The notes beneath the pieces were generated by a model that made no database searches, was not told the origin of the DNA, and saw only the letters and a list, made by a program, of their open reading frames with translations. From Salinicoccus halitifaciens (lineage in GTDB: Bacteria > Bacillota > Bacilli > Staphylococcales > Salinicoccaceae): a DNA stretch of 64,000 bases. This document shows positions 1 through 64,000 of this stretch, piece by piece. The number at the start of each line of letters is the position of its first letter. The stretch's first letter is position 1. Both the position numbers and the translations under genes were made by a program. The DNA is taken from NCBI RefSeq assembly GCF_021026095.1, contig NZ_JAJNCU010000005.1, positions 62,001-126,000 of the forward strand, in the 5' to 3' direction.

Positions 1-337
1 GCTCAACCATACGTGGGTCACGTGTAAGGAGTCCTGCTCTCTTAAGAGGTCCGCGGTACTCAGGGTCCGCTTCAAGGAGTGCTCTTGCGATTCCGTGACG
101 GATTGCCTGTGCCTGTCCTGTGAATCCACCGCCGTTGACGTTGACTTTCACATCATAGTTACCTTCTGTTTCCGTAACTGTGAAAGGTTGGTTCAAGTCA
201 AGGATCAGACTTTCGAATGGGAGGTAATCTCTCATGTCGCGGCCATTGACCGTAACATTTCCTTCTCCCGGTACTAAACGTACACGTGCAACTGATGTTT
301 TACGACGACCTGTTCCATAATATTCTACTTTAGCCAT
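1..337 (-). CDS. rpsI: 30S ribosomal protein S9, 3' end cut off by window edge
   Basis: Small-subunit protein S9, whose C-terminal tail reaches the P-site tRNA in the 30S head. The translation begins [19 protein letters not shown] and continues with the family blocks [19 protein letters not shown] and [14 protein letters not shown]. About 112 residues are visible and the basic C-terminal tail lies outside the window. It starts at 337 behind a GGAGG-type site, 21 bases after the rplM stop, so it is the second gene of the L13-S9 operon. Confidence 0.97.
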
Positions 338-358
338 TTAATCAATTCCCTCCTATTC

Positions 359-796
359 TTATCCGCGAAGCGTATAGCTTTCTGGTTGTTGTGCTTCGTG
401 TGGATGGCTGTCTTCAGCATACACAAAAAGTTTTTTAGCCTGCTTACGTCCAAGTGACGTTTTTGGAAGCATGCCTTTGATGGATTTCTCCAGAAGACGT
501 ACAGGGTTTTTCTCCCTGAGTTCACCGGCTGAAATTGATTTCATGTTACCGATATATCCAGTGTGTCTGTAGTACATCTTGTCCTGTGCCTTGTTACCTG
601 TCATTTCGATTTTACCAGCGTTAAGAATGATTACATAATCACCAGTGTCGACATGTGGTGTGTACGTTGGTTTATATTTACCGCGTAAGATGGATGCCAC
701 TTCTGATGAGAGGCGACCGAGTGTCTGCCCTTCAGCATCGATTACATACCATTTGCGCTCAATGTTCGCTTCATTTGCCATGAATGTCTGACGCAT
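359..796 (-). CDS. rplM: 50S ribosomal protein L13
   Basis: Early-assembly large-subunit protein L13, 145 aa, which is the usual bacillar length. Diagnostic blocks are [19 protein letters not shown] near the N-terminus, [11 protein letters not shown], and [10 protein letters not shown] towards the C-terminus. The start at 796 (MRQTFMANE) follows a GGAGG site with good spacing. It leads the rplM-rpsI operon and is preceded by its own promoter and a structured leader, separate from the upstream truA. Confidence 0.97.
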
Positions 797-917
797 AATT
801 TTTCCTCCTGTTTACACAAAAATTTCCCTTTAAATAAAAAAATCTCGTTTATACTCTATATACACTTCACAATAAGTTTCCGGGGCTTATCGTTGGAATG
901 ATATAAAATTATACCGT
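797..917 (-). promoter_or_regulatory. rplM 5' leader, probable L13 autoregulatory leader
   Basis: About 120 transcribed bases precede rplM. A stem of CGATAAG with CTTATTG (seven pairs, one G-U, at 886-892 and 870-876) encloses a 9-base loop. Firmicute rplM genes commonly carry an L13-binding leader RNA. The location and hairpin fit that role, but I matched no covariance model, so the identity is inferred. Confidence 0.5.
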
Positions 918-922
918 TGTTT

Positions 923-951
923 ATAATACTACTAATCCTGCATTTTGTCAA
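923..951 (-). promoter_or_regulatory. SigA promoter of rplM-rpsI
   Basis: On the minus strand TTGACA (946-951) is followed by exactly 17 bases and then TATTAT (923-928). That is a perfect -35, ideal spacing and a near-consensus -10. It lies in the gap after truA and predicts a leader of roughly 120 bases before rplM. Confidence 0.85.
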
Positions 952-969
952 TATGAATTGTGGATTTTG

Positions 970-1716
970 TTACTTTTCAAAAGCTCCGTCGAAGTGGACT
1001 TTCTCGAGGTACAATCCTTCCGCCGGAGCGGTCCTCGGAACAATTGTCCGGTCCTTTTGCCGGATGATGGCCTCGGTCTCCGGTTCCCGTCTGCCTGCGC
1101 CGACTTCGACGATATAGGCGACGATGATCCGGACCATGTTGTACAGGAAGCCAGAGCCCGAGATGATGAAGTCGAAGCCTGCCTCCGTCTCCTCGATGCG
1201 GAATTCCGTGATGGTGCGGACTTTATTGACGATTTCCGCCTTGGCGCTCGAGAAGCTTGTAAAGTCATGTGTGCCGAGGAACGGCTGCATGGCGGCAAGC
1301 ATCCGTTCCTTGTCCAATTCATGCGGGTAATGGGTCTTGAGCCCGTAAAAGAATGGATTCACGGTGTCTGCCGTATAGATGCTGTATCTGTACGTCTTGC
1401 CTTTAGAGTGGTACCTCACATGGAAGTACTCGGGAATCTCGGCGACTTCGTTGATGCTGATGTCTGCAGGCAGGTTCCTGTTCAGTATATAGTGCCATTT
1501 GTCCACCGTGAGAGTGAGGTCCGTGTCGAAATGGCAGTACTGTTCAAGTGCATGGACGCCGCGGTCGGTGCGGGATGCGGGATGGATGCGCATCTGCCTT
1601 TTGTGCATCTTCGTGAGGGCCGCTTCGATCACGCCCTGCACGGTACGGTAGTTGTGCTGGTACTGGAAGCCGTGGAAGTCCTTCCCGTTGTAGCTCATCT
1701 TGAGTAGTATACGCAT
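970..1716 (-). CDS. truA: tRNA pseudouridine(38-40) synthase TruA
   Basis: Converts uridines 38-40 of the tRNA anticodon arm to pseudouridine. The 248-aa length is typical. The catalytic-aspartate block ASRTDRGVHA lies at about residues 48-57, preceded by the family pattern YNGKDFHGFQYQ. The C-terminal block GSGFLYNMVRI is also diagnostic. It starts 3 bases after the ecfT stop, so it is the last gene of the ecfA1-ecfA2-ecfT-truA run, an order conserved in Bacillales. Confidence 0.96.
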   Translation of the reverse strand: MRILLKMSYNGKDFHGFQYQHNYRTVQGVIEAALTKMHKRQMRIHPASRTDRGVHALEQYCHFDTDLTLTVDKWHYILNRNLPADISINEVAEIPEYFHVRYHSKGKTYRYSIYTADTVNPFFYGLKTHYPHELDKERMLAAMQPFLGTHDFTSFSSAKAEIVNKVRTITEFRIEETEAGFDFIISGSGFLYNMVRIIVAYIVEVGAGRREPETEAIIRQKDRTIVPRTAPAEGLYLEKVHFDGAFEK

Positions 1717-1719
1717 GTG

Positions 1720-2517
1720 TCACATCCTCACAAGAAATAATAATACGCCGAAAGCAATGATGACGATGAGTGCTGCCGTATCCCGCAGATGCCAGTTGAG
1801 CTCGCGGTAGCTCGTACGGCCCGCTTCGCCCGTGTAACCCCTGACTTCCATCGCGACCGCCATCTCTTCGGCCCTCTTGAAGGCGGAGATGAAGAGCGGT
1901 ATGAAGATGGGGATGAGTGCATTGATCCGTGATTTCAGCCTGCCGGTCATGAATGTCGAGCCCCTTGCGCTCTGTGCTTTGATGATCTTCTCCGTCTCAT
2001 CCATCAGCGTCGGTATGAACCGGAGGCTGATGGAGATCATCATGGCAAGTTCATGCATGGGGATTTTGATTTTCTTAAGCGGTGCGCCCAGCTTCTCGAT
2101 GGCATCCGTCAGCTCGATCGGGCTTGTCGTGAGCGTCAGTATCGTCGTGATGACCAGCAGCATGACGAGCCGAACGGTGATGTATATCCCCGTGATGAGC
2201 CCTTCCGAATCAATCTGTATGAAACCCCATTCGAACAGCGTCGTCCCGCCCCTTGTGAAGAATATATGAAGGAGGAACGTGAAGATCAGTATGAACAATA
2301 AGATCTTCAATCCGTTGAACAGGAAGAACAGATTGATCTGTGCAACTCTGATGATGCCAAGCACGAACAGCACCAGGAGTCCATAACCCACCCAGTGGTT
2401 CGCAAAGAAGATGATGACCATCATCAAAAGTACGGAGACGATCTTGGCACGCGGATCGAGCCGGTGGATCACGCTGTCCCCGGGGATATAACGGCCGAGC
2501 AGCATATTACTGAGCAT
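1720..2517 (-). CDS. ecfT: ECF transporter transmembrane coupling protein EcfT
   Basis: Membrane scaffold of the energy-coupling-factor importer. It couples the EcfA ATPases to interchangeable substrate-binding S-components for vitamins and metals. I chose the start at 2517 (MLSNMLLGRYIPG), giving 265 aa that align with the usual N-terminus ahead of the conserved HRLDPRAK; a longer in-frame extension would run back through ecfA2. It overlaps the ecfA2 stop by 11 bases. The coupling-helix motifs AQSARG and ARG-like segments are present around residues 170-180. Several hydrophobic segments precede and follow them. Confidence 0.95.
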   Translation of the reverse strand: MLSNMLLGRYIPGDSVIHRLDPRAKIVSVLLMMVIIFFANHWVGYGLLVLFVLGIIRVAQINLFFLFNGLKILLFILIFTFLLHIFFTRGGTTLFEWGFIQIDSEGLITGIYITVRLVMLLVITTILTLTTSPIELTDAIEKLGAPLKKIKIPMHELAMMISISLRFIPTLMDETEKIIKAQSARGSTFMTGRLKSRINALIPIFIPLFISAFKRAEEMAVAMEVRGYTGEAGRTSYRELNWHLRDTAALIVIIAFGVLLFLVRM

Positions 2518-3370
2518 GCAGAGCCCTCCATTCCCGGTACGACGTGATGAACGCATCCGTATTGCGGGGCATCCCTTCGAACACCACTCCTTTACGCTCC
2601 AGATCATGCACAAGCCTCACGATATCCGGTATTTCGAGATGGTGGTCGGTCAAAAGTTTTTCATCGGTGAGTATGTCTTCAGTCCTGCCTTCCCGGATCA
2701 ACTGGCCTCCGGCAAGGAGCTTCACTTCATCCGCATATTCGAACACATCGTTCATATCATGTGTGACGAGGATGATCGTAATATTGAAATCTTCCTGGAT
2801 CTGCTTGAAGAGATCCATCACTTCAATATGGCTCTTCGGATCAAGCCCCGCCGTCGGTTCGTCCACGATCAGTACTTCAGGTTCCATCGCGAGTATGCCG
2901 GCGATGGCGATTTTACGCATCTGGCCGCCCGACAGATCAAACGGTGAACGGCCGAAGGCGCGTTCCGGCACGCCGAGCAGGGACAGGTACTTCTCCGCCC
3001 GTGCTTCCGCTTCTTCCTCAGTGAGCCCCATATTGAGCGGCCCGAACATGACGTCCTTCAAAATCGTTTCATCGAACAGCTGGTGCTCCGGGAACTGGAA
3101 TACCATGCCGACATGCTTCTTCACCTGATGGATGATGCGCTGCTTCGTCCTGTGCTTCAATGTGAGGTCACCGACCTGGACGATGCCCCTCGTTGGCAGC
3201 AGGAGGCCGTTCAGATGCTGGATCAGCGTCGATTTGCCGCTGCCGGTCCGTCCGATGACGGCATAATATTTTCCGGGTTCGAATGACGTCGTGAAATTAT
3301 TCAATGCAGTATGCTCAAACGGCGTGTTGTTGTGGTAAATGCTGGTGAGGCCGTCCACTGTGATTTTCAT
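2507..3370 (-). CDS. ecfA2: ECF transporter ATPase EcfA2
   Basis: One of two ATPases of the shared ECF module. Walker A is GRTGSGKST near residue 41, the signature is LSGGQMRKIAIAG and Walker B is VLIVDEPTAGLD. The 287-aa length fits EcfA2. It starts at 3370 with its ATG overlapping the ecfA1 stop (ATGA), indicating translational coupling. Together with EcfA1 it forms the asymmetric ATPase heterodimer. Confidence 0.96.
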   Translation of the reverse strand: MKITVDGLTSIYHNNTPFEHTALNNFTTSFEPGKYYAVIGRTGSGKSTLIQHLNGLLLPTRGIVQVGDLTLKHRTKQRIIHQVKKHVGMVFQFPEHQLFDETILKDVMFGPLNMGLTEEEAEARAEKYLSLLGVPERAFGRSPFDLSGGQMRKIAIAGILAMEPEVLIVDEPTAGLDPKSHIEVMDLFKQIQEDFNITIILVTHDMNDVFEYADEVKLLAGGQLIREGRTEDILTDEKLLTDHHLEIPDIVRLVHDLERKGVVFEGMPRNTDAFITSYREWRALHAQ

Positions 3371-4155
3371 AGGCGAGCCACCAGCTCATCATGTGTGACA
3401 TACCTGCCATCGAGGAACGCCCTTGATATCTGCATCTGATAAGGCAGCACAAGCCTGCTCTCGATCAATATGTCCGTATCGCTGAATATATGCTCGATCG
3501 ACCCTTCATTGATGACTCTGCCATCCTTCATGATCACGGCGTAATCGCTCTTCTCGATTTCGCTCAGATCATGGGTGATGTAGATGAGCGTGGTGGTCCG
3601 CGTCTTATGGATCTCATCCAGTATGGCGAGTATGTCATTCCGTCCCTCCGGATCGAGCATGGAAGTCGCTTCATCCAGGATAAGCACGTCAGGTTCCATC
3701 GCAAGCGCCCCTGCGATTGCCACACGCTGCTTCTGCCCGCCGGAAAGCCTTGCCGGGGCATGGCGCCTATATGCGAGCATATTGACGGCAGAGAGCGCCT
3801 TTTCCGTCCTCTCGATCATCACTTCCCGGGGCAGCCCCTGGTTCTCAAGGCCAAAGGCCACATCATCCTCGACCGTCGCCCCGACGAACTGGTTGTCCGG
3901 GTTCTGGAAGACGATCGCAAACCTTTCACGGAAATCCTGGATATTATCCTGGGTGAGTGCTTCACCGTCCACGGTGATATTACCTGTATAGCCTTCGAGT
4001 ATGCCCATCAGTATTTTGACGAGCGTGCTCTTGCCCGAGCCGTTATGCCCGATGACCGATACCCAGTCCCCTTTGTTGAATGATAGGGAGATTTCATCAA
4101 GCGCCGTGGGACCGTCCGCCTGATAACGATAAGTTAGATTGTCGATTTTTATCAT
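3367..4155 (-). CDS. ecfA1: ECF transporter ATPase EcfA1
   Basis: Second ATPase of the ECF module. Walker A is GHNGSGKST, the signature LSGGQKQRVAIAG, and Walker B LILDEATSMLD; the last motif is typical of EcfA1. I place the start at 4155 (MIKIDNLTYRY), giving 262 aa, because GGTGGAG lies just upstream. The more distal in-frame ATGs have no ribosome site and run into the terminator hairpin. It has no obvious promoter of its own: a Rho-independent terminator ends only 24 bases before the start codon. Confidence 0.94.
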   Translation of the reverse strand: MIKIDNLTYRYQADGPTALDEISLSFNKGDWVSVIGHNGSGKSTLVKILMGILEGYTGNITVDGEALTQDNIQDFRERFAIVFQNPDNQFVGATVEDDVAFGLENQGLPREVMIERTEKALSAVNMLAYRRHAPARLSGGQKQRVAIAGALAMEPDVLILDEATSMLDPEGRNDILAILDEIHKTRTTTLIYITHDLSEIEKSDYAVIMKDGRVINEGSIEHIFSDTDILIESRLVLPYQMQISRAFLDGRYVTHDELVARL

Positions 4156-4179
4156 ATGCTCCACCACCATTTTATATGT

Positions 4180-4241
4180 AAAAAAAAGCGCGTACCCTGC
4201 ATAGAGCCGCGCGATCATTCATTTATAGCCTGCAGGATACG
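4180..4241 (-). terminator. intrinsic terminator or attenuator between rplQ and ecfA1
   Basis: On the minus strand CGTATCCTGCA (4231-4241) pairs with TGCAGGGTACG (4191-4201), eleven pairs with one G-U. The loop is long and a run of eight U follows (4180-4187). It terminates the alpha operon, but it sits so close to ecfA1 that the ECF genes probably depend on read-through or on a switch in this leader. Confidence 0.7.
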
Positions 4242-4295
4242 TAGAGCTAGACAAGGAGACTTGGCTCCCTATCGTAACACTCCTACTGCTTTTAA

Positions 4296-4697
4296 TTATT
4301 CAGCATCTTCTGAAGCTGCCACTGCACCTTCAACGAATTCGATGATGACAAGTTCAGCACCGTCACCACGGCGTTCGCCCAATTTTTTGATGCTTGTATA
4401 TCCACCTTGACGGTCTTCGAAACGCGGTGCGATATCATCAAATAATTTTTGAAGTGCATCCTGAGTCGTTCCGTCTTCGTTAAGGATCTGGACGTCACGT
4501 ACTGTACGGCCTGCACGGCGTCTTGCTGTGACATCTCCACGCTTACCGAGTGTGACAAGTTTATCGACGATGCTGCGCAGTTCTTTTGCACGTGCTTCAG
4601 TCGTAGTGATGCGCTCGCTTACGATCAATGAAGTCGCAAGGTCTCTCAGCATCGCTTTCCTCTGGCTTGAAGTACGGCCTAATTTTCTGTAGCCCAT
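4296..4697 (-). CDS. rplQ: 50S ribosomal protein L17
   Basis: Large-subunit protein L17 at the tunnel exit region. It begins [20 protein letters not shown], which is highly conserved, and contains [19 protein letters not shown]. At 133 aa it is about ten residues longer than the usual 120-122, with an acidic, alanine-rich C-terminal tail (AVAASEDAE). It is the last gene of the alpha operon, 18 bases after rpoA. Confidence 0.97.
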
Positions 4698-4715
4698 GTG
4701 AAATAACCTCCTTTA

Positions 4716-5657
4716 TCAGTCTTCTTTGCGGAGACCCAGTCCAAGGTCTTCCAGCTTGAATTTAACTTCTTCCAAGGACTTGCGCCCAAGGTTTCTGACT
4801 TTCATCATGTCCGCTTCTGATTTATCAGTAAGCTCCTGGACGGAATTGATCCCTGCACGCTTCAGACAGTTGTATGAACGCACGGAAAGATCCAGCTCCT
4901 CGATGGACATTTCAAGCACTTTCTCTTTCTGGTTCTCTTCCTTTTCAATCATGATTTCGACATTTTGAGCTTCATCCGTCATATCGACGAAGATGTTCAA
5001 GTGCTCGGTCATGATTTTAGCGGATAAAGATACTGCTTCCTGCGGTGTGATCGATCCATCAGTCCATACGTCAAGCGTGAGCTTGTCGAAATTGGTCATC
5101 TGGCCGACACGTGTGTTCTCCACAGTGTAGTTCACCCGTTCAACAGGTGTGTAAATCGAATCCACCGGAATGACGCCAATTGACAATTCATTCTTGTTGT
5201 CATCGGACATGGTGTAACCACGGCCGCGGTCGGCGATCATCCTTATCTTCAACTGTCCGCCGCTTGCGACAGTCGCTATCTTAAGGTCAGGGTTCAGGAT
5301 TTCCACATCACTGTCGTGAGTGATATCGGAAGCTTTCACTTCACCTTCACCTGAAACATCGATTTCCAATGTTTTTTCTTCTTCAGAATAAATTTTGAGT
5401 GCGAGTTGCTTAACGTTTGTAATGATCGTGGTCACATCTTCAACCACGTTCTCAATCGTTGAGAATTCATGCAGTACATTTTCTATTTCAATCGTTTTTA
5501 CAGCCGCACCTGGTAAAGATGACAATAGAATGCGACGTAAGGAGTTTCCAAGTGTTGTTCCATAACCGCGTTCCAATGGTTCAACAACAAACTTACCAAA
5601 CTTAGAATCTTCCGACACTTCGACTGTTTCAATTCTAGGTTTTTCGATTTCAATCAT
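4716..5657 (-). CDS. rpoA: DNA-directed RNA polymerase alpha subunit
   Basis: Assembly platform of RNA polymerase and contact for UP elements and activators. The N-terminal domain shows [21 protein letters not shown] near residue 30 (dimerisation and beta contact). A linker at about 225-245 is followed by the C-terminal domain with the helix-hairpin-helix region [16 protein letters not shown] and [12 protein letters not shown]. The 313-aa length is standard. Confidence 0.98.
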
Positions 5658-5743
5658 TCGTTTCTTTTCCTCCCTTTAAACGCCGAAAATATTATACAAC
5701 CATGTGTTCTATTATAACTGATTTGACGTTACAAATTAAGCAC

Positions 5744-6136
5744 TTACACACGGCGGCGTTTAGGTGGACGGCAACCATTGTGAGGTACAGGTGTCACATC
5801 TTTGATTGCTGTGATTTCCAGACCTGCAGATTGCAATGCACGGATTGCTGCTTCACGACCGGCACCTGGACCTTTGACTGTTACTTCAACTGTTTTCAGT
5901 CCGTGTTCCATAGCCGCTTTGGAAGCAGTTTCGGAAGCCATTTGAGCTGCGAATGGTGTTGATTTCTTAGAGCCTTTGAATCCTAACGCACCTGCAGATG
6001 ACCATGATAAAGCATTGCCGAATTCATCTGTGATCGTTACGATCGTATTGTTGAAAGTTGAGCGGATATGCGCAACTCCTGCGTCTATATTCTTTTTCAC
6101 CTTACGCTTACGACTTTGTTGTTGTCTACGAGCCAT
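5744..6136 (-). CDS. rpsK: 30S ribosomal protein S11
   Basis: Platform protein next to the mRNA exit. Conserved blocks are [28 protein letters not shown] and a GRE-containing [13 protein letters not shown]. The C-terminus [15 protein letters not shown] is invariant in bacteria. 130 aa; the upstream GGAGG gives the start at 6136. Between rpsM and rpoA, as in other Bacillales. Confidence 0.98.
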
Positions 6137-6159
6137 GATTACTCCTCCTTTACTTTAAA

Positions 6160-6525
6160 TTATTTCCTTTTGTTAGCTACTGTCTTGATTGGTCCTTTAC
6201 GTGTACGGGCATTGTTCTTTGTATGCTGTCCGCGTACCGGAAGACCACGACGGTGACGGATTCCTCTGTATGAAGCAATCTCCATCAAACGCTTGACGTT
6301 CAGGTTCTGCTCACGGCGAAGGTCACCTTCCACTTTATAACCGTCAACGACTTCACGGATCTTGTTCAGTTCTTCTTCAGTCAGGTCTTTTACGCGAGTC
6401 TGCTCAGAAACGCCGGCTTCTGCCAGGATCTGCTGCGCTCTTGTATTACCGATACCGAAAATATAAGTTAAAGAAATAACGACACGTTTGTCACGTGGTA
6501 CGTCAACTCCTGCTATACGAGCCAT
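6160..6525 (-). CDS. rpsM: 30S ribosomal protein S13
   Basis: Head protein that bridges to the 50S subunit and contacts P-site tRNA. It starts [15 protein letters not shown] and has [10 protein letters not shown] and the [24 protein letters not shown] region with a basic C-terminal tail. 121 aa, normal length. Confidence 0.98.
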
Positions 6526-6545
6526 ATGTTACACCTCCGTTTATT

Positions 6546-6689
<144 letters not shown>

Positions 6690-6908
6690 TTATTTAAAAC
6701 GATAAGTGATCCTGCCACGCGTCAGATCGTACGGTGACATTTCAACTGTAACTTTATCGCCAGGAAGAATACGTATATAGTTCATACGGATTTTACCTGA
6801 GACATGCGCCAAAATCTCATGTCCATTTTCCAGTTCAACTTTAAACATTGCATTCGGTAAAGTATCAAGTACTGTACCTTCAAGTTCAATTACATCCTGT
6901 TTACTCAC
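6690..6908 (-). CDS. infA: translation initiation factor IF-1
   Basis: Single OB-fold factor that occupies the A site during initiation. 72 aa, with [33 protein letters not shown] and the C-terminal [12 protein letters not shown], all conserved. An internal VEMSPYD block is also standard. It follows a 151-base gap after adk, where many bacilli carry map. Confidence 0.98.
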
Positions 6909-7059
6909 TTCAATTCCCCCTTTACAGTTTCATATTTCTATCGAAATACACTTCAGGTGAAGATCGCATTCACTTAACGTCAAATCAAAATATTGAACTC
7001 ATATATTTTTAAACTGCGTCTTGCCTTATTCACCTAAAAGTACTGTCTGGAGGTGAATA
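6909..7059 (-). other. infA-adk spacer with hairpin; map gene absent
   Basis: A 151-base gap without a gene. Directly after the adk stop, arms TATTCACCT and AGGTGAATA (7027-7035 and 7051-7059) are exact inverted repeats with a 15-base loop, but no U-run follows. I see no convincing promoter for infA. In Bacillus the methionine aminopeptidase gene lies here; staphylococci lack it at this position too. Confidence 0.5.
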
Positions 7060-9018
<1,959 letters not shown>

Positions 9019-9019
<1 letters not shown>

Positions 9020-9459
9020 TAAATCACCTCGTAGTTTCCGCCCTGTTCCTCAATTGCTTTGGCAGCTGAGCCAGAAAACTTATGAGCTTTAATTGTTAAT
9101 TTCTTTTCCAGAGTACCGTTGCCCAGCACTTTTACACCAGATTTTTCATTCTTAACAATACCATTTTCAGCCAAAAGCTCCGGAGTCACTTCCGTGCCGT
9201 CTTCAAAACGGTTAAGGTCACTCAAATTGACGATCGCATATTCCTTGCGATTGACATTCGTGAAACCACGTTTTGGAATACGACGGAATAAAGGAAGCTG
9301 TCCACCTTCAAATGTCAGACCTACGCCACCGCCTGAACGGGAGTTTTGTCCATCATGACCGCGGCCTGCTGTTTTACCGTTACCTGAAGACATACCGCGT
9401 CCAACACGCTTACGTGATTTGCGGGCGCCTTCAACTGGTTTCAATTCGTGTAATTTCAT
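9019..9459 (-). CDS. rplO: 50S ribosomal protein L15
   Basis: Late-assembly 50S protein. It begins [22 protein letters not shown], followed by the glycine-rich [20 protein letters not shown]. Two adjacent ATG codons are possible (9462 and 9459). I prefer 9459 because it gives the usual N-terminus and about 7 bases from the GGAGG. 146 aa. Confidence 0.97.
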
Positions 9460-9486
9460 CATCGCACCTCCTCTTTTATAATATCA

Positions 9487-9666
9487 TTAATTTTCTTCTA
9501 CAGTAACCAGGTGGCTGACTTTTTCGACTTGTCCTCTGATCTGAGGCGTATCTTCATGTTCAACTGTCTGGTTGACTTTTCTCAAACCAAGAGATGCCAC
9601 AGTCTTCTTCTGTGTCTCAGGTTTTCCGATAACACTTCTTTTGAGGGTGATTTTTATCTTTGCCAT
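9487..9666 (-). CDS. rpmD: 50S ribosomal protein L30
   Basis: A 59-aa protein between rpsE and rplO. The translation begins [19 protein letters not shown] and contains [21 protein letters not shown], the L30 signature. It ends [10 protein letters not shown]. The start at 9666 follows a GGAGG-like site. Too small for most length cut-offs but unambiguous by sequence and position. Confidence 0.97.
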
Positions 9667-9681
9667 TTATCTTTTCCCTCC

Positions 9682-10182
9682 TTAATTAGTAATCTCTTCT
9701 ACAGTTTTTCCACGAAGCTTCGCCACTTCTTCAGCACTCTTAAGTTCTGAAATACCTTGAAGTGTCGCACGCACAACGTTGATCGGCGTATTTGCACCAA
9801 GTGATTTGCTGAGGATGTCCGTGATTCCGGCAAGCTCAAGCACCGCACGCACCGGTCCACCTGCGATAACACCTGTACCAGGCGCTGCCGGCTTCATGAA
9901 CACTTGACCAGAGCTGAATCTGCCTATAATTTCGTGTGGGATCGTACCGTCCACCATTGGCACCTGTACCAGATCTTTCTTCGCAGCTTCAACTGCTTTC
10001 TTGATCGCTTCAGGCACTTCCTGTGCTTTACCTGTACCGAAACCTACACGGCCTTTTCTGTCTCCGACTACTACCAGTGCCGAGAAACGGAAACGACGTC
10101 CACCTTTTACAACTTTAGCAATACGGTTGATCGTCACAACGCGCTCTTCGAATTCTTGTACTCTATCATCTCTACGAGCCAT
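9682..10182 (-). CDS. rpsE: 30S ribosomal protein S5
   Basis: Decoding-fidelity protein (ram site). The double-stranded RNA-binding block [27 protein letters not shown] is followed by GKVGFG-like [20 protein letters not shown]. The C-terminal half carries [15 protein letters not shown] and [16 protein letters not shown]. 166 aa. Confidence 0.98.
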
Positions 10183-10202
10183 TTATATTTTACCTCCTTC
10201 TA

Positions 10203-10565
10203 TTAAAATTGTAAGCCGTTTTCACGTGCCGCATCAGCGAGTGCTTTCACACGCCCGTGATACAAATAACCGCCACGGTCAAATACTACATTTTCAATGC
10301 CTTTATCTTTCGCACGTTTTGCGATCAAAGTGCCGACTTCTGCAGCTGCATCTTTGTTGGATCCGACTTCCATTTTGAACTCTGGATCCTGGGATGACGC
10401 GCTGACAAGCGTCGTTTCACTGCTGTCATCGATCAGTTGTGCGTAAATGTGCTTATTTGAACGGTATACGTTCAGGCGTGGCTTTTCGCTTGTGCCAGCC
10501 AGATCTTTACGTATACGCTGGTGTCTCTTAAGACGCACTTTGTTTTTATCCACTTTAGAGATCAT
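10203..10565 (-). CDS. rplR: 50S ribosomal protein L18
   Basis: 5S rRNA-binding protein of the central protuberance. 120 aa, with [33 protein letters not shown] and the C-terminal [22 protein letters not shown]. Located between rplF and rpsE. Confidence 0.98.
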
Positions 10566-10590
10566 TGATGTTCACTCCTCACTTGTTTAA

Positions 10591-11127
10591 TTATTTACCG
10601 GTTTTACCTTCTTTACGACGAACAAGTTCGTCTTTGTAACGGATACCTTTACCTTTGTAAGGCTCCGGCGGACGTACAGAACGGATTTTCGAAGCCAGTG
10701 CTCCGACATACTCCTTGTTGATACCTTCCACCTTGACTTTAGTGTTGCCATCAACTGAAATCGTCAGCTCATCAGAAGGTTCAAACTCAACCGGGTGAGA
10801 AAGTCCTACGCTCAATACAAGCTTTTTACCCTGCATCTGTGCACGGTAACCGACACCTACAAGCTCAAGCTCCTTGCTGAAACCTTCGGATACACCCACC
10901 ACCATGTTATTGATCAATGCACGGGTTGTTCCGTGTACTGTACGGTGCTCCTTGGACTCACTCGGGCGGACGACCTGAAGTGTGTTCTCTTCCAGTTCAA
11001 ATGACATGTCTTCATTGAATGTGTCAACGAGTTCACCTTTCGGCCCTTTGACCGTAACTGTTGAACCGTCGATATCTATAGTTACATCTTTTGGAATTTC
11101 AATAATACGTTTACCAACACGACTCAT
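10591..11127 (-). CDS. rplF: 50S ribosomal protein L6
   Basis: 178-aa protein near the sarcin-ricin loop. Starts [16 protein letters not shown], with the duplicated beta domain region TVKGPKGEL. The C-terminal signature is [13 protein letters not shown]. Normal gene order after rpsH. Confidence 0.98.
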
Positions 11128-11151
11128 CTCGATTACACCTCCTAAAATAAA

Positions 11152-11550
11152 TTACCAAACGTATGCGAGTACTTCCCCGCCGATATTTCTTTTACGTGCT
11201 TCTTTATCTGTCAAAACACCTTCTGATGTTGAGATCAGGGCGATTCCAAGACCGTTCAGGACTTTTGGAAGTTCTTCCCTTTGAGCGTACACTCTAAGGC
11301 CTGGCTTTGAAATACGTTTCAGACCTGTAATAACTCTTTCGTTATTACCTCCATATTTCAAAAACATGCGGATGACGCCTTGCTTTTCATCTTCTATGAA
11401 TTCGACGTTCTTGACGAATCCTTCCGCTTTCAGGATAGAAGCGATCTCTTTTTTAATGTTTGATGCAGGGATTTCTAATGATTCATGTCTGACCATGTTC
11501 GCATTTCTGATGCGTGTCAGCATATCTGCAATTGGATCTGATACTGTCAT
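11152..11550 (-). CDS. rpsH: 30S ribosomal protein S8
   Basis: Primary 16S rRNA binder and, in many bacteria, translational repressor of the spc operon. 132 aa with [19 protein letters not shown] at the N-terminus. The C-terminus carries [19 protein letters not shown] and GGEVLAYVW. Confidence 0.98.
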
Positions 11551-11580
11551 TTAAATTTGCCTCCTTTCAATTTATGGCGA

Positions 11581-11766
11581 TTACCAGCTTGCTTTTTTGA
11601 CACCAGGGATCTGGCCTTTATAAGCAAGTTCACGGAAACATATACGGCATAGTCTGAATTGACGAATTACTGAATGCGGACGTCCACATCTTTCACAACG
11701 CGTGTATTCTCTCACTTTAAACTTTTGTTCTTTTTGCTGTTTAGCAATCATTGATTTTTTAGCCAC
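11581..11766 (-). CDS. rpsN: 30S ribosomal protein S14, zinc type (Z)
   Basis: 61-aa short S14 with a complete zinc ribbon: Cys24, Cys27, Cys40 and Cys43 (RCERCGRP and [10 protein letters not shown]). This is the essential zinc form encoded inside the spc operon in Firmicutes; any zinc-free long paralogue would be elsewhere. Confidence 0.97.
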
Positions 11767-11786
11767 ATTTTCGCCTCCTTATTAAC

Positions 11787-12326
11787 TTACTTTTGGAACG
11801 GCATTCCAAACTGAGTCAACAGTTCTCTTGCCTCTTCGTCTGTGTTTGCAGTAGTTACGATAACGATATCCATACCTCTGACTTTCGATACTTTATCATA
11901 GTCGATTTCAGGGAAGATCAGCTGTTCTTTGACACCGAGCGTATAGTTGCCGCGGCCGTCGAACGCTTTCTTCGAAACGCCTCTGAAGTCTCTTACACGT
12001 GGCAGGGAAACGGAGATGAGCTTATCCAGGAATTCATACATTCTTTCTCCGCGCAGTGTCACTTTCGCACCGATCGGCATACCTTCACGCAATCTGAAAG
12101 TCGCGATTGATCTCTTCGCTTTAGTGATGATCGGCTTCTGGCCGGTGATCGCTTCAAGCTCTTCCACTGCAGTATCCAGTACTTTTGCGTTCTGTACTGC
12201 GTCACCCACACCCATGTTGACGACGATTTTCTCTATTTCAGGCACTTCCATTACAGAAGAATAATTAAATTTATTTACAAGTTCTGTTTTGATTGATTCG
12301 TTGAATCTTTCTTTTAAACGAGCCAC
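11787..12326 (-). CDS. rplE: 50S ribosomal protein L5
   Basis: 5S rRNA-binding protein of the central protuberance. The start is GTG at 12326 (residues [10 protein letters not shown]), eight bases after GGAGG, which gives the standard 179 aa; the upstream in-frame ATG would overlap the ribosome site. Diagnostic blocks include [14 protein letters not shown] and [12 protein letters not shown], followed by [10 protein letters not shown]. Confidence 0.96.
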
Positions 12327-12353
12327 TTGAAATCCTCCTTTCACTTATACTGA

Positions 12354-12680
12354 TTAGTTGTTCTCAACTGCCGGTATTTCTTTACCGGATTTTACTGCTA
12401 CCCGTACTTTCGTTCCGTCCTCTTTGACCTCATAACGAATACGAGTACGTTCACCTGAGTCCGGATCGATGTGCATTACATTCGACACATGGATCGGTGC
12501 TTCAGTTTCCAGAATTCCGCCTTCCGGGTTCATCTGTGAAGGTTTTTGATGTTTCTTGACGATATTGACACCTTCGACAACGACTCTCTCTTTTGCAGGG
12601 ATCGCCTTAAGGATAGTTCCTTCTTTGCCTTTGTCCTTACCGCTGATTACGACGACTTTATCACCAGTTCTTACGTGCAT
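12354..12680 (-). CDS. rplX: 50S ribosomal protein L24
   Basis: Assembly-initiating 50S protein with an N-terminal KOW motif ([19 protein letters not shown]). [15 protein letters not shown] follows, with a C-terminal NVMHIDP. 108 aa, slightly longer than the common 103-105 because of an extra C-terminal tail. Confidence 0.97.
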
Positions 12681-12710
12681 GAAAATTGCACCTCCTTATA
12701 TAAATTGGGA

Positions 12711-13079
12711 TTATAATACTTCTGGTGCAAGTGAAATGATCTTCATGAAATTGCCTTCGCGCAGTTCACGGGCAACCGGACCGAAGATACGTGTACCTCT
12801 TGGACCTTTATCATCACGAATGATAACACATGCATTTTCATCAAATTTGATGTATGAACCATCTTCACGGCGGACGCCTGTTTTGGTTCTGACGATGACA
12901 GCTCTGACTACTTCACCTTTTTTGACAACGCCACCTGGTGTTGCATTTTTGACTGTCGCAACGATGACATCACCGATATTCGCAGTTTTACGTCCCGTAC
13001 CACCCAATACTTTGATGGTTAATACTTCACGCGCACCTGAGTTATCTGCAACTTTCAAGCGGGATTCCTGTTGGATCAT
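12711..13079 (-). CDS. rplN: 50S ribosomal protein L14
   Basis: 122-aa protein at the subunit interface. It begins [19 protein letters not shown] and has [15 protein letters not shown] and [10 protein letters not shown], all family-invariant. It forms part of the spc gene run. Confidence 0.98.
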
Positions 13080-13108
13080 GCGAATGGACCTCCTTTATCT
13101 TCGATAGT

Positions 13109-13372
13109 TTAAATAATTACTGATTCTTCAACGATTTCCACTAAACGGAAACGCTTAGTTTTTGATAACGGACGTGTTTCTTCGATACGGACCACATCGC
13201 CCATTTTCGCACTGTTCTTTTCATCGTGCGTTTTATATTTCTTGGAATATTTAACACGTTTGTTGATGATAGGGTGTCTTTTGTAAGTTTCAACAAGTAC
13301 CGTGATCGTTTTATCCATCTTGTCGGATACTACGCGGCCCTGGTAAACTTTACGTTCATTTTTTGTTTCCAC
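13109..13372 (-). CDS. rpsQ: 30S ribosomal protein S17
   Basis: OB-fold primary 16S rRNA binder. 87 aa with [32 protein letters not shown] and [16 protein letters not shown]. Confidence 0.98.
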
Positions 13373-13390
13373 TATTTTAACCCTCCTATA

Positions 13391-13600
13391 TTATTGATTG
13401 GCTCTTGCTTCCTCAAGCTCTCTCTCACGTACAGTTGTTTTCATTCTAGCGATAGATTTTCTGACTTGTTTGATACGAGCAGTGTTCTCTAGCTGACCTG
13501 TAGCTAGCTGAAAGCGTAGGTTGAAAAGTTCTTCTTTCAATTCTTTAACGTTTTCTTCAATTTCTGATGTCGTTAAATCACGGATTTCTTTAGCTTTCAT
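13391..13600 (-). CDS. rpmC: 50S ribosomal protein L29
   Basis: Tunnel-exit protein, a docking site for trigger factor and SRP. I place the start at 13600 ([16 protein letters not shown]), giving 69 aa, with AGGTGGTG upstream. The start overlaps the rplP stop by 11 bases. [20 protein letters not shown] is the family signature. Confidence 0.96.
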
Positions 13601-14024
13601 TCGTATCACCACCTAATTCTTCACGTCTTACGATTTTTGTTTTTACCGGAAGCTTGTGGCTCGCCAGACGAAGTGCCTCTTTAGCTACCTCTTCTTCAAC
13701 ACCAGAAACTTCAAACATTACACGGCCAGGTTTTACTACTGCAATCCATCCTTCAACTGCACCTTTACCTGAACCCATACGTACTTCCAAAGGTTTCTTC
13801 GTGTACGGTGTATGCGGGAAAATGTTGATCCATACTTTACCGCCACGCTTCATATAACGTGTCATTGCGATACGTGCTGATTCGATCTGTCTTGAAGTGA
13901 TCCATGCAGTCGTTGTCGCCTGCAGTCCATATTCACCAAATGATACTTGATTACCGCCTTTTGACTGACCTTTTGTATCCGGACGGTGCTGACGACGGTA
14001 CTTTACTCTTTTAGGTAATAACAT
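13590..14024 (-). CDS. rplP: 50S ribosomal protein L16
   Basis: Positions A-site tRNA; 144 aa. The start at 14024 ([15 protein letters not shown]) is the universal N-terminus and lies nine bases after AAGGAGG; a TTG two codons upstream is too close to it. [18 protein letters not shown] is diagnostic. Confidence 0.97.
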
Positions 14025-14039
14025 TATCAATTTCCTCCT

Positions 14040-14684
14040 TTACTTGTTATCTTTTTTGACAGGAAGAACTTCTCCACGGTAGATCCATACTTTGACGCCG
14101 AGCTTACCATAAGTCGTGTCTGCTTCTTCGTGTGCATAATCAATGTCTGCACGGAGAGTATGAAGTGGAACCGTTCCTTCGCTGTAACCTTCTGAACGCG
14201 CGATATCTGCGCCGCCCAAACGGCCGGAAACTTGTGTTCTGATTCCTTTGGCACCTGCTTTGATCGCTCTTCCAAGCGCCTGCTTTTGAGCTCTACGGAA
14301 TGACACACGGTTTTCAAGCTGGCGTGCGATGCTTTCTGCAACCAGTTTGGCATCCATATCAATTTTCTTAACTTCAACTACGTTGATGTGTACTCTTTTG
14401 CCGGTTAATTTGGATAAAGCTGAACGCAGTTTATCTATCTCGCTGCCGCCTTTACCAATGACCATACCAGGCTTGCCTGTATGAACAGCTATATTAACTC
14501 GGTTTGCCGCACGTTCGATTTCAACTTTTGAAATGGACGCGTCTTTAAGATTTGTCTCGATATATTCACGTATTCTCAAGTCTTCATGCAAGAGGTCTGC
14601 AAAGTCTTTATCTGCATACCATTTCGCTTCCCAATCACGGATGATGCCTGTACGAAGACCAATTGGATTAATCTTTTGACCCAA
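14040..14684 (-). CDS. rpsC: 30S ribosomal protein S3
   Basis: Part of the mRNA entry helicase. 214 aa with [19 protein letters not shown] and the KH-domain [17 protein letters not shown]. The C-terminal domain has [12 protein letters not shown] and [20 protein letters not shown]. Standard length and order. Confidence 0.98.
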
Positions 14685-14704
14685 ATTAATTCCCTCCTTA
14701 GTTT

Positions 14705-15100
14705 TTAAGCTTTCTCTTCAACTTTTTCGTTCTCTTCAGTTTCAACTGCCGCATCATCTTCAATCGCTGCCGGCTCTGCGACAACTACTGTGATGTGGCT
14801 TGTACGTTTGTTGATCTTCGTCGCACGGCCTTGTGCACGGGGACGGAAACGTTTAAGAGTCGGACCTTCGTCTGCATATGCTTCAGATACGATCAGGTGA
14901 TCGATGTCCATATCATAGTTATGTTCTGCGTTCGCCACTGCCGAGTTGATCAGCTTTTCGACGATCGGCGCTGTTCTTTTATTTGTATGCTTCAGTATTG
15001 AGATTGCTTCCCCGACTTCTTTGCCGCGGATCAGATCCATGACAAGTCTGACTTTACGTGGTGCAATCCTGACTGTTTTAGCAACTGCTTTCGCTTGCAT
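14705..15100 (-). CDS. rplV: 50S ribosomal protein L22
   Basis: Its hairpin lines the polypeptide exit tunnel and can mutate to macrolide resistance. 131 aa with [18 protein letters not shown] and the hairpin end [20 protein letters not shown]. The C-terminus extends past the usual 112-117 aa as an acidic tail rich in Glu and Ala. Confidence 0.97.
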
Positions 15101-15133
15101 GTTCGGTTCCTCCTTTATAGCGGATTATTTCTA

Positions 15134-15412
15134 TTATCTGCCTGTTCTCTTATCATTATTGCCGTGACCTTTGAAAGTCCTTGTCGGTGCGAACTCTCCG
15201 AGCTTATGTCCGACCATATCTTCTGTAATATAAACCGGTACATGTTTGCGGCCATCGTACACTGCAATTGTGTGTCCAATAAAATTAGGGAAAATTGTTG
15301 AACGGCGTGACCATGTTTTTATAACGCTCTTCTTGCTCGTTTCATTTAAGTTTTCAACCTTCTTCATCAAATGATCATCGACGAAAGGTCCTTTTTTAAG
15401 ACTGCGAGTCAT
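15134..15412 (-). CDS. rpsS: 30S ribosomal protein S19
   Basis: Head protein, 92 aa from the start at 15412 ([18 protein letters not shown]). This start follows GGAGGCGCC and is the universal N-terminus; an upstream in-frame codon adds an unrelated sequence. [20 protein letters not shown] and [14 protein letters not shown] are diagnostic. Confidence 0.97.
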
Positions 15413-15473
15413 TAGGGCGCCTCCTTTATCAAAATTGTGTGCGGAACTGAGTCCGCACAATTTTTAATTTAAT

Positions 15474-16307
15474 TTATTTTTTCTTACGGCTTCTGACGAT
15501 CAGCTTATTCGAACGGTTTTTGCCTCTTCTTGTCTTCTTGCCAAGGGTCGGTTTGCCCCATGGAGACATAGGTGACGGACGTCCGATAGGTGCACGGCCT
15601 TCACCACCACCGTGTGGGTGGTCGTTAGGGTTCATGACGGAACCACGTACTGTAGGGCGTTCGCCTTTCCATCTTGAACGGCCTGCTTTACCGATGTTGA
15701 TCAGTTCGTGCTGTTCGTTGCCGACTGCACCGACTGTTGCACGGCAAGTCGCAAGGATCATTCTCACTTCACCGGATTTCAGTCTGACGAGAACGTATTT
15801 GCCCTCTTTACCGAGAACCTGTGCACGTGCGCCTGCTGATCTTGCCAGCTGGCCGCCGCGGCCTGGTTTAAGCTCGATGTTGTGGACCATGGTACCAACA
15901 GGAATGTCCTGAAGTGCCAATGCGTTACCAGGTTTGATATCCGCATCCGGACCACTCATGATTTCAGTGCCCACCGTTACACCTTTAGGTGCGATGATGT
16001 ATTTTTTTTCGCCGTCTGCGTAGTGCACAAGTGCAATGTTCGCTGAACGGTTCGGGTCATACTCGATTGTTGCCACTTTACCAGGAACGCCGTCTTTAAT
16101 ACGTTTGAAGTCGATCACTCTGTACTGGCGCTTATGTCCGCCGCCTTTATGGCGTACGGTCATCCGGCCCTGGTTGTTACGGCCCGCTTTTTTCGGCAGC
16201 GGCTGTAATAGTGACCGTTCCGGAGTCGTCGAAGTGACTTCGGCAAAATCCGAGCCAGTCATATTACGACGAGCGTTTGTGGTTGGCTTGTACTTTTTTA
16301 TTGCCAT
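15474..16307 (-). CDS. rplB: 50S ribosomal protein L2
   Basis: Peptidyl-transferase-proximal protein, 277 aa. [21 protein letters not shown] is the Gram-positive N-terminus. [18 protein letters not shown] and the catalytic-region [18 protein letters not shown] are conserved. Confidence 0.98.
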
Positions 16308-16338
16308 CTCGTTTTACCTCCTTAATGGTAAGTCGCTC

Positions 16339-16611
16339 CTAGAATATGTCTATGGAGCCTTCTTTTAATGTTACGATCGCTTTTCTTCTTCTATTAGTAT
16401 AGCCTTCATAGCGACCCATACGTTTTTTCTTCGGTTTGACGTTCATTATGTTCACTTTGTCAACTTTGACGCCGAAGATTTCTTCGATCGCGTATTTGAC
16501 TTGCGTTTTGTTCGCTTTGACGTCCACATCGAATGTGTACTTGTCCATCTGCATCAAATCTGCTGAACGTTCAGTAATGACCGGACGTTTGATAATATCA
16601 CGAGCATCCAT
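16339..16611 (-). CDS. rplW: 50S ribosomal protein L23
   Basis: Tunnel-exit chaperone dock, 90 aa, with [35 protein letters not shown] and [20 protein letters not shown]. Its ATG overlaps the rplD stop by one base. Confidence 0.97.
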
Positions 16612-17231
16612 TACAGAAGTACCTCCTCTGCTTTAGTGATTGCACCTTCCGTAAAGATAACACGGTCAGCAGAAAGGATATCCAGTACGTTGAGCCCTTC
16701 CGGTGTAAGCACCGTCACACCCTGCAGGTTGCGGGATGAAAGCTGTACGTTGACATCTTCATTTTCAAGGACTAACAGGACTTTTCTGTCTGCCTCAAGA
16801 TTTTCCAGAATTGCGAGGAAATCTTTTGTTTTCGGTGCGTCTAATGAAATGTTGTCCACTACTGTCAGGACATCTTCATTCACTTTTGCCGACAACGCTG
16901 AACGGAGTGCCAGACGGCGCATCTTTCTCGGCATCTTGTAGGAATAGCTTCTTGGCGTCGGTCCGAATACTACGCCACCGCCTCTGAACTGCGGCGCACG
17001 GATGGTACCCTGACGCGCATTACCTGTTCCTTTTTGTCTGAATGGCTTCCTGCCTCCGCCACGGACCGCTGAACGGTTTTTCACCGCATGCGTGCCACGG
17101 CGCTGTGAAGCCTGCTGCAACTGAACCGCTTCGAAAAGCACGTGCTGATTTGGTTCGATACCAAATATCTCCTGGTTCAATTCGATTGAATTCACTTTAG
17201 TTCCGTCTTTAGATAAAACATCGATTGCCAT
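16611..17231 (-). CDS. rplD: 50S ribosomal protein L4
   Basis: Tunnel protein and, in some bacteria, autorepressor of the S10 operon. 206 aa with the loop [20 protein letters not shown] and the Rossmann-like C-terminal part. [20 protein letters not shown] is diagnostic. Confidence 0.98.
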
Positions 17232-17261
17232 GTGTTAAATCCTCCCTTCTTGAATTTTTAT

Positions 17262-17924
17262 TTATTTAACACTTTTTTTAGTTGCTGCTGAAATTTTTAC
17301 ATATCCTTTACGAGGGCCCGGCACGTTACCTTTAATGAGTAACACGTTGCGCTCGGCATCCACACGTACGATTTCAAGATTTTGCAATGTGATGGTCTGA
17401 CCGCCCATTTGACCTGGCAATTTCTTACCTTTGAAAACTCTTGCCGGGTCTGCAGCTGCCGCCATCGCACCAGGTGACCTGTGGAAATGGGAACCGTGGC
17501 TCATCGGGCCGCGCGACTGGTTATGACGCTTGATTGCACCCTGGAAACCTTTACCTTTTGAAGTTCCTGTCACATCTACAAAGTCCCCTGCTTCAAATGT
17601 ATCTGCAGTGACTTCTTGACCGATTTCGAATTCTTCAACGTTCAAGTTCTTGAATTCGCGAATGAAGCGCTTAGGGAGTACTCCTGAAGCTTTTGCATGT
17701 CCTGTTTCAGCTTTGTTCGCATACTTGTTGGATCTTGCACCTTCAAAGTATTCACGCTTGTCGTCAAAGCCGATCTGAACCGCATTATAGCCGTCAGTCT
17801 CTTCAACTTTCTTCTGTACTACCACGTTACCTGCTGTTTCTACTACCGTTACGGGAATCAACTCGCCGTTTTCACCGAAAACCTGAGTCATTCCAACTTT
17901 TTTACCTAAGATTCCTTTGGTCAT
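17262..17924 (-). CDS. rplC: 50S ribosomal protein L3
   Basis: Early-assembly protein, 220 aa. [20 protein letters not shown] is the N-terminus. [18 protein letters not shown] and [18 protein letters not shown] form the loop that reaches the peptidyl transferase centre. Confidence 0.98.
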
Positions 17925-17948
17925 CGAAAGTCCACCTCCTGTGAAAAA

Positions 17949-18448
<500 letters not shown>

Positions 18449-18454
18449 TTAGAT

Positions 18455-18483
18455 ATAATACACGAAAAGAGCGAAAAAATCAA
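18455..18483 (-). promoter_or_regulatory. proximal SigA promoter of the S10 operon
   Basis: Minus strand TTGATT (18478-18483), 17 bases, TATTAT (18455-18460). The start site would fall near 18448, just before the first leader hairpin. Confidence 0.75.
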
Positions 18484-18538
18484 TAGATAACCTAAGATTT
18501 TTCCACTCTTTTTTCCGATGGGAATTTTCGACCCCATC

Positions 18539-18567
18539 ATTATACTTTATTCAGCTGTAAATTACAA
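18539..18567 (-). promoter_or_regulatory. distal SigA promoter of the S10 operon
   Basis: Minus strand TTGTAA (18562-18567), 17 bases, perfect TATAAT (18539-18544). It lies within bases of the pbuG stop codon and about 84 bp upstream of the proximal promoter, giving a tandem promoter arrangement. Confidence 0.65.
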
Positions 18568-18569
18568 TG

Positions 18570-19904
18570 CTATTCCGAGACGAACACGAAATAGAGTATG
18601 AAGATGATGAACAGTCCGTACATCATCGGATGGATTTCTTTCCTCCGCCCCGCCATGATCATCGTCACCGGATAGAATATGAAGCCGATCGCAATACCGG
18701 TCGCTATGCTGTAGGAGAGCGGCATTAGGAACACCGTCAGGAATGCCGGCACCGCGATTTCGAACTGGTTGAACGGTATCTTGCTCAAGTTCGATGCCAT
18801 GAGCGCCCCGACGATGATCAGGGCGGGTGCCGTCACTTCCGATGTGAAGGTGACGAGCAGCGGCGAGAAGAATATCGCCGATAAGAACAGGAAGGCACTC
18901 ACCACGCTTGCGAATCCCGTCCGTGCACCCGCGGCGACACCCGCCGTCGATTCCACATAGGAGGTGGTCGTCGATGTACCGAAGATCGCACCCGAAATTG
19001 TCGCGAATGCATCCGAGAGCAGTGCACGCCCTGCCCGCGGGAGTTTATTGTCCCGGATCAGGTTCGCCTGGGATGCCACGCCCACAAGCGTGCCCGCCGT
19101 ATCGAAGAAGTCGACGAACAGGAATGTGAGGACGACGATCAGGAACTGTGTATTGAACAATTGGGATGGTTCTGCAAATGCTTCGAATGCGGCTCCGAAT
19201 GTCGGCGCCATGCTCGGCGCTGCGCTGACGATGCCTTCGGGCATCGGCACGAGGCTGAAGATGACACCTGTGACGGCCGTTATGATCATCCCGAAGAATA
19301 TCGCACCCGGCACCTTTTTCGCCATCAGTATGACGGTGACGAGCAGCCCAAAGCCCGCAAGCAGCACACCGGGGTCATGGACCGGCCCGAGGCTGACGAG
19401 CGTCGCTTCATCTGATGTGATGATGCCTGCGCCCTGCAGGCCGACGAAAGTGATGAAGAAGCCGATTCCGGCACTGACGGCCATCTTCATCTCCATGGGG
19501 ATTGCGTTGATTATGTATTCACGTACACCGGACAGCGTCAGTATGACGAATATGATCCCCGAGAATAAAACTCCGGTGAGCGCGGTCTGCCACGGGATGC
19601 CCATGGTGAGCACCACGGAGAATGCGAAGAAGGCATTCAGGCCCATGCCCGGGGCGAGCGCAATCGGATACTTTGCAAATACACCCATGATCAGGGTGCC
19701 GACGAACGCTGCAAGCGCCGTTGCAACGAAGACCGCATTCATATCCATCTTCATGTCATCCGGCACACCGTCGATGCCCTGGAGGGACAGCATCGCCGGG
19801 TTGACTGCAAGAACATACGCCATGGAAAGGAACGTCGTCAGTCCGCCGATTATTTCGCGGCGGTATGTCGTGTTATGACCTTTGAAATCAAAGTATTTTT
19901 TCAT
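18570..19904 (-). CDS. pbuG: NCS2-family purine permease (PbuG/AzgA type)
   Basis: Proton-coupled uptake of hypoxanthine/guanine-type bases across the cytoplasmic membrane. 444 aa with about 12-14 hydrophobic segments. The N-terminus FKGHNTTYRREIIGGLTTFLSMAY is typical of the PbuG/AzgA clade, as are GMGLNAFFAFSVVLTMG and SYVESTAGVAAGARTGFASV. Exact substrate among PbuG/PbuO-like proteins cannot be set from sequence. There is no purine riboswitch upstream: only 65 bases separate it from the preceding gene on the same strand, so the two may be co-transcribed. Confidence 0.88.
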   Translation of the reverse strand: MKKYFDFKGHNTTYRREIIGGLTTFLSMAYVLAVNPAMLSLQGIDGVPDDMKMDMNAVFVATALAAFVGTLIMGVFAKYPIALAPGMGLNAFFAFSVVLTMGIPWQTALTGVLFSGIIFVILTLSGVREYIINAIPMEMKMAVSAGIGFFITFVGLQGAGIITSDEATLVSLGPVHDPGVLLAGFGLLVTVILMAKKVPGAIFFGMIITAVTGVIFSLVPMPEGIVSAAPSMAPTFGAAFEAFAEPSQLFNTQFLIVVLTFLFVDFFDTAGTLVGVASQANLIRDNKLPRAGRALLSDAFATISGAIFGTSTTTSYVESTAGVAAGARTGFASVVSAFLFLSAIFFSPLLVTFTSEVTAPALIIVGALMASNLSKIPFNQFEIAVPAFLTVFLMPLSYSIATGIAIGFIFYPVTMIMAGRRKEIHPMMYGLFIIFILYFVFVSE

Positions 19905-19969
19905 TACATTTCTCCGATCTTTTTATTTTCGTGCCGGTTCCTGATGAATGGAGCGGGAGGATGGATCCG

Positions 19970-20608
19970 TCATATCACTTTGATGATGTCCGGATGGTCG
20001 TGCCCGATGAACTTGACGAGCAGGCGGCGTGTGACCGGCAGGAAGTTCTCTATCAGTTTACCGAGCAGGAAGACGATGAGGAAGCTTCCGATGAATACCG
20101 GACCGCCGAGCAGGAATCCTCCGACGAGCGCAAAAGCTTCCATTAAGTTGCGGGCACTGGAGAGTTTCATATTGAACTTCTCGATGAAAAACAGCATCAA
20201 TGTATCACGCGGGCCCGCACCGAGGTTCGGTGTGATGTAAAATGCAATGCCGAAGGCCATGACGATCACACCGGCCGTGAACGCAATCCCGTGCATCACC
20301 CACCCTTCGACTTCCGGGAGCAGGAAGTTGAAGACATCTATGAAGATGCCGATTGTGAACATGTTTATGTATACGCCAAGCTTAGGCAGCCGCTTCAACG
20401 CCACCGCCGTGAACAGGACGATGACCGCTCCGACTATGATGGACCATGATCCGATCGTGAGGCCGAAAGTGTCCCATAAGCCGTAATGGAAGACATCCCA
20501 CGGGCCGAGTCCGTACATGCGTCCCTTGATGGTCAGGGCGACGCCCAGGGAAAGTATGATCATGCCCCCGACGAAGAAGAGCCAGCGTTTGAATATCGAA
20601 TTCCTCAA
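19970..20608 (-). CDS. YczE/YitT-type integral membrane protein
   Basis: 212 aa with five to six membrane segments. The motif GLGPWDVFHYGL near residue 33 and its repeat-like partner NLGAGPRDTLMLFF near residue 128 are characteristic of the YczE/YyaS/YitT superfamily. The function is not known beyond a membrane location; YczE has been linked to surfactin production in Bacillus subtilis. The start is TTG at 20608, seven bases after AGGAGG; a nearby ATG is in another frame. Confidence 0.75.
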   Translation of the reverse strand: MRNSIFKRWLFFVGGMIILSLGVALTIKGRMYGLGPWDVFHYGLWDTFGLTIGSWSIIVGAVIVLFTAVALKRLPKLGVYINMFTIGIFIDVFNFLLPEVEGWVMHGIAFTAGVIVMAFGIAFYITPNLGAGPRDTLMLFFIEKFNMKLSSARNLMEAFALVGGFLLGGPVFIGSFLIVFLLGKLIENFLPVTRRLLVKFIGHDHPDIIKVI

Positions 20609-20707
20609 TCATTTTCCTCCTATCCATATATAGACTCATTTTATAGCTGTACCCCGGAAATGACAATAGACAAATTCAGCATGTTTTCATTAAAATTCTG
20701 CCGGGAT

Positions 20708-20733
20708 GTTTGAAGCCGCTTCTTAAAAGGTAA
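20708..20733 (+). promoter_or_regulatory. possible SigB-type promoter for the lipoprotein pair
   Basis: GTTTGA (20708-20713), 14 bases, AGGTAA (20728-20733) resembles the general-stress sigma-B consensus GTTT-N12-15-GGGTA. No good SigA promoter is seen in this gap. It is tentative. Confidence 0.4.
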
Positions 20734-20779
20734 ATTACTGATGAATAAAACAGTATGAGAATATGAAGGAGTGGTTATA

Positions 20780-21025
20780 TTGAAATCCCACAGATATGGG
20801 CTGGCCACGCTCGTTTTATCCACGGGGCTGCTGCTCGGCGCATGCGGCGGCGAAGATGAAGCCGACCCTGCAGGGGATGTCGTTGAGGAAGGTAATGAAG
20901 ATACCTCAGTAGAAATGAATGAAGACGCGGATACGTCAGATGAAGCATCAGACGACGGCACAGATGACACCACCGGCGAAAGCACGGTTGATGGTACTGA
21001 CGAAGATGAGGCCGACACTGAATAA
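20780..21025 (+). CDS. small acidic lipoprotein, truncated paralogue of the next gene
   Basis: 81 aa starting at TTG (20780), eight bases after GGAG; the matching codon in the downstream paralogue is ATG. Residues 1-21 form a lipoprotein signal with lipobox LLGAC (Cys22). The rest is a disordered run of Asp, Glu, Ser and Thr with no domain. Its first 25 codons are nearly identical to those of the gene at 21067 (MKSHRY-LATLVLSTGLLLGACGG), so this is a partial tandem duplication that kept the signal and linker but lost the PepSY domains. Exported and membrane-anchored. Function unknown. Confidence 0.8.
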   Translation: MKSHRYGLATLVLSTGLLLGACGGEDEADPAGDVVEEGNEDTSVEMNEDADTSDEASDDGTDDTTGESTVDGTDEDEADTE

Positions 21026-21066
21026 GCCGGTCGATCAGTAGTTTAATATAAAGGAGCTGTTTTTAA

Positions 21067-21867
21067 ATGAAATCCCATAGATATAAATTGGCAACACTCG
21101 TTTTATCCACAGGGCTGCTGCTCGGTGCATGCGGCGGTGAAGAAGAAGCTCAGGCTCCGGAGGATCCTGAAGAAGTTGCGGATACTGCCGTGGAAGAAGA
21201 TGAAGGTACAGGCACCACCGATCAAAGCACCGATACTTCTGATGATGCCGCCGAAGAAGCGGATACATCAGATGATTCTGCAGGAGAAAGCACGGATGAC
21301 ATGGAAGATACATCAGATACGACGACTGATACATCATCGGACAACACCGACTCGACCAGCGAGTCAGAAGAAACAGAATCCACTGAGGGTGAAGCCGATG
21401 AGGACACCGAAACAACCGAACCTACCGGAGTTGCGGTATTGGATCAGCTCGGCTCCACTCCTGAAGAAGCCGTAAGTGCCGCCCAGGAGAACTTTGACGG
21501 TGAACTGATGGAGCTTGAACTCGATCAGGAAGACGGGGACTGGGTATATAAGGTCTCAATGGAAAATGAATCCGAGGAGTATGAAGCCAAGATGCTCGCA
21601 GAAGACCTGTCCGTCATCAGTGAAGAAACAGAAAGCAATGACGGCATGGACGCAAATGACGTCTTTGCATATGAAGACGCCATCCCGCACGATGAAGCAG
21701 TCCGGACTGCAATGGACGAAGTCGGCGGTGAACTCGAAGGCTGGACACTCGATAAAGATGACGGCCAACTTGAATACGAAATCGAGCTCATGAACACGGA
21801 TGCCGGCGGCGATGCAGAAGTGAAGATCAATGCCGAATCCGGCGAAATTCTTGAAACAGACGACTAA
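21067..21867 (+). CDS. lipoprotein with acidic linker and two PepSY-like domains
   Basis: 266 aa. Lipoprotein signal with Cys22 (LLGAC), then about 100 residues very rich in Asp, Glu, Ser and Thr. Two PepSY-like repeats follow at about 120-180 (TPEEAVSAAQENFDGEL, then WVYKVSMENE) and 195-265 (PHDEAVRTAMDEVGGEL, then LEYEIELMN). PepSY domains often inhibit or modulate extracytoplasmic peptidases. The acidic linker probably spans the wall and suits a high-salt exterior. It follows its truncated paralogue by 41 bases in the same operon and ends at a strong terminator. Confidence 0.85.
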   Translation: MKSHRYKLATLVLSTGLLLGACGGEEEAQAPEDPEEVADTAVEEDEGTGTTDQSTDTSDDAAEEADTSDDSAGESTDDMEDTSDTTTDTSSDNTDSTSESEETESTEGEADEDTETTEPTGVAVLDQLGSTPEEAVSAAQENFDGELMELELDQEDGDWVYKVSMENESEEYEAKMLAEDLSVISEETESNDGMDANDVFAYEDAIPHDEAVRTAMDEVGGELEGWTLDKDDGQLEYEIELMNTDAGGDAEVKINAESGEILETDD

Positions 21868-21880
21868 TATTGAGTTTGAA

Positions 21881-21912
21881 GAGCAGGGTCATGGGGGTCC
21901 TGCTCTTTTTTT
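21881..21912 (+). terminator. intrinsic terminator of the lipoprotein operon
   Basis: GAGCAGG (21881-21887) and CCTGCTC (21899-21905) form the stem, followed by a run of T to 21912. Confidence 0.9.
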
Positions 21913-21939
21913 GTGCTGCGCCGGCCGGGCTTTCGACAC

Positions 21940-22152
21940 TTATCCGGATGGAGGAGGCTTGAGGCGGCGCGCTATCTGGATTTTCAGCGATTATCCGGAC
22001 GGAGACTGCCGGGCACGGAGCGCCATCTGGATTCCCGGCGTTTATCCGGACGGAGGGGGCCTGGCGCGGGGTGCTATCCGGATTCCCGGCGCTTATACGG
22101 ACATGGGAAGTCTCGATCGCCGTCCTGTCCGGATTTTCAGGATATATCTAGA
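21940..22152 (+). repeat. 51-bp periodic intergenic array, motif TATCCGGA (four units plus remnant)
   Basis: TATCCGGA or close variants recur at 21941, 21992, 22043, 22094 and 22145, exactly 51 bp apart. A second motif, ATCTGGAT or ATCCGGAT, recurs at 21974, 22025, 22076 and 22127, also 51 bp apart. Sequence between the motifs diverges. The array fills most of the 400-base gap between the lipoprotein terminator and the monooxygenase gene. Because 51 is a multiple of 3, an open frame with 17-aa repeats crosses it. There is no start site, and other frames are open too, so I do not call it coding. The rest of the gap (22153-22311) shows nothing I recognise. Confidence 0.85.
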
Positions 22153-22311
22153 TGCAAACAGAAACAGAAATGGGCGGGACATACGCTCAACGTCATCAGC
22201 AATTTACAATCTGAAATGGAGAGTTGAATCTTTGGTGATGCAGGCTTATTCTGTTTACAAAACGAAAGCCGGCATCAAATGGATACCGGCAATAATATGC
22301 AGAGAATTTTA

Positions 22312-23685
22312 TTAGAAGCGGACCTTCCTTGTGCTTTTCCCGGGATGATCTTCAGGTAGTCTATCCCCTTGACCGAATAGATTATCTCTCAACGTTGCAC
22401 CTTCATATTCCTTTGGCACCCGTCCTCTTTCCTGCAGGATTGGAACAACATGTTCAATGAACTCCTTGAACGTCCCGGGACTCGTAGTATGCGCCAGATT
22501 GAAACCATCCACTCCAGCTTCTTCCATCCATTGCTCCAACTCGTCTGCAACCTGTTCAGGCGAGCCGACGACATAGGCACTGATTCCTCCAATACCGATG
22601 AAATCCCTGAGTTCTTTGATGGTCCACTGCTTGTCCGGGTCAACTCTTGTCAGCACTTCTATTACGGAACGCATGGAGTCGTTCTCCACATAGGTCAAGA
22701 CATCGTCGTCATCAAACTCTGAAAGATCAATGCCTGTCCATCCACCGAACAGGGCGAAGGCGCCTTCGTGGCTGATATGCTTTTTGAATTCCTCCAGTTT
22801 CTGATGGGCGCTCTCTTCCGTTTCCCCGATGATTGGTGTAAGCATTGTCAATATCTTTATGTCTTCAGGCTTTCTTCCATTTTTTTCGAAATCGGCCCGC
22901 AATCTCTTCACCGTCTCTCTTCCCGCCTCTATCGAAGGTGCATTAATAAAGACAAGTTCAGCATTCTTCGAGGCGAATTCCCTTCCTCTGGGTGACGCCC
23001 CGGCCTGGAAAAGCACCGGTGTACGCTGTGGCGAAGGCTCACTGAGATGCGCTCCCGGCACTTTGTAGTACTTGCCTTCATGATGGATATCATGAACCTT
23101 CTCAGGATTGGCATAAATCCCGGTTTCCTTATCCGCAACGACAGCATCTTCCTCCCAGCTCTCTTCCCATAGCTTATAACATACTTCCAGATATTCCTGG
23201 GCAATATCATACCGTTCATCATGACCAATCTGTTTGTCCAGTCCGATATTGACTGCGGCACTATTCAGGTAAGAAGTGACAATATTCCATCCGACACGTC
23301 CATTCGTCAGGTGGTCAAGGGTCGTCATCCGGCGGGCAAATGTATAAGGATGTTCATGAGTCACAGAAGCTGTTAGACCGAAACCCAGATGGTTGGTCAC
23401 TGCAGACATCAGAGGTACAATGTAGGATGGATCATTCACCGGTGCTTGGGCACCCCGGCGGACAGCGGGGTCTCTTGATCCTCTGTACACATCATAAGTA
23501 CCGAGGACATCCGCAAGAAATACTGCATCAAACCTCCCTTTCTCCAAAAGCCTGGCCAGCTTGATCCAATACTCACTTTTCCTGTATCCTGAAGCATCAT
23601 TATCCGGATGCGTCCACAGCCCTGCGGACATATGTCCCGGTGTATTCATTACAAAGGCGTTCAGATAAATTCTTTTGTTGTTCAT
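22312..23685 (-). CDS. FMN-dependent monooxygenase, NtaA/SnaA/YtnJ family, SAM-riboswitch controlled
   Basis: 457-aa luciferase-like flavin monooxygenase that would use reduced FMN supplied by a reductase. Typical blocks are LNAFVMNTPGHMSAGLWTHP at the N-terminus, LARLLEKGRFDAVFLADVLG, the DPS-containing PVNDPSYIVPLMSAVT, and NGRVGWNIVTS. The QAGASPRGREFASKNAELVF block is also family-specific. The start at 23685 (MNNKRIYLN) follows GGAGGAGATATC. The SAM-I riboswitch in its leader ties it to methionine or sulfur limitation. An organosulfur-salvage role like that of Bacillus YtnJ is therefore the best inference; nitrilotriacetate-type substrates are less likely. The flavin reductase is not adjacent. 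Confidence 0.88.
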   Translation of the reverse strand: MNNKRIYLNAFVMNTPGHMSAGLWTHPDNDASGYRKSEYWIKLARLLEKGRFDAVFLADVLGTYDVYRGSRDPAVRRGAQAPVNDPSYIVPLMSAVTNHLGFGLTASVTHEHPYTFARRMTTLDHLTNGRVGWNIVTSYLNSAAVNIGLDKQIGHDERYDIAQEYLEVCYKLWEESWEEDAVVADKETGIYANPEKVHDIHHEGKYYKVPGAHLSEPSPQRTPVLFQAGASPRGREFASKNAELVFINAPSIEAGRETVKRLRADFEKNGRKPEDIKILTMLTPIIGETEESAHQKLEEFKKHISHEGAFALFGGWTGIDLSEFDDDDVLTYVENDSMRSVIEVLTRVDPDKQWTIKELRDFIGIGGISAYVVGSPEQVADELEQWMEEAGVDGFNLAHTTSPGTFKEFIEHVVPILQERGRVPKEYEGATLRDNLFGQGDRLPEDHPGKSTRKVRF

Positions 23686-23742
23686 GATATCTCCTCCAAT
23701 GATTTTAATAGTTGGTCCGATGCTGGAACAAAAAAATGCCGT

Positions 23743-23780
23743 AAAATAAAAGCCTCCTTTCTCCCGAAGAGAAAAGAGGC
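23743..23780 (-). terminator. riboswitch expression-platform terminator
   Basis: On the minus strand GCCTCTTTTCTC (23769-23780) pairs with GAGAAAGGAGGC (23752-23763), twelve pairs with one G-U around a UUCGG loop, then UUUUAUUUU. Located between the SAM aptamer and the monooxygenase start, as in a transcription-terminating S-box. Confidence 0.9.
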
Positions 23781-23808
23781 ATCTGACCATTGAGCCGGAT
23801 ATATGTTT

Positions 23809-23909
23809 CTTATCTCCCGAGAGGTTTTCTCGCTGGAATTAGCACCTATCTGGACATGCCAGGGTTGCTGAAGCTTCATAGGGCCAGTCCCTCCGCTTCT
23901 CTGAATAAG
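23809..23909 (-). promoter_or_regulatory. SAM-I (S-box) riboswitch
   Basis: The minus-strand RNA carries the S-box core: 5' P1 strand CTTATTCAGAGAAG, then GGAGGGACTGGCCC and ATGAAGCTTCAGCAACC. It continues with GGTGCTAATTCCAGC and the closing 3' P1 strand GAGATAAG. All conserved blocks are in order. High S-adenosylmethionine would favour the terminator just downstream and shut off the monooxygenase gene. Confidence 0.96.
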
Positions 23910-23935
23910 ATTATTGAATTGTTATAATATCCAGT

Positions 23936-23980
23936 CTATTCTAGTATATCCGACAAGTCAAGTAGGTAATCGATTTTCAT
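23936..23980 (-). CDS. possible 14-residue peptide between ehuA and the SAM riboswitch
   Basis: ATG at 23978-23980 follows GAGGAGGGTGAAAA, a strong ribosome site with seven-base spacing. It encodes MKIDYLLDLSDILE and stops at 23936-23938, about 27 bases upstream of the riboswitch. No homologue is known to me. It could be a leader peptide, a tiny functional peptide or a chance frame behind a purine-rich stretch. Confidence 0.35.
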   Translation of the reverse strand: MKIDYLLDLSDILE

Positions 23981-24025
23981 TTTTCACCCTCCTCATGTTG
24001 GAAAGCAGTATGAAGACGAAGGCGT

Positions 24026-24061
24026 GCGGGGCGCGGAAACAATTCTGTCCGCATGCCCCGC
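24026..24061 (-). terminator. GC-rich hairpin after ehuA
   Basis: GCGGGGC plus GCGGA on the minus strand pair with TCCGC plus GCCCCGC around a nine-base loop, with a two-base bulge. It is very stable but lacks a U-run, so it may be a weak terminator or an mRNA-end stabiliser for the ehu operon. Confidence 0.5.
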
Positions 24062-24067
24062 GTCCCG

Positions 24068-24838
24068 TCATGCCCTGAATCGTTTCAGGAAGTTCTGCAA
24101 TCTTGGGTTGTCGGATTTGTTGATGACTTCATCTGCTGTGCCTGACTCTGCGATGATGCCTTCGTCTAGGAACAGCACGCGGTCTGCGATCTCCAGGGCG
24201 AAGTCCATCTCATGGGTGACGAGGACCATCGCCATCGAGGCGTTCTCCGCGAGATCCCTGATGACTTCCAGCACCTCGCCGACAAGCTCCGGGTCGAGGG
24301 CCGAAGTGACTTCGTCGAAGAGCATGATCTTCGGCCGCATGACGAGTGCCCGGGCCATCGCGACACGCTGCTTCTGACCGCCGGATAAGTTCGATGGATA
24401 CGCATCATATTTATCCCCTAGCCCCACGCGGTCAAGCATCTGCTTCGACATCTCACGCGCCTCGCTCTTTTTCATCTTCTTCACTTTGATGAGCGGCATG
24501 GCGCAGTTGTCGAGTATCGTCTTATGCGGGAAGAGGTTGAAGTGCTGGAAGACCATGCCGATGTCTTTTCTGACACTTGCAAGATGTCTCTCGTTCGCCG
24601 GCATCTTCTTCCCGTTCTTCTCTATCTTCCATAAGTTCTTGCCTGCGACGTATATATCGCCATCCGTCGGCTCCTCCAATGTCATCAGCAGCCGGATGAT
24701 CGTCGTCTTCCCCGAACCACTCGGCCCGATGATTGCGATCTTCTCACCCGGGTTGATATCCAGGTTGATGCCTTTCAAAACATGGGTGTCCCCAAACGAT
24801 TTATGGACATTTTTATATTGGACGATTGGCTCCATCAT
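24068..24838 (-). CDS. ehuA: ectoine/hydroxyectoine-type ABC importer, ATPase EhuA
   Basis: 256-aa polar-amino-acid-type ATPase. Walker A GPSGSGKTT, signature LSGGQKQRVAMARAL, Walker B IMLFDEVTSALDPE, and VTHEMDFALEIADRV follow in order. The insert KNLWKIEKNGKKMPANERHL before the Q-loop is unusual among plain glutamine-type ATPases and is seen in EhuA. Its ATG overlaps the ehuD stop (ATGA). Last gene of ehuBCDA. Confidence 0.87.
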   Translation of the reverse strand: MMEPIVQYKNVHKSFGDTHVLKGINLDINPGEKIAIIGPSGSGKTTIIRLLMTLEEPTDGDIYVAGKNLWKIEKNGKKMPANERHLASVRKDIGMVFQHFNLFPHKTILDNCAMPLIKVKKMKKSEAREMSKQMLDRVGLGDKYDAYPSNLSGGQKQRVAMARALVMRPKIMLFDEVTSALDPELVGEVLEVIRDLAENASMAMVLVTHEMDFALEIADRVLFLDEGIIAESGTADEVINKSDNPRLQNFLKRFRA

Positions 24839-25536
24839 TCCGTCACCTTCACTTTCGTGTTCTTTTTATCGAATTGCCGGTTCATTTTTTTCTCCAGTGC
24901 CCTTACAAGAAGTGCGGAAGGATAACTCAATATCAGGAACAGGATTGCCACGATCGTCAGCGGTTCCAGGTACGACCAGGTCTGGGCACCGTAACTCCTC
25001 GCGATGCTCAGGATGCCGACGACACCGATGGTGGCTGCGAGCGGCACTTCCTTGAACAGTATGATCAAGTAGTTCCCGAGCATCGGGATCGTCGGCGGGA
25101 TCGCCTGCGGCAGCACGATGCTGAACCACTTGTCCTTCACGGAGAAATTGAGTGCCGTCGCAGCTTCCCACTGCCCCTTGTCCACGCTCTCTATACCGGA
25201 ACGGTACACTTCGCTGATATATGTGGAAAAGTGGATGCCGAGGGCGAGCATGGCTGCCACGAACGGCGTGAATGACATGCCGATATAAGGCACCATCGGC
25301 CACGCGAAGTACAGGAAGAAAATCTGTACGATCGGCGGCGTGGACCGGATGAATTCCCTGATCCAGTAGATGATGAAATTGAAAGCCTTGAAGGGTGTCG
25401 ACTCAAGCAGCAGCCATATGAACCCCGCAGCGAGTGCAAGCAGGAAGCTGACCACCGTCAGCCCGAGCGTCACGTTGATTCCTGTGATGATGATTGGAAA
25501 TGCATCGAAAAATGTTTCCCAGCTCCAGTAGGTCAT
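24835..25536 (-). CDS. ehuD: ectoine-type ABC importer permease EhuD
   Basis: 233 aa, five hydrophobic segments, family of polar amino acid permeases (HisM/GlnP). The N-terminal EFIRSTPPIVQIFFLYF block and the EAA loop EAATALNFSVKDKWFSIVLPQAIP contact the ATPase. It starts one base into the ehuC stop. Identification as EhuD rests on position and on the EhuB-like binding protein of the operon. Confidence 0.83.
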   Translation of the reverse strand: MTYWSWETFFDAFPIIITGINVTLGLTVVSFLLALAAGFIWLLLESTPFKAFNFIIYWIREFIRSTPPIVQIFFLYFAWPMVPYIGMSFTPFVAAMLALGIHFSTYISEVYRSGIESVDKGQWEAATALNFSVKDKWFSIVLPQAIPPTIPMLGNYLIILFKEVPLAATIGVVGILSIARSYGAQTWSYLEPLTIVAILFLILSYPSALLVRALEKKMNRQFDKKNTKVKVTE

Positions 25537-26198
25537 CAGCTCGCCACCCCTCTTCTTGCGATTTTCTCACCTTTTTTGGACAGCCAGATCAGCGGCAGCG
25601 CAATGATGAAGTACATGATGAGCACCATCAGATATGCAAGCGGCCCTTCTGAAAGGTTCGTCGAACGGTAGATGTCACCGAAGTACAGTATGTCCGTCAA
25701 TCCGATCAGTGAGACAAGTGCCGTCCCTTTCAGGATCTGGATCGAATAGTTGCCGAATTCAGGCAGCATCAGTCTGAACGCCTGCGGCAGTATGACTTCC
25801 TTCATCCTTTGGTAACGCGTCAGGTTCAGTGCGATGCTTGCCTCCGTCTGCCCTTTATCGACGGAAAGCACAGATGTCCTCACCACTTCCGACATATAGG
25901 CGCCGTAATTCAATGCGATTGCAATGACCCCGACCCACCAGTTGCTCCCCAGGTTTATATTAAACAGCATCGGAACCGCATAATATAACCAGAAAAGTTG
26001 TACGATCAGGGAGGTCCCCCTGAAAACTTCAACATATACAGCAGTGACGCCCCTGATGAGGATATTACCCGATAACCTCGAAAGTCCGGCGATGAAAGCC
26101 ATCAGAAAAGAAAATGCCGTGGCCGTCAAAAATATACTCAAAGTGGTGCCGAGACCCTGGGTCAGATAGTTCAGGATGTTCCAGCCCGTTTCAAACAT
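25536..26198 (-). CDS. ehuC: ectoine-type ABC importer permease EhuC
   Basis: 220-aa permease partner of EhuD with EVFRGTSLIVQLFWLYYA and the EAA loop EASIALNLTRYQRMKEVILPQAFR. Start at 26198 with GGGGAG upstream. Separated from ehuB by a terminator-like hairpin, which should make the permease message scarcer than the binding-protein message. Confidence 0.85.
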   Translation of the reverse strand: MFETGWNILNYLTQGLGTTLSIFLTATAFSFLMAFIAGLSRLSGNILIRGVTAVYVEVFRGTSLIVQLFWLYYAVPMLFNINLGSNWWVGVIAIALNYGAYMSEVVRTSVLSVDKGQTEASIALNLTRYQRMKEVILPQAFRLMLPEFGNYSIQILKGTALVSLIGLTDILYFGDIYRSTNLSEGPLAYLMVLIMYFIIALPLIWLSKKGEKIARRGVAS

Positions 26199-26219
26199 AG
26201 ACTCACTCCCCTGTATTCA

Positions 26220-26259
26220 AATGAAAGGGCCCAGTTCTTCCACCGGAATCACTGGACCC
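26220..26259 (-). terminator. attenuating hairpin between ehuB and ehuC
   Basis: Minus strand GGGTCCAGT (26251-26259) pairs with ACTGGGCCC (26227-26235), nine pairs with one G-U, followed by UUUCAUUU. Typical partial terminator after a binding-protein gene. Confidence 0.65.
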
Positions 26260-26268
26260 ATAAATCTT

Positions 26269-27189
26269 TTATTCTTCCCCTGCGCAAAGCTCCTCAGCAG
26301 TCATTTCTCCCACTTCGACCCTGTTCGCTTCCGCTTCGAATCCTTCAGCATCATCCAGAATGCCATCGATCGTTCCATCTTCTTTTAATGTCTCCAGTGC
26401 TTCATTATAAGCATCGCGCAGCTCTTCATCTTCCATGTTGAATGCTGCTGCACCGTAACTCGGCACACCGTCGATGTCCGGCTGCTCGAAATCTTCAACA
26501 AGCTCGACATCATCGCTGCCGAGTGATTCATATGCAGCCCTGAGCGTCGCTTCCGTGGCTGCTGCAACGTCCGCGTTTCCGGACTGGACAGCAGACAGCT
26601 GGCCCGGGATATCCGACACGGACATGATCTGATCATCCGATACGCCTTCCTGTGCTACAAAATCGAACTGCGTCGTGCCTTCCATCAGCGCAAGCGTGAC
26701 ATCCGGGTTATCCGCAATATCAGCATAGCTGTGGATATCGTACGGGTTGCCTGCTGCGACAACAAGCCCTTCACCGTACTGCATTTCAGGTTCTGAGAAC
26801 AGTGCATTTTCACATCTGTCCGGCAGGATTGCCATACCCGCGGTGATGACATCATACTGGCCCGCCTGTACACCCGGGATCAATTCGCCCCAGTCCGTCA
26901 GGTGTCCGTTCACTTCCTCGATGCCCATCTCCTGGAACACCGCTTTTGCGATTTCTATGCTCGCACCCTCAAGCTCCCCGGACTCTGAATTCTGGAACGC
27001 ATAAGGCGGTTCATTGGCAAAGCCGACGTTGACCGTGCCTGCTTCCTGCAGCTCGGCCACCCGGCCTTCGCCTTCGTCGCCCCCCGTTTCGCCGTTTCCT
27101 TCTTCACCGCCGCCATCGCCGTTTCCGTTGCCGCATGCGGCAAGAACAAGCACCATGGCCAAAGTAAGTAACATCGTGAGTTTCTTCAA
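26269..27189 (-). CDS. ehuB: ectoine/hydroxyectoine-binding lipoprotein EhuB
   Basis: 306-aa family-3 solute-binding protein anchored by a lipoprotein signal (LAAC, Cys19). I use TTG at 27189 (KKLTMLLTLAM), behind GGGGGAGATCATT; a longer frame upstream is not signal-like. Blocks matching EhuB rather than glutamine-binding proteins are VGFANEPPYAFQN, GIEEVNGHLTDWGELIPG, LPDRCENALFSEP, GEGLVVAAGNPYDIHSYAD and a C-terminal AEELCAGE. Ectoines are compatible solutes, used for osmoprotection or as nutrients. Substrate assigned by similarity from memory, not measured. Confidence 0.87.
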   Translation of the reverse strand: MKKLTMLLTLAMVLVLAACGNGNGDGGGEEGNGETGGDEGEGRVAELQEAGTVNVGFANEPPYAFQNSESGELEGASIEIAKAVFQEMGIEEVNGHLTDWGELIPGVQAGQYDVITAGMAILPDRCENALFSEPEMQYGEGLVVAAGNPYDIHSYADIADNPDVTLALMEGTTQFDFVAQEGVSDDQIMSVSDIPGQLSAVQSGNADVAAATEATLRAAYESLGSDDVELVEDFEQPDIDGVPSYGAAAFNMEDEELRDAYNEALETLKEDGTIDGILDDAEGFEAEANRVEVGEMTAEELCAGEE

Positions 27190-27301
27190 AATGATCTCCC
27201 CCTGTGATTTTTGGTTTTGCGCCTCATCCGCATGGCCTGCAGACAAGTGTTTAAGTAAGTTCTTGATGTATAATAATGGGTGCTGAGGAAATGAAACTGC
27301 T

Positions 27302-27327
27302 TTCCACACAATATATGTTGTATGGAA
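27302..27327. promoter_or_regulatory. inverted repeat upstream of ehuB, candidate operator
   Basis: TTCCACACAA (27302-27311), six bases, TTGTATGGAA (27318-27327): ten-base arms with one mismatch, about 113 bp before the ehuB start. No U-run, so an operator is more likely than a terminator. Confidence 0.5.
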
Positions 27328-27334
27328 AAATAAA

Positions 27335-27350
27335 ACCATATCCGTATGGT
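27335..27350. promoter_or_regulatory. second palindrome upstream of ehuB
   Basis: ACCATA-TCCG-TATGGT is a perfect six-base inverted repeat eight bases from the first palindrome, with a related CCATA/TATGG half-site. Possibly a second site for the same regulator. Confidence 0.4.
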
Positions 27351-27484
27351 ACTATAGGCGACACAAATTTGTAACAGTTAAAGTGTAAAAGCTCCCATAC
27401 AAATTGGATTTAATTCCATTTTACAACATAACGGATGCACTTTCTATATAAATCTGAATATTTAGAAATAAATAGAGACACATA

Positions 27485-28855
27485 TTAAATATGTGCCTCC
27501 GCTTCCGGCAGCAGAGGTTCTGCCGCCCTTTCCCTCTCCGGCCTTTTCTCCTCAGGGATGTCAGCGCCGTTCACCGCTTCTCCGTACGACTTCCCGGATT
27601 TCTTGAGAATTTCTTTATTCAGCAGCAGTACAGTGATCACTGCAATCGAACCGCCGCTTGTGAGATTGATGATCCAATACCCGCCCAAATCGTAAAGCAC
27701 GCCGTAAATGATGGTACCGAGCGGCATCAGGCTTGAAGCGACCAGTGCCATCGTCGACAGCACCCGCCCCTTGATCTTCTGCGGCACGATGAGCTGCAGG
27801 TATATGCCGAACGGGATGTTGATGAACTGCAGGCTGACTGCAAGCATGAATCCGAGCAGGCCGACATATATGAAGTTCGGCACGACACTCATGCCGAGGT
27901 AGATCGGCAGTGGATAGAGCATCGTGAGTACGGCCAGGAATATGAGCCCCTTCTTTTCGATGGCGAGCGGGTTCTTCATCTTTTTGGCACTGCCGAGCAG
28001 AAGCCCGCCGATGATCATCCCCGCTCCGAGGCACGCATTGGCATATCCGACGAGCGCCGGCTCAAAATTGAGCTCTGTGATCATCATCTTCTCCGGAAGG
28101 ATCGACAGTGTCGCCCCGACGAAATTGATGAAGGCCGCCATTATGAGCACCCGCTTCAATACGTCATTCTTCCTGATGAAATTCAAACCTTCGGTGATGT
28201 CTTTTTTGAAGCCTGAAACCGTCCTGCCGTCCGCTGCTTCCTCCTCATAGTTTTTGCTGTCAAAGTAGAGGTTGAACTTGAGCAGGAAGTCCATGATGGT
28301 GGATATCATGAACAGCATGAGATAGACGAGTATGATCTGATAAAAGCTGAAGAGCCCGAAAAGGATGCCGCCGAGGACCGGCCCTGCGATGATGGATGCC
28401 GACAGCATGGCCGAGACATATCCCATGATCTTCTGGATGCGGTCCTTATGGAAGAGTTCCGTCATCGACGCCTGCAGGGCATTTTCTATGAATGGGCTGA
28501 TCAGCGACATCAGGAATGTCGCCGTGTAAATCGCAGGCAGGCTGATGCCGACGAAGTATGAGTAGATGAATAAACCGAACAGTACCAGAGTGAACATCAC
28601 CTCGCCCGTAATGACGATCCGCCGTTTATTGCCCCGGTCGCTCAGCAGCCCGGAAAATGGAAGCAGTATGACGGAAACCAGGATCGAAATCGCAAGATTG
28701 ATGGAAAAATACAGTGAAGATCCAGTTTCGTAAAGTATGAAGTACGAAACTGCGAACAAGTACACATAATCACCGATGCCGAGCATCATGCGGCTGAAGA
28801 GGTATACGGCGAAGTTCTGTTTTTCACGGAATGGCATTTTCTCTGTAAATGTCAT
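27485..28855 (-). CDS. MFS transporter, MdtG/macrolide-exporter-like
   Basis: 456 aa with twelve hydrophobic segments, related to the enterobactin/macrolide-type MFS exporters (MefA-like). Motif A-like GLLSDRGNKRRIVI follows the second segment (LLPFSGLLSDRGNK). The start at 28855 (MTFTEKMPFREKQNFAVYLFSRM) has a G-rich site (AAAGGGTGTGGG) upstream. It is divergent from an XRE regulator, and its promoter is followed at once by a 17-bp palindromic operator. It is therefore likely repressed by that regulator and induced by a ligand. Substrate unknown. Confidence 0.82.
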   Translation of the reverse strand: MTFTEKMPFREKQNFAVYLFSRMMLGIGDYVYLFAVSYFILYETGSSLYFSINLAISILVSVILLPFSGLLSDRGNKRRIVITGEVMFTLVLFGLFIYSYFVGISLPAIYTATFLMSLISPFIENALQASMTELFHKDRIQKIMGYVSAMLSASIIAGPVLGGILFGLFSFYQIILVYLMLFMISTIMDFLLKFNLYFDSKNYEEEAADGRTVSGFKKDITEGLNFIRKNDVLKRVLIMAAFINFVGATLSILPEKMMITELNFEPALVGYANACLGAGMIIGGLLLGSAKKMKNPLAIEKKGLIFLAVLTMLYPLPIYLGMSVVPNFIYVGLLGFMLAVSLQFINIPFGIYLQLIVPQKIKGRVLSTMALVASSLMPLGTIIYGVLYDLGGYWIINLTSGGSIAVITVLLLNKEILKKSGKSYGEAVNGADIPEEKRPERERAAEPLLPEAEAHI

Positions 28856-28870
28856 TTTCCCACACCCTTT

Positions 28871-28887
28871 GTTTAATTTAATTAAAC
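28871..28887. promoter_or_regulatory. operator 1 of the XRE/MFS divergon
   Basis: Perfect palindrome GTTTAATTTAATTAAAC, located just downstream of the MFS -10 element, around the predicted transcript start. Partner of the site at 28925. Confidence 0.8.
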
Positions 28888-28889
28888 TT

Positions 28890-28918
28890 AGTGTAAAATA
28901 TCTCCTCTTGATTGTCAA
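28890..28918 (-). promoter_or_regulatory. SigA promoter of the MFS gene
   Basis: Minus strand TTGACA (28913-28918), 17 bases, TACACT (28890-28895). Consensus -35, good -10, ideal spacing. Confidence 0.85.
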
Positions 28919-28936
28919 GAAAAAGTTTAATATAAT
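28908..28936 (+). promoter_or_regulatory. SigA promoter of the XRE regulator gene
   Basis: TTGATT (28908-28913), 17 bases, TATAAT (28931-28936). The -35 overlaps the -35 of the opposing MFS promoter, and the -10 lies inside operator 2. Confidence 0.85.
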
Positions 28937-28941
28937 TAAAC
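28925..28941. promoter_or_regulatory. operator 2 of the XRE/MFS divergon
   Basis: GTTTAATATAATTAAAC, seven-base arms with a three-base centre, almost identical to operator 1 and 54 bp away centre to centre. It covers the -10 of the regulator's own promoter, implying autorepression. Confidence 0.8.
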
Positions 28942-28961
28942 ATAAGAAGGAGTGATTCAGA

Positions 28962-30200
28962 ATGGGACTTGGTGAGCGCATAAGGAAATTGAGGAAAGAG
29001 AAGAAAATGACCCTGGCCGAACTCGCAGGCAGTGAAATCACAAAGGGCATGCTCAGCCTGATCGAGAATGAAAAATCAAAGCCTTCAATGGAGACGCTTG
29101 AACATATCGCAAAATCACTGGAGGTGCCGGTGAGTTACCTGATGCAGGAAGGCGATGAGGAGTGGACACGGGAGATGGCTGAACATGAAATCTTCTATAA
29201 TTTATATGACTTCCCCACAGAATTTGTGGAGAATAACATCCTGCCCAATATGGAAAAGATCGCCTCTTCGCAGGCGGGGATGCGGCTTTATCATATTATT
29301 CGGATGTATTACCGGTACACTGGCAGGCATGAACCGGCCGATCAGGTGACGGAAAAAGTCACCGGATTTTATGAACAGACGGGGCTCCGCAACCTCGCTT
29401 TGAAAGATAAGATGAACGATGCCCTGTCGATGCTGTACAGCAGGGATTATGAGGAAGGCTACAGGAAATTTCTGAAGCTGGAAGGGGAAGTCGGTGAATT
29501 CAAGGAATATGACCCGGGCCTTGAGCTCGATTACCTGTACTGGAGAAGCGGGCTCGCACTCGAATTCGATGAAGCGGACTTCATAGAATACGGCACCGCC
29601 CTCATCGACAAATCGTTCGAATATGAGAATTTCAAATATTATTTCACCCAGAATGTACTTTTCGGATTTTATTACGGGACAATCGGTGATCATGATAAGT
29701 ATAAGGAATACAGCAGGAACGTGAAAAAATATTTGGATTTCAATCCGAATGCTTATTATAATCTGGAGATTTTCAGTGAAGAACAGCCGATCATGCTGGC
29801 CTTCGTACTTGTCGAAGACAGTGAGAGGCATCTGGAGCAGCTGGAGCAGTACAGGGAGAAGGTCATTTCGACCGAAAGCGAGGATCCAAGATATGTTAAG
29901 AACTATTCAAATATCGTCGAGATGCTGGATCTTGAGGTCAATTATCACAGCGGTAACTACTCTTATGTAGCAGATCATTTCAACCCCTCCCTATATGAAC
30001 GGGAGGTCGCGCAGTTTCCGCTCGACAGGATATGGATTGCGACACGTGCAACCGTCTATCCGTTGAGCCTCTTCAGGAGCGGCAGGGTGGATGAAGCGAG
30101 GGCGGCGTTCAAAAAGCTGGAAGACTCGATCGCCGATATCAGGGACTCCATATTCACCGGTGAGTTCCATCAGGTGAGGGAAATCATATTCAAAAATTGA
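28962..30200 (+). CDS. XRE-family regulator with long C-terminal TPR-like domain
   Basis: 412 aa. Residues 4-60 form a helix-turn-helix (GERIRKLRKEKKMTLAELAG, then TKGMLSLIENEKSKPSMETL, then IAKSLEVPVSYLM). The remaining 350 residues are helical, with repeated Tyr/Leu/Glu-rich pairs of helices resembling tetratricopeptide repeats, as in peptide- or ligand-sensing RRNPP-like regulators. ATG at 28962 behind AAGGAG. It is autoregulated through operator 2 and presumably represses the divergent MFS exporter through operator 1. The ligand is unknown, and no obvious signalling-peptide gene is next to it. Confidence 0.82.
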   Translation: MGLGERIRKLRKEKKMTLAELAGSEITKGMLSLIENEKSKPSMETLEHIAKSLEVPVSYLMQEGDEEWTREMAEHEIFYNLYDFPTEFVENNILPNMEKIASSQAGMRLYHIIRMYYRYTGRHEPADQVTEKVTGFYEQTGLRNLALKDKMNDALSMLYSRDYEEGYRKFLKLEGEVGEFKEYDPGLELDYLYWRSGLALEFDEADFIEYGTALIDKSFEYENFKYYFTQNVLFGFYYGTIGDHDKYKEYSRNVKKYLDFNPNAYYNLEIFSEEQPIMLAFVLVEDSERHLEQLEQYREKVISTESEDPRYVKNYSNIVEMLDLEVNYHSGNYSYVADHFNPSLYEREVAQFPLDRIWIATRATVYPLSLFRSGRVDEARAAFKKLEDSIADIRDSIFTGEFHQVREIIFKN

Positions 30201-30222
30201 CGGCACGCAGCCGGCGTGCCGT
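30200..30222. terminator. bidirectional hairpin between convergent genes
   Basis: ACGGCACGC and GCGTGCCGT are perfect arms with a five-base loop, directly after the regulator stop and 12 bases from the stop of the opposing gene. U-runs are lacking, so termination strength is uncertain. Confidence 0.6.
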
Positions 30223-30233
30223 CGATGTAAATA

Positions 30234-30920
30234 TCACTGGACGTCTCTGTGTCCCTTGAAATATTCAAGCTTGCCTTCATCAACTTTTCCTAAAATTCGG
30301 TAGCCGTCGAAGAAGTGATCGACATATTCAGACCCAATGTGGGATTCGATGCTTTTAGCCATGCTTGCGATATCGATGTAACGGTCGCGCATCCCGATAT
30401 TGATGACGTCGACGCTGCCGGTGATGTAGCTTTCATTGACAATGATATTGGAAAGCACGAAATCACCATGCCCGAAGACGATATCATCGTGCATCCCGCC
30501 AGCCTCATCATAGAAGATGAACGGGCAGTCTGACACTTTCGTCTTATGTAATGCACTTAAATAACGTCCCGCCTGCTTCAAAATCGATGCACGCGTTCCA
30601 TCGTCCGCCTCTTTCAGGAATACATCCGCTCCGACGCCGGGCAGGGCGATGTAGAAAAGGTATGCATAGTCCTCCTGGTAATACGTGACGGGTTTCGGCA
30701 CGCCGTTCACACCGTTCAGTTCTAGCCAAAGCTGACGTTTATGTTCACGCCGCGTCTTCTTGATGTCATCCGTATAAGATTTGGCGATCAGCGGCTCGGT
30801 CGGTTCGTACTGGTTCGGCGGGTCATCCTTGCCATATTCAAGACAGTATATTTCAGTCGCGGATTGCCCTTCGAGCGGGTGCCACTTGTAATACTCCTCA
30901 TAGATTTCAAAGGTGTGCAT
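30234..30920 (-). CDS. APH(3')-like phosphotransferase, protein-kinase fold
   Basis: 228 aa from ATG at 30920 (MHTFEIYEEYYKW), behind GGAGGAGAAGTC. The catalytic block HGDFVLSNI (HGD-x4-N, about residue 155) and the following VDVINIGMRDRYIDIASMAKSI match the aminoglycoside 3'-phosphotransferase/choline-kinase superfamily. The N-lobe lysine appears to be in PLIAKSY. It lacks close identity that I can recall with clinical APH enzymes, so a housekeeping small-molecule kinase is as likely as a resistance role. Confidence 0.78.
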   Translation of the reverse strand: MHTFEIYEEYYKWHPLEGQSATEIYCLEYGKDDPPNQYEPTEPLIAKSYTDDIKKTRREHKRQLWLELNGVNGVPKPVTYYQEDYAYLFYIALPGVGADVFLKEADDGTRASILKQAGRYLSALHKTKVSDCPFIFYDEAGGMHDDIVFGHGDFVLSNIIVNESYITGSVDVINIGMRDRYIDIASMAKSIESHIGSEYVDHFFDGYRILGKVDEGKLEYFKGHRDVQ

Positions 30921-31037
30921 GACTTCTCCTCCATTCCTTATAATCATACCTGAGGCGCAGTGGAAATGTCATTCAGTGATTCCCCTAATATTGGAACTTT
31001 ATGATATGATACAATCAGTATTTAAGGTGGTGTGAAC

Positions 31038-31208
31038 ATGGACTTGGAATATAAATTAAAAGAGCTTAAACATGATTATGTCCGTATCCAGGCTGACCTG
31101 GAAAAAGTCGAGTCGACCGGTCATAATACCGACAGCCTCGAAAAACAGCTCGTCGATATAGAAAATGAAATTACAGAAACGAAAAATAAAATCAGGCAAC
31201 AAAAATAA
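31038..31208 (+). CDS. small coiled-coil protein, SE1561-like
   Basis: 56 aa starting MDLEYKLKELKHDYVRIQAD, with GGTGG-type site upstream. Two short heptad-rich helices (LKELKHDYVRIQADLEKV and LEKQLVDIENEITETKNKI) flank STGHNTDS. The pattern resembles the small SE1561 family of staphylococci and bacilli, cytosolic and of unknown role. It precedes the MFS gene by 21 bases and is likely its operon partner. Confidence 0.6.
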   Translation: MDLEYKLKELKHDYVRIQADLEKVESTGHNTDSLEKQLVDIENEITETKNKIRQQK

Positions 31209-31229
31209 TGTAATCAGGAAGTGCATGAA

Positions 31230-32384
31230 ATGAAAAGAATGATAACCGTAATCATGATCATTCAGTTCCTGATTTACTTCGGTTTCAGTATGATCATCCC
31301 CGTCATTCCGGAAATCGTCACGGAACTTGATGCCTCCACGACTCATATGGGATGGCTGCTTGCAATCTACTCACTGGCGAGCTTCCTGTCGGCACCCTAT
31401 TTCGGGCGCCTCAGTGACAAGTACGGGCGGCGCAAAATACTGCTTTATGGGTTGTTCGCTTTCGCATTGAGCTTTTTCATATTCGGTGTGTTCATCGACA
31501 ATCTTTTGATACTCTACATAAGCCGCATACTCGGTGGTGCAGCCTCTGGTGCACTCTATACTGCAACGACAAGCATGGTCGCGGACATCACCACGCGGGA
31601 AACCCGCACGAAATATATGGGGCTCGTCGGCATGGCGGTCGGCATGGGCTTCATATTCGGACCGGGCATCGGCGGCCTGCTTGCCGGCATCAGTCTGAGC
31701 CTCGCTTATTTCATGACCACTTTCGTCATTTTGGTGACTCTGGTCGTGGCGATATTCAAAATCGAAGAGACATACCGCCCGACGACGACGGTCAATAAAA
31801 ATATCACCCTGCCGACGGAGTATCTTCTTCAGCCGGTCGGCATACTGCTCGTATGTACGTTCCTCGTCATGTTCATCAACAGCGGCATGGAGAGTACATT
31901 CCAGCTGCTCGGCATCGAAAGGATCAGCATCACTCCGGCGGAGATGGGTATTTTATTCTTCATCGGGGGCATATTCAATGCCATCGTCCAGGGCGGCGTG
32001 ATCCGCAGATTGAAAGACGGCCAGGAGCTGCCGTTCATGATTGCGGGCCAGGTGTTCACCCTGATTGCATTCATCATGCTGCCGTTCATGAACGGGCTCG
32101 TCTACGCCGGGTTCTGCATCGTGTTCCTGATGGTGGGCAATGCCCTTGTCCGGACACTCATCACTTCACAGATCACCAAAGAGGCACAGGCGGGTGAAAT
32201 GGGACGGATGACTTCAACGACGTATTCCATGGACAGCCTCGGCAGGATCTTCGGCCCGATCGTCTTCAACCTGCTGTTCCTCATCAGCCCGGGGACGCCA
32301 TTCTGGTTTGGTGCTGCAGTGACCGTATTTGCCACATTTTTCATCTTCCAGTATTATCGTAAAGGAAAGCGGGTGATTCAATGA
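31230..32384 (+). CDS. MFS drug-efflux-type transporter (TetA/NorA-like)
   Basis: 384 aa, twelve predicted membrane segments. Motif A GRLSDKYGRRKILLYG sits between segments 2 and 3, and motif C-like GMGFIFGPGIGGLLAG in segment 5 points to drug/H+ antiporters. The preferred start is ATG at 31230 (MKRMITVIMI), nine bases after AGGAA; GTG at 31221 is an alternative. Its stop overlaps the next gene (ATGA). Substrate unknown. Confidence 0.82.
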   Translation: MKRMITVIMIIQFLIYFGFSMIIPVIPEIVTELDASTTHMGWLLAIYSLASFLSAPYFGRLSDKYGRRKILLYGLFAFALSFFIFGVFIDNLLILYISRILGGAASGALYTATTSMVADITTRETRTKYMGLVGMAVGMGFIFGPGIGGLLAGISLSLAYFMTTFVILVTLVVAIFKIEETYRPTTTVNKNITLPTEYLLQPVGILLVCTFLVMFINSGMESTFQLLGIERISITPAEMGILFFIGGIFNAIVQGGVIRRLKDGQELPFMIAGQVFTLIAFIMLPFMNGLVYAGFCIVFLMVGNALVRTLITSQITKEAQAGEMGRMTSTTYSMDSLGRIFGPIVFNLLFLISPGTPFWFGAAVTVFATFFIFQYYRKGKRVIQ

Positions 32385-32692
32385 TCGTCATACTGATGCT
32401 GCTTATATATCTCGTCATCGGGTACGCCACCGTCATGGTGATGAGGAGCCGCACACTCGATGCCATGAGGCTGATTTCCGGTGTCGCTTTCCTTCTGCTG
32501 ATCCTGGTCTACAGCCTCTCACTGCCCAATCCGGATGCGGTCATCGTATTCGTGCTCGGCCTGTCCCTGATGCTGTCCATTGAAATAGCCGCATTCAAGG
32601 AAAATAAAGATGACCGTGATCATGTATTTTTAATCTACGCATTCACAGCAATGTTTTCAGCTGTTTTGGTCATAGTGGTTCTTATGAATTGA
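32381..32692 (+). CDS. small membrane protein, unknown function
   Basis: 103 aa, translationally coupled to the MFS gene through ATGA. Four hydrophobic segments (about 1-20, 32-48, 51-69 and 82-102), with charged stretches only at RSRTLD and KENKDDRDH. No recognised family. Coupling to the transporter suggests an accessory or shared-regulation role. Confidence 0.7.
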   Translation: MIVILMLLIYLVIGYATVMVMRSRTLDAMRLISGVAFLLLILVYSLSLPNPDAVIVFVLGLSLMLSIEIAAFKENKDDRDHVFLIYAFTAMFSAVLVIVVLMN

Positions 32693-32708
32693 GTGGGAAG
32701 GTGGAAAC

Positions 32709-32984
32709 ATGAGAAGAGTCATATCTGTTCTGCTGATCCTGATGCAGCTGCTGTTCTTCATCAACTATTTCATCAATGACAGCATCATGCAGCTGAATCT
32801 GTATTTATGGATTTTTACGGCACTTTTCGGCGCGTTCGTCAGCTACCGGCTGTGGAGCAATGCGCCCCATATGTATGAAAGCGAGAAGCTTTACATGACC
32901 ATGCGCATCTCCCTCTCCGTCGTGAGCGCCGCATCGATCATCTTCATACTGATGCTCATCATCGCGAGGCCTTATCTTCTGTAG
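32709..32984 (+). CDS. small membrane protein, unknown function
   Basis: 91 aa from ATG at 32709, behind AAGGTGG. Three hydrophobic segments (about 4-22, 30-45 and 66-88), charge concentrated in the middle (SNAPHMYESEKLY). Last gene of the 31038-32984 operon. I do not recognise the family. Confidence 0.65.
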   Translation: MRRVISVLLILMQLLFFINYFINDSIMQLNLYLWIFTALFGAFVSYRLWSNAPHMYESEKLYMTMRISLSVVSAASIIFILMLIIARPYLL

Positions 32985-33000
32985 GCAGGCGCACACAACA

Positions 33001-33036
33001 AAGACACCGGACAGAGTCATTCTGCCCGGTGTCTTT
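33001..33036. terminator. bidirectional terminator
   Basis: AAGACACCGG (33001-33010) pairs with CCGGTGTCTT (33026-33035), followed by T in one direction and by TTTGTTGT in the other. It serves the small-membrane-protein operon and the convergent transferase gene. Confidence 0.85.
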
Positions 33037-34305
33037 TCATTTCCTGCCTTTTTTCTCTTTCCTCAGCTGGTTCAGCCTGATTTTGCCTTTCTGGAAGACC
33101 GGCACACCGACTTCCGCAGCCATATATAAAGGGCGCCTCAATATGAAGTCGAATTCCCCGATTTTCTCGGACACTTCCGTACCCCATACTTTTTTGAACT
33201 GCCAGAGGCCGAAATGAGGAGAATCCTCTTCAGGCATCACGCTCACCCCGCCAAAGTCATAGGTTTTTGCACCTTTATCCCTTGCATACTGCATCATGAC
33301 AAACTGCATATGATGGTTCGGCAGATAATCCCGGTAGTCGTTTGAAGAGGCACCGTATAAATAATACGCCTTGTGCCCGGACAGTGCGAGCAGGGCACCA
33401 GATAAGATGATGCCCTCTGGATGCTCATCCTTCAGCTCCTGTGCTTCTTTGAGCTGACCCTCGAGCTTTGCTTTCCTGTTCTGAAGGTCCTTCAGTTGAT
33501 TGTCTTTTTTAGTGCCGTCTTTCTTCTTCTCTGCCTTCACGGTTTCCTTATCCAGCTTTGCGAGGTCCGATTTTACGGAATCCTCCACTTTTGAAGGGTT
33601 GAGGCGGACGAGGAACAGTTCCATATGGCCGTTCGGATTCAGATGGTCATACATCGATTCGAAATAAGTGATGTCACGCGTGAGGAAGCCGTCACGCTCC
33701 CCCGTCTCCTTCATGAGATCGACAAAGGCTGGCAAGTCCCCGCGCGATGCTTTGTACACTTCCGTCCCTTTCTTCAGGGCATTGCGCACCTTCGTGCGGT
33801 TGTTGCGCTCAAAACTCTGCAGCAGCGCTTCATCATCTTTATCGATGTCCGACACCATCGTCTGGCGCGGCTGGATCGCATCCTTGCTCATGCCGTCATG
33901 AAAGCCGCGGTGCTTGAAGCCGAGGACCTTAAGGTTCTCAAGCGCATCTTCATATTCCGACACCGGAATATCCGGGTCGATTTTAATCGCGTAGGCCTTC
34001 TCTTCCTTTGCGATGACGACAGCTTCCCGAAGCATCGCCTCGACAAGCGCATGATCGTGATAGTCGCATACGAAACCTCGGGATATGTAGCACAGCGTCG
34101 CATTCAATTTAGGCACCTTCTTGAACAGAAGTGTCGCAGCGCCCCTCGTCTCCGAAGATTCATCCGCAAGTGCGAACCGTCTGAAATACCAACCCGTCAG
34201 CTTCTTGGACGCCGCCCAGTCCGTCAGTTGGAGCAGGTCGCCGTTCGGATGATTTTCTATGAACCGGTTATGTTCTTCTTCACTTAAATGCAATCGTTTA
34301 TACAT
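33037..34305 (-). CDS. FemA/FemX-family peptidoglycan bridge aminoacyltransferase
   Basis: 422 aa from ATG at 34305 (MYKRLHLSEEEH), behind GGAGATAATT. Two GNAT-like halves: FLQ-like LLQLTDWAASKKLTGW at the N-terminus and, late, the YLYGASSNDYRDYLPNHHMQF and YDFGGV blocks typical of FemX/FmhB. A lysine-rich coiled-coil arm lies at about residues 240-300, as in FemA. Such enzymes add amino acids from aminoacyl-tRNA to the lipid II stem peptide at the inner membrane face. Which residue is added cannot be read from sequence. Confidence 0.85.
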   Translation of the reverse strand: MYKRLHLSEEEHNRFIENHPNGDLLQLTDWAASKKLTGWYFRRFALADESSETRGAATLLFKKVPKLNATLCYISRGFVCDYHDHALVEAMLREAVVIAKEEKAYAIKIDPDIPVSEYEDALENLKVLGFKHRGFHDGMSKDAIQPRQTMVSDIDKDDEALLQSFERNNRTKVRNALKKGTEVYKASRGDLPAFVDLMKETGERDGFLTRDITYFESMYDHLNPNGHMELFLVRLNPSKVEDSVKSDLAKLDKETVKAEKKKDGTKKDNQLKDLQNRKAKLEGQLKEAQELKDEHPEGIILSGALLALSGHKAYYLYGASSNDYRDYLPNHHMQFVMMQYARDKGAKTYDFGGVSVMPEEDSPHFGLWQFKKVWGTEVSEKIGEFDFILRRPLYMAAEVGVPVFQKGKIRLNQLRKEKKGRK

Positions 34306-34364
34306 AATTATCTCCAATCCAAAAAATCTGTTATAATTCCATTTATGAAAGGTGGCGTAACTTT

Positions 34365-34610
34365 ATGAGAATCATCATATTAAGCATTTTAATACTGCTC
34401 AATGCGGTCAGCATGATCGAAATGGGTCAGTACTTCGATTCAGGCTTCATCCAGCTGTTGAGCGTCCGTATCATCCTTGCCGTGATTTCATTAATTTTAT
34501 CCATCGTGTACCTCCTGGTCGGCGGCACGAAAGCTTTGAAGCTCACCGGCATCGTGACGGCCCTCATCGCCCTTTCGCATCTCGTCTTCATGCTTTATAT
34601 AAACTTATAG
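34365..34610 (+). CDS. small membrane protein, unknown function
   Basis: 81 aa, ATG at 34365 behind AAAGGTGG. Three hydrophobic segments (about 2-20, 28-53 and 58-80). The last 16 bases overlap the 3' end of the convergent VOC gene. No recognised family. Confidence 0.6.
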   Translation: MRIIILSILILLNAVSMIEMGQYFDSGFIQLLSVRIILAVISLILSIVYLLVGGTKALKLTGIVTALIALSHLVFMLYINL

Positions 34611-35281
34611 TCCGCACCCAGATACTCACCGCTTTCACCGGCTGTACCGATTTCGATCGACATGGCCGGCTGATTGCCTTCTTCTAGCTCGATCACCGTA
34701 TGGTCATCGATATTTCCCTGCCAGATGCCGATGACATCGAAGAAAGCCTGCCACTCGGCAGTGTCCCTCACGGTCTGCCGTATCCTGAGCAGCGCCGGCT
34801 CCATTGATGCCCCGAAACCTTTGATGCGTTCCCTTCTTGCATCATCATCCTCTTCCCACTGTATGAAAAAAGGAAACATATGCTGATCGTGCAATATATA
34901 AAGCAGCGACCAGCGCAATGTCTCCCCGCCGGTCACACGCTCCATATACAATGGGCCGAATGTCTTGAACCCTTGTGCCCGGTAACGTTCGGAAAGCTTT
35001 ACGATATCGTCGGTTGCCAGCGCATAGCGGATGAACCCTTCCTTATAATTGCATTTATGGATTGCCTTGGCGAAGGAATCCTCCGCTTCACGCAGATGAT
35101 CATGAAATAAGTCGCGGTCCCGTATCGCAAGGTATTCGATGTAGCGCATATCGATATAGGATAACAGGTTCTCCGTACCGAGGCGCTGGTGCACGCCGCC
35201 GGAATGTATATCGAGCGGCGCCTCTTCCCGTGCTGCTTCCAGACTGTTGACATAATGGATGATATGGTCGAACTGGATCAT
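34595..35281 (-). CDS. VOC-superfamily (glyoxalase-like) protein
   Basis: 228 aa from ATG at 35281 (MIQFDHIIHYVNSLEAA), behind GAGGGGGCAG. The start FDHIIHYV and later NLLSYIDMRYIEYLAI match the glyoxalase-like domain 3 type, with a possible metal ligand in FDH and glutamate in YIEYLAI. Substrate unknown; cytosolic. It overlaps the end of the facing small gene. Confidence 0.72.
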   Translation of the reverse strand: MIQFDHIIHYVNSLEAAREEAPLDIHSGGVHQRLGTENLLSYIDMRYIEYLAIRDRDLFHDHLREAEDSFAKAIHKCNYKEGFIRYALATDDIVKLSERYRAQGFKTFGPLYMERVTGGETLRWSLLYILHDQHMFPFFIQWEEDDDARRERIKGFGASMEPALLRIRQTVRDTAEWQAFFDVIGIWQGNIDDHTVIELEEGNQPAMSIEIGTAGESGEYLGADYKFI

Positions 35282-35375
35282 GTTCTGCCCCCTCAAGCTT
35301 TTAGTATGGTCGTGCCGTTCCTGACAATAAAAGCCGGCATGAATACCGCAGCATCCCATACCGGCCCGTTTCCAT

Positions 35376-36536
35376 TCAGACTTTGATGATGTCCGATCGG
35401 CCTTCTTTGAGCCGCTCCGCTTCCTTGGCGCGGTAATCCTGGCTCACTATCCTGTCCCCTGTCTCAGCGTCGAAGAAGTGGCCATTCTCAATATCGAATG
35501 CGAACTTCACCCGGTCGCCGGCCATTATATTATGCCTGGCATCCACTCTTGCGATGAATTCCTGACCTTCATAATCCGCATAGAGCATGGTTTCCGAGCC
35601 ATGCATCTCGCTCACGCGGATCTCGACATCAAAACTTGCTTTCGATGCTTTGACATATTCCGCCTCATCCCGGATGTCTTCCGGGCGGATGCCGAATTTG
35701 ACCGGCTTCCCGTCGTACCCTTCATCCAGCAGCATCTCCCTTTTATCCCGGGGGATTTCAAAACGGGCATCCCCGATGGTCAGAACACCGCCGTCCATGC
35801 GGCCGTCGAAGATGTTCATTGCAGGAGAGCCGATGAATTCGGCAACAAAGACGTTCTCAGGCAGATCATAGACTTCTTTCGGCGTACCGACCTGCATGAT
35901 GTTGCCCTCGTTCAGCACGACGATCCTTGTCGCCATCGTCAGTGCCTCTGTCTGATCGTGGGTGACGTAGATCGTCGTCGTCTCAAGACGCTTGTGCAGT
36001 TTGGTGATCTCGGCACGCATCTGGACGCGGAGCTTTGCATCGAGGTTGGATAAAGGTTCATCCATCAGGAAAACCCCGGCATCACGCACAATCGCCCTGC
36101 CGAGTGCGACACGCTGCCGCTGGCCGCCCGACAATGCTTTCGGCTTCCGGTCGAGGTACTTTGTGAGCCCGAGTATTTCCGCCGCTTCATGGACCTGTGC
36201 CTTGATATCCTTCTTCGGCGTCTTCCTGAGCTTCAGGCCGAAGGCCATATTGTCATACACGCTCATATGCGGATACAGCGCATAGTTCTGGAAGACCATC
36301 GCAATATCCCTGTTCTTCGGTTCGACATCATTCATCCTTTTGCCGTTGATGTAGAGGTCACCGTCGGTGATTTCCTCAAGCCCTGCAATCATCCGGAGCG
36401 TCGTCGACTTCCCGCAGCCTGACGGGCCGACGAAGACGATGAACTCCCCGTCGCCGATCGTGAGATTGAAGTCCCGCACGACTTCCGGGCCGTTATCATA
36501 CACTTTTCTGATATTTTCGAGCTTCAACTCTGCCAT
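35376..36536 (-). CDS. msmX: multi-sugar ABC transporter ATPase MsmX/UgpC
   Basis: 386 aa. Walker [10 protein letters not shown], signature [15 protein letters not shown], Walker [13 protein letters not shown]. The C-terminal regulatory OB domains (GIRPEDI, then [18 protein letters not shown]) characterise the MalK/MsmK group. It stands alone, without permeases, as in Bacillus, where one ATPase energises several sugar importers. The C-terminal 20 residues after DAETGDRI are an extension. Confidence 0.9.
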
Positions 36537-36573
36537 ATTATAATCCCCTTATTATATTATAAAAAGCATTTAC

Positions 36574-37629
36574 TTATGATTGTCCCCCGGCTTCCTTCAA
36601 GTGCTTCGCCAGTACATCCCCCGCCATATCGTTCATGGCGCGGACGTATTCAAAGACACCCCGGAGCACGGGATAGACCGTCCTGATGCCGGCCTCACCG
36701 AAAGTCGAGAGGACGAATGTGATGACATTCAGCTTACGCACTTTCAGCACAGTGGATATGAGTGTCGTGAGCGGGCCGATCATCTTCCTGTAGTTGCCTG
36801 CCACTTTACCTGTATCCTTCGCCTGGTTGACGAATTCTTTGACTCTCGGCATCGGCATGCCGATGAACCCGGCATCTTCCTCATCCAGATGGAAATGGCC
36901 TGCTGTCTTCTGTTCGATGGCTTTGAACTCCCTGCTCAAAATCAGGTCCTTAAAGCCCGGAGTGAGCAGCCTCGCACCGAGCGTACTGCTCTTTTTATTG
37001 AGGAATTTATCGAAATATCTGGAGTCTTCAAGCCTTTTTTGGAATTCTTCATCCTTTGAATCGAAGTACGCGTCGATGTCTTCTTTGAGCGCATCGATGC
37101 CGGTACCGTTCTTGACGCTGACGAAATGATATTTAAGAGGGTCCTTGATGATTTTCTTGAATGTAACATGCAGCTCTGAATTCTTCTCCTGCTTGAGCAG
37201 TTCGCGGTCGTAGGCGCCGGATACGTCGATGAGTGCATCCAGCTTGCTGTATACGAAAGTGATTTTGGTTTTATTTTTGGCAAGGAACCTGATCACCTTT
37301 TCATCCGCTTCCCTGATCTTCGAAGAAAATACATACAATACATGCTTCACCTTATGCTTTTTCAGCAGTTTCTTATATTGCGCAGGCGAGAATTCCGTTG
37401 TGCCGACGCCCGGGAAATCCAGCAGCTCACTATGTCCGCCGTAGCGGTAGCCTGCGACATCCCTTGTCGCATCGGTTTCCGTCGATATATGGGGATCCCC
37501 GCCCGTCAGCGCATGGATCAGCGCGCTCTTCCCGGCGTCCACCTGTCCCGCGACCGCAATGCGGTAATCTATCGTCCCGCGTATATAATCATGAAATTCT
37601 TCCACCAACGGATGTTGCTGTGTCATCAT
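36574..37629 (-). CDS. Era-like GTPase, unknown role
   Basis: 351 aa. G1 GQVDAGKSA (about residues 28-36), G2 threonine in the ATRDVAGYRY region, G3 DFPG, and G4 as SKLD in place of NKxD. The C-terminal half (GPLTTLISTVLKVRKLNVITFVLSTFGEAGIRTVYPVLRG) has amphipathic or membrane-associating helices, reminiscent of the DUF697/IRG-like GTPases. Followed closely by a DUF368 gene upstream on the same strand (9 bases apart), suggesting an operon and perhaps a membrane-related role. Confidence 0.7.
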   Translation of the reverse strand: MMTQQHPLVEEFHDYIRGTIDYRIAVAGQVDAGKSALIHALTGGDPHISTETDATRDVAGYRYGGHSELLDFPGVGTTEFSPAQYKKLLKKHKVKHVLYVFSSKIREADEKVIRFLAKNKTKITFVYSKLDALIDVSGAYDRELLKQEKNSELHVTFKKIIKDPLKYHFVSVKNGTGIDALKEDIDAYFDSKDEEFQKRLEDSRYFDKFLNKKSSTLGARLLTPGFKDLILSREFKAIEQKTAGHFHLDEEDAGFIGMPMPRVKEFVNQAKDTGKVAGNYRKMIGPLTTLISTVLKVRKLNVITFVLSTFGEAGIRTVYPVLRGVFEYVRAMNDMAGDVLAKHLKEAGGQS

Positions 37630-37638
37630 GTCACCCCA

Positions 37639-38505
37639 TCATATAGTTTCTTTATTTTTGCCGCCCATATATGTACTTATTGACAATCCGGCAGCAAGTG
37701 AAACAATTGAAGCGATCCATGTGCCGGCAGCATCCGGCAATCCGGGATAGAGCGGGAAGACCGAACCGAACAGGAGGCCGATGATGGCTGCATACATGAT
37801 GTAGGTGTAATTCCTGAGCAGGAACTGGATCCCCCTGCTCGCGAGCAGCAGGCCGGAGACGATGCCGAGTCCTGTTGCAATCAGGATCGGCAGCACCTCG
37901 AAGTTGAGGGAAGTGAACTCGCTGATGGCCCTCATGATGACGGGATAGGCGCCGAGGATCAGCAGCATGAGCGAACCTGATATGCCCGGCAGCAGCATGA
38001 CGGCTGAAGCAAGCATGCCGCTGAAGAACAATCCTATCAACACCGGTATCGAAATTTCAATGCTCTCCGCCGGCGCTGCAGTATCATTGACCGTCGACAT
38101 CCAGTACAGGAGGACGATCACCAGTCCGATCACTATGTAGTGGGCCGGCCTGAACTCGGTTTTATAGCTCGAAATGCTGAACATCATCGGGATGACGCCA
38201 AGCACCATGCCGATGAAGAACCAGTGCGTCGGAACCATATGCTCGGTCAGCAGGTAGTCCATCAGGGACGACATCGTCAGTATCGCGACACCCATGCCGA
38301 TGACAAGGGGCAGCAGATATAACACCGCAGTCTTGAAGTGCCTGGAGACGATGCGGCTGATCGCCCCGAGAAATTGTTCATATATACCTAAAAGCAGTGC
38401 CATCGTACCGCTGCTGACACCCGGGATGATTTCGCATATCCCCATTAAAAATCCTCTGAAGAGGTTCGTCCATCTAAACATCTCTCTGCCCCGCCATTCG
38501 ATCAT
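37639..38505 (-). CDS. DUF368 membrane protein, probable undecaprenyl-phosphate translocase (PopT type)
   Basis: 288 aa with about eight to nine hydrophobic segments. The twin GxxPG-like motifs are present: FLMGICEIIPGVSSGTMALL near residue 20 and LLPGISGSLMLLILGAYP near residue 170. These are the DUF368 signature. DUF368 proteins have been shown to return undecaprenyl phosphate to the cytoplasmic face for cell-envelope synthesis. Start at 38505 behind GAGGAG. Confidence 0.85.
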   Translation of the reverse strand: MIEWRGREMFRWTNLFRGFLMGICEIIPGVSSGTMALLLGIYEQFLGAISRIVSRHFKTAVLYLLPLVIGMGVAILTMSSLMDYLLTEHMVPTHWFFIGMVLGVIPMMFSISSYKTEFRPAHYIVIGLVIVLLYWMSTVNDTAAPAESIEISIPVLIGLFFSGMLASAVMLLPGISGSLMLLILGAYPVIMRAISEFTSLNFEVLPILIATGLGIVSGLLLASRGIQFLLRNYTYIMYAAIIGLLFGSVFPLYPGLPDAAGTWIASIVSLAAGLSISTYMGGKNKETI

Positions 38506-38633
38506 GAAGTCTCCTCATGATGCATTTATTGATTCCATTATAGAACGATTGTAGCATAAATAGACTCAATTTTTCAGAAATTATGCGTATAATGGAGGGT
38601 GGATGCGATTATCAATGAACAGGAGTTGTACAT

Positions 38634-39689
38634 ATGAAAAAACTGGGCGTTTATTTCGGTACATTCGCACCATGCCATGTGGGCCATTTCGAACAGATCA
38701 TCCGTGCCAAAAGGGAGAACGATCACGCGCTCGTCATCGTCAGCGGCTACGCAGGCGACCGCGGGGACGAATACGGTATGTCTTTGAACCACAGGGTGAA
38801 GGCGATGCGGCAGCTGTGTGCCGGGGATGAGAATGTGACGGTGCTGAAGCTCGATGAAACGGATATCCCCCGCTATCCTGAAGGGTGGAGGCTGTGGCTT
38901 GAAATGATGGCGGACCTCATACGGGAAGGGACGCCGCAGCATGCCGAAGATTTCGGCTCACTGACGTTCTACGTCGGTGAGGAGGAGTACATCAGGCCGC
39001 TCGAGGACTTTTATTCCCAGGAATGGGAAGACGTTCCGGTAAGTGTCACGCTTGTGGACAGGGCGCTGCTCCGGATCAGCGGCACGAACATCCGTGAAGC
39101 GGCGCTCATCAACTGGGATTATGTAACACGTCCGTTCCGCCGTTTTTTCGTCCAGAACGTCCTCGTCCTAGGGGCGCCCGGGACAGGCAAATCGATGCTC
39201 GTCAAAGATCTCGCGCGCCGTTATTCAACGAGTTATTCCGTCGAATATAAGAAGGAGTACTTGAAGGCACACCAGGTGGGCGAAGATGAGCTGGACGCCA
39301 AGGATTTCCATGCAATCGGCATCGGCCAGTTCGATCTGAACCGCAGGCACATACACTCTCCTGCTACACGTAAAGCCTTTTTCGCAGATACCGATGTCAT
39401 GACGGCGAAGGTGATGACGCAGCTTTCCGATTCGAATGAAGCATCAAGGAAGCTCTACGAAGTATTCGATTATTACATCCAGCTCCAGAACTGGGCGCTC
39501 ATCCTGCTGCTTCCGCCGGCAAAGGACGATGAGTATGGCCATACACTTTACCAGGCACTGAAGGAAGAGATTGAGCATAACAATCTCACTGCCGTCACCC
39601 ATGAATTGAAAGGGGATTCATATAGGGATATTTACCGTGAGGCACATTCACTGGTCGACGAAATGCTCGCAGAAGGCAAAGATAATTGA
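38634..39689 (+). CDS. nadR: NadR-type NMN adenylyltransferase / ribosylnicotinamide kinase
   Basis: 351 aa bifunctional NAD-salvage enzyme. The N-terminal nucleotidyltransferase has GTFAPCHVGHFEQI (HxGH-type site, residues 8-21) and RISGTNIREA (about 145-155). The C-terminal kinase starts at about 175 with P-loop GAPGTGKSML and contains FADTDVMTAKV. There is no N-terminal repressor domain, unlike enteric NadR. No PnuC-type transporter is adjacent. Its promoter region is divergent from the popT-like gene. Confidence 0.86.
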   Translation: MKKLGVYFGTFAPCHVGHFEQIIRAKRENDHALVIVSGYAGDRGDEYGMSLNHRVKAMRQLCAGDENVTVLKLDETDIPRYPEGWRLWLEMMADLIREGTPQHAEDFGSLTFYVGEEEYIRPLEDFYSQEWEDVPVSVTLVDRALLRISGTNIREAALINWDYVTRPFRRFFVQNVLVLGAPGTGKSMLVKDLARRYSTSYSVEYKKEYLKAHQVGEDELDAKDFHAIGIGQFDLNRRHIHSPATRKAFFADTDVMTAKVMTQLSDSNEASRKLYEVFDYYIQLQNWALILLLPPAKDDEYGHTLYQALKEEIEHNNLTAVTHELKGDSYRDIYREAHSLVDEMLAEGKDN

Positions 39690-39759
39690 ATAATCATTTT
39701 ATATTTTCGTAAAATTGCGATATTATGGAACTTAGTAAATTACATAGGAGGAATTCAGT

Positions 39760-40908
39760 TTGTATAAGAAGATGCTTATGACACCCGGCCCCACCCCGAT
39801 TCCAGAAAAAGTGAACCAGCGCATGGCAGAAGGCATGATTGGACACAGGTCCGGAGATTTCTCCGAGCTGATGCGCCGCATCAAGCCGAAGATCAAAGAT
39901 GTTTTCGGCACGAAAGATGATGTCGCCATCCTGTCCTCCAGCGGGACGAGCTCGCTTGAAGCTGCAATGGTGAACCTCGCGGCGAAGGATGAAAATGTCG
40001 TCGTCATCGTGAGTGGTGCGTTCGGTGCGCGTTTTGAAGCCATAGCGAAAACCTATCCATACAATGTGCACACTTACGAAGTGGAATGGGGCGAAGCGGC
40101 GGACCCTGCCGACTTCAAGGACTTCCTGAATTCACTGGATGATGTTAAGGTCGTCGTCTCACAGGCTTGTGAAACGTCGACTGCTGTGCTCCATCCGGTG
40201 ACCGAGCTCGGTGAAATCGTCAAAGACTATGATGAGGAGGCATTGTTCATCGTGGACGGCGTGAGCAGCGTCGGCGGCATGAAGTTCAATATGGCGGAGT
40301 CGAAGATCGACTGCCTGATCTCAGGCAGCCAGAAAGCACTGATGCTGCCTCCGGGACTCGCATTCGTCGCGATGAATCAAAATGCGCGCCAGAAGATGAA
40401 AGACAATGACCTTCCAAGGTTCTACCTCGATCTGAACCAGTACTTCGATTCACTCGATAAAGATACGACACCTTTCACTCCGGCGGTCTCCCTGATTCAG
40501 GGACTTGAAGCCGTACTCGATTCAGTTGCGGAGGAAGGGCTTGAAAATGTTTATGACAGACATGCCAAAATGCGGGATATGCTGAGGGCAGGCCTCAGGG
40601 CACTGGACCTCGAACTGCTCGTCGAAGATGAATATGCATCGCCTACCGTTACGGCGTTCAAATCCACGTCTGACGAGCTTTCGCACATCAAAGATGAACT
40701 TAAGAATAACTTCGGAATAACGATAGCCGGCGGCCAGAAACACCTGAAAGGCCAAATCCTCCGCATCGGCCATATGGGATATATGTTCCCTTCCGATATC
40801 ATCGTCGTGCTCGGTGCGCTGGAAGGCATATTATCCAAATACAGACAAAATGACTATTATGGAAAAGCAATCAAGGAAGCTCAGGAGGTATTTTTCAATG
40901 ACTTATAA
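39760..40908 (+). CDS. class V aminotransferase, probable phosphoserine or alanine-glyoxylate type, serA partner
   Basis: 382 aa from TTG at 39760, eight bases after AGGAGG. It starts KKMLMTPGPTPIPEKV and has GHRSGDFSELMR, SSSGTSSLEAA, VDGVSSVGGM and the PLP-lysine block SGSQKALMLPPGLAFV. These mark the alanine-glyoxylate/serine-pyruvate aminotransferase family. It overlaps serA by 11 bases, as in staphylococci, so it likely supplies the phosphoserine aminotransferase step or a serine/glyoxylate reaction. Confidence 0.85.
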   Translation: MYKKMLMTPGPTPIPEKVNQRMAEGMIGHRSGDFSELMRRIKPKIKDVFGTKDDVAILSSSGTSSLEAAMVNLAAKDENVVVIVSGAFGARFEAIAKTYPYNVHTYEVEWGEAADPADFKDFLNSLDDVKVVVSQACETSTAVLHPVTELGEIVKDYDEEALFIVDGVSSVGGMKFNMAESKIDCLISGSQKALMLPPGLAFVAMNQNARQKMKDNDLPRFYLDLNQYFDSLDKDTTPFTPAVSLIQGLEAVLDSVAEEGLENVYDRHAKMRDMLRAGLRALDLELLVEDEYASPTVTAFKSTSDELSHIKDELKNNFGITIAGGQKHLKGQILRIGHMGYMFPSDIIVVLGALEGILSKYRQNDYYGKAIKEAQEVFFNDL

Positions 40909-42490
40909 AGTTCTTGTCCTGGACCCGGTAAGTGAGGATGGCATCAGCGAACTGCTTGAACATCCCAATTATCAGGTGGACGTCAACACCGGTCTTACAG
41001 AAGATGAGATCATAGAAATCATCTACGATTATCATGCAATCGTCGTACGCAGCCAGACGAAAATCACCGAAAACATCATTCAGCGCGCACGTAACTTGAA
41101 GGTGATCGCACGCGCGGGCGTCGGCGTGGATAATATAGATATTGATGCAGCCACAAAATTCGGCGTGATCGTGATCAACGCCCCGGACGGCAACACCATC
41201 TCCGCTACAGAACATACGATGGCGATGATGCTGTCATTGTCTCGTGACATCCCGGAAGCACACAAAGAGCTTTCCGAGGGTACGTGGAACCGCGGTGCAC
41301 ATAAGGGGGTCGAGCTCTACGGCAAAACGCTCGGCATCATCGGTGTCGGCAAAATCGGCTTCGGGGTCGCACGCCGTGCCCAGGTGTTCGGCATGAATGT
41401 CGTCGCTTTCGATCCGTACCTTTCCGATGAAAAGGCAAAAGAGTCCGGAATCGAGAAGCTCGAAGTGGACCAGATCGCTGAAGTGGCGGATTTCGTCACC
41501 GTCCATACACCGCTCACACCGCAGACCAAAGGCATCGTCGGCAAATCCTTCTTCGAAAACTGCAAGCCCGGCCTGCGCCTTGTCAACGTCGCACGCGGCG
41601 GCATCATCGATGAAGCCGACCTGCTCGAGGCATTGAAGGCCGATAAAATCGGCGGTGCAGCGCTCGATGTATTTGAAGAGGAACCTCCGACCAATATGGA
41701 ACTGCTGTCTCATCCATCCGTCGTTGTGACGCCGCATCTTGGTGCGTCCACAATCGAGGCCCAGGAGAAAGTCGCAGTGAGTGTTTCCCGGGAAATCATC
41801 GAAATACTTGAAAACAATACGATCATACATGCAGTCAACGCACCGCGCATGAGTGAGAACATCAACAAGGAACTGCAGCCCTACATCAATATTGCGAGCC
41901 ATATGGGCTCTGTCGGCATCCAGCTGATGAATAAGCCGCCGAATGAGATACGGTTGAAGTATCATGGCGATATCGCTGTTGACGACACAAGCATGCTGAC
42001 CCGCTCGTTCATCGCGAGCATGCTCCGTCCGCATTTCGGGGAAAGCGTCAATATCATCAATGCGCTTTATTTCCTCCAGGAGCAGGATGTCACATATAAA
42101 GTCGAGAAGAAAGGCAAGACCAAAGGATACAACAACTATCTGGAAGTCGAACTCACGAACGCTGACGAGTCCCTTGTGCTCGGGGCAAGCGTCCTCGACG
42201 GCTACGGCGAACGTATCGTGAAACTCGATGATTACCAGGTCGACATCAAACCGACCCAGCATATCCTTGTCATCAATCATATCGACCGTCCCGGCATCAT
42301 CGGCGATATGGGCATGATCCTCGGCAAACACCAGGTCAATATCGCAAGCATGCAGCTTGGCCGTTCAAACGAAGGCGGTGCCGCATTGCTGTCACTCTCA
42401 CTCGACTCACGGGTGAGCGATCAGGCCCTGGACGAGCTCAGTAAAATAAAAGGCTTCAGGGATGTTAAACAGGTGGATCTGCAGATCTGA
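40898..42490 (+). CDS. serA: D-3-phosphoglycerate dehydrogenase
   Basis: First committed step of serine synthesis, NAD-linked. 530 aa from ATG at 40898 (MTYKVLVLDPVSEDGI), behind AGGAGGT. NAD-binding GIIGVGKIGFGVARRA, catalytic RGGIID, FEEEPP and TPHLGAST follow. There is an intervening (ASB) domain and a C-terminal ACT domain (ILVINHIDRPGIIGDMGMIL) for serine sensing. Long form typical of Firmicutes. Ends at a strong terminator. Confidence 0.97.
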   Translation: MTYKVLVLDPVSEDGISELLEHPNYQVDVNTGLTEDEIIEIIYDYHAIVVRSQTKITENIIQRARNLKVIARAGVGVDNIDIDAATKFGVIVINAPDGNTISATEHTMAMMLSLSRDIPEAHKELSEGTWNRGAHKGVELYGKTLGIIGVGKIGFGVARRAQVFGMNVVAFDPYLSDEKAKESGIEKLEVDQIAEVADFVTVHTPLTPQTKGIVGKSFFENCKPGLRLVNVARGGIIDEADLLEALKADKIGGAALDVFEEEPPTNMELLSHPSVVVTPHLGASTIEAQEKVAVSVSREIIEILENNTIIHAVNAPRMSENINKELQPYINIASHMGSVGIQLMNKPPNEIRLKYHGDIAVDDTSMLTRSFIASMLRPHFGESVNIINALYFLQEQDVTYKVEKKGKTKGYNNYLEVELTNADESLVLGASVLDGYGERIVKLDDYQVDIKPTQHILVINHIDRPGIIGDMGMILGKHQVNIASMQLGRSNEGGAALLSLSLDSRVSDQALDELSKIKGFRDVKQVDLQI

Positions 42491-42511
42491 TTTTGAATGA
42501 ATGATATGGAA

Positions 42512-42543
42512 AAGAGAAGTTCACGGCGAACTTCTCTTTTTTT
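42512..42543 (+). terminator. serA terminator
   Basis: AAGAGAAGTTC (42512-42522) pairs with GAACTTCTCTT (42528-42538) around ACGGC, followed by a T-run to 42543. Confidence 0.93.
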
Positions 42544-42567
42544 GTTGTCTGAGGCTGGAGTGGGCGG

Positions 42568-42705
42568 CCGATTTGCGGGCTCTGAGATAGGGGCTGAAAT
42601 CGGATTTGGGACCGGATTCCGATTTGGAGGCCTCGAAACGCGCTGGGAGATCGGATTCTGATTCGTAATCCGATTTGGTACCGCCTGAAGACCCATCGAA
42701 ATCGG
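42568..42705. repeat. 51-bp periodic intergenic array, inverted motif pair CCGATTT / AAATCGG (three units)
   Basis: CCGATTT occurs at 42568, 42619 and 42670; its inverse AAATCGG (one copy as GATCGG) at 42597, 42648 and 42699. Each series has exactly 51-bp spacing and the inverse follows 29 bp after the forward motif. Each unit can fold as a hairpin of 36 bases plus a 15-base linker. It lies between the serA terminator and the terminator of the convergent HAD gene, 24 and 28 bp from them. Confidence 0.9.
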
Positions 42706-42733
42706 ATTAGAAAATCCCCAATACCCTGGGAGC

Positions 42734-42779
42734 AAATAAAAGACCGCCGGAGACCTTATTCAGGTCTTCAGCGGTCTTT
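42734..42779 (-). terminator. terminator of the HAD hydrolase gene
   Basis: Minus strand AAAGACCGC (42771-42779) pairs with GCGGTCTTT (42738-42746), with inner pairing of GAAGACC with GGTCTCC-like sequence, then UUUUAUUU. Confidence 0.85.
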
Positions 42780-42789
42780 ATTCATCCAA

Positions 42790-43884
42790 TCATTTAACCA
42801 TATTTTCAACAGCGAGTACATCCGGCACGAGGTTCTCGCGTGCGACACCGAGTCCGGTGAATGTCGGAATGATGTCATCGCCGGTCAGGCCGGTGAGTGT
42901 ACCGATGAATTCAACTTCCATCTTGTCTGCACAGAAAAAGTCTGCAACGGAGTCGCCGACGACGTATACTTTCTCATCGGAGATGTTTTCGCCTTTCACG
43001 GCTTTTTCGAAATATTTTTCATCCTGGGCATACAGCGTCCATAAATAGCTGTACGGATGCGGCTTGGAGAGCTGGCGTTCCACACCTTCCACGGCTTCTG
43101 CCTCTTTCACTTCGGAGGCGGTGGAAATCCTCTCATCTTTGAAGTACTGAAGCAGTCCTGCCGCCTCGAAAGGTATGAGCGTCTCTTCCCTTGAGCGGCC
43201 GGTCGCGATTCCGATCGTGAGATCCCGGTCAATCAGGTTCTGAAGCATCTTTTCAAGATCTTCGATCGGCGCAAGCCATTCTTCCTGGTGGAGGAAGCCT
43301 TCCTTGTCGCCCTCAATCGGCAGCGTGCTGCCCTTCATACGCTCACTGCCGAGGTACCATTCCTGATAGACGTGCTGTCCGAGCAGCCACAGTGTGCTGT
43401 TCGTCCTGAAGTCGTCCTCTTCATTCAAAAATTTCAAAGATGTCGCATAGTTGACGAGACCTTCGTAAATCGTCTCTTTAGTGTATTCATCGCCGTCAAG
43501 GAATTCCAGGACTTTTCCATAATCGGGCTCGACATCGCCAAGCATCTCACCGATGCCGTACAAGTCGTTGATATCCACATTGCTTATATTGATACCCGAG
43601 TCTTTAAGTAAATTGATATACACGATTGAGAACGTGATATAGAGCATATCCCAATTCGAGTTCAGTCCCATTTCCTTATAGCGGCTTAAAACTTCATCAT
43701 CCAGAAAGATTTTACTTCTGATTTCTGCAATCTCCTCATCCGTATAGGACGTTTTGAATTTTTCCTGGGTCAGGTTCAAATACCTCGGATTGAAAAGCAG
43801 TTCATGCACGGATAAAGCAGATACATCAAAACACCTTTCCTCACTCAAAAATACACCGTCAACATCAAAAATTACAACGGACAT
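42790..43884 (-). CDS. HAD-family phosphatase, possible phosphoserine phosphatase
   Basis: 364 aa. HAD motif I DVDGVF (residues 7-12, Asp7 nucleophile and Asp9 acid), motif II in GIATGRSREE, and GDSVADFFCA as the metal-binding motif. A cap of about 200 residues separates motif I and II, unusually large. It is convergent with serA and the aminotransferase. In staphylococci I recall a HAD gene neighbouring serA, so it may complete the serine pathway; this is inferred from context. Confidence 0.75.
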   Translation of the reverse strand: MSVVIFDVDGVFLSEERCFDVSALSVHELLFNPRYLNLTQEKFKTSYTDEEIAEIRSKIFLDDEVLSRYKEMGLNSNWDMLYITFSIVYINLLKDSGINISNVDINDLYGIGEMLGDVEPDYGKVLEFLDGDEYTKETIYEGLVNYATSLKFLNEEDDFRTNSTLWLLGQHVYQEWYLGSERMKGSTLPIEGDKEGFLHQEEWLAPIEDLEKMLQNLIDRDLTIGIATGRSREETLIPFEAAGLLQYFKDERISTASEVKEAEAVEGVERQLSKPHPYSYLWTLYAQDEKYFEKAVKGENISDEKVYVVGDSVADFFCADKMEVEFIGTLTGLTGDDIIPTFTGLGVARENLVPDVLAVENMVK

Positions 43885-43975
43885 AATGCGCCTCCTTCAA
43901 AGCGGGTTTTTTCGTCATGATTAACTAAATTTTCTCATAGAAGCGACAAAAAGTCGAACACTAATCCAATTATTC

Positions 43976-44004
43976 ATTCTTTATAGTCCCATGTTTGGTA
44001 TAAT
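43976..44004 (+). promoter_or_regulatory. extended -10 promoter of the moxR operon
   Basis: TGG immediately before TATAAT (43999-44004) gives a TGn extended -10; the -35 region at 43976-43981 is weak. It lies 34 bp before the moxR start. Confidence 0.6.
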
Positions 44005-44037
44005 ATCAACTAAATTTACAAATAAAGGGGAATTCAC

Positions 44038-44997
44038 ATGTCAGTGGCTGGTTATCTGAATGATTTGAAGCAGGAAATAGGCAAAGTGCTCGTCGGACAG
44101 GAGGAGGTGATCGACCTCATCTTCATCAGCATCATCCAGAAGGGGCATATTTTATTTGAAAGTGTGCCCGGGACCGGAAAGACCGTGCTCGCAAAGTCGA
44201 TCTCCAAAGTGCTCGGCGGCGACTTTTCAAGGGTGCAGTTCACGCCGGATGTCCTGCCGACAGATATAACGGGGATGAACATCTATAATCCGAAGACGCA
44301 GGCGTTCGAATTGAACCGCGGCCCGGTCATGACGAACATCCTCCTTGACGATGAAATAAACCGCGCCACCCCGAGGACACAGTCGGCCCTCCTTGAAGTG
44401 ATGGAGGAGGGGCAGGTCACGATCGACGGCGTCACCCATCCGGTCGATTCACCTTTCATCGTGCTCGCCACCCAGAACCCGATCGAATCGAAGCAGGGCA
44501 CCTTCGACCTCCCTGAAGCGCAGATGGACCGCTTCTTCCTGAAAATCGACCTGGGCTATCCCTCTTTCGAAAATGAAAGGATGATGCTCGACCTGCACAG
44601 GGGGGACGGTCCCCGCGATGCCGTCAATCAGGTCCTCTCGCTCGATATCATCAGGGAAGTGCAGGCTGAAGCTGAAAAAATACATATCAACCGGACGGTC
44701 AAGGATTACATCATCAACCTCATCCACCGGACGAGGTCCCATGAACATATCGCACTCGGTGCCTCACCGCGCGGGACGATCGCGCTGATGCAGGCGGCAA
44801 TCGGTGCTGCGCTGATCAATGGACGGGACTACGTCACGCCGGATGATGTGAAATACATTGCACCTTACGTGCTGACACACCGCATCGTTTTGAACATCGA
44901 AGGGATGACGCTTACTTCGGAAAAAGAGGTCATGGAGCGCATCCTCAGGAGTACGGAAGTGCCGGTCGAATACGGGGTTGAAAGAGATGAAGTATAA
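44038..44997 (+). CDS. MoxR-family AAA+ ATPase
   Basis: 319 aa. Walker A in [16 protein letters not shown], Walker [10 protein letters not shown], sensor 1 in [27 protein letters not shown], and arginine-finger region ASPRGTIAL. These are the MoxR signature blocks. MoxR ATPases act as chaperones with DUF58/VWA-type partners encoded next door. Start ATG at 44038 after AAAGGGGAA. Confidence 0.9.
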
Positions 44998-46186
44998 GAG
45001 GCAGCACACCGAATCGAAGATGGCATCGGCCCTTTTCTCCATCATCGCCATCATGGTCATCTTCGATCTGCTGTATACTGCACAGCTGAATGCATGGCTG
45101 CAGCTCGTCATCGGAATCACCGCCGCAATGGCCCTGTTGAATTTATTTTATGAAAGAAATGTCGCAAAGCACCTCACCGTCGAGGTGCTGCCGAAGGCAC
45201 TCAGGAAATATAAGGGGCAGGAAGACGTTCTCTATCTGCAAGCCACCCAGCGCGGCCGCCTGCCGGTGCTGTCCGCAGAGATCACCATCACTGCCGGGGA
45301 CGATATTTCCTTTTATAATGATGAGGCATTGAAAATCAGGAATGTCACAGAGACCTCCCGTATTTTTTCAGTATTTCCCGGGAAATCGACGACCATCGAA
45401 ATCCCCTTCAAAGCCGTCCACAGGGGCACCAGCAAAATCATCGAAACCAAAATCGCCGTGCCGCGCATATTCGGTTTCGGTCATATCAAGCTTGAGCAGG
45501 CCAGCTCCGCAAATCATGAAATACTGATTTATCCGGACCGCTACGCACTGCATAACCGGCCTCTGAAGGCAAAGATTGAACAGGGCGCATACAGGGATGA
45601 AAACACATTTTTCCACGATCCGCTCCTCATCACCGGCAGCCGGCCGTATGAGACGACCGACGCCCTCAGGGACGTCCACTGGAAATTGAGCGCCCGCAGC
45701 GGCGAACTGATGACGCGGGAATATGAGAAGACGACGCATATGTCATGGCTCTTCCTCATCAACCTGCGCTCTGATAAGTCGTTCGCCCCGCCTGCCGATA
45801 TAGAGGTCACTTTCGAAAAGCTTGCCTTCATCTTCGGGTTGATGGCCGAAGACGGCATACCGTACAGGCTGATGGCCAATATGCGCACTTTCGACCGCCA
45901 CCAGTTTTTCACGCTGGACGAAAGTTCCGGAAAACTCCATTATCGTCATGCCCTGGAGGCGCTCGCGAGAATAAAGACCGTCACCTACACGATCAGCTTC
46001 GACCGATTCCTGAAATTCGTTAAGCAGTCTGAAAAGATGCCCACCCACCTCATTTTCACAGGTGAAGCGGATCCTCTCATCATGGCGGAGCTCAAATATT
46101 ACATAGAAAAGGGGACAGCCGTCTACCAGCTGGATGCACATGGCCTCGAACCATTCAAATATGGCAGGAAGGAGGCGGTGACGTGA
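44987..46186 (+). CDS. DUF58-domain membrane protein
   Basis: 399 aa. Two N-terminal membrane segments (about 20-55), then a beta-rich region and the DUF58 block GSRPYETTDALRDVHWKLSARSGELMTREYEKT at about residues 210-245. The start is uncertain: ATG at 44987 overlaps the moxR stop, and TTG at 44978 is an alternative. Usual partner of MoxR ATPases, suspected in envelope-related assembly. Confidence 0.85.
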   Translation: MKYKRQHTESKMASALFSIIAIMVIFDLLYTAQLNAWLQLVIGITAAMALLNLFYERNVAKHLTVEVLPKALRKYKGQEDVLYLQATQRGRLPVLSAEITITAGDDISFYNDEALKIRNVTETSRIFSVFPGKSTTIEIPFKAVHRGTSKIIETKIAVPRIFGFGHIKLEQASSANHEILIYPDRYALHNRPLKAKIEQGAYRDENTFFHDPLLITGSRPYETTDALRDVHWKLSARSGELMTREYEKTTHMSWLFLINLRSDKSFAPPADIEVTFEKLAFIFGLMAEDGIPYRLMANMRTFDRHQFFTLDESSGKLHYRHALEALARIKTVTYTISFDRFLKFVKQSEKMPTHLIFTGEADPLIMAELKYYIEKGTAVYQLDAHGLEPFKYGRKEAVT

Positions 46187-47373
46187 GCAGGATAAAATAC
46201 CACGCTTCATTTCTGCATGCCTTCCTTGTCGAAATGGCATTGCTGTTATCGGTATATCTCTTTTTGAACATCCATAATTTGCCCGGCGACCGGAACCATG
46301 TGCTGTTCTTCCTCGCTGTTGTGCTGAGCCAGTACATCGCAGGCCATCTGATTGCAGCAAGGCTGCCGGTGAAATATATTTATTTACTGGTGCCCATAAC
46401 CCTCGCTGCCGCGCTCTTCAGCGGTGATTATTTCTTATCCGCACTGCTCATCAGCACCATTCCGGTGTGGCGCCTTGAACAGCTGCACTACAGCCTGGAT
46501 GAATCAGTTGCCCCCGGCACGGTGATCGCCGGTCTCCTCTGGCTCATCATCATCACGATGATCTCCACGCCCGAAACCGGTGCGCACATCGATACTTTCA
46601 ATATCATATTCATCGCCTCACTTGCAGGATACGTTGCAGGGAGGATCCTTACATTAGCGTTGGACAGCGGGTACGGTAAGCGGCCTTTTATCAGGCTGAC
46701 TTCGTTCTTCATCCTGGCCTTCATAACCCTGAGCATTGTACTGATGCAGGTGTACCGGTTTGCTGTGTTCACTTTGAGCTATGCGGTCATCTTCCTCCTT
46801 AATGCAATGGTGTTCATGCTGAGGCCGTTTTTTGACTTTCTGGAAGGCGTGGAACTGGATTACCCGGAAGATGCCTTCCAGGAGGAGGAAGCGGAACTCG
46901 ACGGCTATCAGACACCGGATGAAGTGACCTCAGAGGCGGGCCAGGTGCTCGGCATCCCCTTTGGGATGATCATCCTCACGCTGGTGGCGGCTGCAGTCAT
47001 CTTCGCCGTCTATTCATATTTCAGGAAGCGGGAAGCCCGCACCCGGGAAATGCATGTACAAGAGACGCCGCACACGGTGGACCATAAGCCCGTGAGTGCG
47101 CCGGCATCCAAAAAAGCGCCTCCCGGCAAAGCCCGCAGGATGTACTTTGATTTTGAGAAATGGGCCGCTTCAAAAGGATACGGCAGGTACACCGATGAGA
47201 CGATCGAGCAGTGGTTCAAACGGCTCCGGCTCCACGAGCACACTTCCATATCAAATCTCGGGCATTACCAAGCCATGCGTTATAAGGATAAAGAATTGAC
47301 ACACGAAGAACTCCAGTTTTTAAAGTCGTGCATCAAAGAATTTAAAGATATAATTCATAAGAAAGTAATATGA
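46183..47373 (+). CDS. multi-spanning membrane protein, third gene of the moxR-DUF58 operon
   Basis: 396 aa from GTG at 46183 (SRIKYHASFLHAFLVEM), behind AAGGAGGCGGTGAC, overlapping the DUF58 stop. About six to eight hydrophobic segments in residues 15-220, an acidic stretch at about 225-250, another segment at about 260-280, then a soluble C-terminus. That tail (FDFEKWAASKGYGRYTDETIEQWFKRL) resembles DUF4129. In many bacteria this position holds a transglutaminase-like membrane protein; no Cys-His-Asp transglutaminase core is visible here. Confidence 0.72.
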   Translation: MSRIKYHASFLHAFLVEMALLLSVYLFLNIHNLPGDRNHVLFFLAVVLSQYIAGHLIAARLPVKYIYLLVPITLAAALFSGDYFLSALLISTIPVWRLEQLHYSLDESVAPGTVIAGLLWLIIITMISTPETGAHIDTFNIIFIASLAGYVAGRILTLALDSGYGKRPFIRLTSFFILAFITLSIVLMQVYRFAVFTLSYAVIFLLNAMVFMLRPFFDFLEGVELDYPEDAFQEEEAELDGYQTPDEVTSEAGQVLGIPFGMIILTLVAAAVIFAVYSYFRKREARTREMHVQETPHTVDHKPVSAPASKKAPPGKARRMYFDFEKWAASKGYGRYTDETIEQWFKRLRLHEHTSISNLGHYQAMRYKDKELTHEELQFLKSCIKEFKDIIHKKVI

Positions 47374-47460
47374 TATAGGACATGGAAAAAATCATTAGAA
47401 AGCATTTATCCCATTCTATGGTCAACATGTTTTGTTGATAAGAATGTAATTGTCAAAGAG

Positions 47461-47503
47461 AAAAAAGGCGACTTCAAATTGATAATCCATTTGAAGTCGT
47501 CCT
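47461..47503. terminator. bidirectional terminator
   Basis: GGCGACTTCAAAT (47467-47479) pairs with ATTTGAAGTCGTC (47489-47501). On the minus strand a six-U run follows at 47461-47466, so it best serves the minus gene; on the plus strand a weaker T-rich tail follows. Confidence 0.85.
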
Positions 47504-47584
47504 TATTTATACGTTAAGGAAATTTCTAAATAAAAACCTTTAAATTGTCTGTACCGTCAATTAAAGCCCTATTATTTTTATAAT

Positions 47585-48685
47585 CTATCCTGGAAAGCTC
47601 GGCATCGGATCCTTATATGTGGCCAACTCCTTTTCAAGATGTTTTAATGTTGGTGTCAAGTTTAAGAGAAAATAAGTTTCCCTCAGCCTCCTGGATGGAT
47701 GACTGCCCTGCAGATACCCGGCTCCTCCATAATACATCATATCCCCATGGGCTGCCTTGACAGCTAAATTACTTATATCAAGTTTTAGTTGCAATAATGC
47801 TTTTAAATCATTTCCAAGGTCATCTGTTCTCAGCAAAATCTCCAATTGATATTTTAATTCGTCCCATTGCCGCTTTATATCCTCTGGTTGCACTGGCAGA
47901 TACTCGTTAATGTCCCCTTGTCTCTTTGGCGCTTTCCACATTGATTTAATGGCAGCTTTAATCACTCCTAAACCGAGTGGTGTCTGATAAAGAACGAAAA
48001 ATGGCCGGATCTTATCTATAAAATCTGAGACCTCTGCAGCAATTACCCACTCGTCAGGGATAAATACTTCATCGAACCTGCAGCCATAAGTCGCACTTCC
48101 GTTTACACCCATATAACCCCTTTTCTCTTTTAACTTTAATCCATCTGCATTAGATGGCACAAAAACCATGACTTCGCTGTTCTCATCTAATGAGGCCACG
48201 GCGCCGAACCAATGATTTTCATTTAAGTTTGAAACAGATGGCAATCCACCCGAAATCACATAGCCGTTGGCCTGTCTTTGGGCTCTTAAATGAAGCGGCT
48301 CTAAACCCGAATAATACTTCATAGGATTTGAGAGCCCCGTTGCACCAAGGAAATCTCCTCTCTCAAGTGAAGGCAATATTTCGTTCTTTAAATATTGGTT
48401 ATCACTGTTCCGCAAGTAAGTCAGAGCAGCGAGATGACACCATAAATTGAATGCGGTGGTCATACATGTTTCAGCAGTTTTTTCGACGATCAATATTTCT
48501 CTGGCAAGTAATTCATTTTTTGTTAAATTATCCGATCTGTATAACCCGGCTTTGCCCAGCTCAAGCAAATAATCTTCTGCATAATATGCATCGGCATCTA
48601 TTTTCTTAACCACCGGTTTTAGATAGGACTTTATAATCGAATCTAAAACATCTTCGGTTTGATTTTCTTCAATAACCATACTCAT
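47585..48685 (-). CDS. acyl-CoA-dehydrogenase-like flavoprotein (DszC/SfnC-like)
   Basis: 366 aa, start at 48685 (MSMVIEENQT) after AAAGGGGG. The family pattern is seen in CMTTAFNLWCHLAALTYL, GATGLSNPMKYYSG, VISGGLPSVSNLNENHWFGAVAS and GYMGVNGSATYGCRFDEVFIPDEWV, with helical C-terminal GDMMYYGGAGYLQGSHPSRRLRE. The usual catalytic glutamate of acyl-CoA dehydrogenases is not evident. A flavin monooxygenase role like DszC/SfnC is therefore plausible, in line with the neighbouring sulfonate-type importer. Co-directional with the DUF4242 gene 48 bases upstream. Confidence 0.75.
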   Translation of the reverse strand: MSMVIEENQTEDVLDSIIKSYLKPVVKKIDADAYYAEDYLLELGKAGLYRSDNLTKNELLAREILIVEKTAETCMTTAFNLWCHLAALTYLRNSDNQYLKNEILPSLERGDFLGATGLSNPMKYYSGLEPLHLRAQRQANGYVISGGLPSVSNLNENHWFGAVASLDENSEVMVFVPSNADGLKLKEKRGYMGVNGSATYGCRFDEVFIPDEWVIAAEVSDFIDKIRPFFVLYQTPLGLGVIKAAIKSMWKAPKRQGDINEYLPVQPEDIKRQWDELKYQLEILLRTDDLGNDLKALLQLKLDISNLAVKAAHGDMMYYGGAGYLQGSHPSRRLRETYFLLNLTPTLKHLEKELATYKDPMPSFPG

Positions 48686-48733
48686 CCCCACCCCCTTTGA
48701 CTTACCTGTCTAACATATGAATTACGTTAACAT

Positions 48734-49264
48734 CTACGCGTCATTAATTTCTGTAATGGAATCAATTGGTGTTTTAACCGCTTTGCGTGCCCTTACTACA
48801 GATTCTTCATCCGGGGCATCATAGAAACACAGACACTTTGACATATCTTCGCACACGTATGTTCTGGAAAAGGAAACTTCAGGTACTTCTGAATAGTGAA
48901 CAGAATTTTTCTTTTTGCGATTTAAATAATCATCCATAGTAAGCTCTGCCGGAATATTCCACTCGACAAGGTAATTGACCTGCTCTGCTTGTTTTTTCAC
49001 TTCTTCAAGGTCTTTGCCCACCAGTCTCACTTCTTTGACGAGCTGGATGACAACATCCTGTCCTTTCAAGCTTCTCTCAACAGTCTCGGCATCTTCTCCC
49101 TCAAGAATGAAGAAAACTCTGGAAAAATCTTTAGAAACCTGCACTTCAATCAGGTTGAGATTATTTTTTTGCAGAATTTCTTGCATAACCGATACTTTCT
49201 TCTCAAAATCACTTTTGCTGTCAACCGGGCGGTTAAATTCTGCTTCAATTAAAAATAGTGGCAT
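48734..49264 (-). CDS. protein with two DUF4242-like ferredoxin-fold repeats
   Basis: 176 aa. The C-terminal half (about 95-172: YLVEWNIPAELTMDDYLNR, RTYVCEDMSKCLCFYDAPDEESVVRA, TPIDSITEI) matches DUF4242, a ferredoxin-like fold that includes a nickel-binding actinobacterial protein. The N-terminal half (FLIEAEFNRPVDS, EVQVSKDFSRVFFILEGEDAETVERS) has the same element order, so it looks like an internal duplication. First gene after the shared motif promoter; ATG at 49264 behind AAGGAGAGG. Function unknown. Confidence 0.7.
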   Translation of the reverse strand: MPLFLIEAEFNRPVDSKSDFEKKVSVMQEILQKNNLNLIEVQVSKDFSRVFFILEGEDAETVERSLKGQDVVIQLVKEVRLVGKDLEEVKKQAEQVNYLVEWNIPAELTMDDYLNRKKKNSVHYSEVPEVSFSRTYVCEDMSKCLCFYDAPDEESVVRARKAVKTPIDSITEINDA

Positions 49265-49296
49265 CAATGACCTCTCCTTATAGAAAATTCAGTAAT

Positions 49297-49314
49297 TTAA
49301 TTCATACTATTTAA
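49297..49314. promoter_or_regulatory. candidate HxlR operator, copy A
   Basis: TTAATTCATACTATTTAA, an imperfect inverted repeat, lies between the DUF4242 and HxlR genes. The same sequence recurs inverted at 52444-52461 upstream of the ABC ATPase gene, differing at only three positions. Confidence 0.55.
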
Positions 49315-49337
49315 CTTGGTTTTAACTTTAAGGTTAG

Positions 49338-49360
49338 TTTATTATACTAACTTCAAAAAA
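49338..49360 (-). promoter_or_regulatory. conserved promoter element of the DUF4242 gene
   Basis: Minus strand TTTTTTGAAG, three bases, then TATAAT (49341-49346). It shares 21 of 23 positions with 52475-52497. There is no good -35 at 17 bp, so the conserved T-rich part may bind an activator. Around the -10, GTTAGT and ACTAAC form a small inverted repeat. Confidence 0.5.
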
Positions 49361-49436
49361 TCAACTTATTACTTAGAATTAAAATATCTTTTTTATGATA
49401 TGATTTAAATTACCAGTAGATTTGGAGGGAATAATT

Positions 49437-49865
49437 GTGAAGACTACATATGATTTACCTTGTAATATTGCACAGACATTAAATATCCTCGGTGATAGAT
49501 GGACACTTCTGATTGCCCATGAAATTTTGGTAGGAAATATGACATTCACCAGTATCAAGAACAATTTGAAGGGCATCTCTTCCAACTTGCTTTCAGATAG
49601 GTTGAAATACCTGGAAGAGACTGGTCTGATTGAATCCAATTTATATTCCGCCCATCCTCCCCGCTATAAATATACATTGACCGAAAGCGGCAGAGAACTT
49701 GAACATGTTTTTAATTCCATGATTCTCTGGGGAGAGCAGCATTTGAAAAAATGCTATAAGAACCTTGTACATGAAAAATGCGGTCACAGCGTTGAAATTA
49801 CATACTACTGTGCGCATTGTGATGAAAATACAAATGACTTGTCTGTGGTTAAAGTGAGGGACTAA
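49437..49865 (+). CDS. HxlR-family transcriptional regulator
   Basis: 142 aa from GTG at 49437, behind TTGGAGGG. Winged helix of the HxlR type: CNIAQTLNILGDRWTLLIAHEIL, then FTSIKNNLKGISSNLLSDRLKYLEETGLI and the wing PRYKYTLTESG. The C-terminus has a cluster of cysteines and histidines (HEKCGHSVEITYYCAHCDE) that could bind metal or sense redox state. Divergent from DUF4242 and flanked by two operons with matching promoter motifs, so it is the likely local regulator. Confidence 0.85.
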   Translation: MKTTYDLPCNIAQTLNILGDRWTLLIAHEILVGNMTFTSIKNNLKGISSNLLSDRLKYLEETGLIESNLYSAHPPRYKYTLTESGRELEHVFNSMILWGEQHLKKCYKNLVHEKCGHSVEITYYCAHCDENTNDLSVVKVRD

Positions 49866-49884
49866 TGCCGATTGATTCAGCTCC

Positions 49885-50643
49885 CTATGCCATCCCCCAT
49901 TGCTTTTCGATCCATTTTTCCAACAGGCGGATCAGTCTGTCCAACAATAAGCCACTGACCCCGATGAAGATTATCCCGGCGAGCACTAAATCTAACCGCA
50001 ATAGGTTTCTTGCATCTACAATCAAGTAACCGAGTCCGGATTGGGCACCGACCATTTCTCCTGAAACAAGGAATATCCAAGCTGTCCCCACACCGATATG
50101 AAGCCCGTTCGCTATAGAAGGAAAAGCGGCAGGTAAAATCACCTTCCACATTAAGTATGGCTGCTTTATTTCTAAATTTTTGGCTAACTTCAAATATGTT
50201 TCATCCACACTTTTTACACCGGATACAGTAGTCAGCAGTATCGGGAAAAAAGCGGCGATAAAGATGATTACTATGGCCGGTGCACTCCCAATACCAAACC
50301 ACAGGACGATAAAGGGCGACCATGCAATTGGTGCAACGGGTCTCAGCACTTGAACAACAGGGTCGACGACATTCCATAAGCGAGTCATCCTTCCCAGGAA
50401 CAGACCCAGTAGTATAGCGATGATTGCTGCTGAAAGATATCCGGTTAAAAACCTGAACATACTTATATTCAGATGCTCAAATAAGGACCCATCAGCAACT
50501 AAAGAAACAATCGCCTGCGCGACAGTTAATGGCGGCGGGAATAATGCTTCCTCAATATCCGTCATCCAAATCGCCACCTGCCATATAACAACGACGGCCA
50601 CGACAGCATAAATGACATTCATGGATTTATTCAGTACCTTCAT
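49885..50643 (-). CDS. SsuC/TauC-like ABC importer permease
   Basis: 252 aa, six hydrophobic segments. The EAA loop KLAKNLEIKQPYLMWKVILPAAFPSIANGLHIGVGTAW is typical of the nitrate/sulfonate/taurine permease family. It follows the binding-protein gene by three bases. Convergent with hxlR. Confidence 0.85.
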   Translation of the reverse strand: MKVLNKSMNVIYAVVAVVVIWQVAIWMTDIEEALFPPPLTVAQAIVSLVADGSLFEHLNISMFRFLTGYLSAAIIAILLGLFLGRMTRLWNVVDPVVQVLRPVAPIAWSPFIVLWFGIGSAPAIVIIFIAAFFPILLTTVSGVKSVDETYLKLAKNLEIKQPYLMWKVILPAAFPSIANGLHIGVGTAWIFLVSGEMVGAQSGLGYLIVDARNLLRLDLVLAGIIFIGVSGLLLDRLIRLLEKWIEKQWGMA

Positions 50644-50646
50644 TAT

Positions 50647-51603
50647 TTATCCAACCTCATCCCACAGTGATACATCTACAAATTCCTCGTAAGTTGGCGG
50701 ATTTTCAGATAATCCCATCTCCTGCATATACACTCTTAAGTCATTATATGAATCTTCGTCGATCTTTAACTCATCATAGGAAATCCAATCCATTGATAAA
50801 TCCATCACTTCTTCATCCACTTGCATGAATTCAGAGGAAACTTGGTGAACATGCTCGTCTTTCTCATCAGACTGAGCGGCCGCTTTTAAATAATCACTCA
50901 TAAAATCCTGCGCCAGCCCCCTGTTATTCTTGATAAAATCCCCGTGCAGCACAATCGCGCAATCCAGTGAATTTTCCCAAAGATGGTCGGATTGATACAA
51001 TACTTTTCCGCTGTCCATGACGACAGATTGGGCACCGAAAGGTTCTGCAACAACATAACCCTTGATTCGACCTTCTGCCAGTGCAGCAGGCATTTCAGCC
51101 GGCGGCATTTCAACAGTATTTATATCTTCGTAGTCGATACCTTCCTCTTTCAGCATCAGATATAATAGAACATTGTGAGTAGATATCTTATGCGGAATTG
51201 CGAATGTTTCTCCTTTTAAATCACTTATTTCATTAATATCTTTAGCACCCATCAGAACATTCCCTTCCCGATGCCCCAGCGCAACCCCTCTTAAATCGAT
51301 ACCCAGTTCATTCGCTTTCATGGCCACCGTAATCAAAGTAGAAGCCCCATCAATTCTTCCAGTGTTCAAAGCATCCATGAGGTCCGGCCAGGAAGAAAAT
51401 CGCACAAGTTCAATATTATAATCAGCATTAGTGCTTTCCAACATATCTTCCTGCATGAATAATGGCACTGCATGAGTGATCGGCATATAACCAATTTTAA
51501 TTAAGGGTTTTCCATCTCCCTCTTCGCTTGATGCTTGATTGCTGCATCCATTCATTATGAGTGCTAAGCAAATAGTTAAAATTCCTGTCAAAGCCTTCTT
51601 CAT
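50647..51603 (-). CDS. SsuA/NMT1-like substrate-binding lipoprotein
   Basis: 318 aa with a lipoprotein signal ending IMNGC (Cys20). The mature part begins IKIGYMPITHAVPLFMQEDML and has SWPDLMDALNTGRIDGAST and FAIPHKISTHNVLLYLMLKE, typical of NMT1/SsuA-type binding proteins for sulfonates, nitrate or pyrimidines. Context (DszC-like flavoprotein) favours an organosulfur compound, but this is inference. Confidence 0.82.
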   Translation of the reverse strand: MKKALTGILTICLALIMNGCSNQASSEEGDGKPLIKIGYMPITHAVPLFMQEDMLESTNADYNIELVRFSSWPDLMDALNTGRIDGASTLITVAMKANELGIDLRGVALGHREGNVLMGAKDINEISDLKGETFAIPHKISTHNVLLYLMLKEEGIDYEDINTVEMPPAEMPAALAEGRIKGYVVAEPFGAQSVVMDSGKVLYQSDHLWENSLDCAIVLHGDFIKNNRGLAQDFMSDYLKAAAQSDEKDEHVHQVSSEFMQVDEEVMDLSMDWISYDELKIDEDSYNDLRVYMQEMGLSENPPTYEEFVDVSLWDEVG

Positions 51604-51629
51604 GTAATTTCTCTCCTCTCTTGTGAACT

Positions 51630-52415
51630 CTAGATGTTAAATTCAATCGGCGGTTTAGTCATACTTAAATGAAACTCTTCTAATATCAAGCTGCGGTAAT
51701 GCTGGAATTCACTGCCACTGCGATCCCTTGGTTTGTATGTATCTATCTTAATCTCTTTTTGAATATGGCCTGGCTCTTTTCCCATTATGAGGATCCTGTC
51801 TGAGAGATAAATCGCCTCATCGATATCATGTGTCACCAATACAATTGTAGTTTGGGCTTTCTTTTGAATCTTTAGCAACTCGTCCTGCAAATAATAACGG
51901 TTAATTGTATCCAGAGCTCCAAAAGGTTCATCCATGAGTAATAATTCAGGCTCAATTGCTAAAGCCCGGGCAATGGCAACACGCTGCTGCATGCCACCGG
52001 ATAATTGCCTGGGAAAACGATCCAGCTTATCATCTAGACCGACCATTTCAATATAGTATTTAGCTTTTTTTCTTATCTCAGCTTTAGTAAGCCCTGTATT
52101 CTCCAGGCCAAGTTCTACATTTTTCAAAACAGAACGCCAGGGAAGCAGACCGTAATTTTGAAATAGCATTACACCCTTCCTGCTCGATTCCTTTACCTCT
52201 TCACCATCGAAAAGAACATGCCCTGTGTCTTTAGTTTCAAAACCTGCGATTATATTTAGCAAAGTACTCTTGCCACAGCCACTCTGCCCCAAAATTGAAA
52301 CTATTTCGCCTTTTTTGATATCAAAGCTGATATCTTGTAAAACCAATTCAGATTTACCCTTATTACTGAAGCTTTTAAATACCTTATTAACGCATACCAA
52401 CAGTGATTCATCCAT
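51630..52415 (-). CDS. SsuB/TauB-like ABC importer ATPase
   Basis: 261 aa. Walker [10 protein letters not shown], signature [16 protein letters not shown], Walker [13 protein letters not shown]. This is the form of the nitrate/sulfonate/taurine group. First gene of the ATPase-binding protein-permease operon; ATG at 52415 behind GGAGGAAATATA. AT-richer than the genes outside the block. Confidence 0.87.
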
Positions 52416-52443
52416 TATATTTCCTCCGCTTCATTAATCCTAT

Positions 52444-52461
52444 TTAAATAGTATGAATTAG
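52444..52461. promoter_or_regulatory. candidate HxlR operator, copy B
   Basis: TTAAATAGTATGAATTAG, the inverse of copy A at 49297-49314. It sits between the -10 and the ABC ATPase start codon. Confidence 0.55.
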
Positions 52462-52474
52462 TGTTATTAGTCAC

Positions 52475-52497
52475 TTTATTATACTTCCTTCAAAAAA
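52475..52497 (-). promoter_or_regulatory. conserved promoter element of the ABC operon
   Basis: Same element as at 49338-49360: minus strand TTTTTTGAAG, three bases, TATAAT (-10 at 52478-52483). It ties the ABC operon to the DUF4242-flavoprotein operon. Confidence 0.5.
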
Positions 52498-52532
52498 ACA
52501 ACCTCTATTTAATTGTTCCAAAAAAAGAACCA

Positions 52533-52588
52533 ATAAAAAACCTCCTAAGTTTACAGAGGAAATAAAAACTTTGTAAACTTAAGAGGTT
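52533..52588 (-). terminator. glnA terminator
   Basis: Minus strand AACCTCTTAAGTTTACA (52572-52588) pairs with TGTAAACTTAGGAGGTT (52539-52555), with one mismatch, and a T-rich run follows. Confidence 0.85.
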
Positions 52589-52641
52589 AAATTTTAATTA
52601 TAAGGTTTTTTAAGCCTTTATTAAAACCAGGCTTTTATTCA

Positions 52642-53979
52642 TCAATACTGATTCAAATACTGTTCAAGTTCCCATTCGGAGACACGGGCGCGGTACATGT
52701 CCCATTCCACCGTTTTATTGTTGTAGAACTGCCTCATGATATGAGGCCCCAGCGCATCCTGCACCACTTCGTCCTCTTTCAGGGCCTTCAGTGCCGTATA
52801 AAGGGTCGACGGCAGATCTTGCACACCGAGTGCCTCCCTTTCCTCGCGCGTCATTTCATAAAGGTTCACATTGACCGGTTCCGGCAGACCGGTTTTTTTC
52901 TTGATGCCGTCGAGCCCCGACTTCAGAATGACTGCCAGTGCCAGATAAGGGTTTGCCGCCGGGTCCACTGAACGGATTTCCGCCCTCGTCGACAATTTCC
53001 TTGATGAAGGGATCCTGAGAAGCGGCGAGCGGTTCTTGCCGCTCCAGGCGATGTAGCTCGGCGCCTCATACCCCGGCACCAGACGTTTATAGGAGTTGAC
53101 GATCGGGTTGCAGACCGCCGTGAATCCTCTTGCATGCTTCAGTATGCCGCCCATGAAATGGCGCATCTCCTGGCTCAGGCCAAAACTGTCATTTTCATCA
53201 TAAAATGCATTCTCTTCGCCCCTGAACAATGAGACATTGAAGTGCATGCCGCTGCCGTTGATGCCGAAAAGTGGCTTCGGCATGAATGTCGCATGCAGAT
53301 TATGCTTCCTCGCGACTGTTTTGACGATCAGTTTGAACGTCTGGATGTTATCACATGCGCTGATTGCATCCTCATACTTGAAGTCGATTTCATGCTGCCC
53401 TTCGGCTACTTCATGGTGGGAAGCCTCGATTTCAAACCCCATGTCCTCGAGCTCAAGCACGATATCGCGCCTGCAATTCTCACCGAGGTCCGTCGGTGCT
53501 AGATCAAAATAACCACCCTGGTCATTCAATTCCGTTGTCGGGTGACCATTTTCATCCAGTTTAAATAAAAAGAATTCAGGCTCCGGACCGAGGTTGAATG
53601 CCGAATATCCCATCTCTTCCATTTCCTTCAGCACACGCTTCAGATTTGAACGCGGGTCCCCTTCGAAAGGCTCGCCGTCCACTGTATAAATATCGCATAT
53701 CAATCTTGCGACTTTCCCTTTCCCAGCCGTCCACGGGAAAATGGACCATGTTTCGAGATCCGGCTTCAAATACATATCGGATTCCTCGATACGCACAAAA
53801 CCTTCGATGGAAGAGCCGTCGAACATCATTTCACCGTCGAGCGCCTTATCCAGCTGTCTTATCGGCACTTCAACATTCTTGATCGTACCGAGTATATCCG
53901 TAAACTGCAATCTTATATACCTGACATTTTCGTTTTCAGCGATGCGTTTGATGTCATCCCTCGTGTAATTGTTCTTCAT
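52642..53979 (-). CDS. glnA: glutamine synthetase type I
   Basis: 445 aa, the GSI-alpha length of Firmicutes. [24 protein letters not shown], the [10 protein letters not shown] glutamate block, [26 protein letters not shown] (ATP site) and [12 protein letters not shown] follow in order. There is no adenylylation site in the C-terminus. Cotranscribed with glnR, which senses feedback-inhibited GlnA. Confidence 0.98.
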
Positions 53980-54001
53980 CCATTCACTCTCCCTCTTATT
54001 T

Positions 54002-54331
54002 TTAGAAAAATCTTGATAAATCCCCGCGGTTTGGCAGCATCCTGTTCAGTTCTTTGTAATTCAGTATTTCACCAGCCGGGTGGCTTTCATCTCTGCCGAG
54101 TATCTCTCCGATCCGTTTCATCGTGAAACCCTTCTCCATCAGCGTTCTGATGGTGAGCAGCCTTTCAAAGTCATTCATCGAGAAGAGGCGGTGATTGCCC
54201 TCACTCCTTGCGGGCGCAATCAGCCCGGCCGTCTCATAATGGCGGATTTGACGCGCGGTCAGTCCGGTCAGTTTCATCGCAGATGACATTGGGAACACGG
54301 GAGCATTTCTTCGACTTTCATCATTGTTCAT
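54002..54331 (-). CDS. glnR: MerR-family nitrogen repressor GlnR
   Basis: 109 aa from ATG at 54331 ([16 protein letters not shown]), behind GGAGTGGTGATC. The winged-helix MerR DNA-binding region is [34 protein letters not shown]. The short C-terminal tail after MKRIGEILG binds feedback-inhibited glutamine synthetase in the known mechanism. Autoregulated through the GlnR box at 54391. Operon with glnA. Confidence 0.95.
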
Positions 54332-54390
54332 GATCACCACTCCAACTATGGGGAAAATAATAACACATTTTTTTCCATCCACAAAATTGA

Positions 54391-54407
54391 TGTCAGATAA
54401 TCTGACA
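54391..54407. promoter_or_regulatory. GlnR/TnrA box
   Basis: TGTCAGATAATCTGACA fits the TGTNAN7TNACA consensus exactly and is a near-perfect palindrome. It lies 60 bp upstream of the glnR start. Confidence 0.9.
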
Positions 54408-54458
54408 TTGGTCTAATTATATAGAAAAACAACCTGCAGGTATATAACTTTCAACATC

Positions 54459-54506
54459 AAAAAACGCACCGGACCCGCCGGACGAATCCGTGGGTCAAAT
54501 GCGTCT
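54459..54506 (-). terminator. terminator of the RND exporter gene
   Basis: Minus-strand stem of GACGCA/TGCGT and GACCC/GGGTC around an imperfect middle, followed by six U. Located 14 bases after the exporter stop. Confidence 0.8.
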
Positions 54507-54519
54507 TTTATTCGTGATA

Positions 54520-57500
54520 TCACCTGTTGAACTTATCCCGGTTCTTTTTACGGTTCATCGTCAAAGTCTCTTTTGTGAACAGAGAGTAGACGACAGGGAC
54601 GATGACCAGTGTCAGGAGCGTGCTTGCAAGCAGCCCGCCGATGACGCTGATGCCCATCGGCTGGTTGATTTCAGAACCTTCACCGAGCCCGATGGCGATC
54701 GGTACAAGTCCGAGTATCGTCGTGAAAGCCGTCATGAATATCGGCCGTGTACGTACATCGACCGCTTCGATGATCGCTTCATAGGCATTCATGCCGCGTG
54801 CCCGCAATTGGTTGATGAAGTCCACAAGTACAATGCCGTTGTTCACCACGATGCCGATCAGCACAAGCATCCCGATGAACACCGGTACACTCAGCGGGGT
54901 ATCGGTCAGCCACAACCCGAGCATGACACCGACGGCGGAGAGCGGGATTGTGAACATGATGACGAACGGATACTTGAATGATTCAAACTGTGCCGCCATG
55001 ACGAGGAATACGAGTATGACGGCGAGTATCATGGCCATGATCATATCCATGATGGAGTCTTCGATCAGTTCCTGGTCACCCGTGAATGACAGATTGCTGC
55101 CGGAGGATAAATCCAGTCCATTCACGATGTCCTGCATCTCGGTCACCGCTTCCGATAAATTGGCACCCGGTTCAAGCTCCAGTTCATACTGGTAGGCATG
55201 CTGGCCGTTGATCCGCTCGACGGCGGACGGGGCCGGCTGCCTGTCGACCGTCGCCACTTCATCCAGTGTCACAGCACCTTCCTCCGTCCTCGAAATCACC
55301 ATATCACCGAGGGCCTCCTCGGAGTCCACATCTTCATCGGGCAGCGTCATGCGCACCATCAGATATTCCTCCGTGCTCTCGTCGAGGACCATGAAGACAT
55401 CCATGCCGGTCGTCATATTATTGAACGTACTTGCCACTTCGGAGGCAGCGAGGCCATTCTCAAAAAGTGCATCATGATCCAGCGTGATGGCAAGTTCATC
55501 TATCGTATCGGTCGTGTTGTTCGACACCCTAGTGACGGAGTCCATTTCACCGAGTGCCCTTGTGATCTTCTCTTCATCTTCCTCCAGGTCCTGCTCACTG
55601 CTGTTCATCAGGTCGAATGTCAATACGGAGGAGTCGGTGCCGGTTGAAGTGGTCGTCATCATGCTGACCTCGGCGTCCTCTACATAGTTTTCCGCGATGC
55701 TCTGCAGCTCTTCGCTGACTTCATCCACCACTTCATTGGTCGAACGTTCACGTTCATCCGGGGGCACCGTCGTCACATAGATCGATCCCTGCGAGGCTTC
55801 CCCGCCGGCCCCGATGCCGCTCGTATCAGATGCACCGGCCATCGCGAGGAAGACATCGACCTCCTCGATGCCAAGGAGATACTCCTCCATTTCCAAAAGC
55901 GCCGCTTCGGTCGTTTCCAGATTCGTACCAGAAGTCATATCTATATTCGCCGTGAAGAAGCTCTCATCCGTTTCCGGCAGGAAAATCATGCCGGTGCGGT
56001 AGATTCCGAAAGCACCGAGGGCCACCAGGACACCCACGATCAGGAACGTCAGCAGACGGAATCTCAGGGCGAATTTCAGCATCCTCTGGATTATGCGGTT
56101 ATATATGCTCCTGCGCCTTTTCTCCTCCATGGAAGTGTTCACAGTCTTCATGAACTTGCTCGCAAACATCGGCACAACGGTGAGGGCCACGATCAGGGAA
56201 GCCAGCAGACTGAAAGCAACCGTCAGTGAAAACTGCGTGAATATCTGTCCGATGATCCCTTCGATGAACAATACGGGCAGGAAGACGGCAATCGTGGTGA
56301 ATGTCGAAGCCGTGATCGCAGCCGCAACTTCCCGCGCCCCTTCATATGCCGCCTCTTTCGGCGTTTTCCCGAGACCGAGGTGCCGGTTGATGTTTTCAAT
56401 CACAACGATGCTGTTGTCGACGAGCATCCCCACCCCGAGGGCAAGGCCGCCCATCGTCAAGAGGTTCAGTGTGAAATCAGAAAAATACATCAGCACGAAG
56501 GTGAAGATGACCGAATACGGTATCGCGATGCCGATGATGATCGGACTTCTCACATTCCTCAGGAATAAGAATAAAACCACCATCGCAAAAACGGCACCGA
56601 GAATCAGCGCAGTTGCGATGTCCTGGATTGAGCGGTTTATGTAGTCACCCTGATCGAACAGTACATCCCCTTCAATCCCTTCGAATCTCGGTTCATCAAG
56701 CGTACTTTCAAGCACATCCAGGAATTCTCCCGAGACCTGTGATGTATTTCCGTTGGATTCTTCAAGCACATTGATCAGGACGGACGGGTTTTGGTTCGTC
56801 CTGGAGATCGTCTCCCCGCTGTCACTCACCCGGACAATCTCGCTGATATCACCCAAAGTCACCTCTTCGCCCGCTTCCGGGTCGATGGTGACCGGGAATG
56901 CCTCAAGATCTTCAATCGACTGCATCTGTGCCTGGATGCGAGTGGTGATGGAATCCGTACCATCGCTGATCGTCGTACCCGGCAGCGATATATCACTCGC
57001 GGCGAGCATCTGCTGAAGCGTATTCATCTCCAGCTGATAATTTTCCATTTCATCGGAATCCAACTGTATTTCGATGGTTTCCGTGGTCAGACCTTCGGCA
57101 TCGACGCTCGCCACACCGTCGATCCGCTCCAGCTCCTCGCTCAACTCCTCCACCAGACCCTGGAACTCAAGCTCTTCCAGTTCACTGCTGACGGACATCT
57201 GGATGATCGGCAGCTGTGACGGGTCGAATTTCAGGAAGCTCGGATCGCCGGCACCGTCGGGCAGCTGGACATTATCCAGCGCCTGGCTGATTTCCCCTTC
57301 AACATCATTGATATCCGTCGCCCAGCCGAATTGAAGGAGCGTCAGGCTTGAGCCTTCCTGGGCGGTGGAAGCCATCGTATCCAGTCCCGTGGTCGTAGAT
57401 AAGCTCTCTTCAATCGGTATCGTGACCTGATCGTTCACCTCTTCAGGCCCGGCCTGATCATATGTCGCAACGACGACGCCGATTGGCGGATTGATTTCCG

Positions 57501-57606
57501 GTATCAATTTCAGCGGTATGTTCACAAGTGATACTGCACCCAGTACGATGACCAGCAGCATCGTCACCATCGTCAGCACCGGCCGTCTAATCGAAAGCTT
57601 TATCAT
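54520..57606 (-). CDS. RND-family efflux protein, SwrC/AcrB-like
   Basis: 1028 aa, start at 57606 (MIKLSIRRPVLTMVTML), behind GGGGGAGAAGTCC. Twelve predicted membrane segments with two large extracytoplasmic loops. VDNSIVVIENINRH and the proton-relay region LALGVGMLVDN in segment 4 are AcrB-type, and the second half repeats with VNNGIVLVDFINQLRARGM. In Gram-positives these proteins work without an outer membrane channel; SwrC exports surfactin and bile-like compounds. Single gene, terminator on its 3' side. Confidence 0.88.
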   Translation of the reverse strand: MIKLSIRRPVLTMVTMLLVIVLGAVSLVNIPLKLIPEINPPIGVVVATYDQAGPEEVNDQVTIPIEESLSTTTGLDTMASTAQEGSSLTLLQFGWATDINDVEGEISQALDNVQLPDGAGDPSFLKFDPSQLPIIQMSVSSELEELEFQGLVEELSEELERIDGVASVDAEGLTTETIEIQLDSDEMENYQLEMNTLQQMLAASDISLPGTTISDGTDSITTRIQAQMQSIEDLEAFPVTIDPEAGEEVTLGDISEIVRVSDSGETISRTNQNPSVLINVLEESNGNTSQVSGEFLDVLESTLDEPRFEGIEGDVLFDQGDYINRSIQDIATALILGAVFAMVVLFLFLRNVRSPIIIGIAIPYSVIFTFVLMYFSDFTLNLLTMGGLALGVGMLVDNSIVVIENINRHLGLGKTPKEAAYEGAREVAAAITASTFTTIAVFLPVLFIEGIIGQIFTQFSLTVAFSLLASLIVALTVVPMFASKFMKTVNTSMEEKRRRSIYNRIIQRMLKFALRFRLLTFLIVGVLVALGAFGIYRTGMIFLPETDESFFTANIDMTSGTNLETTEAALLEMEEYLLGIEEVDVFLAMAGASDTSGIGAGGEASQGSIYVTTVPPDERERSTNEVVDEVSEELQSIAENYVEDAEVSMMTTTSTGTDSSVLTFDLMNSSEQDLEEDEEKITRALGEMDSVTRVSNNTTDTIDELAITLDHDALFENGLAASEVASTFNNMTTGMDVFMVLDESTEEYLMVRMTLPDEDVDSEEALGDMVISRTEEGAVTLDEVATVDRQPAPSAVERINGQHAYQYELELEPGANLSEAVTEMQDIVNGLDLSSGSNLSFTGDQELIEDSIMDMIMAMILAVILVFLVMAAQFESFKYPFVIMFTIPLSAVGVMLGLWLTDTPLSVPVFIGMLVLIGIVVNNGIVLVDFINQLRARGMNAYEAIIEAVDVRTRPIFMTAFTTILGLVPIAIGLGEGSEINQPMGISVIGGLLASTLLTLVIVPVVYSLFTKETLTMNRKKNRDKFNR

Positions 57607-57692
57607 GGACTTCTCCCCCATTCATCCCTCTGGCTTAACCCCTTATATCAAATTTCATTTTACCATTTTTAATGTGAATTTACTAAATACAA

Positions 57693-57725
57693 TAAAAAAA
57701 AGCGTCAACCATTCAAGGTTGACGC
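57693..57725 (-). terminator. terminator of the NSS symporter gene
   Basis: Minus strand GCGTCAACC and GGTTGACGC are perfect nine-base arms followed by eight U. Confidence 0.93.
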
Positions 57726-57733
57726 CTGTATGT

Positions 57734-59080
57734 CTAAAAGAAGTTCAAAAGGTTCGCTGCGAACACCAGTATGATGATGACCGGCAGGATAAACTTCAAC
57801 AGGAATATCCATGCCCGGAAAAGCGGGTACATGGCAGTGCCCTGCACCACACCGATCTGGTTTTTAATCGTCGAGTATTCCAGGATGTAGCCGACGAACA
57901 CTGATGAAATCAGTGCGTTGAACGGGAGCATGATGTTGGAGACGAGGAAATCCACATTATCGAAAACCGTCCCTGCAAAGAACTGCACATCGTTCAGCAC
58001 ACCTTCGGACAACGCAGAAGGGATCCCGATGATGAAGACAATGAGGCCGAATACATAAGCCATCGTCTTACGTCTGTTTTCGTTGCCTTTGATTGCGTTG
58101 GCTACATTGATCTCAATCATCGAGATGGCCGAGGTAAGCGTTGCGAACAGGAATGCGATCAGGAATAGTATGTAGAATACATTTCCAAGGGCGATCTCGC
58201 TGAAGACCTGCGGCAGCACGATGAATATCAGGCCCGGACCGAACACGTTCTCCATTTCAAATGAAGCGATTGCCGGGAATATCGCAAGGCCCGCCATTAC
58301 TGAAATCACGACGTTCATCAGCACGATGTAAAGCGCCGACTGCGTCAGATTGTGCGTTTTATCAAGGTATGAAGCATAGGTGATCATCGTCGTCGCACCG
58401 ATGCTGAGTGCAAAGAATGACTGGCCGAGCGCATACAGCACCGCTTCGGAGTTGATGTTCTCAAATGACGGCCTCAGGAAGAATTCCACACCCTCCATCG
58501 CACCCGGCAGCGTGAGTGAACGGATGATGATGATCAGAAACAGGATGAATAATAAAGGCATCATGATCTTCGATGCACGTTCCAGACCTTTCTGGACACC
58601 CTGGGCGACGATCAGTACAGTAAGCAGTATAAATACGCCCTGCCCTAAAATGACATAGAGAGGATCCGTGACGACACGTCCGAACATCTCCCCGTAATCG
58701 GCAATCGGCAGCAGACCGACCGTATTGAAGAATGCCACCACAAGATAAAGCAGGATCCAACCGCCGATGACACTGTAGAATGACAGGAGGAGGATGACCG
58801 CTATGTTACCGCTCCAGCCGAATATCCGGTACCATCTTTTACCGCCGAGATATTCGAAACTCTCGATTGGGTTCCTCCCTCCTGCCCGTCCGATGACGAA
58901 CTCTGATAAAAGCAGCGGTAACCCTACAACAAGCGTGAACAATAGAAATATAAGAAGAAACGCCCCGCCGCCATGCTCTGCAGTCATATAGGGAAAGCGC
59001 CACAATGCACCGAGACCGATCGCCGATCCGGCTGCAGCAAGTATGAATCCGATTTTAGAACCCCATTGAGATTTTTCCAC
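57734..59080 (-). CDS. NSS-family sodium-coupled amino acid symporter (LeuT/MhsT-like)
   Basis: 448 aa with eleven to twelve membrane segments. GSAIGLGALWRFPYMTAEHGGGAF in segment 1 holds the unwound sodium and substrate site. VGLPLLLSEFVIGRAGGR and the segment 6 region QSFFALSIGATTMITYASYL are family-typical. It imports an amino acid with sodium; the substrate cannot be told from sequence. Promoter not evident; a 51-bp array lies upstream. Confidence 0.88.
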   Translation of the reverse strand: MEKSQWGSKIGFILAAAGSAIGLGALWRFPYMTAEHGGGAFLLIFLLFTLVVGLPLLLSEFVIGRAGGRNPIESFEYLGGKRWYRIFGWSGNIAVILLLSFYSVIGGWILLYLVVAFFNTVGLLPIADYGEMFGRVVTDPLYVILGQGVFILLTVLIVAQGVQKGLERASKIMMPLLFILFLIIIIRSLTLPGAMEGVEFFLRPSFENINSEAVLYALGQSFFALSIGATTMITYASYLDKTHNLTQSALYIVLMNVVISVMAGLAIFPAIASFEMENVFGPGLIFIVLPQVFSEIALGNVFYILFLIAFLFATLTSAISMIEINVANAIKGNENRRKTMAYVFGLIVFIIGIPSALSEGVLNDVQFFAGTVFDNVDFLVSNIMLPFNALISSVFVGYILEYSTIKNQIGVVQGTAMYPLFRAWIFLLKFILPVIIILVFAANLLNFF

Positions 59081-59167
59081 GTCTTACCCTCCTGTAAAAA
59101 AGTTTAGAATAATTACATATGCTACCATATACAGCCCTGCATGAACAGTAGGAAATGCAGGATCTCC

Positions 59168-59256
59168 CTGCTCATTTCCCTTGAAAATCGTCGTCGAATG
59201 AGCAGGCTGGAATAAATTCTGCTCGTTCACTCCGAAATCCACCCTCGAATAAGCAG
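59168..59256. repeat. 51-bp periodic intergenic array, inverted motif pair CTGCTCATT / AATGAGCAG (two units)
   Basis: CTGCTCATT (59168) and CTGCTCGTT (59219) are 51 bp apart; AATGAGCAG (59197) and AATAAGCAG (59248) are also 51 bp apart. The inverse follows the forward motif by 29 bp, as in the array at 42568. On the minus strand each unit reads motif, TCGA, GATTTTC-like core, inverse motif. It starts 24 bp beyond the terminator of the fdhF-like gene. The remainder of the 59081-59324 gap holds a degenerate CTGCAT...ATGCAG hairpin at about 59137-59160 and nothing else I recognise. Confidence 0.88.
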
Positions 59257-59280
59257 GGTCTCACATTTTCAGATTCCCCC

Positions 59281-59309
59281 AAAAAGAAAAGCCGGCGCAG
59301 GGCCGGCTT
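59281..59309 (-). terminator. terminator of the FdhF/YdeP gene
   Basis: Minus strand AAGCCGGC and GCCGGCTT arms with a five-base loop, followed by TTCTTTTT. Confidence 0.9.
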
Positions 59310-59324
59310 GCTCAAAAATCATAT

Positions 59325-61682
59325 TTAGTTCGGATTGTCTTCCAGATCCGGAATTGATTTTTCATAGTACTGACGGTCTTTATTTGCGTTGAAGTGGTCT
59401 GCTTTCTCCACCTTGACATCAGTGACGTAGTCAGGCATTTCAACGAAGTTTTCGTAGATGCCCTTCTCAACGAGGTAGTTCCCTTCAGGGAAGAGGACAC
59501 CGACGTTGCCGTCCTTGATGTCTGCAAACTGAACGAAGCCTTGGAAGACGCCGTTCTTGTTGTAGAGGACGACCGCTTCATTCTCTTCAAGACCTTGTCT
59601 GCGTGCATCCGCTTCACTCATCAGGACGCCGTAGCGGCCCATATGGTTGAATGCATCCTTATCGCCGTAAACCATGGAGTTGAACTGCTTGCCGCGGCGC
59701 ATCAGGAGTTTGAATTCTCCGGCTTTCGCGTTGTTGTCCGGGATATCCATGCTGATCAGGTTCGCACGGCCGTCCGGTGTCGGACATACGCCGCCTTCAC
59801 ATAACCATGCTCCGCCGTACTGATACACGTCGCCTGCCTTCTTCAAGTACTGGACACCGTCGTATTGAGGGTTCGCCTTGGCGATCTCATTTCGGATCTC
59901 CTGTCCGGATTTGAAGTCGATCAGATGTGCATTTTCAGGTTTTACGCGCTTGGCAAGATCGATGTAGATCTTCCACTCACTGCGTGCTTCGGCAATGCGG
60001 TTACGGTTACCTTCGATTTCAGGTGAGAAGTAGATCATTCTCTCCGTTGAAGTCGACAGGCCGCCGCCGTCCTGCTCGTAACGTGTTTTCGCAGGCAGTA
60101 CGATGACCGCTTCTTTGGCATCCAGGAGTGTGGATGTGTTCAGGATGATATCCTGATGCACACGGATATCCAGATTCTCAAGGGCATCCTTCACAAAGTC
60201 CGGATCCGGCATCGTCTCAAGGAAGTTACCGCCTGACATGTAGTAGAGTTTCAGTTTGCGCTCGCTGTCTTCAGGGAGCATTGCATTTTCGATCGTCACA
60301 CCGACGGAATCTCCGGGCCATTTCGGCAGTTCGAAATTCCAAAGTTTTTCGATTCTCTCAGTGTTGATTTCATCATAGTCTCCACCCGGCAATGAGAACG
60401 GGTCTGCGCCCATCTCGCCTGAACCCTGTACACTTGAGTGTCCGCGGAGCGGCATAAGGCCGTTGTACTTGCGTCCGAGCCAGCCGCGCAGGAGGCCGAT
60501 GTTTGCAACCTGTGAAATATTGTCTGTCGCATGTTTGTGCATAGTGAGGCCAAGTGCCCACACCATTACACCGTTCTTGGACTGTGCAAGCAGGTTTCCG
60601 AGCTCGACAATCCTTTCCTTCGTGATGCCTGAAGATTCGATGATTTCATCCCATGACTGGCTTTCGACTGTTTCTTTCAATTCTTCATAGTTGTTGACAT
60701 GGTCACGTACGAACTCGTGGTTGATCGCGGAACCTTCGACTTCAGCTTCCATTTCGAACCAGTGTTTCATGATACCGTGCATCAGCGCGATATCGCCGCC
60801 GATGTTCACTTCGTAGAAGTCATCTGCAAGCTGTGTACCGAATAATGCAGACTCGACTACAGACGGCACCCAGTAGTTTTCCATCGCTGGTTCCCTGTAC
60901 GGGTTGATCACGATGATTTTAGTACCGCGTTTTTTCGCTTCCATCATATATTTGGTGGAGACAGGGCTCGCGTTTGAAGCGACACTTCCCCAGAATACCA
61001 GCACATCAGTGCCGAGCCAGTCCTGATAGTTACAAGTTGAAGCACCGACGCCGACTGAGCGTTTCAATGCTGATTTACTCGGGGAGTGACAGATTCTTGA
61101 CGCGTTGTCGATGTTGTTCGTCTCGAGGTAACGCGCTGTCTTCGCAGCCACATAATACGATTCGTTCGTGATGCCGCGGCTTGTTAAGTAAAACGCATAC
61201 TGCTTTGGATCAAGCTGTTTCATTTTGTCCGCAACGGTGTCCATCGCTTCATCCCATGAAATTCTTGTGAACCTGTTTTCGCCTTTGCGGCGGATCATCG
61301 GGTAAGGTATGCGTCCCAGTTCACGCAGTTCTGAAGAGCTGAGCTTCCTGAGTTCGTTGATGTCCTGGTGCAGCATTTTAGGCTCGATCGGCGGCGCTGT
61401 GTTCAGTCTTAAGACGTTGAAGCGCGTTGTACATACGTGCGGGCCTGTCAGAGTCTGGTCCTGAAGGCCGCCCACGCCGAGCGCACATCCGTCACAAACC
61501 CCTTTTAAGATTATATTTTTGGCATAGTTCAGGTTGTCTTTGTTCTTCCATGCAATTTTGGCTGAATCTATGATATGTCGTGGTTTGACTTTTGTGATTC
61601 CAAAAGGTACAGGGCTGACCCATAAACTTGTGTCCCATCTCTTTGTTTTGTTAATAGGACCCGGGTGTAAAGTTTTACCCAT
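59325..61682 (-). CDS. FdhF/YdeP-family molybdopterin oxidoreductase
   Basis: 785 aa. GVCDGCALGVGGLQDQTLTGPHVCTTR at about residues 62-90 is the YdeP-type N-terminus, in place of a classical four-Cys cluster. RICHSPSKSALKRSVGVG holds the cysteine that corresponds to the active-site residue of formate dehydrogenase H. MPLRGHSSVQGSGEMGADP and the C-terminal molydopterin dinucleotide-binding domain follow. YdeP-type enzymes are linked to acid resistance and formate-like substrates, but the substrate is unproven. The adjacent OFA-family transporters support an organic acid link. ATG at 61682 behind AAAAGGAGTG. Confidence 0.88.
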   Translation of the reverse strand: MGKTLHPGPINKTKRWDTSLWVSPVPFGITKVKPRHIIDSAKIAWKNKDNLNYAKNIILKGVCDGCALGVGGLQDQTLTGPHVCTTRFNVLRLNTAPPIEPKMLHQDINELRKLSSSELRELGRIPYPMIRRKGENRFTRISWDEAMDTVADKMKQLDPKQYAFYLTSRGITNESYYVAAKTARYLETNNIDNASRICHSPSKSALKRSVGVGASTCNYQDWLGTDVLVFWGSVASNASPVSTKYMMEAKKRGTKIIVINPYREPAMENYWVPSVVESALFGTQLADDFYEVNIGGDIALMHGIMKHWFEMEAEVEGSAINHEFVRDHVNNYEELKETVESQSWDEIIESSGITKERIVELGNLLAQSKNGVMVWALGLTMHKHATDNISQVANIGLLRGWLGRKYNGLMPLRGHSSVQGSGEMGADPFSLPGGDYDEINTERIEKLWNFELPKWPGDSVGVTIENAMLPEDSERKLKLYYMSGGNFLETMPDPDFVKDALENLDIRVHQDIILNTSTLLDAKEAVIVLPAKTRYEQDGGGLSTSTERMIYFSPEIEGNRNRIAEARSEWKIYIDLAKRVKPENAHLIDFKSGQEIRNEIAKANPQYDGVQYLKKAGDVYQYGGAWLCEGGVCPTPDGRANLISMDIPDNNAKAGEFKLLMRRGKQFNSMVYGDKDAFNHMGRYGVLMSEADARRQGLEENEAVVLYNKNGVFQGFVQFADIKDGNVGVLFPEGNYLVEKGIYENFVEMPDYVTDVKVEKADHFNANKDRQYYEKSIPDLEDNPN

Positions 61683-61713
61683 TTATGACACTCCTTTTAT
61701 CCATAATAAATAT

Positions 61714-61742
61714 ATTATACATTAATTTTATATGTTTAAAAA
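61714..61742 (-). promoter_or_regulatory. probable promoter of the FdhF/YdeP gene
   Basis: Minus strand TTTTTA (61737-61742), 17 bases, TATAAT (61714-61719), 32 bp before the start codon. Consensus -10, weak -35. Confidence 0.5.
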
Positions 61743-61748
61743 GGATAT

Positions 61749-63038
61749 TTACTCAGCTGTCTGAGGTTTATCTTGTACAGTTTGTGAACTTCCCGCCGTT
61801 GCACCGGCACTTTCCCTGATCTTTCTGATGTCAGCGCGTATAAGCAGTGAAAGGATGAGCGCCACTACAAACATCCCCGTGAATATATACAGCGTCAATG
61901 TGTAGCTTGCCGTCACCTCGTAGATTTCTGCGACGATGAGCGGACCCACCAGGCCTGCTGCCGCCCATGCCGTCAAAATATAGCCGTGGATCGCACCGAG
62001 CTGCCTCGTGCCGAAGATGTCTCCGATGTAGGCGGGTATCGCAGCGAAACCGCCTCCATAACAGGAAATCATGATGAACAATAAGATGGCGAACAGATAT
62101 TCATTCGTCACAACCGGCAGTATGGCGAACACGCCAATCTGGATAACGAAGAAAATCGTGTACAGATTCGGCCTGCCGATGTAATCCGAGATGGACGCCC
62201 ATATGAGCCTGCCGGCACCATTGAACACGCCCATGACACCGACGATGATTGCTGCGGCTGCCACTGTCACACCGGTGATTTCCTGGGCCATCGGACTGGC
62301 CACAGCCAGGATTGCGATGCCGCAGGTGATGTTGATGAACAACATCAGCCACAGGAAGTAAAATCGTCTTGTCTTGATCGCCTCGTTGGCGGTGAGTTGG
62401 ACGTAGTCCCGCTTCACTTCCCTCGGTGAATCATCCGTATTCTTCATGCCTTCAGGCATATATCCTTCAGGCGGCCTTTCAAGATACAGGCTTGATGCCA
62501 GCATCACTATGAAATAAATGGATCCGAGCACAAAAAACGTTGCCGGAATGCTGAATGCATCCATCAGGAACTCCATGGCGGGTGATGCGATCATCGCAGC
62601 AAAGCCGAAGCCCATTATTGCGAGGCCCGTCGCCATCCCCCTCCTGTCTGGAAACCATTTGATCAGTGTCGATACAGGGGTGATGTAGCCGATCCCAAGC
62701 CCGATACCGCCAAACACTCCGTAACTGATGTACAAGAGCCACAGACTTTCAACTTGTACAGCATAACCGCCGATGCCCATGCCGATCGCGAAAAATAATG
62801 TCGCAACCAAGCCGGACATCCTGGGACCGTACCTTTCAACAAAATGCCCCATGAATGCTGCCGAGAGCCCTGAAAATAAGATGGCCAGACTGAATGTGAA
62901 CGATACATCAGACAATGACCAGCCGATTGATTCCTGGAGCGGGCCGGTGAAGACACTCCACGCATATACAGATCCGATCGAGATATGGATCCCGACCGCT
63001 GCAAGCGCTATCAACCAGCGATTTCTTTTAACTGCCAT
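61749..63038 (-). CDS. OFA-family MFS transporter, copy 1
   Basis: 429 aa from ATG at 63038 (MAVKRNRWLIALAAVGIHISIG), behind GGGGGAAAAGGG. Oxalate/formate-antiporter family features are GSVYAWSVFTGPLQESIGWSLSDVSFTFSL and GIGLGIGYITPVSTLIKWFPDRRGMATGLAIMGFGFAA. Twelve membrane segments. Substrate probably a small organic acid such as formate, oxalate or lactate. Next to the FdhF/YdeP gene and duplicated in tandem by the following gene. Confidence 0.88.
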   Translation of the reverse strand: MAVKRNRWLIALAAVGIHISIGSVYAWSVFTGPLQESIGWSLSDVSFTFSLAILFSGLSAAFMGHFVERYGPRMSGLVATLFFAIGMGIGGYAVQVESLWLLYISYGVFGGIGLGIGYITPVSTLIKWFPDRRGMATGLAIMGFGFAAMIASPAMEFLMDAFSIPATFFVLGSIYFIVMLASSLYLERPPEGYMPEGMKNTDDSPREVKRDYVQLTANEAIKTRRFYFLWLMLFINITCGIAILAVASPMAQEITGVTVAAAAIIVGVMGVFNGAGRLIWASISDYIGRPNLYTIFFVIQIGVFAILPVVTNEYLFAILLFIMISCYGGGFAAIPAYIGDIFGTRQLGAIHGYILTAWAAAGLVGPLIVAEIYEVTASYTLTLYIFTGMFVVALILSLLIRADIRKIRESAGATAGSSQTVQDKPQTAE

Positions 63039-63115
63039 TCCCTTTTCCCCCATAAGCTTTAAGATTTACATCAAATATGGTCATCATATAAAATGCATAT
63101 GTTTAAAAAGGTTGT

Positions 63116-64000
63116 TTACTCAGCCAGCTGCGGTTTATCCTGTACACTTTGCGGACTCGCCGCTGTCTCACCGGCACTTTCCCTGATCTTTTTGATGTCA
63201 GCACGTATAAGCAGTGAAATGACGAGCGCCGCCACAAACATTGCCGTGAATATATACAGCGTCAACGTATAGCTTGCCGTCGCCTCGTAGATTTCGGCGA
63301 CGATGAGCGGGCCTGCAAGACCTGCTGCCGCCCATGCGGTCAAAATATAGCCGTGGATCGCACCAAGCTGTTTGGTGCCGAAGATGTCTCCGATGTAGGC
63401 GGGTATCGCAGCGAAACCGCCTCCATAACACGAAATCATGATGAACAGTAATATCGCGAATAAGTATTCGTTCGTCACGGCCGGCAGTATTGCAAAGACA
63501 CCGATTTGGATGACGAAGAAAATTGTGTACAGATTCGGTCTGCCGATGTAATCCGAGATGGATGCCCAGATCAGTCTGCCGCCACCGTTGAACACACCCA
63601 TGATGCCGACGATGAGTGCTGCAGCCGCAACCGAGATTCCGGTGATCTCCTGGGCCATCGGACTGGCCACAGCCAGGATTGCGATACCGCAGGTGACGTT
63701 GATGAACAACATCAGCCACAGGAAGTAAAATCGCCTTGTCTTGATCGCCTCGTTGGCGGTGAGCTGGACATAATCCTGCTTCACTTCCTTCGGTGAATCA
63801 TCCGTATTCTTCATGCCTTCAGGCATATATCCTTCAGGCGGCCTTTCAAGATACAGGCTCGCTGCCAGCATCACTATGAAATAAATGACTGCAAGTATAT
63901 AGAATGTCGCCGGAATGCTGAATGCATTCATCAGGAATTCCATCGCAGGTGATGCGATCATCGCAGCGAAGCCGAAGCCCATTATTGCAAGGCCCGTTGC
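63116..64000 (-). CDS. OFA-family MFS transporter, copy 2, 5' end cut off by window edge
   Basis: The visible 294 or so C-terminal residues match copy 1 almost throughout (GMATGLAIMGFGFAAMIASPAMEFLM onward). Differences cluster in one membrane segment (TFYILAVIYF versus TFFVLGSIYF) and in the tail (KPQLAE versus KPQTAE). Tandem gene duplication; the N-terminus lies beyond 64000. Substrate as for copy 1 or a specialised relative. Confidence 0.88.
   Translation of the reverse strand, partial: ATGLAIMGFGFAAMIASPAMEFLMNAFSIPATFYILAVIYFIVMLAASLYLERPPEGYMPEGMKNTDDSPKEVKQDYVQLTANEAIKTRRFYFLWLMLFINVTCGIAILAVASPMAQEITGISVAAAALIVGIMGVFNGGGRLIWASISDYIGRPNLYTIFFVIQIGVFAILPAVTNEYLFAILLFIMISCYGGGFAAIPAYIGDIFGTKQLGAIHGYILTAWAAAGLAGPLIVAEIYEATASYTLTLYIFTAMFVAALVISLLIRADIKKIRESAGETAASPQSVQDKPQLAE

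Follow-up and report, generated by a model that had tools for sequence, protein, structure and literature searches.

Among proteins of solved structure, the closest by sequence score to the enzyme described here is DmoA, the dimethyl-sulfide monooxygenase of Hyphomicrobium (PDB 6ak1). According to PMC13352529, DmoA converts dimethyl sulfide (DMS) to methanethiol and formaldehyde together with a separate flavin reductase, encoded by the neighbouring gene; one figure legend in it says DMSO. It should be added that, according to PMC9259527, recombinant DmoA candidates in a screen, one of them from Bacillus megaterium, showed no DMS turnover, and with the reductase used there DmoA was likewise inactive on DMS. 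For other sulfur compounds, PMC10863075 describes C-S bond cleavage by related flavoenzymes. Other described systems of relevance are LadA, a long-chain alkane monooxygenase (3b9n), CmoJ (YtnJ) of the cysteine salvage in Bacillus subtilis and, at the RNA level, the SAM-I (S-box) riboswitch, RF00162. In the open-licence literature, searched by titles and the starts of abstracts, we found no SAM riboswitch recognised before a DmoA/LadA-type monooxygenase, which is not proof of absence.

We analysed a stretch of 64,000 nt (hereafter, the window) from Salinicoccus halitifaciens (GCF_021026095.1, contig NZ_JAJNCU010000005.1, positions 62,001-126,000, forward strand), in which a gene of this type stands behind a SAM-I leader. 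A previous, sequence-only reading of this DNA had seen a complete SAM-I aptamer and terminator before a lone NtaA/YtnJ-type monooxygenase gene; it had placed the enzyme within the methionine/sulfur-starvation response and had suggested salvage of an S-alkyl or organosulfur compound, without the ytm-type operon of Bacillus. We consider it reasonably probable that the locus as a whole represents an enzyme of sulfur acquisition governed by an S-box OFF switch.

The SAM-I leader, its gene and the SAM-I units of the genome

The aptamer (Table 1) matched RF00162 over all model positions 1-108 (88.2 bits against a gathering score of 44.4, E 1.3e-19) and was the sole Rfam match at gathering score within the window; a model made from the SAM-I set of this genome, which includes the window aptamer itself, gave 89.5 bits. 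It is followed by a terminator stem of 13 pairs, and thus the complete aptamer and terminator before a single monooxygenase gene were confirmed. The 3' strand of P1, GGGAGATAAGA, has an alternative partner in the 5' half of the terminator (23780-23766), with predicted duplex energies of -13.1 kcal/mol for the antiterminator, -5.5 for P1 and -20.0 for the terminator. Antiterminator and terminator are predicted to be mutually exclusive, which is the usual S-box OFF-switch logic. The leader therefore shares with RF00162 both the full consensus and the P1/antiterminator/terminator arrangement, and is unusual only in the gene it controls. With 11 SAM-I riboswitches in 2.68 Mb, the probability that a given gene has one by chance in the 300 nt before it, on its own strand, is about 0.0006. 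It is highly likely that the window gene is under SAM control.

Table 1. Features of the locus (window positions) and of the associated microproteins
Feature	Position	Strand	Basis or remark
SAM-I (S-box) riboswitch aptamer, RF00162	23807..23911	-	88.2 bits, full length
P1 3' strand, alternatively antiterminator 5' half	23808..23818	-	predicted duplex energies
Intrinsic terminator hairpin, then TTTTATTTTA	23752..23780	-	-20.0 kcal/mol
Promoter-like TTGACT-17-TAGACT upstream of aptamer	23933..23961	-	weak: 3 sites in region, 2.9 expected by chance
Ribosome binding site GGAGGAG	23691..23697	-	direct reading
457-aa FMNH2-dependent monooxygenase, DmoA/LadA branch of TIGR03860 (PF00296)	22312..23685	-
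Terminator-like hairpin 3' of gene	22268..22290	-
Microproteins	L009:2970-3065; L010:2236-2340; 22 related loci	-; +

The coding region starts with the ATG at 23685, a few bases behind the ribosome binding site, and stops at 22312; a longer frame from 23790 is unlikely as the gene start because it opens 5' of the terminator. Since a hairpin (22290-22268) follows the stop codon and the nearest sizeable downstream frame (21067-21867) is convergent on the plus strand, a single-gene unit is likely, and the unit looks monocistronic. The interval that separates the 3' end of the monooxygenase gene from this plus-strand frame contains a 51-bp tandem repeat of 3.2 copies (21940-22102). Upstream, the strand of the monooxygenase gene carries genes resembling those of the ectoine/hydroxyectoine ABC transporter EhuB, EhuC, EhuD and EhuA (EhuB over its cut-off, the other three just under theirs), and read-through from them may contribute to transcription of the monooxygenase. 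No flavin reductase gene was seen beside it among the window frames and family profiles.

The genome (99.75% complete) has four TIGR03860 genes over the cut-off, and three of them are situated directly behind a SAM-I riboswitch: the window gene, C5:332660-333940 and C4:6524-7807. The description of the window gene as lone holds for its operon but not for the genome, where two further such genes follow SAM-I. The C5 unit continues, with no terminator-like site, into a CoA-acylating methylmalonate-semialdehyde dehydrogenase gene (TIGR01722, 584 bits), the one locus with a dehydrogenase gene in such a monooxygenase run. The fourth gene is a CmoJ/YtnJ relative (532 bits to YtnJ); its neighbour is a second luciferase-like monooxygenase, which belongs to the MsnO8 family, and a search of that stretch for SAM-I gave no match. 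The remark on the missing ytm-type operon is in this respect misleading.

Other SAM-I units contain, by eye, MetK and two MetNIQ-like sets; one has MetY, identified by its profile score (676 bits), with MetA, read by eye; a further unit, L012, combines MetY with an SsuA-like binding protein, ABC genes and acetate-CoA ligase. MetY over its cut-off (TIGR01326) thus stands behind two other SAM-I riboswitches of the genome. The O-acetylhomoserine sulfhydrylase at L012:4737-6539, with SAM-I before it and SsuABC-like genes and acetate-CoA ligase after it, carries a C-terminal extension of about 170 residues, by eye resembling a CoA-binding domain. Another unit (L010:803-5865) consists of SAM-I, thiolase, a microprotein, a symporter of type A (see below) and acetoacetate-CoA ligase, an odd carbon-metabolism unit in the SAM regulon. 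At L016:1114-6821, the genes behind SAM-I encode an enzyme of the enolase superfamily together with a TctABC-like transporter and an M20 amidohydrolase. SAM-I at L017:1051-1411 precedes a 61-aa frame, without NCBIfam match at E 1e-30, downstream of a frame that by eye is sulfatase-like. At L140:1429-3091 another luciferase-like monooxygenase neighbours a flavodoxin-like protein (86.6 bits to the SsuE model, below cut-off), a possible FMNH2 source.

Placement of the enzyme in the DmoA/LadA branch

The window protein scored 560.3 bits against TIGR03860 (cut-off 279.7) and exceeded the cut-off of no other NCBIfam family. Its scores against solved relatives were 540 bits for DmoA, the best in PDB, 494 for LadA and 248 for YtnJ/CmoJ; identities were 52% (DmoA), 53% (LadA) and 50% (each SAM-I-led paralogue, of which there are two). 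The protein is consequently a member of the DmoA/LadA branch of TIGR03860 and not of the YtnJ/CmoJ branch, and the NtaA/YtnJ-type label had to be abandoned. Neither YtnJ as the nearest solved relative nor a ytm-type operon around the window gene was found. We know of no activity for any protein this close to the window protein.

The predicted structure (mean pLDDT 82, residues 61-83 poor) matched LadA, RcaE, HcbA1 and DmoA nearly equally (Z 48.0 to 45.9); LadA was on top by about 1 Z, too close for a tie-break between DmoA and LadA. CmoJ (Z 40.8) and SsuD (Z 32.7) were weaker matches. LadA, at Z 48.0, has the same fold, but its His138 and His311, both important residues in LadA, correspond to Tyr and Leu in the window protein; DmoA has Tyr in its listed site.

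With DmoA the window protein shares a GGWTGID motif and 16 of 20 ligand-site residues, at positions listed in PMC9259527; it differs in lacking an adjacent reductase gene and in having the SAM riboswitch. In the pocket table, 33 chosen rows of 88, the same listed positions were kept at 15-19 of 20 in the displayed SAM-I members of the window clade, at 13 in the second Bacillota clade and in LadA, and at 19 in L073, which has no riboswitch. The DmoA-like pocket is no proof of function, because it is equally kept in members without a riboswitch.

SAM-class control and partner genes in relatives

Loci L060-L139 are the best 80 of at least 459 confirmed relatives, in named genomes, and for this reason the fractions below describe near relatives of the query and not the whole family. 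The search for SAM riboswitches before orthologues, which the sequence-only reading had suggested, detected SAM-I upstream on the same strand at 30 of the 33 Bacillota loci among these 80 (model from the SAM-I set of this genome), the exceptions being two Alicyclobacillus and one Paenibacillus. Within the same 80 loci, the riboswitch was separated from the monooxygenase by no gene in 18 of the 30 cases and by one gene in 12, and a terminator followed the aptamer in 29 of the 30, as it did before all three own genes. In the window clade (11 rows of this set), SAM-I preceded 10 out of 10 other members; two Alicyclobacillus rows without it belong to the next larger clade. Seven of seven Micrococcaceae loci among the best 80 (six Rothia, one Kocuria) had SAM-IV (Rfam) directly upstream, and no SAM-class riboswitch was found with Rfam in the remaining 40.

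The SAM-I model was based on a MAFFT alignment and had only 15 pairs; its recovery of SAM-I was good. Among the 30 SAM-I loci, an additional Rfam scan covered L060, and the other 29 rest on model scores of 66-94 bits; for all 47 loci outside Bacillota, Rfam was applied directly. Six weak minus-strand matches of the model in five Micrococcaceae loci (18-31 bits) were confirmed by Rfam. Searching for SAM-I by regular expression proved too permissive and was given up; L116, with a broken monooxygenase frame, and L112, with a broken symporter frame, were kept in the counts. Among the best 80, five of the six Rothia loci also have a minus-strand SAM-I, some 170-200 bases further upstream, so that SAM-IV and SAM-I stand back to back on opposite strands (L072, L074, L081, L085 and L087, around 5480-5890); in L072, SAM-I leads SsuB-, SsuA- and SsuC-like genes.

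On the tree, which was quick, had SH-aLRT support only and had its long branches flagged, presence and absence of SAM control need at least three changes, and well-supported branches force all three. SAM control appears to have been gained repeatedly: three groups possess it, the window clade, the C5/C4 clade and Micrococcaceae, whose SAM-IV-led proteins group with DmoA. From this distribution, the enzyme genes apparently came independently under SAM-I in the two Bacillota clades and under SAM-IV in Micrococcaceae. SAM-IV (RF00634) before the Rothia and Kocuria homologues recognises the same ligand class and controls the same enzyme branch, but it is another RNA family in another phylum, a case of convergent control.

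Compared with the ten orthologue aptamers of its clade, the window aptamer shows 75-80% identity to seven and 65% or less to three; for the other ten aptamers of its own genome, identity does not exceed 67%. In a survey of 33 family genomes, 51% was the highest identity of any further gene to the full-length window gene, or was not reached; one match of 54% is part of a broken paralogue. The switch and the gene therefore appear to have arrived together, and their co-inheritance is likely. Conserved SAM control in orthologues, the tree and this co-inheritance all support the membership of the gene in the methionine/SAM regulon.

Within the four nearest relatives, among the matches listed, L060, L061 and L063 have SAM-I followed by an SsuE-type FMN reductase gene and then the monooxygenase. 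The reductase was called by TIGR03567 over cut-off in L060 and L061 and by sequence cluster in L063 (clusters were single-linkage; cluster c1, mixing ABC ATPases, was not used), and a Cys/Met PLP enzyme is encoded just downstream in L060. The reductase in the riboswitch unit of three near orthologues and the DmoA-like pocket make organosulfur use probable, as was originally suggested.

A sodium:solute symporter gene follows the monooxygenase in 22 of 30 SAM-I loci among the best 80 of at least 459, and in this set two symporter types, A and B, partition perfectly with the enzyme clades. Type A occurs in all five symporter-bearing loci of the window clade (54-61% identity to the symporter of the own thiolase unit, 31-35% to that of C5), and type B in all 17 of the C5/C4 clade (62-82% to the C5 symporter, 28-33% to the thiolase-unit one), again among the best 80. 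In Sediminibacillus albus, the type A symporter is in a second SAM-I unit, followed by another frame that by eye resembles a monooxygenase. From this partition, the likely transporter for the window gene is the type A symporter encoded with the thiolase, behind SAM-I, on contig C4.

Beside the SAM-I-linked symporters we identified two conserved families of unannotated microproteins (31-38 aa, single membrane span). Among the best 80 of at least 459, the type B form (MF[VI]NxML..WLYG..SLWKWYF) follows the symporter gene at all 17 loci and the type A form precedes it at all five, the L131 copy lacking the usual start codon. Both types are present in this genome, each beside the matching symporter. 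Four of the sequences matched no Pfam or NCBIfam family over cut-off; they are likely to be small transporter subunits.

Possible routes to methionine and rival explanations

When SAM is plentiful, it would bind the aptamer, P1 would form and the terminator (23780-23752) would halt transcription; when SAM is scarce, the P1 3' strand would instead occupy the terminator's 5' half, and transcription would proceed into the monooxygenase gene. The enzyme, a TIM-barrel FMNH2-dependent monooxygenase, would obtain reduced FMN from a reductase encoded elsewhere. Most likely, it would oxidise the carbon next to sulfur in a small thioether, upon which the C-S bond would fall apart and release a thiol, most simply methanethiol, and we infer that this thiol would reach methionine via the O-acetylhomoserine sulfhydrylases (MetY) encoded behind other SAM-I switches of the genome. 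That the enzyme takes part in sulfur/methionine acquisition is very likely, and C-S cleavage of an organosulfur compound is probable. The direct use of methanethiol is proposed tentatively, and DMS itself is unlikely to be the physiological substrate. DMS crosses membranes freely and many relatives have a dedicated symporter, which argues for a polar substrate.

Two contexts for such a need were considered. MetE over cut-off, MetH and PF02574 were not found in the genome, and a need for methanethiol seemed likely for this reason; the enzyme as a stand-in for a missing methionine synthase is, however, weakened by two short MetE-like proteins (593 and 444 bits to NF005085), with which the genome may not need methanethiol, and by the family-wide absence of MetE over cut-off (0 of 33 family genomes). 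A replacement for sulfate assimilation is unsupported, since CysH (PAPS reductase) co-occurs with the enzyme: counted over the 33 family genomes, strong matches (187-202 bits; weaker ones of 20-51 bits not included) were present in 7 of 16 genomes with the enzyme and 0 of 17 without.

Because the C5 run continues into the CoA-acylating semialdehyde dehydrogenase, we also considered a more specific, quite improbable scheme, in which the SAM-controlled monooxygenases would be the core of an undescribed O2-dependent demethiolation system for polar thioether carboxylates. It would exist in two parallel versions, each with its own monooxygenase clade, Na+/solute symporter type and single-span subunit of 31-38 aa, and oxidation would occur at the carbon beta to the carboxylate. 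Type B in this genome would comprise one SAM-I, then monooxygenase, symporter, microprotein and the CoA-acylating malonate/methylmalonate semialdehyde dehydrogenase, and could turn a 3-methylthiopropionate-like substrate into methanethiol and malonate semialdehyde. Type A would be split between the monooxygenase in the window and the microprotein and symporter in the other SAM-I unit, between thiolase and acetoacetate-CoA ligase, and could turn a C4 analogue into methanethiol and acetoacetate. The thiol would be used for methionine and the remaining carbon stub would end up as acetyl-CoA, bypassing the DmdBCD route.

Another route, which we judge decidedly unlikely, would involve oxidised sulfur: a sulfone, sulfoxide or sulfonate would be cleaved to sulfite or sulfinate and reach methionine via sulfide, not methanethiol. 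The SsuA-like binding protein and ABC genes linked to SAM-I in L012, the SsuB/A/C-like genes beside the SAM-IV-led gene of Rothia L072, and SfnB/DszC-like oxygenases adjoining the riboswitch-free homologues L114, L097 and L091 are consistent with it; against it, the window protein is far from SsuD, MsuD and SfnG in sequence and structure (Z 30-34 versus 46-48), and PAPS reductase was not found in this genome. Alternatively, the enzyme might not serve salvage at all, being an NAD(P)H:FMN oxidoreductase or a detoxification enzyme with SAM control for an unrelated reason. The findings of PMC9259527, where recombinant DmoA candidates catalysed NADH:FMN oxidoreduction without DMS turnover, would fit, yet SsuE (L060, L061, L063) or symporter genes share the riboswitch of the monooxygenase in relatives, and we give this explanation a slim chance.

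A LadA-like hydroxylase of alkanes or other hydrocarbons, with the riboswitch by happenstance, is very unlikely: the identity to LadA and its top structural rank speak for it, but the Tyr and Leu in place of the two important histidines do not, and repeated gain of SAM control would be unexpected for alkane use. Least credible is CmoJ/YtnJ-type salvage of S-alkyl cysteine, the model drawn from the sequence-only reading. The window protein shares with CmoJ the TIGR03860 superfamily and the TIM barrel, and CmoJ cleaves an S-alkyl cysteine sulfoxide, according to PMC10863075; however, the score to YtnJ is about half that to DmoA and the branch is another one. Given this placement, and the separate CmoJ-like gene beside the MsnO8-family enzyme, where no SAM-I was found, CmoO/CmoJ-like salvage describes the window gene poorly.

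Names such as nitrilotriacetate, alkane or dimethyl-sulfide monooxygenase are usually given to members of this branch on the strength of similarity and nothing else. Their apparently independent capture by SAM-I in two Bacillota clades and by SAM-IV in Micrococcaceae suggests that, in those lineages, the cell treats these enzymes as part of its response to SAM shortage. For the preferred reading, a SAM-controlled enzyme of sulfur acquisition, the search for the substrate would be narrowed to sulfur compounds feeding methionine, with partner transporters named, and the function could be tested by growth on candidate compounds under methionine limitation.

Follow-up and report, generated by a model that had tools for sequence, protein, structure and literature searches.

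Six intact genes of Salinicoccus halitifaciens, lying within positions 47366-52627 of the window (the whole 64-kb stretch of DNA that was analysed), probably form a laterally acquired unit for organosulfur acquisition that feeds cysteine synthesis. They make up two minus-strand operons with a plus-strand HxlR gene between them: an importer operon in the order ATPase, substrate-binding protein (SBP) and permease (52415 down to 49885), and an operon of a double DUF4242 protein and a flavoprotein (49267 down to 47585). The SBP, permease and ATPase would import a small organosulfur anion, and the flavoprotein and the double DUF4242 protein would oxidize it. Its sulfur would be freed not as sulfite but as sulfide, a thiol or some other species that CysK can use. 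We infer here what the substrate and the reaction are, what part the DUF4242 protein plays and how oxidized the freed sulfur is, while sulfur acquisition as such is supported from several lineages. We know of no substrate or enzyme activity for any member of the cassette. If the reading is true, the cassette supplies sulfur from an organosulfur compound to cysteine synthesis, often in hosts without a sulfite reductase, and its spread takes in Bacillales, staphylococci, the plasmid of a model cyanobacterium and other phyla. It would also assign a function to DUF4242 proteins, give an HxlR regulator a target operon and an operator, and call for a second look at the "taurine importer" label in Staphylococcus aureus.

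Boundaries, composition and origin of the insert

The inserted segment (47366..52627) was delimited by blastn against the corresponding locus (L060) of the nearest congener and by the contrast in GC3. The congener matched the window as far as 47365 (92% identity) and again from 52628 (93% identity). In place of the cassette it had 10 bp, located inside the convergent terminator between a transglutaminase-like gene and glnA, and the site was empty in all five congeners, where the transglutaminase-like gene adjoins glnA. The GC content of the block was 37-43%, versus 49-55% in the adjacent kilobases. Codon statistics were computed within the 64-kb window: GC3 was 0.38-0.48 across the six genes (0.41 for the insert) versus 0.64 +/- 0.04 for 21 flanking ORFs, and the two ranges were disjoint (Mann-Whitney p = 7e-6). 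Low GC by itself is not unique to the block, because a second AT-rich stretch of the window covers 4.3-18 kb. Terminator-like inverted repeats were found 3' of the flavoprotein gene (47461..47507; 23-nt arms, 83% complementary) and upstream of the importer operon (52539..52588; 20-nt arms, 90% complementary). A mobile-element origin was rejected, since the block contained neither a transposase nor an integrase and no long direct repeat was found at its ends.

Among 33 genomes of the family, an intact flavoprotein was present in this genome only, while one genome of another genus retained 78 nt from the 3' end of the gene. In the tree of the double DUF4242 protein, the copy of the window formed a clade with those of Oceanobacillus senegalensis and O. 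rekensis (100/89) and lay well away from the staphylococcal ones, even though the host and the staphylococcal genus are members of one order. Lateral arrival follows from this nesting inside Oceanobacillus and is most simply read as a gain from a donor resembling Oceanobacillus. A previous sequence-only reading of this DNA had stated the gene content and positions of the block correctly. It had also described the block as AT-richer than its flanks, bounded by strong terminators and outside the conserved neighbourhood, and each of these points was borne out: composition and codon use are not uniform with the flanks, the terminator-like hairpins lie toward both ends, and five congeners carry no cassette. 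Its proposal of lateral acquisition is now supported by the empty site, GC3 and the tree of the double DUF4242 protein.

Distribution and related gene sets

When 84,980 species genomes were scanned with an alignment of the double DUF4242 protein, 339 relatives were confirmed, the best 80 of which were nearly all from Bacillales. Its genes stay together across dozens of genera of Bacillales. Clustering of the ORFs in these best 80 loci recovered the flavoprotein in 79, the ATPase in 76, the SBP and the DUF4242 protein in 75 each, the permease in 74 and HxlR in 65, with no seventh conserved family around them (the next commonest was found in 6). Most of the 80 loci had exactly the layout of the window. 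The idea that these genes form a functional unit and co-occur elsewhere was therefore confirmed, the six genes being conserved together in these loci. Neither a flavin reductase nor a sulfurtransferase recurred beside the Bacillales loci; cysK lay directly downstream of the cassette in two loci (L116 and L150).

A five-gene form exists in staphylococci. The double DUF4242 protein was found in 37 genomes of a staphylococcal-type genus from the same order as the host, the genus being identified by gene order and by annotation matching the published S. aureus genes, and the set of double DUF4242 protein, ATPase, SBP, permease and flavoprotein was complete in 17 of the 19 loci read. The five structural genes of S. 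aureus (SA0165-SA0169 = NWMN_0115-0119 = SAOUHSC_00135-00139) are homologous to those of the window and adjacent in both. Identities between the window and the staphylococcal-type proteins were about 52-57% for the double DUF4242 protein, 42-47% for the ATPase, 40-46% for the SBP, 48-54% for the permease and 33-37% for the flavoprotein. However, the S. aureus genes form one block without an HxlR gene, with the DUF4242 gene first and the flavoprotein gene last, whereas those of the window form two operons split by HxlR. Srp names, given in Synechococcus to plasmid proteins regulated by sulfur, occur among the annotations of the S. aureus operon. SAOUHSC_00135, 00136, 00138 and 00139 were annotated as SrpF, SsuB, SsuC and acyl-CoA dehydrogenase (PMC9440087), SA0167 as similar to SrpL (PMC2697999), and SA0165 was named a DUF4242 protein (PMC8158120). 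NWMN_0115-0119 belong to the CymR regulon and were 12-34 fold lower with NaHS (PMC5480029). The operon is also among the changes listed in GraSR, glucose/CcpA and Teg58 studies, so its regulation is not purely a matter of sulfur. The module cannot be called undescribed, as it had been, since its five-gene form in S. aureus is already in the literature; no description of the HxlR-linked form was found in the open-access literature. New here are the HxlR-linked six-gene form, its 39-nt promoter element, the CymR-like box and the sulfite-reductase gap of the host.

The plasmid pANL of Synechococcus elongatus PCC 7942 encodes all five protein families in an unbroken row on a single strand, in the order DUF4242, flavoprotein, ATPase, SBP and permease, without HxlR; its DUF4242 protein is 41% identical. 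The set adjoins cysK and genes for gamma-glutamyltranspeptidase, catalase and an Rrf2 regulator, in a region termed the sulfur metabolism cluster of the plasmid (PMC9239245). In Proteobacteria, related flavoproteins occur with the same ABC genes, OsmC replaces DUF4242, and the loci add a rhodanese or a rubredoxin-FAD reductase. Import of an organic, perhaps sulfur-containing compound and its flavin-dependent oxidation had been suggested for the block; the sulfur link is strengthened by the CymR-regulated staphylococcal operon, the pANL cluster and the cysK neighbours, while the term "catabolic" is less apt, as sulfur acquisition fits better.

The proteins and the proposed fate of the sulfur

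All three importer subunits resemble those of the Ssu and Tau systems. The SBP (50647..51603, minus strand), a lipoprotein of the SsuA/TauA/NrtA type with the lipobox MNGC (PF13379, 131 bits), matched PDB 3un6 (E 9e-69) and scored below the cut-offs of SsuA_fam TIGR01728 (111.8 bits, cut-off 163.5) and TauA TIGR01729 (58.2 bits, cut-off 304.25). The permease (49885..50643, minus strand) is of the SsuC/TauC type (PF00528; TauC model 153 bits, cut-off 342), and the ATPase (51630..52415, minus strand) of the SsuB/TauB type (PF00005, 124 bits; no NCBIfam model reached its cut-off). The top NCBIfam matches of the ATPase and the permease were SaoA and SaoP of the selenocysteine-assisted organometallic (Sao) transporters, but the scores for SaoA, SaoP and SaoX (267.8, 163.5 and 61.9 bits) were lower than the cut-offs (360, 295 and 300).

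No NCBIfam model scored above its cut-off for the flavoprotein (47585..48691, minus strand), which has an acyl-CoA dehydrogenase fold and falls in an unnamed subfamily. Its AlphaFold2 model (pLDDT 93.9) aligned with isovaleryl-CoA dehydrogenase (VIA-align Z 40, 16% identity), with 8sgr (Z 40.0, rmsd 2.5, 353 residues aligned) and with many other members of the fold (Z about 40, 13-20% identity), and this predicted fold places it in the acyl-CoA dehydrogenase superfamily. The fold is common to SfnB, DszC and the 3-sulfinopropionyl-CoA desulfinase group, several members of which act on sulfur compounds; the desulfinase structure has about 15% identity to the flavoprotein. The SfnB model TIGR04022 gave 32.3 bits against a cut-off of 430.9, with a weak match in 30 of 38 relatives, and the label "DszC-like" was too specific. 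DszC was absent among the fold matches listed, though a structural match to it may exist. The position of the catalytic Glu in acyl-CoA dehydrogenases, after the RDA motif, is well established. An invariant Thr346 appears to occupy this place in the flavoprotein, judging from the spacing to the R-x-x-R-E-A motif; a YEGT motif, sought in a true acyl-CoA dehydrogenase as a reference for residue mapping, was not found in the relatives from the host. That the cassette handles a sulfur-free compound, using an SBP of the nitrate or thiamin-precursor type and an acyl-CoA dehydrogenase-type enzyme, is highly improbable. PF13379/NMT1 do also cover binders of nitrate, bicarbonate and pyrimidine precursors, the nearest folds to the flavoprotein are acyl-CoA dehydrogenases, and thiM adjoins one Pseudonocardia copy, but sulfur regulation or sulfur-gene neighbours were found in several lineages, and acyl-CoA ligase, ETF and CoA genes did not recur in the best 80 loci.

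The sulfur metabolism of the host bears on the product. No siroheme sulfite/nitrite reductase domain (PF01077) was found in its genome (99.75% complete), the control search being positive in 11 of 14 genomes, while two CysK proteins were over the cut-off. Because of this combination, converting a sulfonate simply to sulfite would lead nowhere in the host, although a non-siroheme sulfite route or plain sulfite export may exist, and the taurine, sulfonates or DMSO2 once suggested as substrates are doubtful for want of that reductase domain. Among 31 cassette-bearing genomes, CysI was over the cut-off in 10 and close to it in one more; 20 had no match over or near the cut-off, with weaker matches in five that could be ferredoxin-type reductases. 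In the remaining genomes, sulfite would need another route. It is therefore unlikely that the cassette carries out sulfonate or sulfone desulfonation, in which SsuABC-like import is followed by release of sulfite by an FMNH2/FAD-dependent oxygenase resembling DszC or SfnB. Such a role agrees with the Ssu/Tau-like subunits and the weak SfnB matches, and Peng et al. termed the S. aureus operon a putative taurine importer (PMC5480029). The cassette shares its importer type with SsuEADCB and TauABCD, but it has no LLM alkanesulfonate monooxygenase, TauD or flavin reductase, its subunits score below the cut-offs, and SsuD was found neither in the block nor over the cut-off in the host genome. A sulfite-releasing version may nevertheless operate in some genomes, since about one third of those tested have CysI. 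The lack of the reductase domain in the host, and of a CysI match over or near the cut-off in many other genomes, makes release of sulfur at the sulfide or thiol level, as in the organosulfur-acquisition reading, the preferred one.

The double DUF4242 protein (48734..49267, minus strand; probable start ATG 49264) was predicted by AlphaFold2 (pLDDT 89) to consist of two ferredoxin-like domains. PF14026 matched the C-terminal half (residues 99-174) with 90.7 bits against a cut-off of 28.5; the N-terminal half is DUF4242-like by fold only (SCO4226, Z 10.3 on residues 3-84), and a search for sequence relatives in the PDB gave no significant match. SCO4226, a nickel-binding protein among the best domain-level structure matches, has PF14026 and the ferredoxin-like fold in common with the cassette protein, which differs in its two fused domains and its sulfur-linked operon. 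Moreover, the published nickel sites of SCO4226 are formed by His, Asp, Glu and Ser (PMC4186839), whereas Cys145 and Cys147 in the C-terminal domain of the cassette protein are invariant across Firmicutes, cyanobacteria, Thermomicrobia and Actinomycetes (alignments A1 and A3). A sulfite-bypassing route can be imagined, though it is quite unlikely in this form: the flavoprotein, lacking the usual Glu, would cut the C-S bond, Cys145/Cys147 would carry the sulfur to cysteine synthesis, and OsmC or rhodanese would take that place in Proteobacteria.

Promoter elements and proposed regulation

The HxlR regulator (49422..49865, plus strand; likely start GTG 49437; PF01638 82.1 bits, cut-off 20.8) has an N-terminal Cys (CNIAQTLNILGDRW) and a C-terminal Cys/His motif (HEKCGH...CAHC). 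Probable HxlR sites, scored with a family PWM, lie on the minus strand at the promoters of the DUF4242-flavoprotein operon (49338..49365, 46.4 bits) and the importer operon (52475..52502, 36.0 bits). The sequence GTTGNTTTTTTGAAGNNAGTATAATAAA is common to both promoters and has exactly two copies in the genome with up to 3 mismatches allowed; the element could place a -35 (TTGATT/TTGTTT) and, 17 bp downstream, a -10. Scores of the 39-nt matrix exceeded 15 bits in 107 of the 124 promoters from HxlR-bearing loci, in 2 of 20 from loci without HxlR and in 0 of 13 in staphylococcal loci. Some of the HxlR-bearing promoters had served to train the matrix, and all DUF-side training regions were taken from HxlR-bearing loci; neither the staphylococcal promoters nor the DUF promoters of loci without HxlR had any part in the training. 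The 39-nt element tracks the presence of HxlR, which suggests that HxlR binds there. In the organosulfur-acquisition reading, HxlR would repress both operons through this element, which overlaps each promoter, and would leave the DNA when it senses either the substrate or a reactive intermediate.

Redox or electrophile sensors are known among HxlR proteins, for example YodB and HypR. It is very unlikely, however, that the cassette serves detoxification, with HxlR sensing an electrophile or quinone, the flavoprotein and the DUF4242 protein destroying it, and import acting as salvage. The N-terminal Cys kept in the cassette HxlR and the pairing of proteobacterial flavoprotein relatives with OsmC, a peroxide-related fold, would suit such a role; an SBP-dependent importer would be odd for it, and the links to CymR and to sulfur clusters point to nutrition.

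A second element lies downstream of the first. ATNGGAATT was found about 24-34 bp downstream of the promoter element in 25 of 136 regions, compared with 1.9 in shuffles. A PWM built from 16 of these sites in other Bacillales loci and scanned over the 64-kb window gave weak matches on the minus strand at the importer promoter (52432..52457, 12.6 bits, the best in the window) and the DUF4242-flavoprotein promoter (49296..49321, 9.8 bits, the third best), so that the boxes of the cassette score 10-13 bits versus 20-30 for the training sites. All 7 staphylococcal promoters scanned had sites of 9-24 bits, located some 65-78 bp upstream of the DUF4242 gene; the box was thus recovered independently in organisms where CymR control is published. 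The published assignment to the CymR regulon concerns S. aureus rather than the present host. The CymR box ends in GGAATT; the name "CymR-like" should be taken as a lead. The host has three Rrf2 proteins, none of them identified as CymR. CymR may bind the boxes of the cassette, and such a box, about 30 bp downstream, would add repression when cysteine is plentiful. Riboswitch or T-box control was rejected, as there was no Rfam match in the block or the staphylococcal loci. Two SAM riboswitches were seen near the loci L107 and L114, outside the cassette and on other transcripts.

Sulfur-related surroundings and plasmid copies

In two Bacillus-type loci, cysK was found immediately 3' of the flavoprotein gene and on the same strand (L116:9924 and L150:8438). 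SAM riboswitches adjoined the cassette, on neighbouring transcripts, at the loci L114 (4232-4348) and L107 (11017-11118), which is a further sign of a sulfur-gene setting. A copy of the cassette was also carried by a Pseudonocardia plasmid (L102:3268-14143), where it was preceded by a second ABC set upstream and followed by genes for hydroxyethylthiazole kinase, an LLM oxidoreductase and rhodanese. Relatives of the flavoprotein were encoded at plasmid loci of Pseudosulfitobacter, Methylocystis and Marinobacter (L183, L184 and L186), and the same ABC genes lay beside them; in these loci OsmC replaces DUF4242, and the extra genes encoded rhodanese, rubredoxin-FAD reductase or cyanase.

Loss and decay of the cassette in relatives

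In another genus of the host's family, a 78-nt remnant of the flavoprotein 3' end was located at L054:8842-8928 (contig C3 of genome G025). It shared 81% DNA identity with the flavoprotein gene, with 29 amino acids at 90%, and is the trace of a lost cassette. Among staphylococcal-type loci, L056 (genome G079) kept the double DUF4242 gene with the ABC genes absent nearby, and in L041 (genome G137) this gene was the only cassette member nearby. Some of the gene's partners are missing nearby in both loci, where the cassette is partly decayed.

Other features of the host genome

The terminator-like palindrome 3' of the flavoprotein gene (window 47461-47508) had an 80% similar copy on contig C11 of the host (20055-20102). 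The host encoded another acyl-CoA-dehydrogenase-fold protein (L190, contig C5:211816-212883), which was closer to SfnB (125.7 bits, below the cut-off). Besides the cassette, window 4296-17924 was another AT-rich stretch. It held a row of ORFs on the minus strand, the majority of them short, and their GC3 was low in most cases (0.32-0.63).
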